Assembly (NCBI GenBank): GCA_026874595.1
Contig: CM049320.1
Coordinates: 41,922,714 to 41,986,713 of the forward strand
Length of the DNA stretch: 64,000 nt
Source: Sipunculus nudus
Lineage: Eukaryota; Annelida; Sipuncula; Golfingiida; Sipunculidae
Reading direction: 5' to 3'
The stretch's first letter is position 1, and each line of letters starts with the position of its first letter. Both the position numbers and the translations under genes were made by a program. Under the pieces are notes generated by a model, which did not search any database, was not told where the DNA came from, and worked only from the letters and a program-made list of their open reading frames with translations. Shown here one piece after another: positions 1-64,000 of this stretch.

Positions 1-322
1 TCTGTTGAACAAACATGTGAACCATGTGGCAGGTGTTTCTCCAAAGTCTGTTAAACAAACATGTAAACAGTATGGCAGGCATTTCTCCAAAGTCTGCAAA
101 ACAAACATGTAGGCCATGTAGCAGGTGCTTCTCCAAAGTCTGTTAAACATGTTTAACATGTAGTGTTTTAGGACAAAAGCTTTGTTACAAAGCTGTCTAT
201 TTGTCTTATCTAATCATGTATTTTTTTCTGATTTCTCAGAGTAATTTCTCCAGGTTCTAAAGGAATCCCTTGGTTGATCATCCTAATAATACTTACTATT
301 CATACACAAAGGTACAATTTAC

Positions 323-486
323 CTGTTGTTTTCGCTTGGCCACAAGGCCCAGGAGTTGCAGTAGACTCTGCTTTTCTGCCGCCTCACACTCACTCAGCAG
401 CTGCACCAAATCACGCAAGCGGTCATGGATAGGTTCTCTGTTTTCTGCATAAATCTGTGGAAGCACCTTGATCAGGGCCCGATTAC
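323..486 (-). CDS. VEPH1: VEPH1 coding exon 4
   Basis: Residues 177-231. The acceptor TTCAG precedes GTAATCGGG, giving [20 protein letters not shown], then a leucine-rich helix ending VAKRKQQ at donor CAG|GTAAAT. It corresponds to the vertebrate block TMLLRVLPAVYEKQPQPINR. The next exon is outside the window. Confidence 0.9.
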
Positions 487-3400
487 CTGAATAAAGAACA
501 GTGCTTTGTCAGGATTTACAATCACCAGAAGTAATCAATAAGAAAAATATCCACAATATGATTTAAATTAATCAGCTCTGATAATGAAAATATTAATAAT
601 TTCATTTAGCATGCTGTTATGGAAAAAAAGTACACAGGAAAGAAATCATTATGATAAGAATTGTTGTAGAGATTTGTTAATTTAAAGGAAATGTTTTTTT
701 AATGTCAAATCTAATTTATACAGATTGTGCAACTATTTATAGAAACAAATGTGAGGCACTCTCCATCTCTGGATGATAGCATTTGGTAGTCTGTAAGGGT
801 TCAAGAAACCAGAGGTTGTGGAGAAAACCACCAACCTTGGACTGGCCACTTCAACCAACTCTCAGAGTAAAACCAGGCTCAGAACCAAGTTCCCAAGCAG
901 AGAGAGCTGACTTTCCTACCACTCGACTGTCCAAATCTATTAAGTTTAAGGAAACCTCCATCAGTGGGAACCTGTAAGTGAAAACCTACCATTAAGTATA
1001 CTCTCCAGGATTGGCTGAAGGTGGTGAGCTAGCAGCTTAGAGTTGTCTATAGCAGCCAATGAGAGGTAGCTTGACATGTTTCTGCTGAGCTCTTTGTTGC
1101 CTTGGTGAAGGAATTTGACAGCTACAGGAATAGCTAATACCATCACAGACTTCTTTGAATAATTCTGTCAAGAAAACAAGAACAACAAAACTAGAATAAA
1201 TAAGTTCTCAGGTTCAACTTAAACCTACTGTATTTATGTGCATATAAGACGACCCTGTGTTTAAGACGTCCCCCAATTGTCATCCTGTACACAAGTAAAT
1301 ACGGTACACATGCCAGCAAGTAACCACCAGACAAAAAAATTCAGGTAAAAACACATTTAAAGCTGTGTTTACTTGGCCCATCATATGTGAATATTATTAT
1401 GGTGGCAGAGCGCGGTATGGGGAACGTGTTATTAAATCATGCGAGGCATTTAATTGACGGGCCGTAAAACACTGTGATATGGGACTGGTGATGTCAAAAC
1501 CAGCTAGATCACACTGCATTCATAGGCCAGATGCATGGTAACAAGGTCCTGTGGTCACTGTACCGTGCATGGCATGCAGAACGAATTTGCCACTGAGAAT
1601 TCCATGTTACTGTGTGTCTCATACCGCATTTGCAAGCAGCAAATGGTTCATGATTAAATAACTAGAGTGAAACAATTTTTTTTGCATAGTGCATACTAAA
1701 TAAACACAGCTAGAAATTAATATTAATATCATTATCTACAAGGCATTATATTTTCATTGCTACAGATCATATGTTTACCAGTAGGATATCCAATGTCATG
1801 CCTGAAATGTCTATAAAATGTGATCATCAAACAGCCATTCTAGATCACAAGTCAACAGCCACTTGTGACTATATCTCATACACAACTGATCAACACACTA
1901 AGGATCAGCTCCATAAAATACTCTTTGGGAAGAATTATGGTCAGAATCTTGCTGCTAAATTTCATATATGTTTTGTCCAGTAACAGGTTCTAGGTAGGGC
2001 TGCCATGCTGAAGGAGGAATGACATGATTATTGATGTCACTGACAAACCTATACTGTAAATTAAATACTCTCTTCATTAACACTGGCATGGTCCTTTAAA
2101 GAAATTTTACAATTTCTTTTCTCTTTGAATTTTCAAGCTTTTAACTGATTAACAATCCTCCAACCTGGTTCATACATCAAACAGAAATAAACCAGTTTGT
2201 GTTTCCACACATTCCTGTACTTTAAATAGCAGGAACAAACAAATCATGATAATATCAATATTGTCCAATCAAAATAAGCTGAGTTTTGATTTTATTAGAA
2301 TATTAAAGGGACATAATCAGGGGCAATATTATTTCAAACTATTAATTCCCTTTTGCTTTATACAAAAGGTTTCCAGCAAAACCATCCCAGCATACAGTCT
2401 CTGTACCTTGCTTATGGCTGTTTAACATCTTGTTACGGTTCTGCATGTTGATAAACACAGTCAACGTGTGCCTGTTTACCATAACAAGGCCGCGTGGAGG
2501 TCTGATTGCGAGATGCAACAAGTGATGTTTCAGCCAGCGGGAACATGTATTACATTTTCTGGACCAAGTCAATTCGGGCATCTCCTGGTAGACACCTGTT
2601 GAGGCAGTGCAATACACATGCTGTGTTTATGTTGACACCTGTGATTGAGCTGGTCCACTGTTTTTAACACTAGTTTTCAGGTGTAAGCATACAGTTTCAA
2701 AGCTATATTCTGGCAGGTACAGATATATTTGAAAGGAAAAAAAGCTATGTTTCATGTTAATTCAACATGCTTTATAGGTGATTGGGCCCCTTTAAACAAT
2801 ACTGTTGCGGACTCTTACCAGGAAAATGCAGCTCATGAGATCTGAGGCTATCTTTGCGTGTGGTGGATCTTCATCTCGTGATGAGGGTTTCAGGTCATGT
2901 CTCAAACAAGAATCCAATAAAGACACCATGGCTGCCGCGTGCTTCTCTATCGATGACGTCTCTCTGTGTATATACATTACATTCATCAACATCTTTATAA
3001 TGATGCTGAATTCCAAGTCTACTTGACAATGACACTACATGAATTAGAGGCATCTTATACCAATTTTGATAAGATATTAGGAAAATGAACACTTTAATGA
3101 CCAACTACTAGTGTTTGGACCAGCAATTGATTAAATGAAGGTCTTTCATATGGTGAGATCGCAAAAATGGAACTCTCAAAAATCACGAAATTTTAATTCT
3201 GCGAATATGAAGTCAACCACAGTAAACATGTGGGATTAGACTGACATTATCAGTGATATCATGCTATAAAAATGCTCCCTTTACATGCTTTTATATAAGA
3301 TATAAAATACTTCTTGAAATGTAGTAATGCATGAACCGAGGAAGCTACGGAACACAGGACTTTGTGTTACTGGTTAAAGTTACAAACATTACAATGACCT

Positions 3401-3607
3401 GATTGCCGAGGTGATTCTTGTGATGCAGATCTCCACCACGCTCTGATCATTGTCATTAGACAAGTATTCTGGTGCAGCAGCGATTTCCTGGATCTTCTGT
3501 ATGGCTGCTGACAGGTCTTCCTCTATTTCCGCATCAGTCACAGAGAACAAGTCTCCAGCCTTGGACAGGTCCTTGCTATTCAGGACCTGTGCAACCAGTT
3601 CATGCAT
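323..3607 (-). CDS. VEPH1: VEPH1 / melted, N-terminal part (4 exons, continues off the left edge)
   Basis: Membrane-associated protein of the VEPH1/Melted family. In flies Melted binds TSC1 and FOXO and tunes insulin/TOR output; vertebrate VEPH1 is linked to TGF-beta signalling. Four coding exons give the first 231 residues: 3607-3399, 2963-2819, 1164-990 and 486-323. Phases (2, 0, 1, 0) are kept across every junction. The protein opens [20 protein letters not shown] and continues with the family blocks [36 protein letters not shown] and [20 protein letters not shown], which match vertebrate VEPH1 almost residue for residue. This is the N-terminal alpha-helical repeat region; the C-terminal PH domain lies outside the window. 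The start ATG at 3607-3605 has CACC before it. An acceptor AG at 3617-3616 just upstream implies a non-coding 5' exon that I could not place. The last visible donor, at 322-321, leads to an exon beyond base 1. Confidence 0.95.
487..989 (-). other. VEPH1 intron 3
   Basis: AT-rich intron of about 500 bases. The open stretch on the plus strand at 783-977 has no recognisable protein similarity. I see no feature in it. Confidence 0.6.
990..1164 (-). CDS. VEPH1: VEPH1 coding exon 3
   Basis: Residues 119-176 plus one base. The acceptor TTGACAG precedes [19 protein letters not shown]; the donor is AATG|GTAGGT. It matches the vertebrate stretch from NYNRPPVMALAIP to LAAITKADLL. Confidence 0.93.
1165..2302 (-). 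other. VEPH1 intron 2, upstream part, with possible old DNA-transposon relics
   Basis: About 1.1 kb without coding signal. The stretch near 1240-1310 has the look of an old terminal-repeat element (TATAAGACGACC-type motif), and 1430-1640 is GC-richer than its surroundings. Neither could be bounded. Confidence 0.35.
2303..2795. mobile_element. MITE-like element in VEPH1 intron 2
   Basis: The left end TTAAAGGGACATAATCA and the inverted right end TTAAAGGGGCCCAATCA form an imperfect terminal inverted repeat around about 490 bases. No transposase is visible; the open frame inside (2342-2617, minus) resembles no known family. The flanks do not show a clear target duplication, so the superfamily stays open. 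Confidence 0.4.
2819..2963 (-). CDS. VEPH1: VEPH1 coding exon 2
   Basis: Residues 70-118. The acceptor TACACAG precedes 2963 and the donor is CTG|GTAAGA. It encodes [19 protein letters not shown] and the [15 protein letters not shown] block, diagnostic of this family. A TIR-bounded repeat ends only 23 bases downstream of the donor. Confidence 0.93.
3399..3607 (-). CDS. VEPH1: VEPH1 coding exon 1
   Basis: Residues 1-69 plus two bases. It starts at ATG 3607 and ends AG|GTCATT with the donor at 3398-3397. It encodes the conserved MHELVAQ start and the block that ends in ITRITSAI. The exon probably extends a few bases upstream as 5' UTR to the acceptor at 3617-3616. Confidence 0.93.
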
Positions 3608-3615
3608 GGTGACAC

Positions 3616-5378
3616 CTACAAATATCATAAATCATAGACATACTGCATGTTTGAACTAACAGGCAAAATGAGACAGCAGGACTGTAGATAATGCTACATT
3701 AACTATTCATTCTATTGTGGTACAGGTTAAGTAAACATATTCCATGTGTGTTTCTTGTGTGAATGGAGAATTTCATCCAGATCCCAGACTTTTCCCTGAT
3801 TTGATTGGCTGGTACAAATGTGACATCATGGACTGGATTTAATCAACAACTCAGATCTAGTAATGCATCTTGTTTTTATTCTCTGCTGAACATTTTTGGA
3901 CTGACAGTGGCAGAAATACTGTGCTTTTACTGAGATCTAGAATTTTTAGTCACATTACTGCCGAGTTGAAAGTGCTCATAGATGAGCCAATAGTTTTAGA
4001 ACAAATCACACAACCTCATGTTTTTAAGTGGAAAAAATGTTTTTCCTCCATGAATGGGGCTCATTTTTTAAAGAATCTATATTAATTTTTTTTTTCATAA
4101 CCAATTATGTTATATGATAATATAATGAGATTTGGAATAAGTTTGCTTGACCTACACTAGCATATGACACAATCCAGAGTACCTTAAAATAAGTACCTCT
4201 ACTTCTTAAAATAAGTTGTTCACATATAATTTGTCTCATCCTAAGCCACTTTATTCCAATTCATTCTGCTGCTCTACATCAACATATTGATACTGACCCT
4301 TATGTTAAGGCCGTGTAAGACCCCTTTGAAATTGTATTTAGTGACTTTTAAGGTTGTGTCAACATAACATAATTACCTTTTCATTGCCTCTGGATATTTG
4401 ATGAAACTCCTGATGAAACATAATCTGGCTAACAAACCCTTAATTATGACACATAACTTGTTCTCTTGGTCAAATAAGAAAAAGAAACATATTATCCAGG
4501 TGCAAAGTTAGGAAGTGATCCTGGCAAGTTTCTAACCAGACAAGACGTGTTGCTTTAGGGTAAAGGTAAAAAGGAGCAGCCAGTTTTCAAAGTCCTTCTC
4601 CTGATTGGCTGTTGGGTTTAAGGCTTATTCATCATGGAAATCCAAGCATAAGTTTTACTGCCTGGTCCCTAAAATAGTGCCGTCTAGTGGCTAAAACAGA
4701 AAAATAATGGCTCCAAGCAAGTCTACCAGCACATTTTCTTGTTTTAACTTTTTAGAAATGGTTCACACACCAAGGTAAAAACCCAAGTTTAAGCTAATTA
4801 TATTATCTATCTAAAAATCTGTGTCCTCGATGGCACACCAAAATTTTATAGAGAGTGTTCATTAGCCTCACTGAGAGGCTCAAGAGGCATTCCCATTGCC
4901 ACGAATTGGTCCCCCAATGTGCTAGGAACAGGAAAGATGTCGAAGATTACGAAGTTCCGTGCGATTCTGCCCTGATGAAATGACAGAGAATAAGCCACTA
5001 TGAAGTCAGACAATGCTGTTTCGAGTCAATCATGAAGCAATACGTAGCTACAAAGAATTCGTCATGATAAATCTGCAGTTTGTGCTGTAGGAGCTATTAG
5101 TTACTACTAGTTACAAGGAACCACCGTGCTTCTGCTACAATTAACATAGGCAGTGGATATGATAAGACAAGGTACACATCAGAATGCATTCTTGTGTTTC
5201 ACTAGGAGTCTGATGGGCTTAATAGTGCTATAGACAACTATAAGTTGGGGCGAAGTATTTAAATGAGGAGTGAAAGAGGTTTGCATAACTCAGGGTCAGA
5301 CTCTTGTACTCTTCATGTTATTTTACTGGCAAAATATGGAGGAGCATAAACAGGAGCTGTTATGGCATGGAATCTAGT
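3616..5378. other. Intergenic or VEPH1 upstream region with a dispersed repeat
   Basis: No gene seen. The segment 3780-3990 is homologous to 25420-25620: both carry a block with CTGACAGTG, CAGAAATACT, GAGATCTA and TTTTTAGTCAC in the same order. It is therefore a dispersed repeat, not a gene. Non-coding 5' exons and the promoter of VEPH1 are expected here but cannot be placed. Confidence 0.5.
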
Positions 5379-8030
5379 AAACAAGGGACCCATGGGTCAC
5401 GGCGCTCAGCTGATCGTGATTGGACTATAAATGTTTCTCCACTGTGATACTATATCGAGTCGATAAAGCTTATGAATATCATGGACATGTTGGGCTATTA
5501 TAAAGGAATGTAATGTAATATGTGAGTAAATGATAAATGAAATTACCTGACTGATGGATTAATAGAGTCAAATAAAGTGGTTTATTTTTTATTTATTTAG
5601 GAGGGGTTGAAAATTGTGATATATTTGAGCAAATATGAATGCAATGACAGCAGTAATAAGCAGTAGTAGATGATTAGGCTATTTTTTGAAGGATCTAAAG
5701 TGTATGGTAGTCTGCAAGCGTTCAATTTGACAGATATGATGTTATGATTAACTATGCTGATGAAGTGATTTAAGAATATGTGACTGTATGACACAATATC
5801 TCTTTAGTCTTGACAAGGTACATTATTGTGATGCCCACTATGTCTACATATTACACAATATTGACATAATTTCTGGCATGTACATAGGTACCTATGGACG
5901 AATAGTTATACAAAATATTAAAGTATGAATATATCTGATTCATCTTGTTCTTGCTTACTGAGGCTGACTTTGGGATGGGGTTCGGAGAAGGGAAAAGTGA
6001 GGGCAGCACGAAGGTGGATGTAGAAATATTCTATTGTAATGTTTTTCATTTATATAAGAATATGAGAAGCTAAGAGGAAAGGGGCCCTCCTACTTGGTTA
6101 TAGTAAAGTTCTAAATATATGATTGCAAACTAATACTCTGACAAGACTGTCATGAAGAAAAACCGTAAAAGTTTTGAGATACTGTGTTGCATACGAAAAT
6201 TTACAGATGGACAGGCAAGTGGACAGAATGGACTAATACCTTTATTTCACTTTCAAGAGAATAATGCATTAAAGTTTATATATAATCCTATTTTTTAAGC
6301 AGATCAACTTTTTCCATTAAGAAATTTTTATCTGTATAATTTTTTTATTTACAGGTTTATAAATTTTTAATTAAAAAACCTGAAAATATAAGTTAAAATA
6401 TTAGAATTGTTGCAAAAGTTGCAATCATTATATATACAGAGTAAAAAACATTGGGTCATATTATGCATACACATATATTTTATTATTTTTAAATCATAAA
6501 TGTTTTAACTGATTTTAAAAGAAAATAATGCCACAACATGGCATCTACAAGAATATTCCTTGAATCACTATTAAAAAGTTTTGCATATTGGAGTTTTAAG
6601 GACATGCTTAATTTTATTCACCAAAATAAAATAAAAGTAAATTTGACAAAATAAAACATCTTTTCAAATAAAGTATACACACTGTTGGTTGAATGAAGGA
6701 CAAACAATATCATTGTGCTAATTACTATCCCAGTTTTAATTAATTACTGGAATTAATAGTCAATTTCACACCTGGTGAAGTTTTTACTCTTCTGAAGTAA
6801 GGAATTACTAATCTCATGAACATCCAGACTTTCACAGCAATACACCACTTTGTGGACACAATTAAATGTACACTTTAATCATTGTTACCCTGGTGGTTCA
6901 ATACAAAATCTAAAATGTAGCATGTCCAAGAATAAAATAAAATACAGAAAAATTTTAACATTCATCTAGTTTATGCACCAGCTGGGGGGGGGGGATGAGT
7001 GCAGGGCAAGGGGAAGCCTGCTAGTAGTGGCCAAGCTGGGCCAAGATAAGCTGCCTGGGGTGGGTTACATAATGCAAGTGAAGGCTGTACTACTAGGTGG
7101 GCTAGATGTAAACAACACTTGACATGGTGTGTGAAAACATGAATAAAAGCTATTCATTCCAATCAATTTCCTTTGAAAGTTCAGATTTTAAAAGATTAAA
7201 TCCTTATGCATATATGCTGGGAAAATTAAATCAACAGTGCCAAAGTTGGACAAAATTTAAGGTATTGTTTTTTATTTATGCTAATAACTTGAAAAATTTG
7301 CAATAAAAAAAAAATTCAATAACTAGCCTAATTTTGCAGCCTTTATTTTCAAATTTCAGATTTTAACAGATTAAATCCTTATGTATACATGGTGTGAAAA
7401 TTAAATCCACAGTACTTACAGGAAAAAAACGTGCCATGGCCAAAGTTGGGCAAAATTTAAGGTACAAATTTTATATTTTTGCCAATATTTAAAAAAATTT
7501 AACAGATTTTGATCTAATTTTTGGTATACAATTAAATTTTGATCAATTAAAGTTGTATTACTGAAAAAAAGTCCCTACCTTTAACACTTTTGGTCTTAAG
7601 TGACCAAATATCTTTCCTGATTTTTTTACAAAGTGCATTATGTTTGGGCCCATAACTTTTTTAAATTATATAATACTGACTTAATATCTGGCATGTACAT
7701 AGGAACTATATAGAGGAATATTTATGTAAATATGAAGAAAACCAGATGAGTGGTTTTGATATTAGGCAGTCCTGAAGTGTGAAAATAGATTTCTAATAAA
7801 AACTTGAGGTTTTTCCTTAATATCTCAAAGGAACGAAGTCCTATTGACCCAATTTTTGGCATGGTAGGAGATTATGGGGACATCTAACTGTATGCCGAAA
7901 TTCAGATTCGTAGGTCCAAACGATTTGTAGTGTCGAAACGTGCCAGTCTTACGGACGGACATCCAGACGGACGGACGACGGACAATGGACCATGACTATA
8001 GCTCAGATGACTTATAGTCAGCTGAGCTAA
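5379..8030 (+). mobile_element. Helitron-like non-autonomous repeat, copy A
   Basis: Nearly identical to 43588-46733 over most of its length. The left edge is AAACAAGGGACCCATGGGTC. The right edge is a GACGGACG-rich stretch followed by an imperfect hairpin (arms AGCTCAGATGACT and AGTCAGCTGAGCT) and CTAA, with T as the next base. A 3' hairpin plus CTRR before T is typical of Helitrons. I see no terminal inverted repeat, no target duplication and no long open frame. Against copy B it lacks about 490 bases near 7300, where B has an extra module. Both carry a poly-G run (6984-6993 here). Confidence 0.6.
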
Positions 8031-8914
8031 TAATGAAGTTAACTAGGCTGCTGAAAAGAAGAGAAGATGTTCATGAACTTTGTATTCATGAAATATGAAT
8101 GTCCTATATATACCCAGTTAGCACAAAACAGTTCGCATGGAAAATGTTCTTAAAATGTAAAAAAAAAAAAAATGGTTATAACAATGCTTTGAACCCTTTT
8201 CTAAGTAAGTGTTCCCTTAATTATTATGTTAAAATTTGTCGAAAAATATGTTATTTTTTTCAATTGCATTAAAGTAATATTTTTTTTTAATTTCTTATGA
8301 AAAAGAAAATGCTTAATATTCTTAGAATGTAATCAAAATATTTCTTTCCTATACATTATTTTGACAGAGCTGTAAATATAATTAATAACTAAAGATACTA
8401 TTCTTATATAGGTTTATATACTTCAACAATAGTCAATACATTAAAAGTTTAAACAAATTTGTCACATTTTAAAAATTAACATTTTTCAGCTATGGAATTT
8501 TAGAAATGTTTTTGATTTTTTAAATGGTCTGTTGAAACATCTGTGCAACTTATCGAAAATGTTTTGTGCTGTGTGGATATATTCACATGTTAACTTACCA
8601 ATTTTAAATAAACCAACATTATTAACAAAAGTGTACAATGCTGTGTCACTGGGGTATACTAGCATTCTGTTTACTATTTATTGGTCACCTGAACACTCAA
8701 GACTCAAAATCAAATGAACAAGATATTCTCGTCTCCCCTGTACACTTCTGGTCAAATGCTGTCTGGGGATAAGCTGACCCGAACTCTATACACGACAGCC
8801 CAAACGCACGCAGTGCGCATGCTCGTGGGAAAGGCCATTGTACAGGCCATTCCAACACTTGTGAGTAGCACAGTTGTGGATTCCGCAACAAACATATATA
8901 TGATCAGCGGATAA
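8031..8914. other. AT-rich intergenic stretch
   Basis: AT-rich non-coding sequence between the Helitron-like repeat and a pogo-like end. I see no gene. Confidence 0.45.
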
Positions 8915-9066
8915 TAAAATAGGGGGAAACACGGTCCTGCATAAAGATTTGTGTCCCAGGCCCCAAAAAGGACCACTTGGCCTGACCCCCTCTGGAACGG
9001 ACACCCCGCCATAACGGACAAATCGTTCTGTCCCGTGACTGTCCGCTTTAGCGGGGTATCACTGTA
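8915..9066. mobile_element. Terminal part of a pogo/Tigger-like DNA element
   Basis: The stretch ends GCGGGGTATCACTGTA next to a TA. Read inverted, this is the TACAGTGATACCCCGC type of terminus used by pogo-like Tc1/mariner elements. Behind it is a GC-rich segment with repeated CGGACA motifs. The matching left end was not found, so it is a partial copy. Confidence 0.4.
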
Positions 9067-10904
9067 TATCCTGTTGTTTTCTGTGAAATAGGTTTAATAG
9101 TTGTACACTTCTAGTCCTATTAAATGGATGTAAAATAATTATATAAACTTTCTACCCAATATCAGATAAAGAAACACACCTTTTTTTGTTTCGACAAGGC
9201 ACTAAGTGAGACCTATGTTGTCAAGGAAACACGGGAGTGTCATTTTCTAGAACAGTTCTGACACCAGTTCCCTATGTGCTGCAGATTCCAAAACAAGTTT
9301 TCATGAAGAAGGTCAAGGCCGTTGAAACCGTAAACTTGCGTTTACGAGTTCCTTGCAAAATCACCCTCACTGCTCTTTTTCCACAGAGGCTATATTATTA
9401 AACATTAAACATATGGATCTTATATTAAAACTTGCTTATTGAAAATATTTTCATTAAGTTTACCTGACCGAATCGTTGTGATAGTTTCAGGTAACTAAAA
9501 CATTCACTTTTTTATTCAATGAAGAAGATGACGACCGAACGATGTAACACAATAGGGCCAGAAATATAGATCTTAATTGTGTTGTGGTCCACGTTGGTCA
9601 CAGACTTCACTCAGATCAGCTCTCCCGCCTTTGTGAAGGAAGTTAGACCTGGAGTGTATTGTTGCCTGAATTTCCTTGGGAGGAGTTGGCCAAAAGACGC
9701 ATTGTAATCAACGTGCTGTAGATGACAGGTTTAAAATTATGAGCAAATTATCAAAACAACTTGACACCCATATACTCTCCCCCCCCCCCCCCCGAACCTC
9801 TACTTTAGCGGTTTCCAGTCCATCACCAGTGATAATTACATTAGTCCTCCCCTTTGCCACTACTAACTGTGTTATATTATCAGCTGAATGTCAACCTTGG
9901 CCAGAGTTACAAGAAATGAGTGTGGGCCTATCCTGATCAATATCTCAGGCCAGTTGATAGTTATTTAACCTTGCCCATTGAATAGGCTGTTGTGATCTCT
10001 GTGCGAGCACTGAAGTCCCGAAGCATGTAATTCCTAAAATAAAAAAAAAATTAGGTGCTAAATAGCATATTACATTTACAACTTTTTCTGGCAAATCTTC
10101 GTAAAAATAATAATGAAGAATATACCTCCTTTTGTGGTACATGGCCCTTTTGGGGCAGTGCATCCAGTTCATTCTAGGCAATATGTGAAAAATGTGACTA
10201 ACAGTTCATAATACTGAGGATATGTCCAGGTTGAATACTTTACTGAAATTCACATTTCTTTCTCCCCTATCAAGCTGCCGGTGTTAATGTTAGTAACCGA
10301 TTTGGCCAACAGGTGGCATTACCTTTCCCCAAGTCCAAGTCATCTTGCACATAGTCGTACAAAACAGTGTCAGGATATCCTGTCAGTATAAAAATCATAT
10401 GATTGAATTATAATTTTTTAATATTGACTAATATGTATTCCTTTGTTTTAGAATATTTTAAAAATTAGTCTTACATAAATTTAACCATCAAACTATGAAA
10501 GGAATGTATACGTAAATCATTTATTTTGTTATTTATGATGGTAAAATACTGTTAATCATATGTGTCATTATTTTATGATAGTTATCAGTTAAAACTACCA
10601 TAATATTCAGGAATGTAAAAAAAATTGATTCCAAGTGATTTTGGTTGATTTTTGGTAGTTTTCATTGGTTTTCTGTGAATAGTCCAACCCCGCCAGCCCT
10701 GTCTTTCTGGGCCTGTGGTCTATGCACACTTTGGTTAGGCTGGTTCCCTGTTAGTCAAAAAGAAATGTAATCATAACATTGGCTCTTATACTGGTATATA
10801 GATCAATGCCAGAGATGTGATAAAAAAATATTGCTGATTGACCCCTCAATTGAACTGGTGCTGTTGGAGCCAAATGGGGACAGTAGCACTTGACCCCTGA
10901 CAGA
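9067..10904. other. Intergenic region upstream of ZNF511; possible 5' exon location
   Basis: Less repetitive DNA with a poly-C run at 9780-9794. A ZNF511 promoter or non-coding first exon could lie here, but no signal fixes it. The short open frame starting near 9303 is not recognisable. Confidence 0.4.
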
Positions 10905-11335
10905 TATGATCTACCGGTAGACATTATTTTGTCATGACGGAGATGTCAGAGATGGGATCTAGACATTATTTTGTCATGGCAAAGATGTCAGAGACATGAT
11001 CTAGACATTATTTTGTCATGGCAGGGATGTCAGAGATATCATCTAGTCATTATTTTGTCATGGCAGCTATGTCAAGATATATGATCTAGACACTATTTTG
11101 TCATGACAGGGATGTCAGAGATATGATCTAGACTTTATTTTGCCATAACAGGGATGTCAGAGATATGATCTAGACATTATTTTGTCATGCCCTGGACGCC
11201 AGAGATATGATCTAGACATTATTTTGTCCTGGCAGGGAGATCATGTCAGAGATATGATCTAGACATTATTTTGTCTTGCAAGGGATGTCAGAGATATGAT
11301 CTAGACATTTTTTCACGACAGGGATGTCTGAGATG
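10905..11335 (+). repeat. 42-bp minisatellite ending at the ZNF511 start codon
   Basis: About ten units of a 42-bp repeat that includes GATCTAGACATTATTTTGTC and GGGATGTCAGAGATATGATC. The period is visible in the ATGTCAGAG positions (11112, 11154, 11243, 11285). Most units carry ATG TCA GAG followed by ATA or ACA and TGA. The last unit is altered to ATG TCT GAG ATG AAG and opens the ZNF511 reading frame. Confidence 0.85.
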
Positions 11336-11466
11336 AAGCTGCCTTGGGTGCCCAGGACGCGGAGGAGGAGCATTGATGACCAGTTCTTTGAAGAAGGGAA
11401 CATTTTATGTTCAGCATTGGTCAAACAGATACCACTTGAAGATGAAGAGCTGGAGAACAGGAAAGT
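11324..11466 (+). CDS. ZNF511: ZNF511 exon 1 (coding part)
   Basis: Residues 1-47 plus two bases, containing LPWVPRTRRRSIDDQFFEEG. The donor is AAAGT|GTAGGT; using GTGTAG two bases earlier would break the frame into exon 2. The first codons lie in the last minisatellite unit. Confidence 0.8.
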
Positions 11467-14400
11467 GTAGGTCACAGTTTAATTGAAACCAGAGATAAGT
11501 ATATGTTATCTCTCTGCTAAGTATGTATACAGGACACTGGGTAAAGACTCAGTTGATATACCCTGCAGTCATTCCAGGTCACCTTCATTTTAACACTGCT
11601 TGGTATAGCAAGGTTCTATGGGTTCCATCACCTTAGCTGGCACATAGCAAAGAATTGTAATCAGACCAATGAGAGTATGGTTTTGCATTGTGCATCCAGC
11701 TCCAACTTTTAAACATGCAGCACCCACTCTCAATGGTCTGATGCTTTGCCCTGTGCCAGAACCAGTGTAAGAGCAGATGTAGCATGGTTGAAGTTTGGAG
11801 CTGGATGCACAATGAGCCATGAGTTCATGACCTGCACAGTGGGCTCTTATATTGGACTGGTAAGACTAATTTGGAATGCATCACATTCCATCAAGTTGCA
11901 TAGATATCGGGGTAAACAGCCTGTAATTTTACGAATGATGAATTAACACAAAAGAATACATGTGAACTCACAACCCAAACTGAAACTCCTCAAAGGTAAC
12001 GGGTCATTTCCTGTAATGGGTACAAATTTGCTGCCAACCAGTAACTGTGCAAGCCATGCTTGTATTCATGTGGTCAGAAATTCAACAAACATGTTCTCTA
12101 ATGATTTACCAATAAGCAGATAAGCAGATATTTTCTCGCTCAATGTAGGAGTAGTTAGAAAGTATACTAAAAAAGCTAAGGATTGATCTGGTTTATGTAA
12201 ATTGAGAGCTAGTTGTAGACCATGAAGCTTTGAAAAACCTGATGAAAATATTTGCATCCTCATAGAGTGTGTTCCTTATTGAAGGATGTAACGGCACTCT
12301 TAAGGCCAGTATGCTGGTCGTAGACTACAATGTCAGAGGGCTGAAATGGCCCTAGATGCACAATCTGATACCATGCTCTCATTGGTCTGTTTTCAGTTCT
12401 TTGCTCTGTGCCACCCTGGTGGTGGAACCCCGAGAAACTTGCTATAAAAAGCAGCGGTTAAAATGAAGGAGATCCAGAACATCTGTAGTGTAAAACTGCT
12501 GCGTGAGGCACTCAGTAAAGACATATATAAATGTGGCTCTTGGCTGGAGCTTTGATCAATAGAAGTTAAAACATAATATGTTATTTTCCATTTCATCCAG
12601 GAGCTTTAAAATCTCACTAACTTCAGTTTTCTTAATTTCATTAATTAAACACAAATAAAATATGAAAATATTTGAATACTCTGTATAAACAAAAATTAAT
12701 ATCTGCATGTCTTGAAACAGGATTGAAATATGATCTAAGGGATTTACTAATAGGTAACAGCATGACAGCCTCCATTCATAAATTATTCAGTTAAATATCA
12801 TGCACAAGTTCAGAGAAGCACTTACATGACAGGTGTGCTGCATTATATTTTACGATTCTTATTTCCAGGTTATCAGAATTTGTCTGCCACATTCCAAGCT
12901 GTAAGAAGACATTCGATGCCATATCAAGGTAAATATTTCTGTTAATATATAAAGTAGTGATGCATATATATTTCTTGTTTGTTCAGGAAATTTTCTAATT
13001 CCCCTTTTTTTGGGACAGGGTGTGCTTGGCCTTGTCTGCCATCCATTTTGAGGGTAGGGTTTAGTAGGTTTTATCTGAGGATTTTGTCCAAATGGTGTTA
13101 TTTCATCACAACTCACCATAATTACTTACAAACAGATTATCTCCCCTGAGTTTGATTATGGGCAACATTCATGCATATTTAATAAGGTCACAGGTCACTA
13201 GGCTACTTTATGGTGTCACCGCGATAATTTATTAAAGATTTTGATAAAACTGAACAGAAATGTTAATCAATAAGATATCTTGCCTAGGTTCAATTTCCAG
13301 CAAAATTCATGCATATTTAATGAGGTCAGAGGTCACCCTAGTGACTTACCAAAAATCCTATGGATTTTCATGAAACTCATTATACATATTTACCAATAGA
13401 GTTTCTCACAGGGATTACCTTTCCATCAAAATTCACTCATATTTTATGAGGTCAGTGGTCACCAGATACACGATGTTGATGAACAGATGTGTTGAAAGTT
13501 TGTACAGTTAAACCAGTGGATTGCCATCTGATGAAAGGAATCTGTTGGAAATTATATTCTGATTGAAAGATAAAAAACGACCAATGATTGATTATAAATC
13601 AATTGTTTTTATTATCTTGAAATATGCTGTATAAAATTATCCCTAAATCATTGCCGGAGTAAATTGTTTATAACTTGAAAATGAAGCTGATAGGTAAATG
13701 GCCAGATTGTTGACGCTTATTTCTTGGATAAAGTTAAGCTTTAATGTTGTTGGCTGTTTTATGTCTGTCTTTCTTATATCTGTGACACTGACAGAGAAGA
13801 AGAGTTTGTCAGGATAATAGGACTTCTTGGATGTGCATGTATAATCATTTATGATCAACTATGCAAAATTGCAATCAGTTAAATCAAATAATAGAAAATG
13901 ACTATTCAATGATTGATATAATCAATTAATTTGCACACCACTACTGAATTGATATATCATGATGTATTGATAATATCACGATAAGAGCTGGTAAAAAGAG
14001 TATACTGGTATTGGTTATATTGTGCACTGTAAGGTCTGATATACCTGCTTATGTTTATGTGTTTACAGTTATGAGACACACTACAACACAGCCCACAGGA
14101 ACGTGTGTTCAGACTGTCACCGATCATTTCCAACCAGCCACCTTCTCGATATCCACATACTGGAGTCACATGACACCATGTTTGATCTCCTAGCAGCCAA
14201 ACAGAAAATGGTAAACCGTTAATATCTCTGTTTACAGTTATAGTCATGTTCTAGATGCAACTATGTTTATTAGTTCTCTTAAAAATGTAGGTAGTTACTA
14301 CCTTGTTAATGACTAGTTTCCTTTTGAAACTGTGTACTATTACAGCTATGTTAATTGCCTCTACTAACTCTTTAGAATTTTATATACTAGCTTATTACCC

Positions 14401-17400
14401 ATTCAAAAGGTGCTTTGAAATATGCATGTTGTTAACAGATAACATTTTCTATTGAATTATGCCAATGGAGGTACCTAAACACATTAGTTTATTTTTTGCA
14501 AGTTTATTGGTTAGTTTAGAAAAGAGTTAAGAAATGTCTCCTTTCAGTTCAGTGGTGATTTGGCCTTGGCCAATGATGTAATGTGCTTTATTCAGACATA
14601 CTGTACATTCCTGTCATCCTGCTAATTGTTCTCCAGATAAGTCGGGAATACTAAGGTTTTAGCAAGGTCCTGCTGCCGCCAAAGGGTTTTCTTGTGAGCA
14701 GGTTAACTCACAAAATACATCATGGATCATTATCAATCTTCACATGTGCATAGGTATGGGTGAGATGATAAAGCCTGTATAAAACAGGGTCATGACTTTG
14801 TATAATCAGTTTATAGTGTCTGTGAAAATCACACAAATTCTTAAATAACTCAAAAAAACATTGCATGGATTGGTTCAAAACTCAGGTTGACCAAAGATCT
14901 TGAATAACTTTACAGTAGTGTCAGCTTTATAAGTTAGCATTCAATCATATTATGCACATCCATAGATATGGGTTATAGGATGAAGTCTATTCATATTGGG
15001 GTCATGACCTTTACTATGAGAGTGGCATTTGAATTTTTCTGTATTTGGTGAAAAACAAACAAAAAGATATTTCTCAAGTGGATGCATGTATTTTTCTTAA
15101 AATCAAAATGTTAGATGGTAAGTTGTGGACAGTGACCTTGACCTTCAGTGTCAAAAATGCCGATATATAGGATTTTTGTGAACCCTGTAACTTTTGAAGT
15201 ACTGCATCATTTTTCTTAAAATTTGACAAACAAATTGTTTTCATGAAAATCTTAGACATGTTTGAAAACTGGTGACATTGACCTCAGTCTTCAAGCTCAA
15301 TGTGTAAATATATAGGATTTGTCTTAACCCCGTAATTTTTTTTAAGTGCATATTTTTTTACAATTTTGATACACAGATTGTTTCCACCAAGTTTTCAGAA
15401 AAGTTTAAACGTTATGACCTTGACCTTGGTCGCCTCGGCCTTATAAAATATCAATGTATGCTTCAGAAGAAAGGGGCTTATTTAAAATGGGTATGCCCTA
15501 ATTGTCTGGGGACACTACGGCATCTCTGATGCCACAATTCTAGTTTCTAACATTATTGGCAAACTACTTCTTCAGAAATGTGACTAAAAGTTGTGAATGT
15601 CAGTCCATAATGTCACAAATCATGTTTTTCAGCTGAACCTCATATCCCATGGGCTGCTTGTTTTGGGATTGAGGGTATCTACTTTAGTTTCATTATATGC
15701 TTTGTTTCAGTATATGTGTTTAGTAGAAGCATGCCAAGAGAAATTCACAACTGCAGGAGATAGAAAAGACCACCTAGTGAAGCAGCATAAATACCCATCA
15801 AGCTTCAGGTTCCACCGATCAACACAAAGTAGGTGAGTAAAGTAGGATGAACAGGTCTTGATGCCACACATAGCTGGTGAATCAATTGTAGTGACTGGGT
15901 CCTGAATCCACATGCAGCTGATGAGGAAAGATTAAACCAGGCCTTATAACTAGTGCCACAGTTTGCAAGAGAGGGAAGTGTGTGGATTGGTTCTTAGTGC
16001 CACACTTGGTGAAAAATCTGTGGATAGGGTCTCATTGCCACACTCAGTGGGTGAATGAAGCCTGTAGACAGGGTCTCAGTGCCACACTCAGTTGGTGAAT
16101 GAAGCCGGCAGTCTTAGTCTTAGTGCCACACTCAGTGGGTGAATGAAGCCTGTGGAGTGGGTCTTAGTGCCACACTAAGTGGGTGAATGAAGCCTGTGGA
16201 CAGGGTCTTAGTGCCACACACAGTGGGTGAATGAAGCCCGTTGACTAGTTTTAGTGTCACATTAAGTGGCCAAATGAAGGCTGTGGCCTGGGACTTGGTG
16301 CCACGCTCAGTGGGTGGGTGAAGTGTGTTGACTGGGTCTCAGTGTCACATGTTAGACTTAAAATTTATCACACAAGATTTGGTGCCTCAAAACTGTACTA
16401 GATATACACTCCTTATCATTATGGCTTGTAATCTTATGGGTCTCCTCACCTGCATAAGCTAGAGTTACACTATTGAGACAAACAAGAATCAAAGAAATAA
16501 CAGTGTTTTGTTTACATTGTGTCGGGTGAGGGTAGTGTCCCTTTAACCCAAAGATGGTGGTCACATGTTTTTTTGCTTTAAAAATGAGTATGCCAAATTT
16601 TAGTAATTGTTAAAAAGAAATGTAAATTTCCAAGTTTGTGGAGGGTTATCTGGTCTGGAGAATGTTTTAGTCATCCTGGTACTTGTTGTTCCCCGCTCCC
16701 TCGGAATCTGGACATTGAATTGGGTTTGTCTGTCAGTCTGTCATGTTTTCATTTCAGTGCGATAACTTTCCTCAGTATTATTTGATTTCATTTAAATTTG
16801 GTCATTGATTGCTCTCATGCATACCTTGGTTGGGATAGGATTTGGAGTGTGTGTCTGAAAAATCTTTCTCACCAGCTCCAAAAATAAAATAAAATTTTGG
16901 TCCCAATTCACACCAAAAATTATGACATGGGCGGTGAAAACTAAAACATGTCCACTATAACATGTGGAGACATCTTCAGGCCAAAAAAAAAAAAACTAAA
17001 ACAGAAATTGAGAAATGAGAAGGTAAGCATGAAAGGCATATGTGGGGGACTTAAATTCCACAAATTTGCTTGTTACAGGTGTAAAACTAAACGAGAGAGG
17101 TTGAGCAAAACCAGCACCATGGAGGTGGACTCTGTGACAGAATCAGCCCCAGCAAGTAGTGTCTCTGACCAAGGAGAAGCCATGCAAACAGACCAGTCCA
17201 ACAAGCCCAGGAAGTTTATATACAAGTAGGTCATCATCCATTATGTCCTGGCCACAGGGTTTTCAATTGGAAAACAAGTGACCAATGGATCATGAAGCTC
17301 AGCTGACTATTTGTGGTTGCCTTTTTATTGGCAAGGGTTTTGATTTCTTAATATTCATGAATGTAACATAATCACGAATATGAAACCATCGGGAATAAGA

Positions 17401-19163
17401 TGCCCCATCAACTAAGATGAACAAGAGGGGCAATGCATCTGCACAAACAGATTACTTCTGATACCCATGGAAACAACCTTTTGTCATAATCTGTGCATTG
17501 TATCCAAACTGGCCCATGTATACAAGCATTAATCATTGTATAACACGTGGTAATCACACAAGATATATCGATTGTGACAATGGTCAAAGTGAATGACTGA
17601 AATGAGTGAGGTATTGTAGGATTAATTCTAAATTTTAAACGAAGACAAATAGTGCCATACTTAGATTTTATAGGTTGTTTTGAGTGGTGAAAATGAAACT
17701 CTAGTGAAATGTTAAAATGAAGAAATCAAGAAATTTCGGCCTGGCAAGTATAAACCACAGTAACTAGTGTGATAGTACATGTTCATGCACATACAATTGT
17801 ATATGGTACTGGTTGTCCTGAAGGCACTTTAAACAAGCCTGTAATTTATGCAAATTAGTTTATGGTGACCTAATTATCCATGCGGAGGAAAGCATTTGGT
17901 CGGGGTCTCTGTGTAAAATTGGCATGACTTAGCACCAGTGATTATGATACTCGTCATTTCTGAACATTTACAACTGCTTATATTGGGAAAATATTATTTT
18001 CGGCATGTAGCTTGCTGAATAAAGGCTGCAATCACCTCATTTTAGGTTCCAACAGAGATTGAATTACTAATGTCACTACCATTTTTTACATGTCCTCACA
18101 GTTGGATAATTTTTAACACAGCTGACTTTAAGTCATCTGAGGTATAGGTATGGCGCTTTGTCTGTCGTCCCTCCGGGCGTCAGGCCGTCCAGTCGTCTAG
18201 TAGCAGGGCACAAATCATAACCACTGAACCTAGAAGCCTGTATCTAAAAACCTAGGAAGGTCCATAAAAAAACTCCTTGGATACCTGATATTAGGTCACT
18301 GCGACCTATATCCTCTGAGCTAGGGGGCTTGTAAGTACCCCCAGAATAATAAAAAATTTGATACAAAACCTCCAGTAACTTGATAATTAATGCATGGATT
18401 GTCATGAAACTTTCCTTGAATATTGACCATGACTAGTTTTGTCAGTTCCTGAATAATGGTGGTGCCACCTGTATTTTTTCTTATTTTTACAAATATTTTC
18501 TATTTTTTTTTACTATAAAATGACAACATTCATGTCAGTTTCTCAGCTGTGATTCCATCTAGTGTCCAAAAACCTGGTGTGTTTATAGATCAGAAGTGGA
18601 TGCCCTATAGTAATCACCCTGTCTGTCTGTCCATCCGTTTATCCACACAAATGTGTTTCAAGATGATAACTCCAGGTTGGATTGACAAATGGATTTCAAC
18701 ATGACCTAGCTACAAATGGTCCACCACTAATGAAAAAACCTGTATTATTTTTGGGTCATGAGGTCAAAGGTCAGGGTCACAAGACTCACTTATTTAAAAA
18801 GATAATGGCTGCTTTTTCAAACTTTTCATCACAAACTTTCCATCTTCAAGATATTACTCACCTGCCGAAGGCTTGTTTAAATGTTTTAAACAATCAAGTT
18901 TCAGTATGTAGAATCCTGTATGTGTATGTCTGTACTGGGAATCCTTGTCAGCTGTCAGTAGTAGATCTTTAAATTTGTGTTTCAGAGTACCACAGAATAT
19001 ATGTTTTGGTCATGGTGCAAGTCGAGCTTTCACAAGGAAACCAAAGAACCAAGGAAAAAAGAAAAAGCACTGGCATCAAAAGAACAGCCAAGGGGATTCC
19101 ACAGTTGATATACAAGATGTCATTATGTCAGACTTGTCAGCGGCTCTGGAGGAACACTCATGA
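11324..19163 (+). CDS. ZNF511: ZNF511, complete six-exon gene (263 aa)
   Basis: Nuclear C2H2 zinc-finger protein of the small, poorly characterised ZNF511 family. Exons: 11324-11466, 12869-12928, 14069-14210, 15711-15832, 17079-17225 and 18986-19163, with frame kept throughout. Family blocks include IDDQFFEEGN (residues about 16-25) and the C-terminal VPQNICFGHGASRAF, which matches human IPSTICFGQGAARGF. Finger 1: C54, C59, H72, H77. Finger 2: C81, C84, H97, H102. Finger 3: C118, C123, H136, H141. A Ser/Thr/Glu-rich linker (exon 5) and a Lys-rich stretch PKNQGKKKKHWHQK follow. Human ZNF511 is of similar length. The start is the first in-frame ATG after a stop, with a second ATG three codons on; an upstream coding exon cannot be excluded, because CACGACAG just before it could serve as an acceptor. 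The gene is tail to tail with DNAJC16. Confidence 0.93.
11467..12868 (+). repeat. ZNF511 intron 1 with an inverted repeat of a dispersed family
   Basis: The segments 11685-11718 and 11781-11813 form an inverted repeat of about 33 bases (arms CATTGTGCATCCAGCTCCAA with a 3' continuation). Related sequence recurs at 12300-12500 and at 40150-40440, sharing CTCTCATTGGTCTG and GCTCTGTGCCA blocks. It is a dispersed non-coding repeat. Confidence 0.55.
12869..12928 (+). CDS. ZNF511: ZNF511 exon 2
   Basis: 60 bases between TTTCCAG and GTAAAT. It encodes LSEFVCHIPSCKKTFDAIS, the first half of zinc finger 1 with its two cysteines. Confidence 0.93.
12929..14068 (+). repeat. ZNF511 intron 2 with degenerate repeats
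   Basis: From about 13130 to 13470 a degenerate unit of roughly 130 bases recurs three times, each with a TTCATGCATATTTAATRAGG-like core and GGTCACC. The same core occurs near 24720 and 39265. It is a dispersed repeat family with no coding content. Confidence 0.5.
14069..14210 (+). CDS. ZNF511: ZNF511 exon 3
   Basis: Acceptor GTTTACAG, donor ATG|GTAAAC. It supplies the two histidines of finger 1 and all of finger 2 (CSDCHRSFPTSHLLDIHILE), then SHDTMFDLLAAKQKM, close to the human sequence. Confidence 0.95.
14211..15710 (+). other. ZNF511 intron 3
   Basis: AT-rich intron. Around 14740-15450 weakly repeated blocks with GACCTTGACCTTCA-type motifs appear, as in other repeat-derived stretches of the window (for example 49740-50050). 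No coding signal. Confidence 0.4.
15711..15832 (+). CDS. ZNF511: ZNF511 exon 4
   Basis: Acceptor TTGTTTCAG, donor AG|GTGAGT. It encodes finger 3, YMCLVEACQEKFTTAGDRKD followed by HLVKQH and YPSSFRF, matching human YQCLVEGCTEKFKTSRDRKD. Confidence 0.95.
15851..16351 (+). repeat. 44-bp minisatellite in ZNF511 intron 4
   Basis: Units with GTGAATGAAGCCTGTGGACA and GTGCCACACTCAGTGG recur at a 44-base period (for example 16051, 16095, 16139, 16183, 16227). About ten units, more diverged at both ends. It starts 19 bases after the exon 4 donor. Confidence 0.8.
16352..17078 (+). other. Rest of ZNF511 intron 4
   Basis: Non-coding. A TTAAAGGGACA-type end occurs inverted near 16537-16547, like the end of the element at 2303, which suggests another MITE remnant. 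Confidence 0.35.
17079..17225 (+). CDS. ZNF511: ZNF511 exon 5
   Basis: Acceptor TTGTTACAG, donor AA|GTAGGT. It encodes a low-complexity linker (MEVDSVTESAPASSVSDQG, then EAMQTDQSNKPRKFIY). Human ZNF511 has a similar acidic, Ser-rich stretch here. Confidence 0.88.
17226..18112 (+). other. ZNF511 intron 5, first part
   Basis: Non-coding. It includes a left end of the Helitron-like type near 17277 (GACCAATGGATCATGAAGCT) and a start of another dispersed repeat near 17418 (AACAAGAGGGGCAATGCATC). Confidence 0.4.
18113..18660 (-). mobile_element. Helitron-like repeat fragment, inverted
   Basis: Read on the minus strand the stretch ends in a hairpin, CTCAGATGACTTAAAGTCAGC, preceded by GACGGCC-type repeats. 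This is the right-end structure of the repeats at 5379 and 43588. Its left limit is not clear. Confidence 0.45.
18986..19163 (+). CDS. ZNF511: ZNF511 exon 6 (last coding exon)
   Basis: Acceptor TGTTTCAG, then KVPQNICFGHGASRAF, the conserved C-terminal family motif, and a basic stretch. The reading frame stops at TGA 19161-19163. The tail DVIMSDLSAALEEHS is longer than in the human protein. Confidence 0.93.
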
Positions 19164-19254
19164 CAATCTGCAGGATACAGGATTATCAGTCCATACATCA
19201 GAAACAGGGCTCACATGACCAAATGGTTCTTCAAAGTAAACACAAACCAGTCCA

Positions 19255-19590
19255 TGGCAGAAAGCATGGTTTTTGAGAGTGAACATATGGCAGTTTACAG
19301 CAGTTAATATAATGGTTCTTGGCAGTGAACACATTGCAGTCTACAACAGTTAGTTGTTCATGACAGTAAACAAATGGTGGTCTACAGCAGTTAGTGCAAA
19401 TGGTGGTTGAGAGGTGTCTGTGGTAGTTAGCATGGTTCTTGAGTGAACATCTGGCAGTATACAGCCTACTCAGTTGGTTCTTGATGATGTAACCATGGCA
19501 GTATACCGCATACTAATATGGTTCTTGACATTGAAAACATGCAGTGTACTGCATACTAATGTTGTTCTTGACATTAATAATTGGCAACAG
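19255..19590 (+). repeat. Degenerate tandem repeat in the ZNF511 3' region
   Basis: Five to six diverged units of about 55-60 bases with TGGTTCTTGACATTGAA and GCAGTCTACAGCAGTTA motifs, starting about 90 bases after the ZNF511 stop codon, so probably in the 3' UTR. Confidence 0.6.
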
Positions 19591-19782
19591 TAGAGTGGTT
19601 TGCTGGTACTCCGGTTTCAGGAATTTTGTGGTTGAACAGCTAGGGCTTGGAGATACAGGATACAAACTGTGAATTCATTTTATTTTTTCATGAGAAATCC
19701 TGTTTGGGAAAGTAAATTATTCTCATATATTTTGGATATTTTTATCATGTTTCATTCTCAGGAGTCTTGTTAAGCAAAACAA

Positions 19783-19788
19783 AATAAA
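19783..19788 (+). promoter_or_regulatory. Candidate ZNF511 polyadenylation signal
   Basis: AATAAA about 620 bases after the stop codon at 19163. It is the first canonical hexamer I noticed downstream; transcript evidence is absent. Confidence 0.4.
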
Positions 19789-22686
19789 AAACAAAGACTG
19801 TTATATCTGATATTTATTTAAGTCTTATGAAAAGAGATAAACCCTGAAAGAGGAACTGACATACAAGAGTCACCAATTACCACTTCATATTGTCAGACTG
19901 GTACCTTGTGGTCTTTGCATTTATTTCTCACCCTGATTTTTACATTTATATATATATATACTTATCATATCATATTATATATGGTGTTACCATTGGATAT
20001 GTATTTTGCTTTACTTCTGTACTTGTGCATGACTTATTAAATTACCAATGTTCCATAATTTATATATATTTTTGGAATCACAAAAAGGATATAATAAACT
20101 TCTGCATATTTGTTCAGATGATGGTTATTATTACAAGTAAGGGAATCAAAATCTCTACAAGAGAACTATGTATGGGAGAAATCTGCTATCACAGCAAAGC
20201 AAGTCAAATTTTTACTTCCAAGGAGATCCTACTGAGATAACATTGCAAATGATTCATGCAGAAGTGATAATTCTATTGATACTAATTGAAAGAAAAAAGC
20301 CCAGCTAAATACAGAATTCTCAATTTAAGCCAAGCTAAATACAGAAATTTCAATTAAAGCCCAGCTGAAAACAGAATTCTGTAGAGGGCTATTATACACC
20401 TGGTTTTTTTTCTGACATTTTTACCTGAATTAAGTTTCGCAGTGAATTCAAAGTTTTCAATAAATTCAACATCTTGTATGTCTTGTCAGTTTCACTATTT
20501 AATTTTTTTTAACTCGAGTGACCTTTGAAGTCAAGTTGATTGCATCTTTTTTTCAATATTGCTCTGATCCCAAAGCACTATCCTCTCATAGTTAATGTAG
20601 AATTACATACTGTTTCAGTGTGCCAGGTGTTTTCGCAAATCAAAGCACTTTCCAGAACACTGCATGCTTTTGAAAATGTCCAGTTTTACAGTATTTTTAA
20701 ACGGACCAAATTATTTACACTTAATTCATAATTTACCTCTCTCTGCACTTGGATATATAATCCATTAATTACTCAGTGTCATGGAGGCCTAGATATTTGA
20801 CAGAATGAACCAACAAGGAACCTTACAATTAAGTATTCAGAAAATATAAAAAATCAATTTTTACAGCAAAGTGAGAACTATATTACATAAAGAATACAAC
20901 ATAATGAGTCTGCATGGAGTGAAGAATATAACATGAATTGTCATTATATACCTTGCAATGCCCAGAGAACGTTTTTACAGGAATTAGAATACAATTGCTA
21001 CAACACAATTTTAAACATTCCATTTCCCAACAGATGATGATATTTATAATGCTCTGGTGTTTATACATGATCAAAAGAATACCTTGGTGAATTTTGTTAA
21101 ATCTTATAATATAATGAATAAGTTAGCTTGCATATATACAACATACATGAGATACAGTGCAGAAATATGATGAAATGTGAATACTGTGAGAGACTGTAAG
21201 TGGCTCTTATGATTGCCATCTGCATAGACCCAGTTAGAGCCACAGGTCACTGCATTCATTTATTTTGCATACAGAAGCACATGCCCTGTTAGACGATGGT
21301 GAGCCTGGGTGATTGTTTCAGCCAGCAGTTCGGTGTGTTACATCAACATTGCTTACTTCCTGACCCATCCAGCTGAAATGTGACACCTGCACCAGGCTGG
21401 CTGAAAAAATCCAGTGCATAACCCTGGTAACAACCCATGTAGCCAGCGGTCTTGTGTAGCCAGTGGTTCAGTGTAAGGACACTCACAGCAGTGATAATGT
21501 AACACTTGCACTGCACACCTCTGGCTGAAACAATCGCCCGTTTCACCACACTCAAGATAAGATGTACTTAAATTGGGTGCATCGTCAGAAGATGCTACAT
21601 TTCCATCTGCTAGATAAACTAGTTACTAGTTGTCATGACAGCAAGAGCACTGGGTAAAATCCCATTCCCTGCCAATTATAACTATAATTTAGTATTGCAT
21701 TATTGCAGATCATAAATGTCTTGTTCATAAATATCTTGTTAATAAATATCCTTCTGTCGCTTAAGAACAGATGCCTACTTTTCAAGACATTTTGAAACAT
21801 ACAGTGAAATAATACCCGGTAAAACACAATCAGTGAATCCTTGTAAGCATCAGTGAGATCATTTTCATTCCCTGCTGGTGCAGCAAATTAAATAACAGGT
21901 ACACAATACTTATTACTATCACCTGACAACATGACATGGTACATATAAGATGATGATACCTGAATGTTCCTAACACACATTCACACACAAACATACAATT
22001 TTAAAAATTCATCCTTAAATACTGAAAACATGATATATTTGTACCTGTGGAATTTTGTTTGTCAATATCAACATGCATATTTAATGAGAAAAATGATGGA
22101 ATATAGAGTTGATTGAATTCTTAATTTTTGATGTATTCCAACATGCAGACTGAATCATTCAAACTGGTCTAGTCTCATTGGAAAAGTTCCCTCCATAAAA
22201 TGTTGAATCCAGATGACACAGTTCCTGTGTCTATTTACCAATATCAATATAGATATTTTAATGAAACATTATGGGTAAAGAAATACAATATTTCATTGGG
22301 TGATTTGAATGAATCTTTCATTTTTCATGTACTCTAAAGCCTGCCACCCACTGGCAACTTTGCTGTGATACAATGTGACTAGAATCGAAAGGAATCCATG
22401 ACTCATCTCCAATTATAATCACATATGAGTTGCTGGTGAGCGGGACTTGATATGTGACTTACTAATGGCAGTGGGCAGTGATCACAAAGTTTCTGGCATG
22501 TCAGATAACTTGCGATTCAATTGCGATCCTTAGCCACTGTTGCATGCATCTGTGATTGATAATCACTGAATATCATCCAGTAGGTTGCAGGAGTTTTGGT
22601 CAGGTGACTGAGTCTATGACTTGACCTACCTATGTGGACACCATTTTATAAAGTTTATCACCCGCAAAATGAAGAAAGAAGGAAAC
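19789..22686. other. Region between the 3' ends of ZNF511 and DNAJC16
   Basis: No gene seen. It contains a short tandem stretch near 20300-20370 (AAGCCCAGCTRAAWACAGAA-type, three units) and the MITE at 21298-21549. The rest is AT-rich without a recognisable feature. Confidence 0.5.
21298..21549. mobile_element. MITE with about 27-bp terminal inverted repeats
   Basis: The left end (GGTGAGCCTGGGTGATTGTT, then TCAGCCAG) and the inverted right end (GGTGAAACGGGCGATTGTTT, then CAGCCAG) pair over about 27 bases with a few mismatches. The 250-base interior is non-coding. A second end of the same family lies at 54436-54484. Confidence 0.65.
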
Positions 22687-22692
22687 TTTATT
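22687..22692 (-). promoter_or_regulatory. Candidate DNAJC16 polyadenylation signal
   Basis: AATAAA on the minus strand (TTTATT on plus) about 270 bases after the DNAJC16 stop codon. Plausible position; not confirmed. Confidence 0.4.
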
Positions 22693-22961
22693 CACCACCA
22701 GTTGCAAGCAGTGACAGAAAATTGCAGTCACCAGTTGTCAGTTGCTAGCAGTCGCAGATTATCACTGACTGCCTGCGAATGGTTACAGATAAAAAAAACC
22801 CAGTGGATGGCAGGCTTAAAATGAAGACTGGATCATTTACACCCTGGCTTTAAATAAGGCTGAGTACTCTGCTGTTCATTAGCAATGAATGTTGCACCCT
22901 GAATCCAGTTATGACTAAGTATTTATGAATATTCATGAGTCATGGGATGTATGAACTGTAA

Positions 22962-23346
22962 TCACTCAAACTCTGGCCATTTAGTAATCCTGAGTCTCTT
23001 GAGATCTCCCTCACACAGTCTGTCCATCCAATGTCCCAGCCCCACCAAAAGCTCCTTTTGAAACAGCTTGGCAGCAACTGATGACTCAGATTCATCAGAA
23101 TCATATTCATCATCGCTTGAATCAAACCCCATAAAAGCCCCAACATGTTTCTGTGATTCCTTGTTGCGGGGGTGGTACATGCAGTAATACTTGCGTGGTC
23201 CATTCAATGACAGCACCGTGCCAATGCAGTTTCTTATATTAATACTGCTCAGGTCTCTTTTACAGTTCAAGGTTTCTTCCAACAGTCTCCTAAACCATGG
23301 CAGATAGTTCTCCAGTTGTAACACCAAGAACGTGAAGGCATCAGTC
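22962..23346 (-). CDS. DNAJC16: DNAJC16 exon 14 (last coding exon)
   Basis: Acceptor TTCTGACCAG, then [20 protein letters not shown] and [18 protein letters not shown] matches human ALNGHKKYFCLFKP. An acidic run ([17 protein letters not shown]) is followed by [20 protein letters not shown] and WPEFE. Stop TGA is at 22964-22962. Confidence 0.96.
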
Positions 23347-26300
23347 CTGGTCAGAAAAGAAAATTTCATTTTCAGCTATACAAGCTTACATACTGTGCAA
23401 CAACTAATTTGTTAACATTCAGTTATATACTATTTAATACTATATTGCATTCTGGTATATGATATTACACACAGTACAAGAGAAAGAAATTCACATTCCA
23501 TCAAACCATGTTACATGTTTGGTAAGCCAGTTTAATCGACCCAAAGGATTTTGTGGGAACCCACATTAAATGACCTGTTTTCAATGATTTGTTAGACTTT
23601 AATGTATTACTGGTGTACACATGGCTTGGTACACATTTTACTATTTTAATTATTATGTCTAAAGAACTGCATGGAAATTAACTTGGCAACATGATCATTC
23701 TTTTACTGAACTGTAAATAAAATACTCAAAAACGTGCCAAGATCATGTAAAACATTACTGGCCATGATGACATTGACCCCATATTTGCCTGATTTCTCTT
23801 AAACCTACCAGCAGGTTCTGATGGTCCAGCACTTATTGTAATCCTGTCTTGTGAGACCAGCAGTCAGAAAGCATGCAGCCATGGGTTGATTTAAGATATT
23901 GTCATAATAATAATAAAACTTGTTTGTAGTGATTATGAATTTTCTTCCAACTGGCAGCAAAAAATATAACTAATTCAGTGGCTGAGAACTATTCCTTAAT
24001 CCCTTCTGCTCGCCAGGTGTCAGGGAGGCACCCTCTAGCACCCACAGATTGTCATAGCTGTGGATTTCAGTGCCACCCCTTAAGGGCATTTTACCGACCC
24101 TTAATTGGTGATAAGCTTAGGGATTGGAATATTTACTTCACCCATCATATCTGTACTCAAATGAAAGAGGAACACCTCAAGAGTTGTTTGATCATGTGAT
24201 CAAAATTCAAACTTGTGCAGTTACTGAGTAAATGTATTTTTATAAAAGTCATGTTTAAATGAATAAAATTGCAAAATTAATCTGAACAGTAGGAGTGTGG
24301 CAATCGGCAGTCTAATCTAAACAGTTTAAAGAGGGTTGAAGCAGATCACCTTGGCCAGTCTATATGCTAATTACTGCAGTGCTTTCTTTCCCGAATACAA
24401 CAAAGAGACTGAAATGTCCACTATTCAGAGATTTTCAACAAATCTTTACAGTCATACACATGTCTTACCTGGAGTAAGCTAGAACTTCTTGAGCAAACTT
24501 GGGTAGTAATGATTCACGTGAATCTTTGTCCACTAGAATAATGATGGCCCTTATCCCCGGGCGCGCCTGTATAACCAGCTGATCAAACGTCTCTGGTGTG
24601 AACTCATGTACATACACTGTAGGTCTGAAAGACAGTAACAACATAATGACACGATAATACAAACAAGAGGACCGCAAACAGGCATAATATTCCCATCTTA
24701 TATCATGTTACCTCTGACCTCATTAAATATGCATGAATTTTGTCAAGAATTAAATTCTGATGAAATACTGTATTGGTTAATATTTATAATATGTTTCATG
24801 AATATCCATCGCTCATCATGGCACCACCAAGGTAAGGTGACCTCTGACCTCATTAAATTTTTTCCATCAGAAAAAATATAGGAATATATAGGAAATTCAG
24901 GATTTGTTGAAAGTCCTGTAATAAAGTTAGAGCAAACCTTACAAAAACAATAAACGTGTATGCAGTCTTAACACACACTGTAAATTTTTTTGTTTAAGCT
25001 GTTCAATCCGTAAACATTACAAATAACAAACTTTGCGATAAGCTTTCACTGAAGTAGTTTTCATATTGCTGAAGTTGTTAAAAAATAAGATGAAGAAATT
25101 GTACTTAATTAATGAACATGGATAACACTGGAACCTCAGCATATCTATAATTATATGCTTTAATTATATGGCATAAACTGTGAACCAGGACAAAAATAAT
25201 GTATCAGGCAATGACAAAATTTTGATTGTGACTTTATGTCATGCTATAATTTGTGGATTTGGGCATGGTCACCACAAAGCATTATTCCACTCAAAAGTCA
25301 GCAAAACATGTCCAACTGCCTCCAAACTCTCTCTGCAGATACAATCCCGCCTGGATGATGTCATCAGAATCATGTTGCATCTTTCATGTTGCATCCTTGT
25401 GCTCTTATCTTCACAATATGATGATATGATTGGCTAGTGCAAAGTGTTATATCACAGGCAACTTTATAAATTAAACCTAGGAATACATATTGTGTTTGTT
25501 CTTCCCTGAAAATTTGGGGCTGACAGTGTCAGAAATACTAAGCTTTTGATGAGATCTACAATTTTTAGTCACAGGGGTTTTCCCTGTGTGTGACATCACT
25601 GCCGAGTTGACATTGCTCAACTAGAATACGGGTAGTCGACAAGCGACTACTTGTATCCGCCTAAATCAGAGTGGAACGGGTGAAGTGTTGCATATTAGCA
25701 TGGATGTCTGCAGCCAAATTGTGTATGTAGGTTGCGCTACCTACGAAAAAATCCAGAAAGCTCTATACACATGCAAAACTTTGGCCCAATCGGTCAAACG
25801 GTTCCCAAGATATGAGCTTGGATATCTGCTGCATAAACTAGAATGCAGGTGGCGCCACCTGTCATAAAATCAAGAGAGCTGTCGGGGATGTATAAACTTG
25901 CAAAATTTTAGGCAGATATGTCAAACCACTGCCGAGATATGAGTGATTTTATCCCATGGCAGACAAACAGATGGGAGCTGTGCAAACATGGCTGCAGGTG
26001 GCGCCACCAGTTTTGCATATGATAAAGAGCTATGTGAGATTTATACACATGCAAAATTTTGGCCCAATCGGTCAAACGGTTCCCTAGATATGAGCTTGGA
26101 TGTCTGCAGCGTAAACTTGATTGTAGGTGGCGCCACCTGTCATAAAATCAGAAAAGCTATCCAGGATGTATAAGCATGCCGAATTTCAGGTGAATTAGTC
26201 AAACCACTGCAGAGATATGAGTGATTTTAACCCAAGGCAGATGAACAGATGGACACTGTGCAAACATGGTTGCAGGTGGTGCCACCATTTTCGGTGTATG

Positions 26301-29300
26301 TTATGAAGCTCTCCAAGGGCTACATTTGTGCAAAAAAATTTTCCTGATCGGTCAAACGGTTCCTGAGATATGAGCTTGGATGTCTGCAGCGTAAACGTGA
26401 ATGTAGGTGGCGCCACCTGTCATAAAATCAGAAAAGCTATCCAGGATGTATACGCATGCCAATTTCAGGTGAATTAGTAAAGTCACTCCAGAGATATGAG
26501 TGATTTTAACCCAAGGCAGACAAACAGATGGTCACTGTGCAAACATGGTTGCAGGTAGCGCCACCATTTTTGGTGTATGTTATAAAGCTCTCCAAGGGCT
26601 ACATTTGTGCAAAAGAATTTTCCTGATCGGTCAAACGGTTCCCGAGATATGAGCTTGGATGTCTGCAGCGTAAATGTGAATGTAGGTGGCGCCACCTGTC
26701 ATAAAATCAGAAAAGCTATCAAGGATGTATACGCATGCCCAATTTCAGGTGAATTAGTCAAGTCACTGCAGAGATATGAGTGATTTTAACCCAAGGCAGA
26801 CGAACAGATGGACACTGTGCAAACATGGTTGCAGGTGGCGCCACCATTTTTGGTGTATGTTATAAAGCTCTCCAAGGGCTACATTTGTGCAAAAGAATCT
26901 TCCTGATCGGTCAAACGGTTCCCGAGATATGAGCTTGGATGTCTGCAGCGTAAACGTGAATGTAGGTGGCGCCACCTGTCATAAAATCAGAAAAGCTATC
27001 CAGGATGTTTACGCATGCCCAATTTCAGGTGAATTAGTCAAGTCACTGCAGAGATATGAGTGATTTTAACCCAAGGCAGACGAACAGATGGACACTGTGC
27101 AAACATGGTTGCAGGTGGCGCCACCATTTTTGGTGTATGTTATAAAGCTCTCCAAGGGCTACATTTGTGCAAAAAAATTTTCCTGATCGGTCAAATGGTT
27201 CCCGAGATATGTGGGTTTATGTGTGGAAACAGACGCACAAACGGACGCAGAGCGCAAAGGATAGGTCAGAGGTCAAAACAAAATCGGGGCGCAGCAGTTC
27301 ACATGTGACCCAAACATAATCCCGGGTTTCGGAAAATTCCGCCCAGCGGTTACAGAGGAGTTCTCCGGACACCTACGCGGCGGCGGCGGCGACGGCGGCG
27401 TGCAGCTGAAAACATAGTATCCGCAAAACTCTGTTTTGGCGGATACAAATATGTGCCAATAGTTTCTGAAAAGATCATTAAGAGGGCTTTATTATATTTG
27501 CCATTCCAATATTGTGAGCTGTTGCAGTATTGGCCTGTTCAATATGCATTGGATATTTAATATATTCATTTTGTATACATATGTTATCTACCATATATAA
27601 TATCATTATACATTATAGATAACATGTACAGCCAGTACAAAGTAAAATGAGTAGTGGAGGAAGCGACATTTAATATTGTGTATGCAGGTGTGTTTTGAAG
27701 TACATCAGGCATTTATGTGGACTGATATGACATACTTCAAGCTGTGATACCATTCATAAAGACTGCACCGCCATGACCATATATCTTGCATCAATATCTC
27801 TGTACACAGCCGACACTCTTGACATTAGGTTACAAATATGAAATGAACACAATTCTCTTAATTCTCAAAAATCCTGAATTAAGAAGGAATCTTTTTCAAA
27901 CATGGTGAAGTATTGTCAGAAAGAAGGTAAATATATTTTGTCGTAAGTCTTGTTCATTATGTGACAAAGTACTTTATATAGACACAATTTAATAAATCCA
28001 ACCTTTCTTGCTGGACTCTTTTTGGTCTGGTAGAGCTTTGTCTTCTGGTTTGTGGGCGGGGCTTATCAGTGCTGTCTACAGATTGGTTCTCCATGTTATT
28101 CAGGGTGGCCATTAGCCAACCAACAACTACCACAAAGAAGACGGACATGATGACGGTGATGACAGTAGTTTCATCAACTCTGTAATACAATCTGACAAAA
28201 TATATGGAATTAGCTTCTTTGCATTAGATAAAATGAATCTTTTCTCAGACTTAACATGAACACAACTTATTTCAAAATCTATGAATCCAATTATAAAATA
28301 TGTATTCATAAGATATACATGTATTTATCCAGATAATGTGAACAAGACACCTTTAAATGGGGACACATTGTCAATTATATGATTTAAATACCACTGTATA
28401 AAATTTGTAGATTTCATGACTCATAAGAAAATAACCAATTTAAAAGCATACATACATATAATGATGTAAAACATCATCAATGAGGTTTTATTCAGGGGGG
28501 GCTAGTGCATCTTGTGAAACAGCTATCAGCTACAGGCTCATCCAATTAACCTGAATACCAGTACCCTAAGTGCTTTTGGTGAAAAAAATGAAGAAATGCT
28601 AAAAAAACTCAAAACAAAATGATCTCAACCAACACAAAAGGATAAATACCTTTTCAATTTCTTTGGACTGAAAAATATTTGAAACCAATTATTTTTTCCA
28701 AATAGTAGTTTCCACCTCTTAATTTTAAACAGGAACAGAATGAGTTTTATACAGGTTTGCGAAGACCCTTTATCTATTGTTTATCCATTCATATGTCTGC
28801 TGATTTTCTAAACAATGCTGGTGGAGAAATATTTTAAAATCCAGATGTAAATAAAGTGATAATATACAAATCAGCAGGCATGTTTCCAGTGTACTTTGCA
28901 TAAAAATGGTACAAAAAACATGAGTTGAAACATGAGAGAAATACAGCTCATATGGTACGTTTGGGAGAAACCTACAAATCTGGACCAAACCAACCTCTAA
29001 ATGAGCAAGAGGTACATATGCATACCTCCTCAAAATACAACTTCACTATTGTAGTCCTACACAAATTATTTCTTTCTGTTCAAACTCTTATTACCTTTTT
29101 CAGGCTCAACTTGAGATTTAAGTTTTTTTTACACAGCAATTGCTGGATACAACTGAAACCTTGAGTAAATTAGTCCATATAAAACTTTCATTTTGTTCTA
29201 AGACATAAATGAATGACACTGTATAACACAAGCATGACTAGAGGACCACAAGAGGGCATGATACTCAATATGTACATCTTCTGACCTCATTAAAACTAAT

Positions 29301-32300
29301 TTCTGGTGAGAAAGTCTAGCACTATTGGTAAATGTTTACAATGAGTGTCATGAAAATCCATCAAACTTTTGTTAAGTCCTCTATGCATCACCAAAGTCTC
29401 ATTAAATGGAAATTGATTTTACGGAGATTCAAACTTAGTGCACATTTTTTGAGTTTCATCATATTTCTTGTAAGTTATTGTGAGGACAGCACGAAGAAGA
29501 ATAGTGACCACTGACCTCATTCTTAGTCTGTAAATTTTGCCTAGAATCAAACTTGGGAAAGAGACTTTAGTGAAAATTCATCAAAGACCTGGAAAGTTAC
29601 CACTACAACACTAAACGTTAATGGATGCACAAACGAAGCTTGGCATAATGCACCCCTTCTAAGAGGGGCATATATATAAACAGGAATAAACTGTATGCAT
29701 TGCAGTTACATATGACATAATGATGACGTAAAGTGAAACTTTTAAACCTAGATAAAACAAGTCCTGGTAGTTGTAATTTGGTCTGAATGTACACTATGTT
29801 ACTGGTGTGTATGACAGCTAACACAGCTAGGTAAATTCTTTGATCCCTATTTTTTCTGAAATTTATTATGATAAGAGGTCGTTGGGAATATTTGCAGTGT
29901 ACATATAGATGTTGTGCTAATGACCACTGATCAAAATACTTTATATATGTATGTGTTTCATAAACTTCTGACATCATCAATGGTAAACTGATTCTACATT
30001 AACAATATCATGTGAAAGAAAATGATCTTCGTTAACACAATCCTGCACTTTTCTTGAAACATCATGTGAAAATGCAAATAATGATGTAAAATATGTTTAA
30101 TGATATTTGATTAAGGTAAACTATCTTGGAAGTCATGGTTGTTTTAAGGGAGGTCTTTAACTCTAATGTTTACGTGTCTAGGAGGCCTTTTGTCAAGGTG
30201 GCATGAACAGGCAAAGTCAGTGCCTTAAATCAGAGTGTTGTGATAGACATTACATAACCAATCATTAAACATGTAAACTTACTCATGTATATAGTCCAGT
30301 ATGAAATCACACCAGTCATACACTCGGTTCATGATCCTGTTCAACAGTTTCTGAAAAATATATATTAAAATATATATATAACGTTAATTAAAATAATGTA
30401 TTTAACATTTAAGCAAGACTTCAAAATATATATATGTCATTGGGACTTGACAATGATATTTCAAAATATATTTTAGTTATTTTGATATATATTTTAAAGC
30501 TGAACTGAACCAAGGTAGTTTGACGGTATTAAGATCTTATGCTGGGTGTGGATATATCCAAACACCCAATCCTGAACAACAGTATTAATTAAGAATGTAT
30601 AAATTACAGTAGAGTGTCAATTATCCGAACACCATTTATCTGAAAAATCATTTATGTGAAATTGAAAACTGAGAACTAAATTTTTGAATGTATATCTGAA
30701 ATCCAAACAATGGAAAAATATTCAACAAGTAATTGAATTCTGATTTTCCAGGGCTTATAAGCAATAATTTAAATGTATTTTATATGAAAAATTTATTAAA
30801 TTAATGGAAAACCCTATCAAAAATGCTATTGCCAACATTTATTTTGGATTAGCTTCATTAATTCATGTCTGTATGTCTCTGGTAAACTTTGGTGCTCAGG
30901 GGTGGTTGTGAAGTCATGATGAATTATGTGGAATCATTAATCTGAATGATCATTTATCCAAACAAAAATGTGTCCCCTCAGTTAGTCAATAAACAACATG
31001 CGACTGTATTATTAGAAGAAAATAAATATCAATTCAAGAGGCCTTCATTTACTTTATAATGCAAATATAAATAGTCACTCCCCATAATTACAGTTGAAAT
31101 GAACTACAATGCAACTGTATTATTTATTTCGTAATAGCACACCACTTACATCTGCATGTTCATCTATAAGCTCTGGTGCGTTCACAACAAACGTGAGTTT
31201 GCTGCTGCTGCTCTGTAGGATCCAGTCAACAGACAAGTGGAGTTTACGACGGCTTCGCAGGAGATCTGACCCTGCACGTGCCCAACCAGTCTCCAGCCAG
31301 TCATAATACGTCCTGCTGTCATCCTGCCTCCAGATTATAGCAACCTGAGCAGATATAAACAAAAAAAAAAACATCACAGACCATTCAGATTATGCCAGAT
31401 ATCAATCACTGACAGTATTTAGGCCACACACAAAAATTTAGTTCCCATTTTTTGAGGATCTAATTTCTAATGAGAGCCAGGTCCTTGGTAATGTTGCTAA
31501 TCCATGAACTCTAGGTGACCTTAATTGCATATTCATTCAATGAATAATTATAAGCATTTGACTTACAAACAACCAATAAGGTGACCTTAAGCAGTGTAAA
31601 GCATCAATCATCTGACTTAAAACAAAATTTGCATAATTTGGCAGAGCTCTGCCAAACAGAATATGTGTAGTCCGTACCAGTGCCAGGACCCATGTCAGCA
31701 TGTTTTCTGGGATATTTTTTTTTACACAAAGGAGACAGTATAAAAAGTTCTGGGCCACAAGTTGCAGGAGCTATTTCTCCGACTACCGAGTAAATAATAA
31801 TGTCTTACCTGGCATGTAATTTGTATGAGATAAATAATCCAAAATATTGCAAGACAGTTCCCGATGACTGCAATATATTCAACAAAAGAGAACAGTTGAT
31901 ACCAGATGATGATGTCAGTCAATGCGACATCATACGTCATCAACCTTTTGACATCATTATTATGTTGTATACAGCTTTGGCTACCATAGGCATGGAAGAC
32001 CATTTTTGGGGGCTCATTACAATAATTAAGTTAAAAGGGCGGAGCATTTGGGGTGTTGTAGATAGGTCAATTTGATGCCGAAATAATAAGTTCAAATGAC
32101 CATATATCGGAATGCTGAATATTATGTCACATACAAATATTCAATATTTAGCATAAAATATATTTGTTAACTTAAGAATTACTTACATTTAAATACTTTA
32201 ATACTGTATCAAGACTTTAATATAATTTAATAATGTAAAACTAATCATCAATGTTGACCAACCTATAAATGAAGGCCTTTCGTGAATTCAGTATTTTGAC

Positions 32301-34156
32301 TTTTTCTGTACACTAGTCGCAGTATTATGGGTTTTGCTATTTTGACATTTGGGATACTGAAAAAGATAGCAAATTGCTGGTTGAGTTGTATACTCCTAAG
32401 GGAGTTATGGAAAATTACTAAATGAAAACAAAAAAGTCCAGGAAAACTGTAGAGTCAAATCAAACAGACACTGATTGACAATGACAGTTGGTGCATCCCC
32501 TGGGCTTCACTATGTCACACACCTCAAGTGTTTTATTTAATACCCGTATGTCACCTACCTTGAGTGTTTCATCAGTTTCATTGGCTACACCACTCCCCCT
32601 TGTGAACATCTGAACAAAATCTTCCTGTGTGTCCTTGTAGATGTACGTGTACTTGACTCGGTCGTGTATGTCTACATGCTGCTGAGCATATCTACGGAAG
32701 CTTGTGATATAGTCACCATGATGAGCCTTATTCTTAGTCAATAAGACTACGCATATTCTAAAATTACCAGAAAATAATATTTAAGTAAATAAAAAGATCA
32801 CATACAAGGAATACCAAAGACTTACACCATGAGCCAGCACTTCAATGATTCATACATGTATACACCAAACACATACTCATGGTACAGGACAGATGTCACG
32901 TGAAAGTAAAAAGGACACGACTCCCACTCAAACTAACCAAAATCTGGGTAAACCACAGCTAGGGCTAAGGCTTAGCCATTTCAGAGAGTAAACACAGGTC
33001 ATTCACAAGTAACCAATCCTATATATACTGGAATGGTCTGCACTGTATTTAGTGCTAAGCTAAGAGAGATTTTCAGTGATGAAGGCATAGACAGAGAAAA
33101 CAAAACCATTGACCTGTATTGAGAGAAAGTTAGAGAAAAAGAGAAATATTTCACCTGCAATAGGCAATTATGCGAGGGGGATAAAATATTTTAAGTGATA
33201 CAGACATCAATATGCTCCTGCATTAATGAAAAAGATTTCTAAAATATTATATCTGAATAAATTCTTTATTAGAGGTGTGTTTACTTTTTCCTGGCTTTAT
33301 TGGACTGTGTTGGACAGAGATCATTGTAGATTTTTTGTGACGACAACCGAGGCAAGATCAACCATCGATTTGATTCCATCATTTCATCCATTGTACTCCT
33401 AGGTATCTGACGCATCTGAAAGTATGAGCATTTATTTCATGTTATGTACCTTCTATAATACAATGACCTGAACTAAAGAATTAAACCTAAAATATTGATG
33501 AGTAAAATTCAGTCTGAACTTGTACATACTGATGAAAGATCAAGGTACCCACTGGGTTACTGAAACTTATTTGTTGCACAACTTTAAGATATAATGTTTT
33601 TGCTGTTTTGTACGCTGTTTTACTAATATCTCTGACAGAATAAGAATATCTTATCAAGATAACATGACATCTTTACATGTGGAAACATAATGCAAAATTG
33701 CAATTGATTTATTCAAAATATGAAAGAAAAGAAACAATTATCTATATAATTGATAAACAGGCACACCACTAAAAAACAATCTCTTCATTTAATTACATAA
33801 CAAAAACTGGATTTTTATGTACAAACAGCTTGGGTATATATACATTATATGTTAACAGTGTGTACTGAGACCTGCAGTTCTAATAAGACAAGAGTTTTGT
33901 TGACTTACATTGAGATTAGCAGCTGGAGATGTTTGTAGTTCATTGAACATGAGCAGAGTTTCATAATGAGGCTTGATTCCAAAGTTCTGAACAATGGCTG
34001 TGGCTGTGCTCCTGAAAATTTAACATTATTTTACAATATAATAAATCCACAGAGATCTTTTATTCCTCTATAAATGGACAACTATAAAGTTCTGGTGTCA
34101 TACCATGGAGCACTCTAGCAGCTGTTTATTGCAGGACACCAGTAGATTATTTTATA

Positions 34157-34236
<80 letters not shown>

Positions 34237-37200
34237 CATACACATATATAAATTGATGTAACAATTGTAAATTGATGTGATCTGAGAGGTAGTTATTTCC
34301 ATAACTAAAATGCAGATATATCTACTAATTGTAGATAGGATCAAGTGATGACTATGCCAAGTAAGTTACTCACCTGTCTGATCTGACATAACCAGTTTTA
34401 AAGTGGTCTCTGTAAGTTACTCACTTGTCTGATCTGACATAACCAGTTTTAACTTGGTCTCTGTAAGTGTACTCACCTGTCTGATCTGACGTAACCAGTT
34501 TTAACATGGTCTCTGTAAGTGACTCACCTGTCTGATCTGACGTAACCAGTTTTAACATGGTCTCTGTAAGTTACTCACCTGTCTGATCTGACATAACCAG
34601 ATTTAACGTGGTCTCAGTAAGTTACTCACCTGTCTGATCTGACATAACCAGTTTTAACATGGTCCTATGTAAGTTACTCACCTGTCTGATCTGACATAAC
34701 CAGTTTTAACATGGTCTCAGTGAGTTACTCACCTATCTGATCTGACATAACCAGTTTTAACATGGTCTCTGTAAGTTACTCACCTGTCTGATCTGACTTA
34801 ACCAGTTTTAACGTGGTCTCAGTAAGTTACTCACTTGTCTGATCTGACATAACCAGTTTTAACATGGTCTCTGTAAGTTACTCACCTGTCTGATCTAACA
34901 TAACTAGTTTTAACATGGTCTCAGTAAGTTACTCACCTGTCTGATCTGACATAACCAGCTTTAACGCGGTCTCTGTATGCATAAGCCACAGCAAGATACC
35001 GAAGTGGTGGCTCAATTCGACTGTCACACAGCAAGGAACGTGCATAGTTGTCATGCCAACCAGAAAGGAAGCTTTCATAGTTGTCATCTGTTACCTACAA
35101 AAATAATATAAATACACAATGAAAAAAGTTGGTATGGAACACTGAAAGGTCCTCTGTGTTTCATTATAATTTGAAGATACAAATCTTAAATTCAGTCCAT
35201 TTATAGTAACATGACTTTTTTACTGTTCTTAATTCCCTGTAGCTTTTCTTCCCATTAATTTGTGTAATTAAATTTAAATGCATATCCAAATGAACAGACT
35301 ATCAACTGACCTTTAGAGAAAAATAAATCATAACTATATAACATTGATTATTTTCATAGAGGTCATTTTTGCTCTCAAATGCCTTGCATTTACCTACAAA
35401 TCTGAGATTATCAACAACAGTTGTTATCTCTATTCCGGAGTACAGACAAAGCCTCCCCCCCCATCCAAGTAGGACTTTTGTTCTACACCTCTTTACGCCA
35501 GCTGTTGTCTTCATACCAGTAATTATCTATTTGACTGCTCTTACATACACAATTGCTTTTATCTTCACACTAGCAGTTAAATTACATCTGTTATTTACAG
35601 TACACATTAACTTTTATTATATTCATGCTAGCTACAGGCCTGTAAAACACACAATTCTTATTTAATGTTCTTTCTTGTTTGCGTTACAGCTCCTTAGTTG
35701 GAGAGTTCACCCTCTAAAGCTGTGGTCAGATCTGACCACAGTGGTTCAGACCATGATATACAGCATTCAGCTTCAGGACATGCATCAACTCCCTACAAAT
35801 TGTGCTTAACACAGTTGTGTTGATTTAGTTGAGATATAAATTGAAAATTTATGTTCAGTATGTTAGAAAATTTTGACACTTTCTCTGAAAAAAACCCCAG
35901 ATAATTGATACCTCCATCAGCTCTTGTTTACAGCCTGGCAAGGCATGCTGTGAAGGCCTGGGAGGGTCTATTCTTGGCTGATCCCATTAGGTCTATGAAG
36001 GACCCACCATCTATTGGGTATTATTAGGTAATTTGCATGAGATTTGGGGCTTTGACGAATCAAAGGGGAAACTCACCCCCACAGGTGTTCTGACTCCGTT
36101 CATAAATGGTGGCTGAATGGTTTGCTACATTCATCCCTGAGGGTATCTACACATCAGCTGCTGTCTTTATTTATCATAAACGCATCTGTTGTGTTCATAC
36201 CTGTTTGACCAGATCTTTTGGAAATAAGTTGCGAATGAAGCCTCTGAGGTGGTTGACACTGATTGGACCATTGTAATGCTTGGCTCGGCCGTTGATGATG
36301 GCAATGAACGCAGGAACCATGTGAATCTTCAGCTTGGCATTCAACATGTGATCCATGTTGCCATGGACAGTGCCAATCCCCATTCCTGAAATCAGACAAA
36401 TTACTTGTCCTTTTAAAGTTCTAAACCATTGTTGTGACTGGCACAAACTGATTAACTAATCATTGAATTTGAAGTCAAAATATATCCTTTTTGATTACAG
36501 TAGAATGTCAGTGATCCAAAAAGCTCTGGGGACGGGTTTTGTCCGGATAAACGATTGTTGTGGAAAATTATTTCACATGACCCACCTTGATTTCCAACCT
36601 GTTGCTGAGCACTGGACTAGATCAGTTACCAACACACATAAATTAATTAAGCTAGTCCAAAGAAAATGTTTGCAACAGCATTTTTGTTGTTTCAATTATT
36701 TTAATTAATTTTCATGTAAAATGCAGTGCTATTATTGCTAATTTGGCCCAAGAAAAACAGAATCAGTCAATAGTGACTGTCTTCATGTTCCCTGACTTGA
36801 ACTCAAATGACCAGCCATGACCTAAAGTGTGCTGCCATCTCTCAGTGGACAGATTCACTGCCTTATATTGAATGACCTTCCAAGTGAGATTACATGAAGA
36901 ACCCAAAAGTAAATATAAATGTTTTAAATACAAAAATCATTTACAGAAGCACACAATCTTTGAGACAAGTCTGTCTGGCAACTTTGACTTAAAATTTGAA
37001 GTTTGTGGCAATGTCGCTGACTGTGGATCTTCTGACGCTTAATTCCCTGGGGAGGCAAATGACGTAAGGATCTACAGCTTGTAATCAAGTGGTCTGGGCT
37101 CTCACTTATGTAACTACATTAGTCAGTTATAAATAACAACAATGAAACATCAGAGTAAAATCAGATGAGCAGTAATTTGTCACCATACCCTAAGTTATAG

Positions 37201-40200
37201 CAGGAATAATCTGGCTAATAGCACTTTTGAGTCAATAACAGTCGCACATAAACACAAATTCTGCTCAAGGTCAAACTCTAAGCTTGGCCCACTCACGGAA
37301 CAAAGATCAAGGACTAAATCCATCATTTCACAAATTTTTATTTCTGAAATATCAAATGGGGATTGTGTAATATTTTGTTTGACCTGTTTAAAAAAATGAC
37401 CTCAACAGTCTAATTAAAGGCAAGCTATGAACAACACAGACTGGCAGGATGGTGTTTTTCACACCTACTACCTTCACTTTAATGCACTAATTAACCTGCC
37501 TTACTTATCTCTGCTAATCCCTGTATATTTGCTTGAAAAAAGACAATATTCAGTACCATCTTTTTGTATATTTTCACTGTACAGATTTAAGAAATACTAT
37601 AAAATTTTGGTTTTCCAGCTTTCAAATATGGATAATCAATTATTCATATAAACGGCGCCCTTCTGTATATTTCAAATAGTATTATACTTACTTATTTAAG
37701 ATATGCTTCAATCTTACAGTCTTATCTGTCTGGTTACACTGGTTTGGTATGTGTCACATTTGTTATTTTCCCTAAATGGGAAAGCAAAATAACAAAAGTT
37801 CACTTTATTAATTGTATTGGGATTTTTTCTGTGTAGTTTCAGTGAGTAATTATCCTCTTACCTATTGTTTCCAAATCCTGTCTTAACTTCTCCCAAATGG
37901 GCTCAACCCTAGCACACTGGATACAGAAGTCTGTGTACGCATACAGAATGTATGGCTTGGTCTTACTCCCAGGTAAAACACGGTTCACAAATGACCTGCA
38001 ACAGAACAGAACAATAGTACACTTCTGGTCTTCTCCCTAAGGAGGGTATGCATTCATCCCTGTTTGTCTGTGTGATTATTCATAGCATAACTCGTACAAT
38101 CATGAACAGAAATTCATGGAAATGTCAGGGCATTTCTGGAATGGGCCAAGGAAGGAACATTAAGATTTTGGTGTTGACCTAGCATCTTTTTCGGTTCTGG
38201 AATGACATCAAGGAATATTCACATATGTACAGTCACTTATGCATGAATGAATCAGGGAATCTGGGCAAAATAAAAGTGAATGCATGGAAGGTCCTGCCTA
38301 ATCAGACTTTTTGAAACATGTGCTCCTATGGTGGAGGCATTTTTTCCATTGGGAATCATTTTCCAAGTACTTAAATTAATAAAAGATCACGTTATTGTCA
38401 AAATTACAGCTCTTTCTAATTTGTGACAAATTAATTGTAGATGACAATACTTTGTAGAGATGATCATTTTCTCAGAGGTAATTTTATGGATATGATTACA
38501 TAACCTTGTTAAACATACGGAGCAAATTGTGACAAGAATCTATGCCCAGATATATGTACTCAAATGGAAAAAAGGACTCAGTGATTTAAAACAAAATAAT
38601 TAAAGTCTATAAATGATACATCAGTTGGCTATGTAAAGAAAGAGAATACACAAAATGTGAATTAGGTAATTAAAGATCAAAGTACAAGATAATTCACAAG
38701 AATGTCTATATCATTAAGTTAGTATGTTTGTTTTAAATGGTTTCAACAAAATTGCAGATATAACTAGAACAGCCGATGGGAAAAACACAAACGCATTCTG
38801 GAATGCTGTTCACTACAGATTGGAAAAAGGTGGCGGGGGGAGGAGGGAAGGGGGGGGGGGGATATGTGAAATGTCAAATCACCAGAGTACAACACTGAAC
38901 CCTTAGTAAATATACCGTAGTCAAAGGAATGATAAGCCTCCATGTTATCCAGCAGCAAGTGACTTTGGCAAGTTTACAGGTGGCAATGCATGAGAACACA
39001 TTGTATACTTAAGTTAAGCCAGGTGTGCATATAACATTAATTCTACAATACATCTGTATTACAATTTGGGGATTTGGATTAGCATATGTAACGCTGGATT
39101 TAGTTTTATGTGTAAACAATATTACACTGTTAATATGGGTCATACTATTAAAGTAAAAGTGAGAATTTTTTCTACAGTTTCTTCACATAAATCTGACATA
39201 ACACTAAACAAGACGACCGCAAATGTGCATAATATGCCTATCTTATTTCTTGTGACCTCTGACCTCATTAAGTATGTATAAATTTTGCTGAGAATTTAAT
39301 TCAGGTATTGGTACCAGAGCATTTCAGGAAAGGGCCAATGAAGAATCTATTCAATTTCCATGTATATCTGGTATGTGATCAGGATTTAGGAACATCAATG
39401 AATATTCATTTATGAACACTCAATTATGCACAAATGAACCTGGAAATAAGCAAGTTAATGCACACAAGGTTTTAGGAGCATGTCACAGTCATTAGGAATT
39501 CCTTTGAATGAAACTTTTCTTATTATCCAATGAAAAAATAATAAAACATAAATACTGACCTCATGGTGAGGAGATACTTGTCGTTATTGTCTCTTTGGAA
39601 ATGAAAGCCACCAAAACTACTGAAGAAAGAATCAAATGGATGAAACCCCTGAGGGCCGCCACGTTGTTGGTTCCCCATGGTAGCACTTGTCTTTCCCCAG
39701 TTGTCATAATCAGACCTTTTCTTCTCATCAGACAAAGTCTGTAAATAAAACATAAACCTCAGGTATAGCCTATGTCCCAGCATGTAATATTATGGTAAAG
39801 CAACACTATGTATGTTCTTACATAAAGTTTTACTTATACCATGGATCTTTAGAAATATTTTTGTTTTGGCTTGGTTTGGTCATGAAAGGGCCGATTAACT
39901 TGGACAATTTGTAACATGGTCTCTGATTGGCTGACTAATTAGCTAATGTTATACAGTAAAAACTCAAAATTATAACTACCTACTTTACCTCAATGAAGTG
40001 GTCACATTATCAAGCTGGTTGTCTAAGCAAGGTCTTATGAAAGAACAAAGAAGAAACCATCATTGTTAAATAGAGGTTGTTGTTAGGTGAGGTTTTACTG
40101 AATATTGACCCAGGAATACTTGTGTACCCCTGGGAAGTAAGTTCCAAATACACCCGCACTTGTTGGTCTAATTCTTGGCTCTGTGCCAGAACTGGTGTGA

Positions 40201-43200
40201 TCAGATCAATGAGCAGGTGCTGCATGTTTAAAATTTGGAGCTGGATGCCCAATTTGACACCACACTCTCATTGGTCTGATCATAATTCTTGGCTCTGTGC
40301 CAACCCTGGTGGTCAGACCCAGAGAACCTTACCACATAAAGCAGCAGATATAGCCGAGGAGATCTACTGCATGAGGAACTTAGGTGCATTTCAGTGTGTG
40401 CCTCGCTTGTCTGGAGTCAAAACCCACTAATAGCCAGTATTGCTGACAGCATTTGAAAGAAAAAAATAATGGAATGTCTTTCCACTGGTTCTGCAGTGTA
40501 CATATCATGTGCAGTAGGAAAGTATAATGGGTTTGGGCACTCAGTGATTTGGAATTCAAAAGCTACACATGTTTGGCATGGCATGCCATATGATCAAATA
40601 AACTGATAACAGATATATGAATCATCAAAGATTGACCCGAGATATATAGTACATCTATGTGATGTTATAGTTACACAAAACAATTGAGCCATGGGTCATA
40701 ATGCTCAGCTGACTTGTACGCTTTTTGGTATGCAAGGATATTATGGGAAAAAAAATATTTTAAAATGTTTTTGTTGTTATGCAAGCCTGTTGGGGTTGGG
40801 CAGGTAATACTCAGGTGGGCAGTACTCCACATTACCTGGGTTCAGAAATAAGAGTTAAAACCCACATGTTGGTTTTATGGGCAATTTGATATGGACTTTT
40901 CTGAAACTTTTTGTGTTTAAATATAATTTCCAAAGTACAAAGTAGTGTAATATTAGGAAATCCTGTCATATATAAACAGATTAGTATTACTGGTTACATG
41001 TGATTAAATAGTAAAGAATCAAGGCAATAACTGTACATAAAAGTGAATTTAAATGAACTGTGCCATCAGTTCTTCATGTTAAGAGTTCCTTATCAGAGCC
41101 CTATGGAATTTATCAGCTTGGAAGCCTTCTTTTTCCCAGTTAGCTTGTCTTAATTTAATAATGTGCATTGCTGTCCCATTCAGCACAGATGACTAGACAA
41201 GGTGCATTGACATAGTAGAAAAATTAAGGCTTGCCAGTCATGACAGCCTGATAGAAGATATTTTAATTGTATCAAGGTTTTTGAGGAATCCCCTTCCCAC
41301 CAATCACCTGACTAACTGATATCTACATCTGCTAACAGTTGAAACTGCACAAGACTTCTTTTACCTGGCCATAAATACTGGTGAGAAACAATAGAGGCTG
41401 TGGCTCAGGTGTGCACTGTACAAGAGAGGTGGCAGAATCAGCAGATAATTGTTAAGTGAATATCAGTCAACCTGTGCTTGATCATCTTTATCATCAAATT
41501 AGATCTATAATTAACCATGTACATGAAGTTAGAGTAGAAGACTTGCCAACCATGCAGTTCACACTGAAAAATATATCAAAATAAAATGTTTTCAAGTAGC
41601 CAGTTTTTGGTAGCCAGAAGCCACTTCTACATTCTTTGTCTTTACATCCACAAAGCAATCCACTTTCAAAGTTTCAATGAAAAAATCCTGAAAAAAGTGA
41701 AATGATAGTGTGAGGTATGAGTACTCCATGTTTCACTGTGTCTAAAGACTCATGATTTTTTTTTTCAGTTAAGTGTATCATAATTAAATGCTAATGTGTT
41801 ATGTATTATATATCAGACACTGCTATTGATTTTGCTTTATATTAACAAATATAAAGCACAGAATCATATTTTCCACTGCATATAATCATAATTAATTTCA
41901 AATTGACATCAGATTGCCCATAAAACCATTACAACCCGGGTATATGCAGAAAAAACCAAGTTAACCCACTGGGCTGGCTTTATGCTTAAAACCTGGGTTT
42001 TCCCCTTCCTTCAGCATGTTCATCATACACTGTGCCAGGAAATACCAAAATAGAATATTTTAAATGACACAAAGTCTAAGGATAACAAGTGGCCCATGGG
42101 CCATGACGCTCAGCTAATTTACTTAGGCTGGGTGCTCATTTTTATTATTAATGTTATATATTGTCTGTGAGAATAGCCTACGGCTAAAATTACAGTGTTG
42201 AAAAAATGGACAGAAAATAAAAATTTCACGATTCATAGGAGACCTGCCCAGGACCCCCCTTGATTTCACAATAAAGGGTTTCCATGGAAAATGGATACAA
42301 TTTGTACCCTGTCTGTCTGGGTGCCAAAATCATGATTTTGGTCCATAGCTGGCAGAATATGTGTCACCATGAACCAATTTCAGCTTTCCAAGAAGAATTG
42401 CCAAGGGATTTCCCTGAATGTCATGTTAGAAGAATCTAGGGTTAATGGATACAATTTTTGCCTTGTCTGTCTGGGTAATCAAAACCATTTTTCAGCCCAT
42501 AGGTCACACAATATAGGTTACGACCTAATTTTATTTTTTCCAAGGACACCTGACTAAGACCTCCTGAATTTTATATTAAAAGATTCTAGGCCTAATGGAT
42601 ATATTTTGTGCCCTGTCTGACTGTCTGGATGCTTATATGACATATTTTCTGATAGGTTGCAAAATATAGGTCATTGTAGGTCACCATGATCTAATTTCAG
42701 GTTTCCAAGGAGATTTGCCTAGGACCTCCCAGGATATTTGCATTAGAAGATTCCTGGCCTAACAGATACAATTTGTGCCCATCTGACATTCAGGGTGCTC
42801 AAAATCAGATTTTTGTCCCGTAGGTCACAAAATGTAGGTCACCATGACCTAATTTTGGGTTTCCAAGGAGATTTGCCTAGAGCCTCCCAGGAAATTGTGT
42901 AAGAAGATTCTAGGCCTTACAGATAAGATTTGTCACCATCTGACATTCAGGGTGTTCATACGGCATCTTTTTCCTATAGGTCACAGAATATAGGTCACAG
43001 TGACTTAGTTTCAGGTTTCCAAGGGCATTTGCCTAGGATATCCCAAAATGTCAGGTATGAGGTTTCTAGGCCTAATGGATACAATTTGTGCCCCGTCTGA
43101 CTGTCTGGGTGCTCAAAATCATGTTTTTGGCCCATAACTCACAAAATATAGGTCACCATGTCCTACTTGTAGGTTTCCAAGGAGATTTGCCCAGGACCTC

Positions 43201-46200
43201 CCTGGATGTACAGATAGAAGTTTCTAGGTCTAACATTTACAATTTGTGCCCTGTTAACGGACGGCCGGCCGGACAGACGCCAGACAAAGGGTGATCGCTA
43301 TAGCTGAGATGACTTACAGTCATCAGAACTAAAAACAAATAAAACAAATATTATACCAATTTAGCAAGGTAGAACTGAGCGAATGTTTGACTAGTCAAAT
43401 GACATTAATTCAAGGATAAATGTCACAAATAAGGTGCTTCATGGTGCCAGTCTCACCAATCGACCTCGACCTGCACTCCCCCCCCCCCCCCCCCCCCCCC
43501 CGAGGACCAGATGACAGGCCACCAACTTGGCAGCCTTCTGCAGACAAAGTCTGTTCCAGAGTTTGTTTTGTATGTGACTGAAGTTTGAAAACAAGGGACC
43601 CATGGGTCACGGCGCTCAGTTGATCGTGATTGGACTATAAATGTTTCTCCACTGTGATACTAAATCGAGTCGATAAAGCTTATGAATATCATGTACATGT
43701 TGGGCTATTATAAAGGAATGTAACGTAATATGTGAGTAAATGATAAATGAAATTACCTGACTGATGGATTAATAGAGTCAAATAAAGTGGTTTATTTTTT
43801 ATTTATTTAGGAGGGGTTGAAAATTGTGATATATTTGAGCAAATATGAATGCAATGACAGCAGTAATAAGCAGTAGTAGATGATAAGGCTATTTGTTGAA
43901 GGATCTAAAGTGTATGGTAGTCTGCAAGCGTTCAATTTGACAGATATGATGTTATGATTAACTATGCTGATGAAGTGATTTATGAATATGTGACTGTATG
44001 ACACAATATCTCTTTAGTCTTGACAAGGTACATTATTGTGATGCCCACTATGTCTACATATTACACAATATTGACATAATTTCTGGCATGTACATAGGTA
44101 CCTATGGACGAATAGTTATACAAAATATTAAAGTATGAATATATCTGATTCATCTTGTTCTTGCTTACTGAGGCTGACTTTGGGATGGGGTTCAGAGAAG
44201 GGAAAAGTGAGGGCAGCACGAAGGTGGATGTAGAAATATTCTATTGTAATGTTTTTCATTTATATAAGAATATGAAAAGCTAAGAGGAAAGGGGCCCTCC
44301 TACTTGGTTATAGTAAAGTTCTAAATATATGATTGCAAACTAATACTCTGACAAGACTGTCATGAAGAAAAACAGTAACAGTTTTGAGATACTGTGTTGC
44401 ATACGAAAATTTACAGATGGACAGGCAAGTGGACAGATTGGACTAATACCTTTATTTCACTTTCAAGAGAATAATGCATTTAAGTTTATATATAATCCTA
44501 TTTTTTTAAGCAGATCCACTTTTTCCATTAAGAAGTTTTTATCCGTATCATTTTTTTTATTTACAGGTTTATAAATTTTTAATTAAAAAACCTGAAAATA
44601 TAAGTTAAAATATTAGAATTGTTGCAAAAGTTGCAATCATTATATATACAGAGTAAAAAACATTGGGTCATATTATGCATACACATATATTTTATTATTT
44701 TTAAATCATAAATGTTTTAACTGATTTTAAAAGAAAATAATGCCACAACATGGCATCTACAAGAATATTCCTTGAATCACAATTAAAAAGTTTTCCATAT
44801 TGGAGTTTTCAGGACATGCTTAATTTTATTCACCAAAATAAAATAAAAGTAAATTTGACAAAATAAAACATCTTTTCAAATAAAGTATACACACTGTTGG
44901 TTGAATGAGGGACAACCAATATCATTGTGCTAATTAATATCCCAGTTTTAATTAATTACTGGAATTAATAGTCAATTTCACACCTGGTGAAGTTTTTACT
45001 CTTCTGAAGTAAGGAATTACTTATCTCATGAACATCCAGACTTTCACAGCAATACACCACTTTGTGGACACAATTAAATGTACACTTTAATCATTGTAAC
45101 CCTGGTGGTTCAATACAAAATCTAAAATGTAGCATGTCCAAGAATAAAATAAAATACAGAAAAATTATAACATTCATCTAGTTTATGCACCAGCTGGGGG
45201 GGGGGGGGGATGAGTGCAGGGCGAGGGGAAGCCTGCTAGTAGTGGCCAAGCTGGGCCAAGGTAAGCTGCCTGGGATGGGTTACATAATGCAAGTGAAGGC
45301 TGTACTACTAGGTGGGCTAGATGTAAACAACACTTGACATGGTGTGAAAACATGAATAAAAGCTATTCATTCCAATCAATTTCTTTTGAAAGTTCAGATT
45401 TTAAAAGATTAAATCCTTATGCATATATGCTGGGAAAATTAAATCAACAGTGCCAAAGTTGGACAAAATTTAAGGTATTGTTTTTTATTTATGCTAATAA
45501 CTTGAAAAATTTGCAAAATTCAGATCTAATTTTGGGTAAACAATTGAATTTTGATTAAATAATGTTATATTCCTGAAAAAAGGTCTCTAGGTTCAGCAAT
45601 TCTCATGTGAGTAAATATATTTCCTGATTTTTTAAAAAATTGCATTATGTTTTGGCCCATAACTTCAAAATAATACTCAATACTGACCTAATTTTTGGTG
45701 TGTTCATAGAAAATGTACAGAGAATGTGAATACTAAATACGATCAAAAACAGATCAGTGGTTTTGATATTAGGCAGCCTTGAAGTGTAACAATGGCTTTT
45801 TTTATGGAAAACTGAGTTTTTTTCCTTAATATCTCGAAGGAACAAAGTCCTAATGACCCAATTTTCGGTATGGTAGAAGATTTTGGGGACATCTAAAATT
45901 ATGTCAACAGCCTGGGGAGCATAGAGATGTGCACTGAATGACCTACAGTCATCAAAGTGGACTGCTTGACAATGTAAGGGAATACAACAAGAGCCTCCAA
46001 AAAAATTCAATAACTAGCCTAATTTTGCAGCTTTTATTTTCAAATTTCAGATTTCAACAGATTAAATCCTTATGTATACATGGTGTGAAAATTAAATCCA
46101 CAGTACTTACAGGAAAAAAACGTGCCGTGGCCAAAGTTGGGCAAAATTTAAGGTACCAATTTTATATTTTTGCCAATATTTAAAAAAATTTAACAGATTT

Positions 46201-49200
46201 TGATCTAATTTTTGGTATACAATTAAATTTTGATTAATTAAAGTTGTATTACTAGAAAAAAGTCCCTACCTTTAACACTTTGGGTCTTAAGTGACAAAAT
46301 ATCTTCCTGATTTTTTTACAAAGTGCATTATGTTTGGGCCAATAACTTTTTTAAATTATATAATACTGACTTAATATCTGGCATGTACATAGGAACTATA
46401 TAGAGGAATATTTATGGTAAATATGAAGAAAACCGGATGAGTGGTTTTGATATTAGGCAGTCCTGAAGTGTGAAAATAGATTTCTAATAAAAAATTGAGG
46501 TTTTTCCTTAATATCTCAAAGGAACGAAGTCCTATTGACCCAATTTTTGGCATGGTAGGAGATTATTGGGACATCTAACTGTATGCCGAAATTCAGATTC
46601 GTAGGTCCAACGGTGTTGAAACGTGCCAGTCTTACGGACGGACATCCAGACAGACAGACGGACGGACGGACCGACGGACGACGGACAATGGACCATGACT
46701 ATAGCTCAGATGACTTATAGTCAGCTGAGCTAAAAATGCTCTATAGATGCCCAACTGGTAGGCATGCACAAGAGTTGTGTTGCTTTTTTTTACATAAATC
46801 CTGGTTAAATGTGGTTTAGTTCTTTATACACTTCCACCAAGCAGTTGGTTCTGTGACTTCGAAACATTAATTGAGTCTGCAGTGAAGTTCAGTAAGCCAG
46901 GGAGGAGCTCAAGGTGGGATTGACTGATTTAATCTGAAGAAATTTCTTTCCTTTGTAGGCTGGATGGTCAATGTTGGCCAGAAAGTGACTGCTGGTCATT
47001 GCTTGGTTTAATCTTTTGTTGACTTTGTCCTTGTGGGGTTCACCAAGCAAGTCAAGCCATGCCTCACAAATATCAGCAATTGTAGCACTGTCTGATTGAA
47101 GTTTGTCCAGCGCAATTGCCACAGGCCTCATAATTATGATGAGATGAGAGTAGTAAATATATTGTATGAATCATTTTTAAGATGACCAGTACTGACCAGT
47201 GTTAGCCTGCTATAGCCACCGGTGTGTTCAATATGTCAGCTGAGCTAAAAATAGTCAGATCCTTGATTTACAAATAACAAATTTTGTCTTATTTTGAAAA
47301 TTACAAAATAGATTTATGAAAGCCTTTTAAACAAGATTTACACTTTACAGTTACATGTGTTGTTCATGTGCCGGTCCTACATCTACTTACCTCATAAGCT
47401 TCATTTATCTTCATAAATCTCTCCTGGGCATCTGGTTCCTTGTTTTTGTCTGGATGCCTGAAATAACAACTGATAACTAGAATAAGGGCAGTTCAAAAGC
47501 AACTATGTGTATCCACCATATCACAGAGACATGGCTATAGTATTAGTAAGGCATGAAATGTTTCTGACATGATATGACTCCAAATTTGTGGCATCAGAGA
47601 TGCCAATTAAACTCCTCATATATGTGCAGTTTTCACCAAAAGCAGTTCTACAGATGGATACACCATGCTAGACTTCAGGCTGAGAAACCAATCCACAACT
47701 GAAAAAAAGTTCATCAATGTATCTTTAAAAAACAGATCAACAGGTGGTGCCACCTGTCTGGTCTACAACAAAGCTATCCAAGATGGATAAACATACCAAA
47801 ATTTCAGGGTGATACATCCATCCATTCCTCAGATATGAGTGATTTTTACCAAAAGCAAACAAATGAATATACGCCACATGAAAACATTTGTAGATGGTGC
47901 CACTAGTCTTTAATACAAGATGGAGGTATCCAAGATGCTTGGACATGCATAATTTAAGCCTAATATGTTGAACCAATCACTAAGATGAACATATGGCAAA
48001 TGCATGGATGGACGCCAAATGAAAATCATTACAGATGGGGCCACCAGTCTCGAGTATGAGATGGAGAGATCCAAAATTTATGGACATGCAAAATTTATGC
48101 TCAATACATTAAACTACTCCTGAGATAGGGGCTGTTATCAGAAAGACACCCAGATTCATACTGCACAATAAGGACAGCAGGTGAGGCCACCAGTTTTGTT
48201 AGACACAACTACACAGGTGAGCAAATAACTATGCCAGGTTTCAGAAAGGTCAGTCCAAGGGCCTCAGAGGAGTTCTCCGGAAACTAATACAGCACCAACA
48301 GGACCAGGTCAAAATTATAGTATCCACAAAACTTTGTGTTGGGGGATAGAATTAATTATCTTGTTCATTAATATGTGTATTAACAGACTATCACCACATG
48401 ACTATCATCACATATAGCTAATGTCTGTCCCACCATGAAGCGCCCATTGATTTTTTGGCATTATTTATAAACATAGTTTATTTTGATAAAATTAATTGTA
48501 TGTAAATCAAGCAAACACTCCAGTAATTATTTTCAAGAAAAACACCACACAAATAATGTGAGTGAAACAATTTAATATCTGAGAAAATAAGTCTATTTCT
48601 GTCACAATACTCTCACTGAAGTGACAGGGTCAAGGACACTTTTACAGCTTAAATACAGGCATTGATTGGATAATCGGAGCACTTCTTGGTACCATAAATA
48701 TGATAAATACTGTATATACATATTCAGCTAGTAAGATGGCCATCCTGCTTTGTCCCTTCATGAGGAAAGGTCCTGAAAGTTGCAAAGTATACATTAATCA
48801 AGAGCTGGAATACACACAATGTTCTGTCATTGTTACATAATGGACAGAAATATCAGCATGTCCAAACTATTGCCTAAAACCAATGGGTGCCTCTTGAGGG
48901 TGTTTATAATTTCAAACTATCATATTTTTTTCACTACAGTCAGTACCATAACATGCAGTACTCAATAAAGTGTTTATAAAATAAACTGGTATATGCATGA
49001 CCAAGCCATCTGTCACAGTATAATCCTGCACAGCAGTCTATTGATTGTGATCTTTCTTGAGGTGAGCCAGACCCTGAAGTATTGAAGTTTATCCCACTCA
49101 AACTCAAAGATCAATAGAAAGATTATTAAAGAGAACAAGGATGTTTCACACACAACAAACTTCCAACATGGGTCCAATGTCCACATAAAAAAATAAGATA

Positions 49201-52200
49201 TATACATATGTATCTGCACATTGATATTTACAAGCAATTTTATATGGCAAGTCACAAGTCAAAGGGTAAAAAAGTTATTAAAGAAATCATTTAAGTTTTA
49301 ATATCATCTGCACTTATATATCAAAATTTCACATGATTAACATATGTACAGTATTACAATGGCATAAAGTCTAGGGACATTATTCAACAGTATGTACATA
49401 TAATCAAATAAAAATCATAACTGGGAAACAAAAACATCACAGATGTGTACTAATAGTCTAACAATTCAAAGAAACTGTGCTGTTTGCAGCATTATGACCC
49501 TCAGACATGCAGTGTAATACTATCCAGTGACGAGAACTGTAAATCTCAATGAGAATGCAAATATTTATGTCTCCCCCCCATGAGGGGAGACAAACAATGA
49601 TTGGTCTGTCATCATTAGTGTCAGGCAGTCATCATCTGTGTCATTTTTTTTGTGAACGAGATAAGTTTTGAATGACTCAACAGTTTCTCATGAAAGTTGA
49701 AATTTATTTTGTTTCTACCAATATCTCAGAAAAACAGTTAAAAAACTGGTGACCTTGACCTTCAACATCAAGGTCAAATAGGCCTAAATAGCATTTTTTT
49801 GGTGAACCCTATGACTTTTTCCTCAAACCTGAAATGTTCATCAATTGTTTCAACCAAGTTTATTTTACGACTTTGAATATTGGTGACCTTGAATTGAATC
49901 TCTGAGGTCAAATCAGCTGGAACAGAATTTATTTGTGAAAGCTTTAACTTTTGAACCACTCAGTATATTTTCATGAAATTTGATTCGTGAAATGTTTCTA
50001 CCAAATTCTTGAAAGTGTTAAAAACGGAAACCTTGCACTTCATCTTCAAGAGAAATTGTAAGTGAATGCTTTTGAATATATCTTGGCATGACCCTATCAG
50101 TACTAATGAGCAGCCCATCAGTGTCACCCTGGTAGCATCAGGGTCAAAGTATAATGATGCTGCCAGATGTCTTGACAGCGGCAGATTTGAATTGACCAGT
50201 GAGCTGGACACATCAACTGACCAGCATGCTGTATACATGTGTTTACTGAATACACCAAAGTCTCTACCACTTGAGGACTTATTGTTTGTATTTAACTAAT
50301 TTCCCCACACAAGATCCTGTGAGCCCTACAACAGAAGTCTGAATACACCAAAGTCTCTACCACTTGAGGACTTATTGTTTGTATTTAACTAATTTCCCCA
50401 CACAAGATCCCGAGAGCACTACAACAGAATTCTGAATACACCAAAGTCTCTACCACTTGAGGACTTGTTGTTTGTATTTTACTAATTTCCCCACACAAGA
50501 TCCCGAGAGTGCTACAACAGAAGTCTGTATTTTCAAATTTGGGGATGGGAGGCCCATAGGGAGGGGAGATATGTATATGTTTTGCAATGCAAAAACAACC
50601 TCATTCTAGTTTTCCCCTTCTGACAAATGCTCATGGCCTACAAGTATGTTGTCACTGAAAATTAACCAGACCAACTGCTTGATATGTTAGTGTGCTTTCT
50701 AACACCTATCACAAGCATAAAAGGATTCTATTGTAAAACCCCCAAAAAATTAAGTTTATGTTTCTGAGGCATTTTTGGAGAGGTGATGTGGACGGGCAAC
50801 TTGATATTGATTTTTGCACCAGTGAATATTATTGTTACCTACACACTGAAATATAAACGACAACTAGATGTGGTCGGACATGGTCCTCAGAGGGCCCCGT
50901 GTTTCTGCAAGTACTGGATTAGTTTACATGTGGCTGAAAAATTAAGTTAAATTTGAAAAAATATGACAAACAGAAACAGGTTTTTATCCATATGCATGAG
51001 GGAAAAATTTCTACTGGATCAAATGATATAAAAGAAGATATTTCTGAAATAATGTGTGCAATAGAAAATCAACGAATGTAATCTGTTAGCCATATTTGAT
51101 TTTGAGCCAGTCTGTAACTCAATAGGTCTAGAGCCCTCATAGGGACCAAAGATCGCTTTGAAATAGGGAAAGCTGCAGAAGGTTGTTGTGGAGTTATTGC
51201 GTGCGAAAGATAATCAGAGATTGGGCTGTGACAGCCATATTGGAATTCCATCAAGTCTGTAATTCAATAGGTCTGGAGCCCTTGTAGGTACAAATCATCC
51301 CTGTGAATTTGGGAAAGCTGCAGTATGTTGTTGCTGAGTTACTGCGCGCGAAAGAAAATCAGTGATTGGGCTTTGGCGGCTATATTGGAATTCCTACAAG
51401 TCTGTAATTCTATAGGCCTGGAGCCCTCATAGGTACCAATCAACCCTGTGATTTTGGGAAGCTGCAGTATGTTGTTCATGAGTTATCACTCGCAAAAGAA
51501 AATCAGCGATTGGGCTGTGGTGGCCATATTGGAATTTCGACAAGTCTGTAATTTGATAGGTCTGGAGCCCTCAGAAGTACCAATCATCCCTGTTAATTTG
51601 GGAAAGCTACATTATGTTGATGTTTAGTTAAAGCGCACGAAAGAAAATCAGTGTTTGGGCTGTGGTGGCCATATTGGAATTCCGACAAGTCTGTAATTTG
51701 ATAGGTCTAGAGTCCTCATAGGTACCAAACCTCCCTGTGAATTTGGGAAAGCTGCAATATGTTGTTGCTGAGTTATCGCACGCGAAAGAAAATCAGTGAT
51801 TGGGCTGTGACGGCTATATTGGAATTTTGACAAATCTGTAATTTGATAGGTCAGGAGCCCTAATAGGTACCAATCAAACCTGTGAGTTTGGGAAAGCTGC
51901 AGTATGTTGTTGTTGAGTTATCATGCGCAAGAAAAAAATCAGCGATTCGGCTGTGGCGGCCATATTGGAATTCCGACAAGTCTGTAATTTGATAGGTCTA
52001 GAGCCCTCATAGGTACCAATAACCCCTGTGAATTTGGGAAAGCTTCAGGATGTTGTTGTTGAGTTAATGCGCACAAAAGAAAATTAGCAATTGGGCTGTG
52101 GCGGCCATATTTGAATTCCGACAAGTCTGTAATTCAATAGGTCTGGAGCCCTCATATGTGCCAATCATCCTTGTGAATTTAGAAAAGCTGCAGGATGTTG

Positions 52201-53939
52201 TTGTCGAGTAATCGCTCTCGAAAGAAAACCAGAAATTGGGCTGTGGCAGCAATATTGTAATTCCGACAAGTTTGTAATTTGAGAGGTCTTTAGCCCTCAT
52301 AGGTGCCAATCATCCCTGTGAATTTAGAAAAGCTGCATTATGTTGTTGTTGAGTTATCGCACGCGAAAAAGAAAATCATCGATCAGGCTGTGGCGGCCAT
52401 ATTTGAATTCCGACAAGTCTGAAATTCGACAGGTCTGGAGCCCTCATAGGTATCAATCATCCCTGTGAATTTGGGAAAGCTGCAATTGTTGAGTTATCGC
52501 ACAAGTGTCACTGACGGAAGGACGGATGGAGGGAAGGACGGACTGACACGGTGATCACTATAGGGCACCCGCTTGTCAAGCGGGGCCCTAACTAAACAGG
52601 GTTTGCATTTGACCCAGGTAAAACCCATTTTACCAAGCCCAGTCCAAAGTGTGTAAAACCTGGGTTGAAAGTATTTAGCCATATTTAAGATTTTTAACCA
52701 TGTATTCAGTTTATTACCCAAGCTTTTCCCCATGTTTATCTGCTTTTATCACCTCCCAAGAGCTATGAATGTGCAAAATTTTAGGTTGATATGTTTAACC
52801 ACTCCTGGTATACTGGTATGAGCACATGTGATTTTCAACAAAATTAGATTTGTGCAAGACTAGTCTGTGTGGAAGAGTATCCAATTAATATGTGCTACTG
52901 TAGTTACAGTTGGCTTACAACAAAGAGATGAAGGTCATACACAAGCAATCGTGTGAATCTCAAAATCTTTTGAGGGATGGCAGTATTAAACTACATAAAT
53001 ATAGGGGTGTGTTTATGGGGGCTTTCTCATTGATCATGGTAAGAACACACTAATGTTGCTTGAAAGGTTATCTTCAAAAAGAACATGGATACCAGTCACT
53101 CCATCACCCCAGTAAAGTTAGCACAGAGTTGCTAACAGATCAGGGTTGTTAAGTTTTCCCAGTGCGGTATTTTCCAGCTGGTAAATACCGATATTTACTG
53201 CCTTTGGAAAAACCTCTCAAAGTAGGAAAATGGGAAAAACTGGGAAAAACCTCTAATAATCTAATAAAAGGAGAGACCAGCAGATATCTGAATGAAAAGG
53301 AAATATCATCTCACACACATACATATATATTTAAACAAACATACTCAAATCACAAAACCAAGATATGAAAATTTATATTTTTTTCCTTAAAAACAGCTTG
53401 TTTTTATGTATATACAGAATATATACACAGAAACCTGCATCATGCTGGACAGGGTTTCCCCAAGTGATGCCACAATGGGTGGTTGGTTTCTTCTCACCCT
53501 AGCTAAGTTGTATGAGCCCTACATGACTAGCATGGCTCCCTTACGAAATGACAAGCAAGATTTATGCCAGATTTATGCCAGAAATTATGAAGGAAATTAT
53601 GCCAGATCTTGCTTAAATTTTATGCAAGATTTATGTCAGAAATAGAGGCGAATTATGTAAATGAGCTTAAGCAAGATCTTGCTTAATACAAAATCTTGCT
53701 TAAATATTTAAGCAAGAAAAGGTCATTAAGCAAGATTTATGTCAGAAATAGAGGCAAATTATTTAAATGAGCTTATTTTCTTCACACTTCAGTACCCCAA
53801 GATTAATTGGCCTTGATTAAGTTAACATGCTTGATCACTTTTGTCAGCTCCCCTACTAAAGTTTATGTTGCAGTTAATTGGTAATTAAGTAATAGTAATG
53901 CACTAGTATGAGTTGTGGAAATATTGCAAACACACACAC

Positions 53940-54009
<70 letters not shown>

Positions 54010-55498
54010 TCACATGTGGATATATATATGCATGTATGTGTGTATATATATATATATACACACACACATATAATATAATTTCAGCATGCAACATTAAACA
54101 GAATTAATTAACTATACATCATTATACTCTCTCAAAAATTTTGATCAGACATTTTCCCCAGTAATTCCCGGTACTAACCAGTTTTTCCCAGTTATTCCCA
54201 ATTAATCCCGGGTTTTTCCCACTGTCCGGGAAAAAATAACAACCCTGTAACAGATCAATGAGCCAATAGGAAAACGACTTGAGGAGAGAATGGCGAGTGG
54301 AACAATAAAGATCTGAAGATTCAAGTGTGTGCGGTAATTTATAGGACTGTAAAGAATTTTAAATAGCATGGCAAGTATAATTTCCTATCAAAACTTGTTA
54401 AAAATATTCATGGAAGGAAAAAGATGTATCATTTGCACGTGCACTGCAAACAGCTGACTGAAACAATCACCCAGCCCGGCTCACCATCATCCAACAGTGC
54501 ATGCATTCCCATCCGCTAGTAGCCGCCTGCTGCGACAAAATGTCTTGCAAAGTTGACAGAAGACTGTTTTGTCACCTCCCCATATATAGAGATAAGTGGT
54601 ATTTCCTTAAAAGGCAGTTTTATTATCAGTTTCACAGATGGCATGACATAAAAACTTCTTCCCATGGCAAAAGTATCTTATTTTCTATGCATCAGCAACA
54701 TATTGGCAGCTTTAGTGCATTTCACTTTGTTAAAGTTCTGTGTATTTTGGTCCTGGGAGACACCAGTCATACTGCTCATAACTGCCACGAGTCCATGACA
54801 GAAGCAGTAAGAATGTATATACTTAGCAACCACTTTGCTTTGTGTACTGGTCCAGTTTTATTAGGTTTATAGACATATTTAAAACAGGGAATTTATGGAA
54901 ATATATCTTAAAAAAAAATGAATACCTGATATTCTGGTGGGTTTTCTCCCTTATATAGACACAGATCATACTTGGTTTAGAATCCCACTCAAGAACATAC
55001 ATGGGGTGGCGACTTAAATGAGGTATATTTATCATTTTACTCACACTTGGTGGCTAGTTGCTAGATAAATGAAGGCAGTGACCAGACCCTGGTGACCTGT
55101 GGCTCTGTATTTACAACAGAACAATAACAAGGTCTAACTATTATGGGTAATAATTCAAATAATTTGACTTGGTTAATAAAATAACACCGGTTGAATAGTC
55201 CATAAATTATAGTATACCACAATGTAAATATATTAACAATTAATGAAATAAAATGCCGGCATTGTCACTGGCGAGCGTCTCACCATTCTCTGGCCAGTTT
55301 CTTGTAGGCCTTCTTGATTTCTTGGTTTGATGCTGATCTCCGGACACCAAGCACACGATACAGATCTTCCTCAGCACATATTTGTAGCAGAACGCTGAGG
55401 CTTAAGACAGTCAGAACTACTACGCCCCTAGAAAAAGCCATCATCATTCTGACAGTCAGGCAGATGGAGATCGACAAAACGGCAAAATATGCCGCCAT
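22962..55498 (-). CDS. DNAJC16: DNAJC16 (ERdj8), complete fourteen-exon gene (787 aa)
   Basis: ER-membrane J-domain protein that recruits Hsp70 (BiP); mammalian DNAJC16/ERdj8 has been tied to an ER subdomain and autophagosome size. Exons from 5': 55498-55284, 47457-47391, 39738-39560, 37995-37862, 36385-36201, 35094-34937, 34011-33909, 33415-33285, 32757-32559, 31344-31150, 30350-30283, 28191-28003, 24624-24469, 23346-22962. All junctions keep frame. The length agrees with human (782 aa). Domains: hydrophobic signal segment within residues 1-42, J domain 45-110 with HPD at 73-75, Gly/Phe-rich linker (about 115-145), thioredoxin-like region from 154 with C178-x2-C181, transmembrane helix 555-575, and a cytosolic region with an acidic run 735-749 and a final WPEFE like human WPELD. 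The start is uncertain: ATGs at 55498, 55447, 55444 and 55441 share the frame. Confidence 0.95.
23347..24468 (-). other. DNAJC16 intron 13
   Basis: AT-rich intron of 1.1 kb. I see no feature in it. Confidence 0.6.
24469..24624 (-). CDS. DNAJC16: DNAJC16 exon 13
   Basis: [20 protein letters not shown], then [20 protein letters not shown] and [11 protein letters not shown], matching human RPGHMNVVLILSNSTKTSLL and QKFALEVYTF. Acceptor CTTTCAG, donor AG|GTAAGA. Confidence 0.95.
24662..24860. repeat. Dispersed repeat, ACAAGAGGACCGCAA type
   Basis: Starts ACAAGAGGACCGCAAACAGG and runs into CTCTGACCTCATTAAATATG. The same start and following block recur at 39206-39300 and, more diverged, at 29236-29310. 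Same orientation in all three. Confidence 0.55.
24861..25650. other. DNAJC16 intron 12, segment before the tandem element
   Basis: Non-coding. 25420-25620 is the second copy of the dispersed repeat seen at 3780-3990, with an extra 20-25 base stretch around GTTTTCCCTGTGTGTG. Confidence 0.5.
25651..27448. mobile_element. Non-autonomous TIR element with about 280-bp internal tandem modules
   Basis: The ends are TTGTATCCGCC(T)AAA.CAGAG facing inward on both sides (25651 and the complement of 27448). The interior is about five tandem modules of roughly 280 bases, the last three nearly identical. Each has GAGATATGAGTGATTTTAAC, CGGTCAAACGGTTCCCGAGA and two copies of a block around the palindrome GGTGGCGCCACC. 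The recurrent minus-strand open frames (26195, 26483, 26763) are the same module read three times, not genes. A GC-rich CGGCGG stretch lies near the right end (27375-27405). Confidence 0.7.
27449..28002 (-). other. DNAJC16 intron 12, segment next to exon 12
   Basis: AT-rich. An imperfect hairpin with ATGTTATCTA arms lies at about 27580-27628. Nothing else seen. Confidence 0.4.
28003..28191 (-). CDS. DNAJC16: DNAJC16 exon 12 (transmembrane helix)
   Basis: Encodes the single membrane span [20 protein letters not shown] (residues 555-574) and a polar, basic tail. Two in-frame acceptors 12 bases apart (exon starting at 28191 or 28179) include or skip LYYR; the longer form aligns better with human NNWR. 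The donor GAAAG|GTTGGA is weak, but it is the one that keeps frame with exon 13. Confidence 0.9.
28192..30282 (-). other. DNAJC16 intron 11
   Basis: 2.1 kb AT-rich intron. 29230-29330 is a diverged member of the ACAAGAGGACC dispersed repeat. No coding signal. Confidence 0.5.
30283..30350 (-). CDS. DNAJC16: DNAJC16 exon 11
   Basis: 68 bases, [20 protein letters not shown] then IHE, aligned with human WFYSASDYISDCWDSIFHN just before the membrane helix. Acceptor TTTTCAG, donor GA|GTAAGT. Confidence 0.9.
30607..31006. mobile_element. Pogo/Tigger-like MITE (400 bp) in DNAJC16 intron 10
   Basis: Bounded by TA on both sides. The left end is CAGTAGAGTGTCAATTATCC; the right end read inverted is CAGTCGCATGTTG. 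Inner motifs ATTATCCGAAC and CATTTATCCAAAC face each other as in pogo-type ends. A related left end without a detected partner begins near 36497. No transposase. Confidence 0.6.
31150..31344 (-). CDS. DNAJC16: DNAJC16 exon 10
   Basis: 65 codons in phase 0 at both ends: [20 protein letters not shown], then a basic stretch and [14 protein letters not shown]. The donor is GAT|GTAAGT. Similarity to human is modest here; the assignment rests on position and frame. Confidence 0.9.
31345..32558 (-). other. DNAJC16 intron 9
   Basis: 1.2 kb AT-rich intron. The open stretches on either strand have no recognisable similarity. Confidence 0.5.
32559..32757 (-). CDS. DNAJC16: DNAJC16 exon 9
   Basis: Begins [10 protein letters not shown] (human YCVVLLTAET) and runs through [20 protein letters not shown] to DETLK|GTAGGT. 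It corresponds to the human segment DTVRFVHVYSNRQQEFADTL. Confidence 0.94.
32758..33284 (-). other. DNAJC16 intron 8
   Basis: About 530 bases of AT-rich sequence; nothing seen. Confidence 0.5.
33285..33415 (-). CDS. DNAJC16: DNAJC16 exon 8
   Basis: Encodes [20 protein letters not shown] then [16 protein letters not shown], aligned with human IDDFITRNKYLLAARLTSQK and LFHELCPVKRSHRQRK. Acceptor CTTTCAG, donor AA|GTAAAC. Confidence 0.95.
33416..33908 (-). other. DNAJC16 intron 7
   Basis: About 490 bases of AT-rich sequence. The part at 33590-33780 resembles 13620-13940 (ATAGGATATCTTG and AAATTGCAATYAGTT-type blocks), so it is probably a dispersed repeat. Confidence 0.4.
33909..34011 (-). CDS. 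DNAJC16: DNAJC16 exon 7
   Basis: Encodes [20 protein letters not shown] then [14 protein letters not shown], aligned with the second thioredoxin-like segment of human DNAJC16 (RRYNINIYAPTLLVFKEHIN). Acceptor TTTTCAG, donor AAT|GTAAGT. Confidence 0.92.
34161..34250. repeat. (TA)n microsatellite
   Basis: About 90 bases of nearly pure TA with a few G and C interruptions at the right end, in DNAJC16 intron 6 between exon 7 and the donor array. Confidence 0.95.
34361..34975 (-). repeat. 51-bp tandem array copied from the end of DNAJC16 exon 6 and its splice donor
   Basis: Twelve units of about 51 bases. The first in transcript order is the real end of exon 6; the other eleven lie in intron 6. 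Each unit has about 38 bases like the exon end (TGGTTATGTCAGATCAGACA) and about 13 bases of intron start (GTGAGTAACTTAC). All twelve keep GTGAGT; ten of them have AG in front, while two (near 34425 and 34838) have AA. Reading past the true donor meets TGA at once (AGG TGA), so use of a later copy would truncate the protein. Confidence 0.9.
34937..35094 (-). CDS. DNAJC16: DNAJC16 exon 6
   Basis: [20 protein letters not shown] matches human VTNKNYVRFLSGWQQENKPH. It ends [17 protein letters not shown] at donor AG|GTGAGT (34936-34935). The last 38 exon bases plus the donor are repeated eleven times in the intron that follows. Confidence 0.95.
35095..36200 (-). other. DNAJC16 intron 5
   Basis: Non-coding, with a C-run near 35455 and an exact 22-base palindrome at 35720-35741 centred on AGATCT. 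No other structure seen. Confidence 0.5.
36201..36385 (-). CDS. DNAJC16: DNAJC16 exon 5
   Basis: Continues the thioredoxin-like fold: [20 protein letters not shown], then [20 protein letters not shown], aligned with human VGIGVVHAGYERRLAHHLGA and the STPSILGIINGK strand with its cis-Pro position. It ends DLVKQ|GTATGA. Confidence 0.95.
36386..37861 (-). other. DNAJC16 intron 4
   Basis: Non-coding. 36496-36580 looks like a pogo-like left end (TACAGTAGAATGTCAGTGAT). The rest is AT-rich. Confidence 0.45.
37862..37995 (-). CDS. DNAJC16: DNAJC16 exon 4 (thioredoxin-like CxxC)
   Basis: Encodes [20 protein letters not shown] then [20 protein letters not shown]. The CIQC pair (C178, C181) aligns with human CFSC. 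Acceptor TTGCAG, donor ATAG|GTAAGA. Confidence 0.95.
37996..39559 (-). repeat. DNAJC16 intron 3 with paired dispersed repeats and a G-run
   Basis: 38120-38300 and 39320-39490 are diverged copies of one repeat (CATTTCTGGAATGGGCCAA and CATTTCAGGAAAGGGCCAA starts, then GGAATATTCA and ATGCA blocks in the same order). 39206-39300 is the ACAAGAGGACC repeat. G-rich run at 38829-38860. Confidence 0.5.
39560..39738 (-). CDS. DNAJC16: DNAJC16 exon 3 (end of J domain, Gly/Phe linker)
   Basis: [15 protein letters not shown] closes the J domain. It is followed by a linker rich in Gly, Gln, Phe and Ser ([20 protein letters not shown]) and by NDKYLLTM, which matches human DEKYLLHF. The donor AG|GTCAGT is phase 2. 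Confidence 0.95.
39739..40149 (-). other. DNAJC16 intron 2, segment next to exon 3
   Basis: AT-rich non-coding sequence; no feature seen. Confidence 0.4.
40150..40440 (+). repeat. Dispersed repeat related to ZNF511 intron 1
   Basis: Shares CTCTGTGCCAGAAC, TTTGGAGCTGGATGC, CTCTCATTGGTCTG and a CAGAGAACCTTACC-type block with 11590-12540, in partly inverted arrangement. It belongs to the same non-coding family. Confidence 0.55.
40441..42084. other. DNAJC16 intron 2, unexplained segment
   Basis: No gene. A lone Helitron-like left end (GAGCCATGGGTCATAATGCT) begins near 40686, without a matching right end. Confidence 0.4.
42085..43335 (+). mobile_element. Helitron-like repeat with about 155-bp internal tandem units
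   Basis: Left edge AACAAGTGGCCCATGGGCCA, as in copies A and B. Right edge GACGGCCGGCCGGACAGACG, then a degenerate hairpin (AGCTGAGATGACT, AGTCATCAGAACT) and AA. Between them are about six diverged units of roughly 155 bases with TTTCCAAGGAGATTTGCC, ACCTCCC and ATAGGTCACCATGACCTA. No coding capacity. Confidence 0.6.
43479..43501. repeat. Poly-C run
   Basis: About 23 consecutive C, between the two Helitron-like repeats. The length may be unstable or an assembly estimate. Confidence 0.9.
43588..46733 (+). mobile_element. Helitron-like non-autonomous repeat, copy B
   Basis: Same edges and order as copy A at 5379-8030, and nearly identical over the shared parts. It differs by about 490 extra bases at roughly 45515-46003. 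That extra segment is a diverged duplicate of the neighbouring module (shared AAATTTAAGGTA, GATCTAATTTT and CTTAATATCTC blocks). It ends with a GACGGACG run, a hairpin and CTAA. Poly-G run at 45196-45209. It lies in DNAJC16 intron 2. Confidence 0.65.
46870..47145 (-). pseudogene. hAT transposase fragment
   Basis: The minus-strand frame 47131-46889 reads [48 protein letters not shown] and [10 protein letters not shown]. This is the conserved segment before the dimerisation region of hAT-family (ZBED-like) transposases, usually RPIAVALDKMQ then HFLANxLHPxYRG. Only about 80 residues remain; no ends and no N-terminal BED finger are visible. It sits between copy B and DNAJC16 exon 2 in antisense to plus-strand repeats. 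A dead remnant is by far the likeliest reading. Confidence 0.65.
47391..47457 (-). CDS. DNAJC16: DNAJC16 exon 2 (HPD motif)
   Basis: 67 bases between TTTCAG and GTAAGT, encoding [20 protein letters not shown] then YE. It contains the HPD tripeptide needed to stimulate Hsp70 ATPase. The intron separating it from exon 1 is 7.8 kb long. Confidence 0.95.
47500..48345. mobile_element. Decayed relative of the 25651-27448 TIR element
   Basis: Left end near TGTGTATCCACCATATCAC; right end near TAGTATCCACAAAACTTTGT then GGGGGATAG, inverted. The interior has GGTGGTGCCACCTG, AAAGCTATCCAAGATG and CAGATATGAGTGATTTTTAC blocks in the order of the larger element, in three to four diverged modules. Confidence 0.6.
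48346..49567 (-). other. DNAJC16 intron 1, unexplained segment
   Basis: AT-rich non-coding sequence of 1.2 kb. No repeat or gene recognised. Confidence 0.45.
49568..50573. mobile_element. TIR element ending in CTCCCC/GGGGAG, with three 95-bp tandem units
   Basis: Left edge ATGTCTCCCCCCCATGAGGG; right edge CCCATAGGGAGGGGAGATAT, inverted. Between them are degenerate blocks (GGTGACCTTGACCTTCA and ATCAAGGTCAAAT) and three near-identical 95-bp units starting near 50246, 50341 and 50435 (GAATACACCAAAGTCTCTAC). No transposase. Confidence 0.55.
50862..52595. mobile_element. TIR element with about ten 145-bp tandem units
   Basis: Left edge ACTAGATGTGGTCGGACATG then CAGAGGGCCCCGTG; right edge AAGCGGGGCCCTAA, giving inverted GGGCCCCG cores. 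The interior is about ten tandem units of 145 bases. Each has GAAAGAAAATCAGTGATTGG, GCGGCCATATTGGAATTCCG and GGGAAAGCTGCAGTATGTTG. AAAGAAAATCA-type positions fall at about 51207, 51353, 51497, 51641, 51787, 51932, 52078, 52221 and 52368. The right flank has GACGGAAGGACGGA repeats. Confidence 0.65.
52596..53132 (-). other. Non-coding gap between two DNA elements in DNAJC16 intron 1
   Basis: About 540 bases with no recognised feature apart from a short imperfect stretch around AAACCTGGGTT near 52600-52680, similar to 40800-40870 and 41930-42000. Confidence 0.4.
53133..54255. mobile_element. Non-autonomous hAT element (53141-54247) with 8-bp target duplication
   Basis: TAACAGAT flanks both sides (53133-53140 and 54248-54255). 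The element starts CAGGGTTGTTA and ends TAACAACCCTG, an 11-base perfect TIR that extends imperfectly through TTTTCCC. The 8-bp target duplication together with CAGGG ends identifies the hAT superfamily. The 1107-base body has GGGAAAAAC-type subterminal repeats, several GCAAGATTTATGYCAGAAAT units (53550-53770) and a long TA/CA microsatellite, but no transposase. Confidence 0.88.
53932..54070. repeat. (TA)n / (CA)n microsatellite inside the hAT element
   Basis: A long TA run flanked by CACACA and TGTGTG stretches. The Ile/Tyr-repeat open frames on both strands here are artefacts of this repeat. Confidence 0.92.
54436..54484. mobile_element. Single end of the 21298-21549 MITE family
   Basis: Read inverted it is GGTGAGCCGGGCTGGGTGAT then TGTTTCAGTCAG, matching the terminal repeat of the MITE at 21298. 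The opposite end was not found. Confidence 0.5.
54485..55283 (-). other. DNAJC16 intron 1, segment next to exon 1
   Basis: AT-rich non-coding sequence. The 123-codon open stretch at 54501-54872 (plus) has no recognisable similarity and is probably chance. Confidence 0.4.
55284..55498 (-). CDS. DNAJC16: DNAJC16 exon 1 (signal segment and start of J domain)
   Basis: From the first ATG it encodes residues 1-71: a hydrophobic N-terminus ([20 protein letters not shown]), then [20 protein letters not shown] and KAYKKLARE. The donor TG|GTGAGA splits the Trp codon before HPD. The triple ATG at 55447-55439 has a better context (A at -3) than the first, and gives 768-770 aa. Confidence 0.93.
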
Positions 55499-57170
55499 TC
55501 ACAATGCTAAGGTAAAATAGTCAGACCTGTAATACTACATACCACCAGTTACTGTCACACGATCACGGTACTCACTAAAAATGGACATGATAAATTAATC
55601 TTGATACAATAGATTTATATTTGTATACGATGAACATGCATTCAATGCAAAAATAACGATTTCTATTTAAAAAGGTTAGATCTTTAACAAAATTGGAAAT
55701 TTAAGGTATATTATATATGAATGATGTGTTCTTTAAAAGAGATTCATCAATTGTATATTTCATTTTTCAAGCTGCCAGAAAAATAAATCTACCGGTAAAT
55801 AATTTCACAGTTTTTATTAATATTTTAGAAGGTAAAACATAGAACACGAGTGCATTGTTTAATGTCACTCTAAAATCTCAACAAAGTGTTGTAACTATTT
55901 TACATTAAAATGTTTGGTTCTTAACTGATGCTTTACATTCCTGTATTTTAATACGGTCAGTATTTGTGCAGAAAAACCCAAAAGGTGACATAGTTAGAAG
56001 CAAGACCAGTTTGTATAAAAAGGAGAAAAAAAATACAAAATATATTTAAATCTTGAGAAACCAAATTATAAAAAAAATGTAAGTTAAATGAATATTGATG
56101 ACTCTTTTATTTTCGTTTCACTTATAATTCTCAGAGCTAAGAAAATATATTAAACAAAATTATCCACGAGAGAACGAACGCATAATATTAATGTTAATAA
56201 ATTCGTTTTGTATAAATATATCAGATTAAAATGGAAAACATTAAGCAGCCAATGTATGCATTGCATATATTTATCAGAACAGGAATTTTTAGGCATGCAG
56301 CTTAGAATAAAAAAAATAAATAAAATAAAATCACAAGAAACACACATTGAAATAGCTGCTCATGAATTTTATCAATTCGTATGGCAGAATGTAAATAAAT
56401 AATGATAGATTGTGTAGAATATAGCATGAAGACTGGGAATTTATCATTATCCCAGAAATAAAAAATAACCAGCCTGCTAAAAGCAAGGAGAGAAGACCGT
56501 CAGTATTTGAAAAGTTGAGACTATATTTTTAATCAATGATTTTAATATTATTTCAAAGAGTATAGTTAACAAAAAAAATATGCACTTCCGTGTATTTTGC
56601 ATACAGGCCAGACCTGTTTCATAAATGACAGACATATTGCTGAAAATATAAATCAAACATCAATTTGAATAGAACAATTGATGACGGTGGACCTATGAAA
56701 TTAATTTTGAACCGCTTTCGCCGATTTTCCAGGGCCTGCCTTCAGCCCATTCCGCCCCACTCATTAGACTTAATTAGCTAAATCTGATAACAACACAGTA
56801 TCAATAATTAAGTATTATACAAACATATTCAAAGATGTATAATTAATAATGGGCATGGTTCTAACCAGAGGAGTCCGACAAGCTCTCTTTCTCTTATTTA
56901 TTAGTCTTATGTCTTGAACAATTAGCTAAATCCACAAAAATTCTCATCAAATAAAAGGTATTGGTATTTGCCCGTAGACTGGGGGGTGGGGGTGGGGGGG
57001 GGGGGATGGGTAGGACGGCCTTATGAGTGAGCTAATGGCACTTTCAATTGTAAAATAAAAGGGAGGCCTTTCATATGGTTTTATTAGGTCAGCAGACTTT
57101 ATAAGACAACTAAAATATAGCCATGATCCAATGTCTGTCAGCAATTTTTCTGACGTAAGACAAGTGATAT
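55499..57170. other. Region upstream of DNAJC16; promoter expected
   Basis: No TATA box or CpG cluster that I would trust. The sequence is strongly AT-rich from 55560 to 56700, with a G-run at 56982-57006. The DNAJC16 transcription start should lie just above 55498. Confidence 0.35.
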
Positions 57171-57430
57171 GCCGGGATCACAAGTCGAAAGGCGATGCTG
57201 TATAATCTTTATTTAGGCCTGAAGGTGCTTTTCCATAAGTGCGTAGTCCGTATGCGTAGCACGCATGCGTAGTCCGCAAAAATCGCTTTGTAGACTTTTT
57301 TACTGAGCCGTTTCCATTCATCCGCATGCGTAGTCCGTATGCGTAGTCCGTACCCGCACGCTGCTGGGAGCGATTTTTGCGCACTACGCATACCAATCAT
57401 AGTGTCGATTTCAGGTTTGTCAGGGAGATT
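57171..57430. mobile_element. Small MITE-like element with GCGTAGTCCG repeats
   Basis: Direct copies of ATGCGTAGTCCG occur at about 57240-57350. GCGTAGTCCGCAAAAATCGC (57265-57287) faces AGCGATTTTTGCGCACTACG (57370-57391) as an inverted repeat of about 20 bases. It is GC-rich against AT-rich flanks and non-coding; the recurrent TTHAYAYGL-like reading frames are read-outs of the repeat. Confidence 0.5.
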
Positions 57431-58013
57431 TCCCCATGCAAGCCGTGCTATATGCACAGTCTCTATTTTTAACTGGTATGAATGTCATATTTCTGGCATC
57501 AGTTTTCCACAAACCAAACATATAGGCATTTGGCTGAATTTTGTTTTCCTTTCTTAATCACAGACAACAATAAGCTGTTCACTTAACACTATCAGACCAA
57601 GTAAAGAGTTTTCGAATGAACATATATGCCAACTGACAAAATGGGTAAAATTTTATCAGACTGATGAAGATAAAACAAATATTTCAAAATCATTAGAACA
57701 AATAGAATGTGCATTATTTTTTCAACACATTTAATGAAACCTTAGAAGCATATCCGGACAAAGCAAGTGAGGCATTGGTTAGTATTTATCAAAATATATC
57801 CTCCAGAAATAAACAAAACGTCCGAGACAGCATTAAACTAAAACAACCAAAATGGTGGGACAAAGAGTGTGAATTTTGGAAAAATGAAAACTATTTAGCT
57901 CTGAATAAGTATAGATGTATATTATCAGATGCCGACTTAGGTATTTATCAACAAACAAAACGGAGGTTTAAAAAGTTATGTGAAGAAAGAAGGCAACCAT
58001 CCAAGCATCAGAG

Positions 58014-59135
58014 GTGCAAAAGGTGATAGGTGCAAAAGACACTGATTCCATGTGGAAAAACATGAGATTTTTAAATAAAAAGAAAATTGTTACAACTGTA
58101 GTACCGGTACGTTGGTACAAACATTTTAAGGAACTTTTGAATTCATCAAAGCGTGAAATTAATCAAGAGTTTAAGAATCATACTCTGGAATATCTAAAAA
58201 ATGTATTAGAAATTGAAAATGATACAGAGCTTGATGGACTCATAACAACATGTGAAGTACAGAAAGCCATAAATGAAATGAAAAGAGGAAAGGCCCCAGG
58301 GCCTGACGGGATAACGGTAGATATTTTGAAAGATACATATAGTTATATGTCGTCTCATATATTACAATTATTTAATAGTATATTAGGAAATGGAGTTTTC
58401 CCATCCTCTTGGAGCAAAGCAATTCACAAAAAGGGTTCCACCACTGATCCTAAAAATTATAGAGGTATTTCATTACTTAATACCATGGGTAAACTATTTA
58501 CAAAAATATTGGCAAATAGAATTCAAAATTATGTTGATCAAGCTGGATTATTATGTGAAGCACAAGCTGGCTATAGGTAAGGTTATTCAACGGTAGACCA
58601 TACATTTTCTTTAAAGGGGTGTGTGCAGAAATATTTAACAAAAAAGAAAAGAAGGTTTTATTGCACTTTTATTGATTTTTCGACTGCTTTTGACAGTGTA
58701 CAACATGATTTATTGTGGTATGTATTAGTTAAATCTGGGATAAAAGGGAAACTCTTACAGATACTTCAGTCAATGTATAGTCAAATGAAATCATGTCATC
58801 TTACAGAGGAAGGTATAACAGATTATTTTGAATGTACTAACGGAACTAGACAAGGGTGCATGGTGAGTCCTCTTCTGTTTTCTTTATTCATAAATGAATT
58901 TTATAAACAAATTGATAAAACATATTGTCATGGTATAAATATTGATGAATATTTGCCAAACTTAATGACATTAATGTACGCTGATGATTTAGTATGCTTC
59001 AGTGATACAATAGGACGTCTCCAAGAACAAATCAACCAGTTGCAAGTTTTTTCAGTCAATTATGGCTTAAAAGTTAATTTAGGAAAGACAAAAATTATGG
59101 TTTTTAGACAAGGGGGTTCATTTAAAAGAATATAG
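58014..59135 (+). pseudogene. LINE reverse transcriptase core, one frame interrupted by a stop
   Basis: The frame at 58014-58580 continues in register at 58623-59135 after a single TAA, so the RT core is otherwise intact from fingers to thumb. Catalytic Asp residues are present in motif A (FIDFSTAFD) and in YADD. Confidence 0.85.
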
Positions 59136-59457
59136 AAATGGCATTATCAAACTACTCAAATTGAAACGGTAAATGACTATAGATACTTAGGGGTAATATT
59201 TACAAGTACATTGTCATGGTATAAAACAAAGAAAGCGCAGGCAATGCAGGCTGAAAAAGCAGTGACTTTTTTAGGAAATATAGTTGTATAACAATAAGCC
59301 AGCTATTTTATCTATTTGATTGTATGGTTACACCGGTATTGTTATATGGTTCAGAACTGTGGGGCTATGAAAGATGTGAAATAATTGAAAAGGTGCAGTT
59401 TAAATTCTGCAAGTATACATTCTAAAAATTAGCTCTTCAGCTCCGAACGCAGCATCA

Positions 59458-60144
59458 TTGGGAGAGCTTGGAAGGCATCCAATGTATGTTGGTCAGTTAT
59501 TAAGATGTGTAAAATATTGGACAAAATTAGTACATTATGGGAATAATATATATCCAAAACGTATATATAATATGCTATTTAATCTAGACATGAATGGAAA
59601 ACAAACACGGGTTACTCATATAAGAAGCATAATATGCAGCGCAGGTTTTGGGTATGTGTGGATGAATCAAGAAGTAGGAGACATTGGAATATTTTTGGCT
59701 AAAATAAAGGAAAGAATTATTGATATGGCAGTACAAAACTGGTCCTGTGATGTAGAATTAAATACCAAATTAAATTTATATGGTACTTTTAAATCTATGC
59801 TCTCAATGGAGAAATATTTACTGTGTGTGACTAATACCAAGCATAAACAAGCGCTAGCTATATTGAGATGTTCATGCCATGATTTGATGATTGAAAAGGG
59901 AAGGTATACGCAAATGGATAGAGAAGAAAGAATATGCAAGTTTTGTGTTAACCATGGTTTTAACTTAATAGAGGATGAGTTCCATTTTGTACACGAATGT
60001 TTGTTATATAATGATTTGAGGAAGAAATATTTGAGAAAGAACCTACATGCACCAAACAAGGAAAATTTTATTAGAGTTTTTAACTTGAGTGAAGAGAAAG
60101 AAATAATCAGATTTGCAGCATATGTATATCATGGTTTTAAATAA
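59458..60144 (+). pseudogene. LINE C-terminal region
   Basis: 228 codons after the RT, beginning GELGRHPMYVGQLLRCVKYW and ending with the CKFC...HEC knuckle. Typical for the region after the RT in CR1/Jockey-like ORF2. The stop TAA at 60142-60144 appears to be the natural end. Confidence 0.8.
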
Positions 60145-60682
60145 AGAGAAAATTATATGAAATGACTTTTTTAAATAAATCATAGGCAATAAAAGGGTTT
60201 ATCTTTAATAGATCACTAATGTATTGAATAACGACTGAATTGTAGTGTATATTTATGTCCTGAAAAATAGCAATTGTGATGGTCATTTAGGTAATTTACA
60301 ATTATTATTGTAACCTCCTGTAATATTTTCGATTACAGAATATCCACTTCCAATATACCTTGAAAATACACCGGATGTTGTAAGTATAAGGGAAAGAGAA
60401 ACAAAACTGTTTCATGTTTTCATTTAGTTAATTTATTTATTTTATTTTGCTTTTTGTGTTATATACTTTAGTAACTTTCAGTTACAGTTTTAAGTTATTA
60501 AAAGAAATTGCAAAGTATTTGATGTAAAAACAATAATTGTGTGACAAACGCCGCCAGTACACATACAAATATGTTAATAATGTTTTATTATGTCACAGCT
60601 GTTTAAATGTAAGAAGATTTGTATACTCAATTGGATCTATAGGCCCAGGCCTCCTTGTTCCTGAATAAACTTGTTGTTGTTG

Positions 60683-61118
60683 ATCATAAATATGTATGAA
60701 TATCATAAAAATAAAGTCCTCTGTTATTGACAAAGTCCCTAACAGTTATAGAAAATATTTAAAAATAATGTAGATCCATATTAATATACTGCTTGGCACG
60801 GTTTAAAAATGCATAAGATATATGGTTCATGAATCGTCAAAACGAATAAAGTGCATTTAAGAATCTATAACGGGCGAAGTCTGTTTTGACGTCTTCTCCG
60901 GCTAGCATGGAATTCATGAAGTGCTTATTGACCTATGTTTTCAACTGGCTTCCACGAAGTCTGCTTGGATCCTTCCCATTTTATTTTGTACATTATACGA
61001 CGCCCCTTGCCTTTACACGCTAGAGGTCTGACTCAGGCGTCGTGGAACTCTGGCATTATGTAACAACACTTTATGGCCTACCTAAATCGCGGAGTCGCCG
61101 CCTGGCGGTCGGTCATGC
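60683..61118. other. Unassigned stretch between the LINE and the LTR fossil
   Basis: AT-rich at first, then clearly GC-richer from about 60870. It may belong to the neighbouring element or to another repeat. No coding signal. Confidence 0.35.
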
Positions 61119-61315
61119 TGTAGGATATTCTCACACTCTCAATCGATAATCCCTCACCCCCATACTATAAATGGGCTAAACCATTAATGCCCTGATAGCG
61201 AATCACAGAGATTTAAGTTGGAGGGTATAATAGTCAGTCACTAGTTATCGGGCCTCGAGGTCAGCCCTCCAGGTCACGCAGGTAAGTCCCTTTGTGAGTA
61301 GCTGGGGTCCCTACA
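61119..61315 (-). repeat. Possible LTR of the Gypsy fossil
   Basis: About 197 bases starting TGTAGGATATTC and ending GGTCCCTACA, the TG...CA form expected of an LTR with short inverted ends. No clear primer-binding site or polypurine tract next to it, and no second copy, so this stays tentative. Confidence 0.35.
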
Positions 61316-63230
61316 TATGTTTAAGGAAGGAAGTTCGTGAAGCCAAGGGTGAAGTTGAGTAACCGGCCACCCTTCAGATCTGTAGTAAAGCGTACAACCT
61401 ATGCGCTGACTGGCAGTATACTGTTTTGGCATGAGAGTAATAAGCATTTTAAATTCGGAAAGGTTTTTGATCTATTGGTGCTATTAAAATTAAATTACTG
61501 TATTGTTTCTATTATCTGGGAAAACCCTACAATGGCTCTGTTGGTACCCCGTCTGGGATCTTTCAACACCAGCCTCTGATAATTCATTGTTATCTGTAAC
61601 GACTTTTTTAAGCGTTGTAGATACTGCTCATGGTCCGACGTAGCTCTGGTATCCTCTCCTGGCAGCTCATTGCCAACAGGAAGTCGCATATACTTTCCAA
61701 ATAACAAAGTGTACGGGAGAATTGTGTTGATTGCCTTGCCGGCGTTCTACGCAGCCCCATCAATATTCCTGGTAGTATTTTGTCCCAGTTTGTTTGATTT
61801 TGTCTACATAAGTACGTAGCGTCTGTTCGATTATGTACTGTTCGTGCGCTCACATGCGCTATTGGTCTAAGAACGATAAGGACAAGTTTTGAGGGTTTTT
61901 TTCACATCATACAATTCTCGGAGCTGCAATACAACGCGGAACAGGAAATTTTGACCCCTGTCAGAAAGAAGCGACTTCGGGGCACCATACTTGCAGAGTA
62001 TTTCTTTGTGTATACTGTTGCGGTTGAGATTGCATCTTATGGTTTCAGAGGAAACGCTTCACATCACCGACTGAAACTATTAACACCCAACAAAATATAT
62101 TGATTACCAGACTCTTTCTTAGTTATTGGTCCCAATATATCTACATGCCACCGTTAGAACACGCCTAAGACAGGTGAAAGGTGCAATTGAGCAGGTTCTG
62201 GCCGGATCTCCTCTTTGCAATTTGACACGCTTCACAGCTACCTGCATATTCGTGAACATCCAATACATATATCCGGCCAGTAGAATTTACCTTTGACACA
62301 TACGTAGGTGCGATCTGCTCCTTAATGGGCTCCTCCAGTGGCATTCAGGTAGGCTTCAGTAGGTGGGCTCTGCATTCTGTCAGTACCGCTGGTTGCTTTA
62401 TTAAACACATTTTCCCCTGGAAAATTTTGTTTGCGCCTCTTCAACAGATGGTATAAAATACCATTTTTGCTTACTTACCGCTCCGCTTTGGCTAATATAC
62501 GGGCTGCCCGCGCTCGCTGATCAGGTAGGTTTCCTTCTAGCAGATATCCCAAGATTTCACTGTATTCTGTACATTTCTGTTTTAGGTTGCGAAAGTTCCA
62601 GACATATATGACAGAGTCCGTAGCTGCACATTCATTTAGCTGCGTAGTGTGTACTGAAATATCTCTGCATTTGGCAATGATGGATATAAAGAGTGCTCAA
62701 ATTTTAATTTGATGTAAATACCCGTACTCAATTGTATTTGGTCGCCAACAATTTGGGCCATTTTTGCTGCGCTTGGTAGTGGCAGGTCATTCTCTTCCGT
62801 ATGCTTTACCTGCGCCTGCGTATACATACGCCGAAATAATGCATCGGCATGGTTTAATTTGCTGTCGGGGCGATGCAAAATGTGTATGCCTGAAGTAGCA
62901 ACGTACACCATGCGAGTCGGCCACCGTTTTGATTGACTGTTGCCAACCACTGGAGGGCTTCGTGGTCCGTTATCACCGTAAAACATTGATTAGCAAGGTA
63001 GGGATGATAAGCTCTTATGGCGTCATCAACAGCCAAGCATTTGCGTTCCGTGATTGTCCATTTTCGTTGAAGTCCGTCCCCCGTTAGTGATAACTCGGTC
63101 ACGTCCGTCACTGTCTGTTTCACTCAGGATGAAGCCTAACGGGCATCCGCTGGCATCTGTGGTGAGGTTGAATGGTTTATGTTGATTTGGTTGCAGAGTG
63201 GGTGCAGTCGTCAATGTATGTTAAAGTGTC
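61119..63230 (-). mobile_element. Ty3/Gypsy-type LTR retrotransposon fossil, broken
   Basis: Remains of a pol region on the minus strand: the end of the reverse transcriptase, an RNase H-like part (TTDASGCPLGF, ITDHEALQWL) and an integrase-side part (61.5-61.9 kb). No gag is seen. A segment at 61119-61315 with TGTAGG...CCTACA ends may be one LTR of about 197 bases at the downstream end; the other was not found. The copy is 5'-truncated, with roughly five or more breaks, and looks old. It is GC-richer than its flanks. Confidence 0.7.
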
Positions 63231-63234
63231 TGGG

Positions 63235-63590
63235 ATGAATGTATTTAATCAAGATACAATTGTATACTCAAAATTAGCTCCGATTTTTTTAAGTTATTAG
63301 CATAAATATAAAACCAGTACCTTAAATTTTGCCTAAGTTTGACCATGGTACGTTTTTCCCTGTAAGGAAATTTTATTTAATATTAACAGCAGGTACACAT
63401 AAGGATTTAATCTGTTACATTCTTAAATTTTAAAATAAAAGCTCAAACATTAGGTAGCTATTGAAGTTTTTTCAGAGGCTGTACTGTATTCATTTGCAAT
63501 GTTTAGCTCCAGGCCACCCACCTCTGGCCACTACAACCCTGCTTAGGTAACTTTATTAGTGATGCAACACTGGTCGAGCACCCCTGGTGT
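63235..63590 (-). mobile_element. Inverted fragment of the Helitron-like repeat
   Basis: On the minus strand it reads AACAGATTAAATCCTTATGT, then ACAGGGAAAAACGTACCATG and GGCAAAATTTAAGGTAC, matching 7340-7470 of copy A with noticeable divergence. It abuts the truncated side of the Gypsy fossil. Confidence 0.65.
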
Positions 63591-63599
63591 CACAGATGA

Positions 63600-64000
63600 C
63601 AGTTATTCTCATGTCTCATGGGCCGTGGAAGAGAGCTGGTAAAAAGAAATACCATAATATCTGATATCAACAATGGGGGGCTGAGTATGGTGCATCTATT
63701 GACCCCCCAAAATGTAGCATTAAAAATATATCATGGGTCAAACGTTCGGCAAGTAAGTCAGATAATGACTTATGGAAGCAGCTTACGGCACAAGAATATG
63801 TGAAGACTATAGTGAGGAAGCCATCTAGATTTTGGCAAGATGTGATGTATCACTTGTGTGACTATAACTATAAAGCTCCATCATCATATATGATGAGATT
63901 ACGTCACAATGTGTCTGGTTTTTAACTCTTGCATTAAAAGGGAGGAGCAGGTAATATTTATAAAGAAATTGTACACAGCTGGGGTTATATATATTTGATT
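63600..64000 (+). mobile_element. 3' part of a second, different LINE (continues past the window)
   Basis: VKRNTIISDINNGGLSMVHL matches the post-RT motif of L1/Tx1-like ORF2 proteins (KRxTLIxDxxxGGLxMxD). Following codons read WKQLTAQEYV, then RFWQDVMYHLCDYNYK and EIVHSWGYIY after changes of frame, at the spacing expected in that region. Fragmentary and inactive. Confidence 0.55.

Follow-up and report, generated by a model that had tools for sequence, protein, structure and literature searches.

A minisatellite repeats an exon end and its 5′ splice site twelve times in a DNAJC16-like gene of Sipunculus nudus

Results

Gene context and structure of the array

We analyzed a window of 64,000 nucleotides, i.e., the whole stretch of S. 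nudus DNA presented above; coordinates are window positions unless a contig handle is given. Upstream of the array and on the same strand, two exons contain the halves of a DnaJ domain (E 4.6e-8 and 2.9e-7) and one exon gave a weak thioredoxin match (E 0.0033). We take the host gene to be DNAJC16-like from its similarity to the human protein, a name that fits the DnaJ and thioredoxin exons. Pfam found nothing in the array-bearing exon itself, and the window as a whole gave no match to Rfam families (gathering threshold) or tRNAs.

The end of the array-bearing exon is the first unit of a minus-strand minisatellite of 12 head-to-tail units (Table 1). Units are 51 bp long except for two of 52 bp, units 6 and 10, which contain an extra single base, and unit 1 is the real exon end. 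TRF described the array with a period of 51, a score of 1048 and 92% matches, and a four-unit period of 205 scored 1090. All 12 units retain GTGAGT and 10 of them have AG before it, the preceding triplet being CAG in nine units, TAG in one and CAA in two. This agrees with the first-pass annotation, which had described twelve tandem 5′ splice sites from an amplified exon end and donor, with GTGAGT in all copies and the AG in ten; sequence and TRF both give the 12 units. Its span of 34361–34975 was right at the start and one base off at 34975, as unit 1 begins at 34974; the TRF end at 34977 takes in a TAC common to both edges. In the intron (34936–34012, 925 bp), array copies take up 576 bp. They are not identical (26 minority cells in the 12 × 51 unit alignment), and the whole 617-bp array had one match in the genome, in a search whose counts are minimum values for repeats.

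Table 1. Features of the array and its flanking exons (window coordinates; a slash marks the exon–intron edge).
Feature	Position	Strand	Remarks
Coding exon, 158 nt	34937..35094	-	AG before it; ends in phase 2 at ...GAC AG/; open frame ...GYVRSD
12-unit minisatellite, 51–52 bp units	34361..34974	-	per unit, 38 bases like the coding exon end + 13 bases like the intron start
First donor CAG/GTGAGT, presumably used	34931..34936	-	U1 duplex −14.3 kcal/mol; sole open join among 12
Eleven further GTGAGT donors	34368..34890	-	stretch that contains them
First bases of the later donors	34885, 34834, 34783, 34732, 34681, 34629, 34578, 34527, 34476, 34424, 34373	-	
TAC directly 5′ of unit 1, candidate exon-side microhomology	34975..34977	-	sequence
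TAC ending unit 12, beside TTGGC, candidate intron-side microhomology	34361..34363	-	sequence
TA dinucleotide run	34153..34250	.	same intron, 110 bp downstream of the array
Next coding exon, 103 nt	33909..34011	-	TTTTCAG before, GTAAGT after

Reading frame, U1 pairing and RNA folding

When the first donor is joined to the next coding exon, the frame stays open. Read-through to any later donor meets a stop at the same codon (AGG TGA) in 11 of 11 cases, and the first-pass annotation was thus correct that any later donor adds an immediate TGA. We hence conclude that the protein needs the first donor. Nine of the 12 donors, the first included, pair with U1 at −12.7 to −14.3 kcal/mol and the TAG donor at −12.5 kcal/mol, and the two CAA donors (34834, 34424) are weak (−7.7 kcal/mol). 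At least 42 matches to U1 genes were found in the genome, and the two that we read begin with ATACTTACCTG, the 5′ end that matches the donors. All U1 matches listed lie on C6 in two clusters (G000:C6:50256640-50368881 and C6:88238231-88297588), within which they are mostly 2.8–2.9 kb apart.

Where 5′ splice sites are duplicated, the intron-proximal site is often favored; this would predict use of the later donors and speaks against a reading in which the first is used. The open frame and the gapless exon joins at two sister loci (see below) nevertheless suggest that protein is made from the 5′-most donor, which marks the true exon end.

The array folds more stably than shuffled sequences (z = −5.6, 20 shuffles), and within any single unit the donor pairs with CTTAC at −2.6 to −5.5 kcal/mol. 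The arms of this fold, donor GTGAG and the CTTAC just downstream, are found in every unit (34361–34936). A T-to-C change in unit 5 replaces a G-U pair by G-C. Unit 9 has its substitution, and unit 10 its insertion, between the two arms. As a repeated self-complementary unit folds by itself, we drew no function from the fold. It could still influence splicing, and we counted this against a neutral reading of the array. We also considered a micro-exon of 36 nt bounded by TTACAG and set it aside, as no polypyrimidine tract was seen.

Donor arrays elsewhere in the genome

A search of the 1.43-Gb genome for three CAGGTRAGT words at 29–59-bp spacing gave 968 matches. The 100 matches listed form 21 loci, delimited by eye, over about 302 Mb, i.e., about 100 loci by extrapolation. 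We examined 24 donor arrays, namely these 21 loci and three picked from the single-word list. At nine of the 24 (seven among the 21, two among the three), the frame into the first donor has recognizable protein homology: TPR (L034), SRPK (L035), a PH-like domain (L041, weak, E 0.0015), MRP/ABCC (L043), HADH (L045), leucine-rich repeats (L050), TOM20 (L051), XPD (L055) and a Kunitz domain (L056). Pfam was run with one frame each at 21 of the 24 loci, L048, L049 and L053 being without a frame of 25 codons; seven of the 24 were compared with PDB, among which L047 had no match. The lack of an assignment for the remaining 15 loci is no evidence against their being exons.

The alignment reaches the last codon before the first donor for SRPK, MRP/ABCC, TOM20, XPD and the weak PH match, and ends two codons short of it for HADH. 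For two of the nine homology loci, SRPK and MRP/ABCC, we attempted to connect the first donor with the next exon found downstream of the array. In both, the joined product gave a gapless match, to SRPK2 (4.7e-41) and to MRP1 (3.7e-35), over proper acceptors (...TTCTGCAG/ and ...TTTTCAG/). From these joins, the 5′-most donor would therefore make the protein at both loci. Visual inspection showed a plausible next exon at L034 and at L041. Over 20 loci, the longest frame running open into the first donor had a median of 45 codons compared with 26 at 505 AGGT sites of the window (p = 8e-5), where the first donor was relaxed for L039 and L040 and the background is one window; with the exact donor word throughout, the median was 42.5 codons (p = 0.002).

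The arrays thus sit in unrelated genes, with periods that are multiples of three or not. The HADH-like locus (G000:C2:37215500-37225400, array 2509–7843) comprises about 100 units, each 53 bp long, and 66 exact CAGGTRAGT words lie in its one intron. In the ABCC/MRP-like locus (G000:C2:8509600-8517200, array 2987–4718), the units are 42 bp long and the first units shown stay in frame over 40 residues; judging from this sequence, use of later donors could lengthen the protein by 14-residue repeats and not end it with a stop. The SRPK-like locus (G000:C1:4428600-4435600), a splicing kinase gene that itself carries a donor array, has a spacing of about 115 bp. The first-pass annotation stated that minisatellites rarely span an exon–intron edge with the donor preserved in every unit; such rarity does not hold for this genome, given nine of 24 loci and the precedents in amphioxus and human IFI6 (see Discussion).

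Arrays at donors compared with permuted words

The donor word CAGGTRAGT at first looked enriched, with 968 triples compared with 296 for the reversed 9-mer. Expressed per single copy, it forms triples at 3.67% and five permuted 9-mers at 1.52, 3.61, 4.75, 0.62 and 0.28%, where two of the five, one containing a CpG, served only as reversed controls. Among the matches listed, we delimited by eye 21 loci in about 302 Mb for the donor, four in 76 Mb for TGARTGGAC and 11 in 212 Mb for GTCAGARTG; AGCTGRTAG has 20 loci in the whole genome (all 99 matches listed). In the order donor, TGARTGGAC, GTCAGARTG and AGCTGRTAG, this corresponds to 0.070, 0.052, 0.052 and 0.014 loci per Mb, the donor being the highest of the four, and to 0.38, 0.38, 0.29 and 0.13 loci per 100 single copies. 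The donor word lies at the upper end of the controls and not outside their range. An acceptor-like word, TTTTNCAGG, gave 623 triples compared with 908 for its reversal, both as raw counts.

Special targeting of donors is thus without support, as permuted 9-mers form arrays about as readily per single copy. With the array left out, 43 of 22,689 9-mers of the window with 4–5 G+C form triples (0.19%); with it, the share is 0.56%. This baseline lies below the donor rate, and arrays may therefore be modestly enriched at donors.

The genome is rich in minisatellites: TRF found ten arrays in the window with units of at least 30 bp and at least 2.5 copies. Other tandem arrays in the window lie at 25789–27211 (280-bp units), 51109–52491 (145-bp units), 10918–11334 (42-bp units) and 15981–16349 (44-bp units), and open frames at 57984–60144 resemble, by eye, a non-LTR retrotransposon reverse transcriptase. 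Some of the minisatellites in this genome land on exon ends and are tolerated there.

Conservation of the donors within arrays

With 14 of the 51 unit columns variable, a given 6-mer escapes change with P = 0.13. Under independence of the units, the P for an intact donor in all 12 is 0.044, a value that overstates the evidence because the units share ancestry. Elsewhere in the unit, the invariant run AGATCAGA (8 bases) is longer than GTGAGT. We also scored the donor window in seven arrays, i.e., L034, L041, L043, L045, L050, L051 and the DNAJC16-like array, and it lay at 0.36–0.79 of the distribution of all 9-base unit windows, in a sample that was found via intact donors and so leans towards conservation. 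Of the 100 units of L045 the scoring followed 28, and of the 42 of L043 it followed 30; the L043 donor straddles the unit edge, which voids its GTRAGT count. The homology loci L035, L055 and L056 lie outside it. Selection on the donors was hence set aside as an explanation, neither columns nor windows indicating clear excess conservation, and the preservation of the donor in every unit, which had been singled out in the first-pass annotation, carries no clear sign of selection.

Discussion

Origin of the array

The breaks of the repeat lie at CATAC/AGAGACC in the exon and at CTTAC/TTGGC in the intron; the unit spans from break to break, with TAC common to both. The sequence shows a 51-bp tandem duplication that happened to straddle the exon–intron edge, and the common TAC may have guided this duplication. 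The first copy would have been produced by a single duplication via slippage or microhomology-mediated repair, and later units probably by unequal exchange, until the array had grown, as its units attest, to 12, eleven of them inside the intron. Alternating variants suggest growth in blocks of several units. At two positions of its exon part, unit 1 is set apart from all eleven later units; this would be expected of a coding copy that selection maintains outside the homogenized array. The 5′-most donor would be used and the other eleven removed with the intron; any transcripts spliced at a later donor would meet the immediate stop and be expected to decay. The later donors would be intact as young copies and not as selected ones, in line with the lack of clear excess conservation.

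Weighing of the explanations

We therefore propose that the array is, very probably, a neutral minisatellite of the type termed mirage in amphioxus, spliced at the first donor, whose extra donors leave with the intron. Besides the fold and the intron-proximal preference, four points weigh against this proposal: the use of two downstream units in IFI6, the P of 0.044 under independence of the units, the locus density of the donor word, which is the highest of the four words, and the far lower triple rate of the window's own 9-mers. Among the options that the first-pass annotation had listed, i.e., a U1 sponge, skipping to later donors or neutrality, the neutral one fits best. If instead the later donors acted as a poison, they would divert a share of transcripts to the TGA and decay, and array length would tune the output of the gene. 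In favor of this, U1 pairing of eight of the 11 later donors lies between −12.7 and −14.3 kcal/mol, compared with −14.3 kcal/mol for the first, a ninth pairs at −12.5 kcal/mol, the two U1 genes read have the matching 5′ end and all 11 later donors lead to the identical early stop; in IFI6, moreover, two downstream units are used (PMC4526556). We nevertheless regard such regulation as unlikely: there is no clear selection on the donors, HADH, TOM20, XPD and other unrelated genes contain similar arrays, whether or not the period is a multiple of three, and amphioxus mirages reportedly leave regular splicing undisturbed (PMC3087553, PMC3902484).

The same absence of clear selection on the sites weighs against a reservoir function, where extra donors would bind U1 snRNP and aid exon definition or block premature intronic polyadenylation. 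Although 10 of the 12 donors, at −12.5 kcal/mol or better, are packed within 564 bp, arrays of the donor word are per single copy about as frequent as those at some permuted words, and we consider this role very improbable. Equally improbable is an assembly artefact, of the whole array or of its copy number. Tandem arrays are prone to misassembly, but the units differ from each other in the 26 minority cells, the 617-bp array has a single genome match and many comparable arrays are present in the genome.

Significance of the class

Taken alone, the array of the DNAJC16-like gene is a curiosity with good precedents; it is of interest mainly because such arrays seem to be very numerous in the genome. 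By the exact 9-mer, there might be about a hundred donor arrays, some with dozens of donors, in which the 5′-most copy is read throughout, a generalization that we put forward tentatively. If true, this would be a natural, genome-wide experiment with a strong polarity among identical 5′ splice sites, contrary to the intron-proximal preference of duplicated-site reporters. The class makes the choice among identical splice sites answerable by ordinary RNA-seq in many unrelated genes. It offers introns with 3 to 66 exact donor words and periods that are multiples of three or not, and some of its arrays add a stop at once.

Comparison with known systems

Among the matches listed in our searches of open-licence papers, we recognized neither another donor array nor a census of such arrays across a genome. 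In human IFI6 (6-16, G1P3), a minisatellite is said to provide multiple splice donors, going by the title of Turri et al. 1995, and the DNAJC16-like array resembles it in this supply of donors. The IFI6 unit is 12 bp long and keeps the reading frame, in contrast to the 51-bp array unit with its immediate TGA; frame-keeping by later donors is absent from the array, where 11 of 11 give immediate stops. Two downstream repeat units of IFI6 serve as donors and three mRNAs result (PMC4526556).

Minisatellites (internal tandem repeats) at exon–intron boundaries that bear on splicing are also known from human segmental-duplication genes, where they are said to form novel introns in recent paralogs (PMC2812944); the array differs from these in that it lengthens an existing intron from its 5′ edge. 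Intron gain via tandem duplication that copies splice signals is described for ATP2A1 and potato RdRp (PMC4974935). The array likewise copies splice signals, with no new intron evident. Worm intron minisatellites have been linked to multiple alternative splicing (PMC4039745).

The closest likeness is to the mirages of amphioxus, exon-edge minisatellites that are described from Adh3, with units of 10–72 bp, from the globins BflGb6 and BflGb9 and from troponin C, and in imperfect form from PGBD5; they are said to leave regular splicing undisturbed, and length or somatic instability is reported for some (PMC3087553, PMC3902484). Both they and our array consist of tandem units across an exon–intron edge, with splice signals repeated beside the authentic edge; they differ in the host gene. 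Its units span the exon–intron boundary and many of them contain splice signals, so that at this level the array has the structural features of a mirage. It is a real and clear example of a kind already described.
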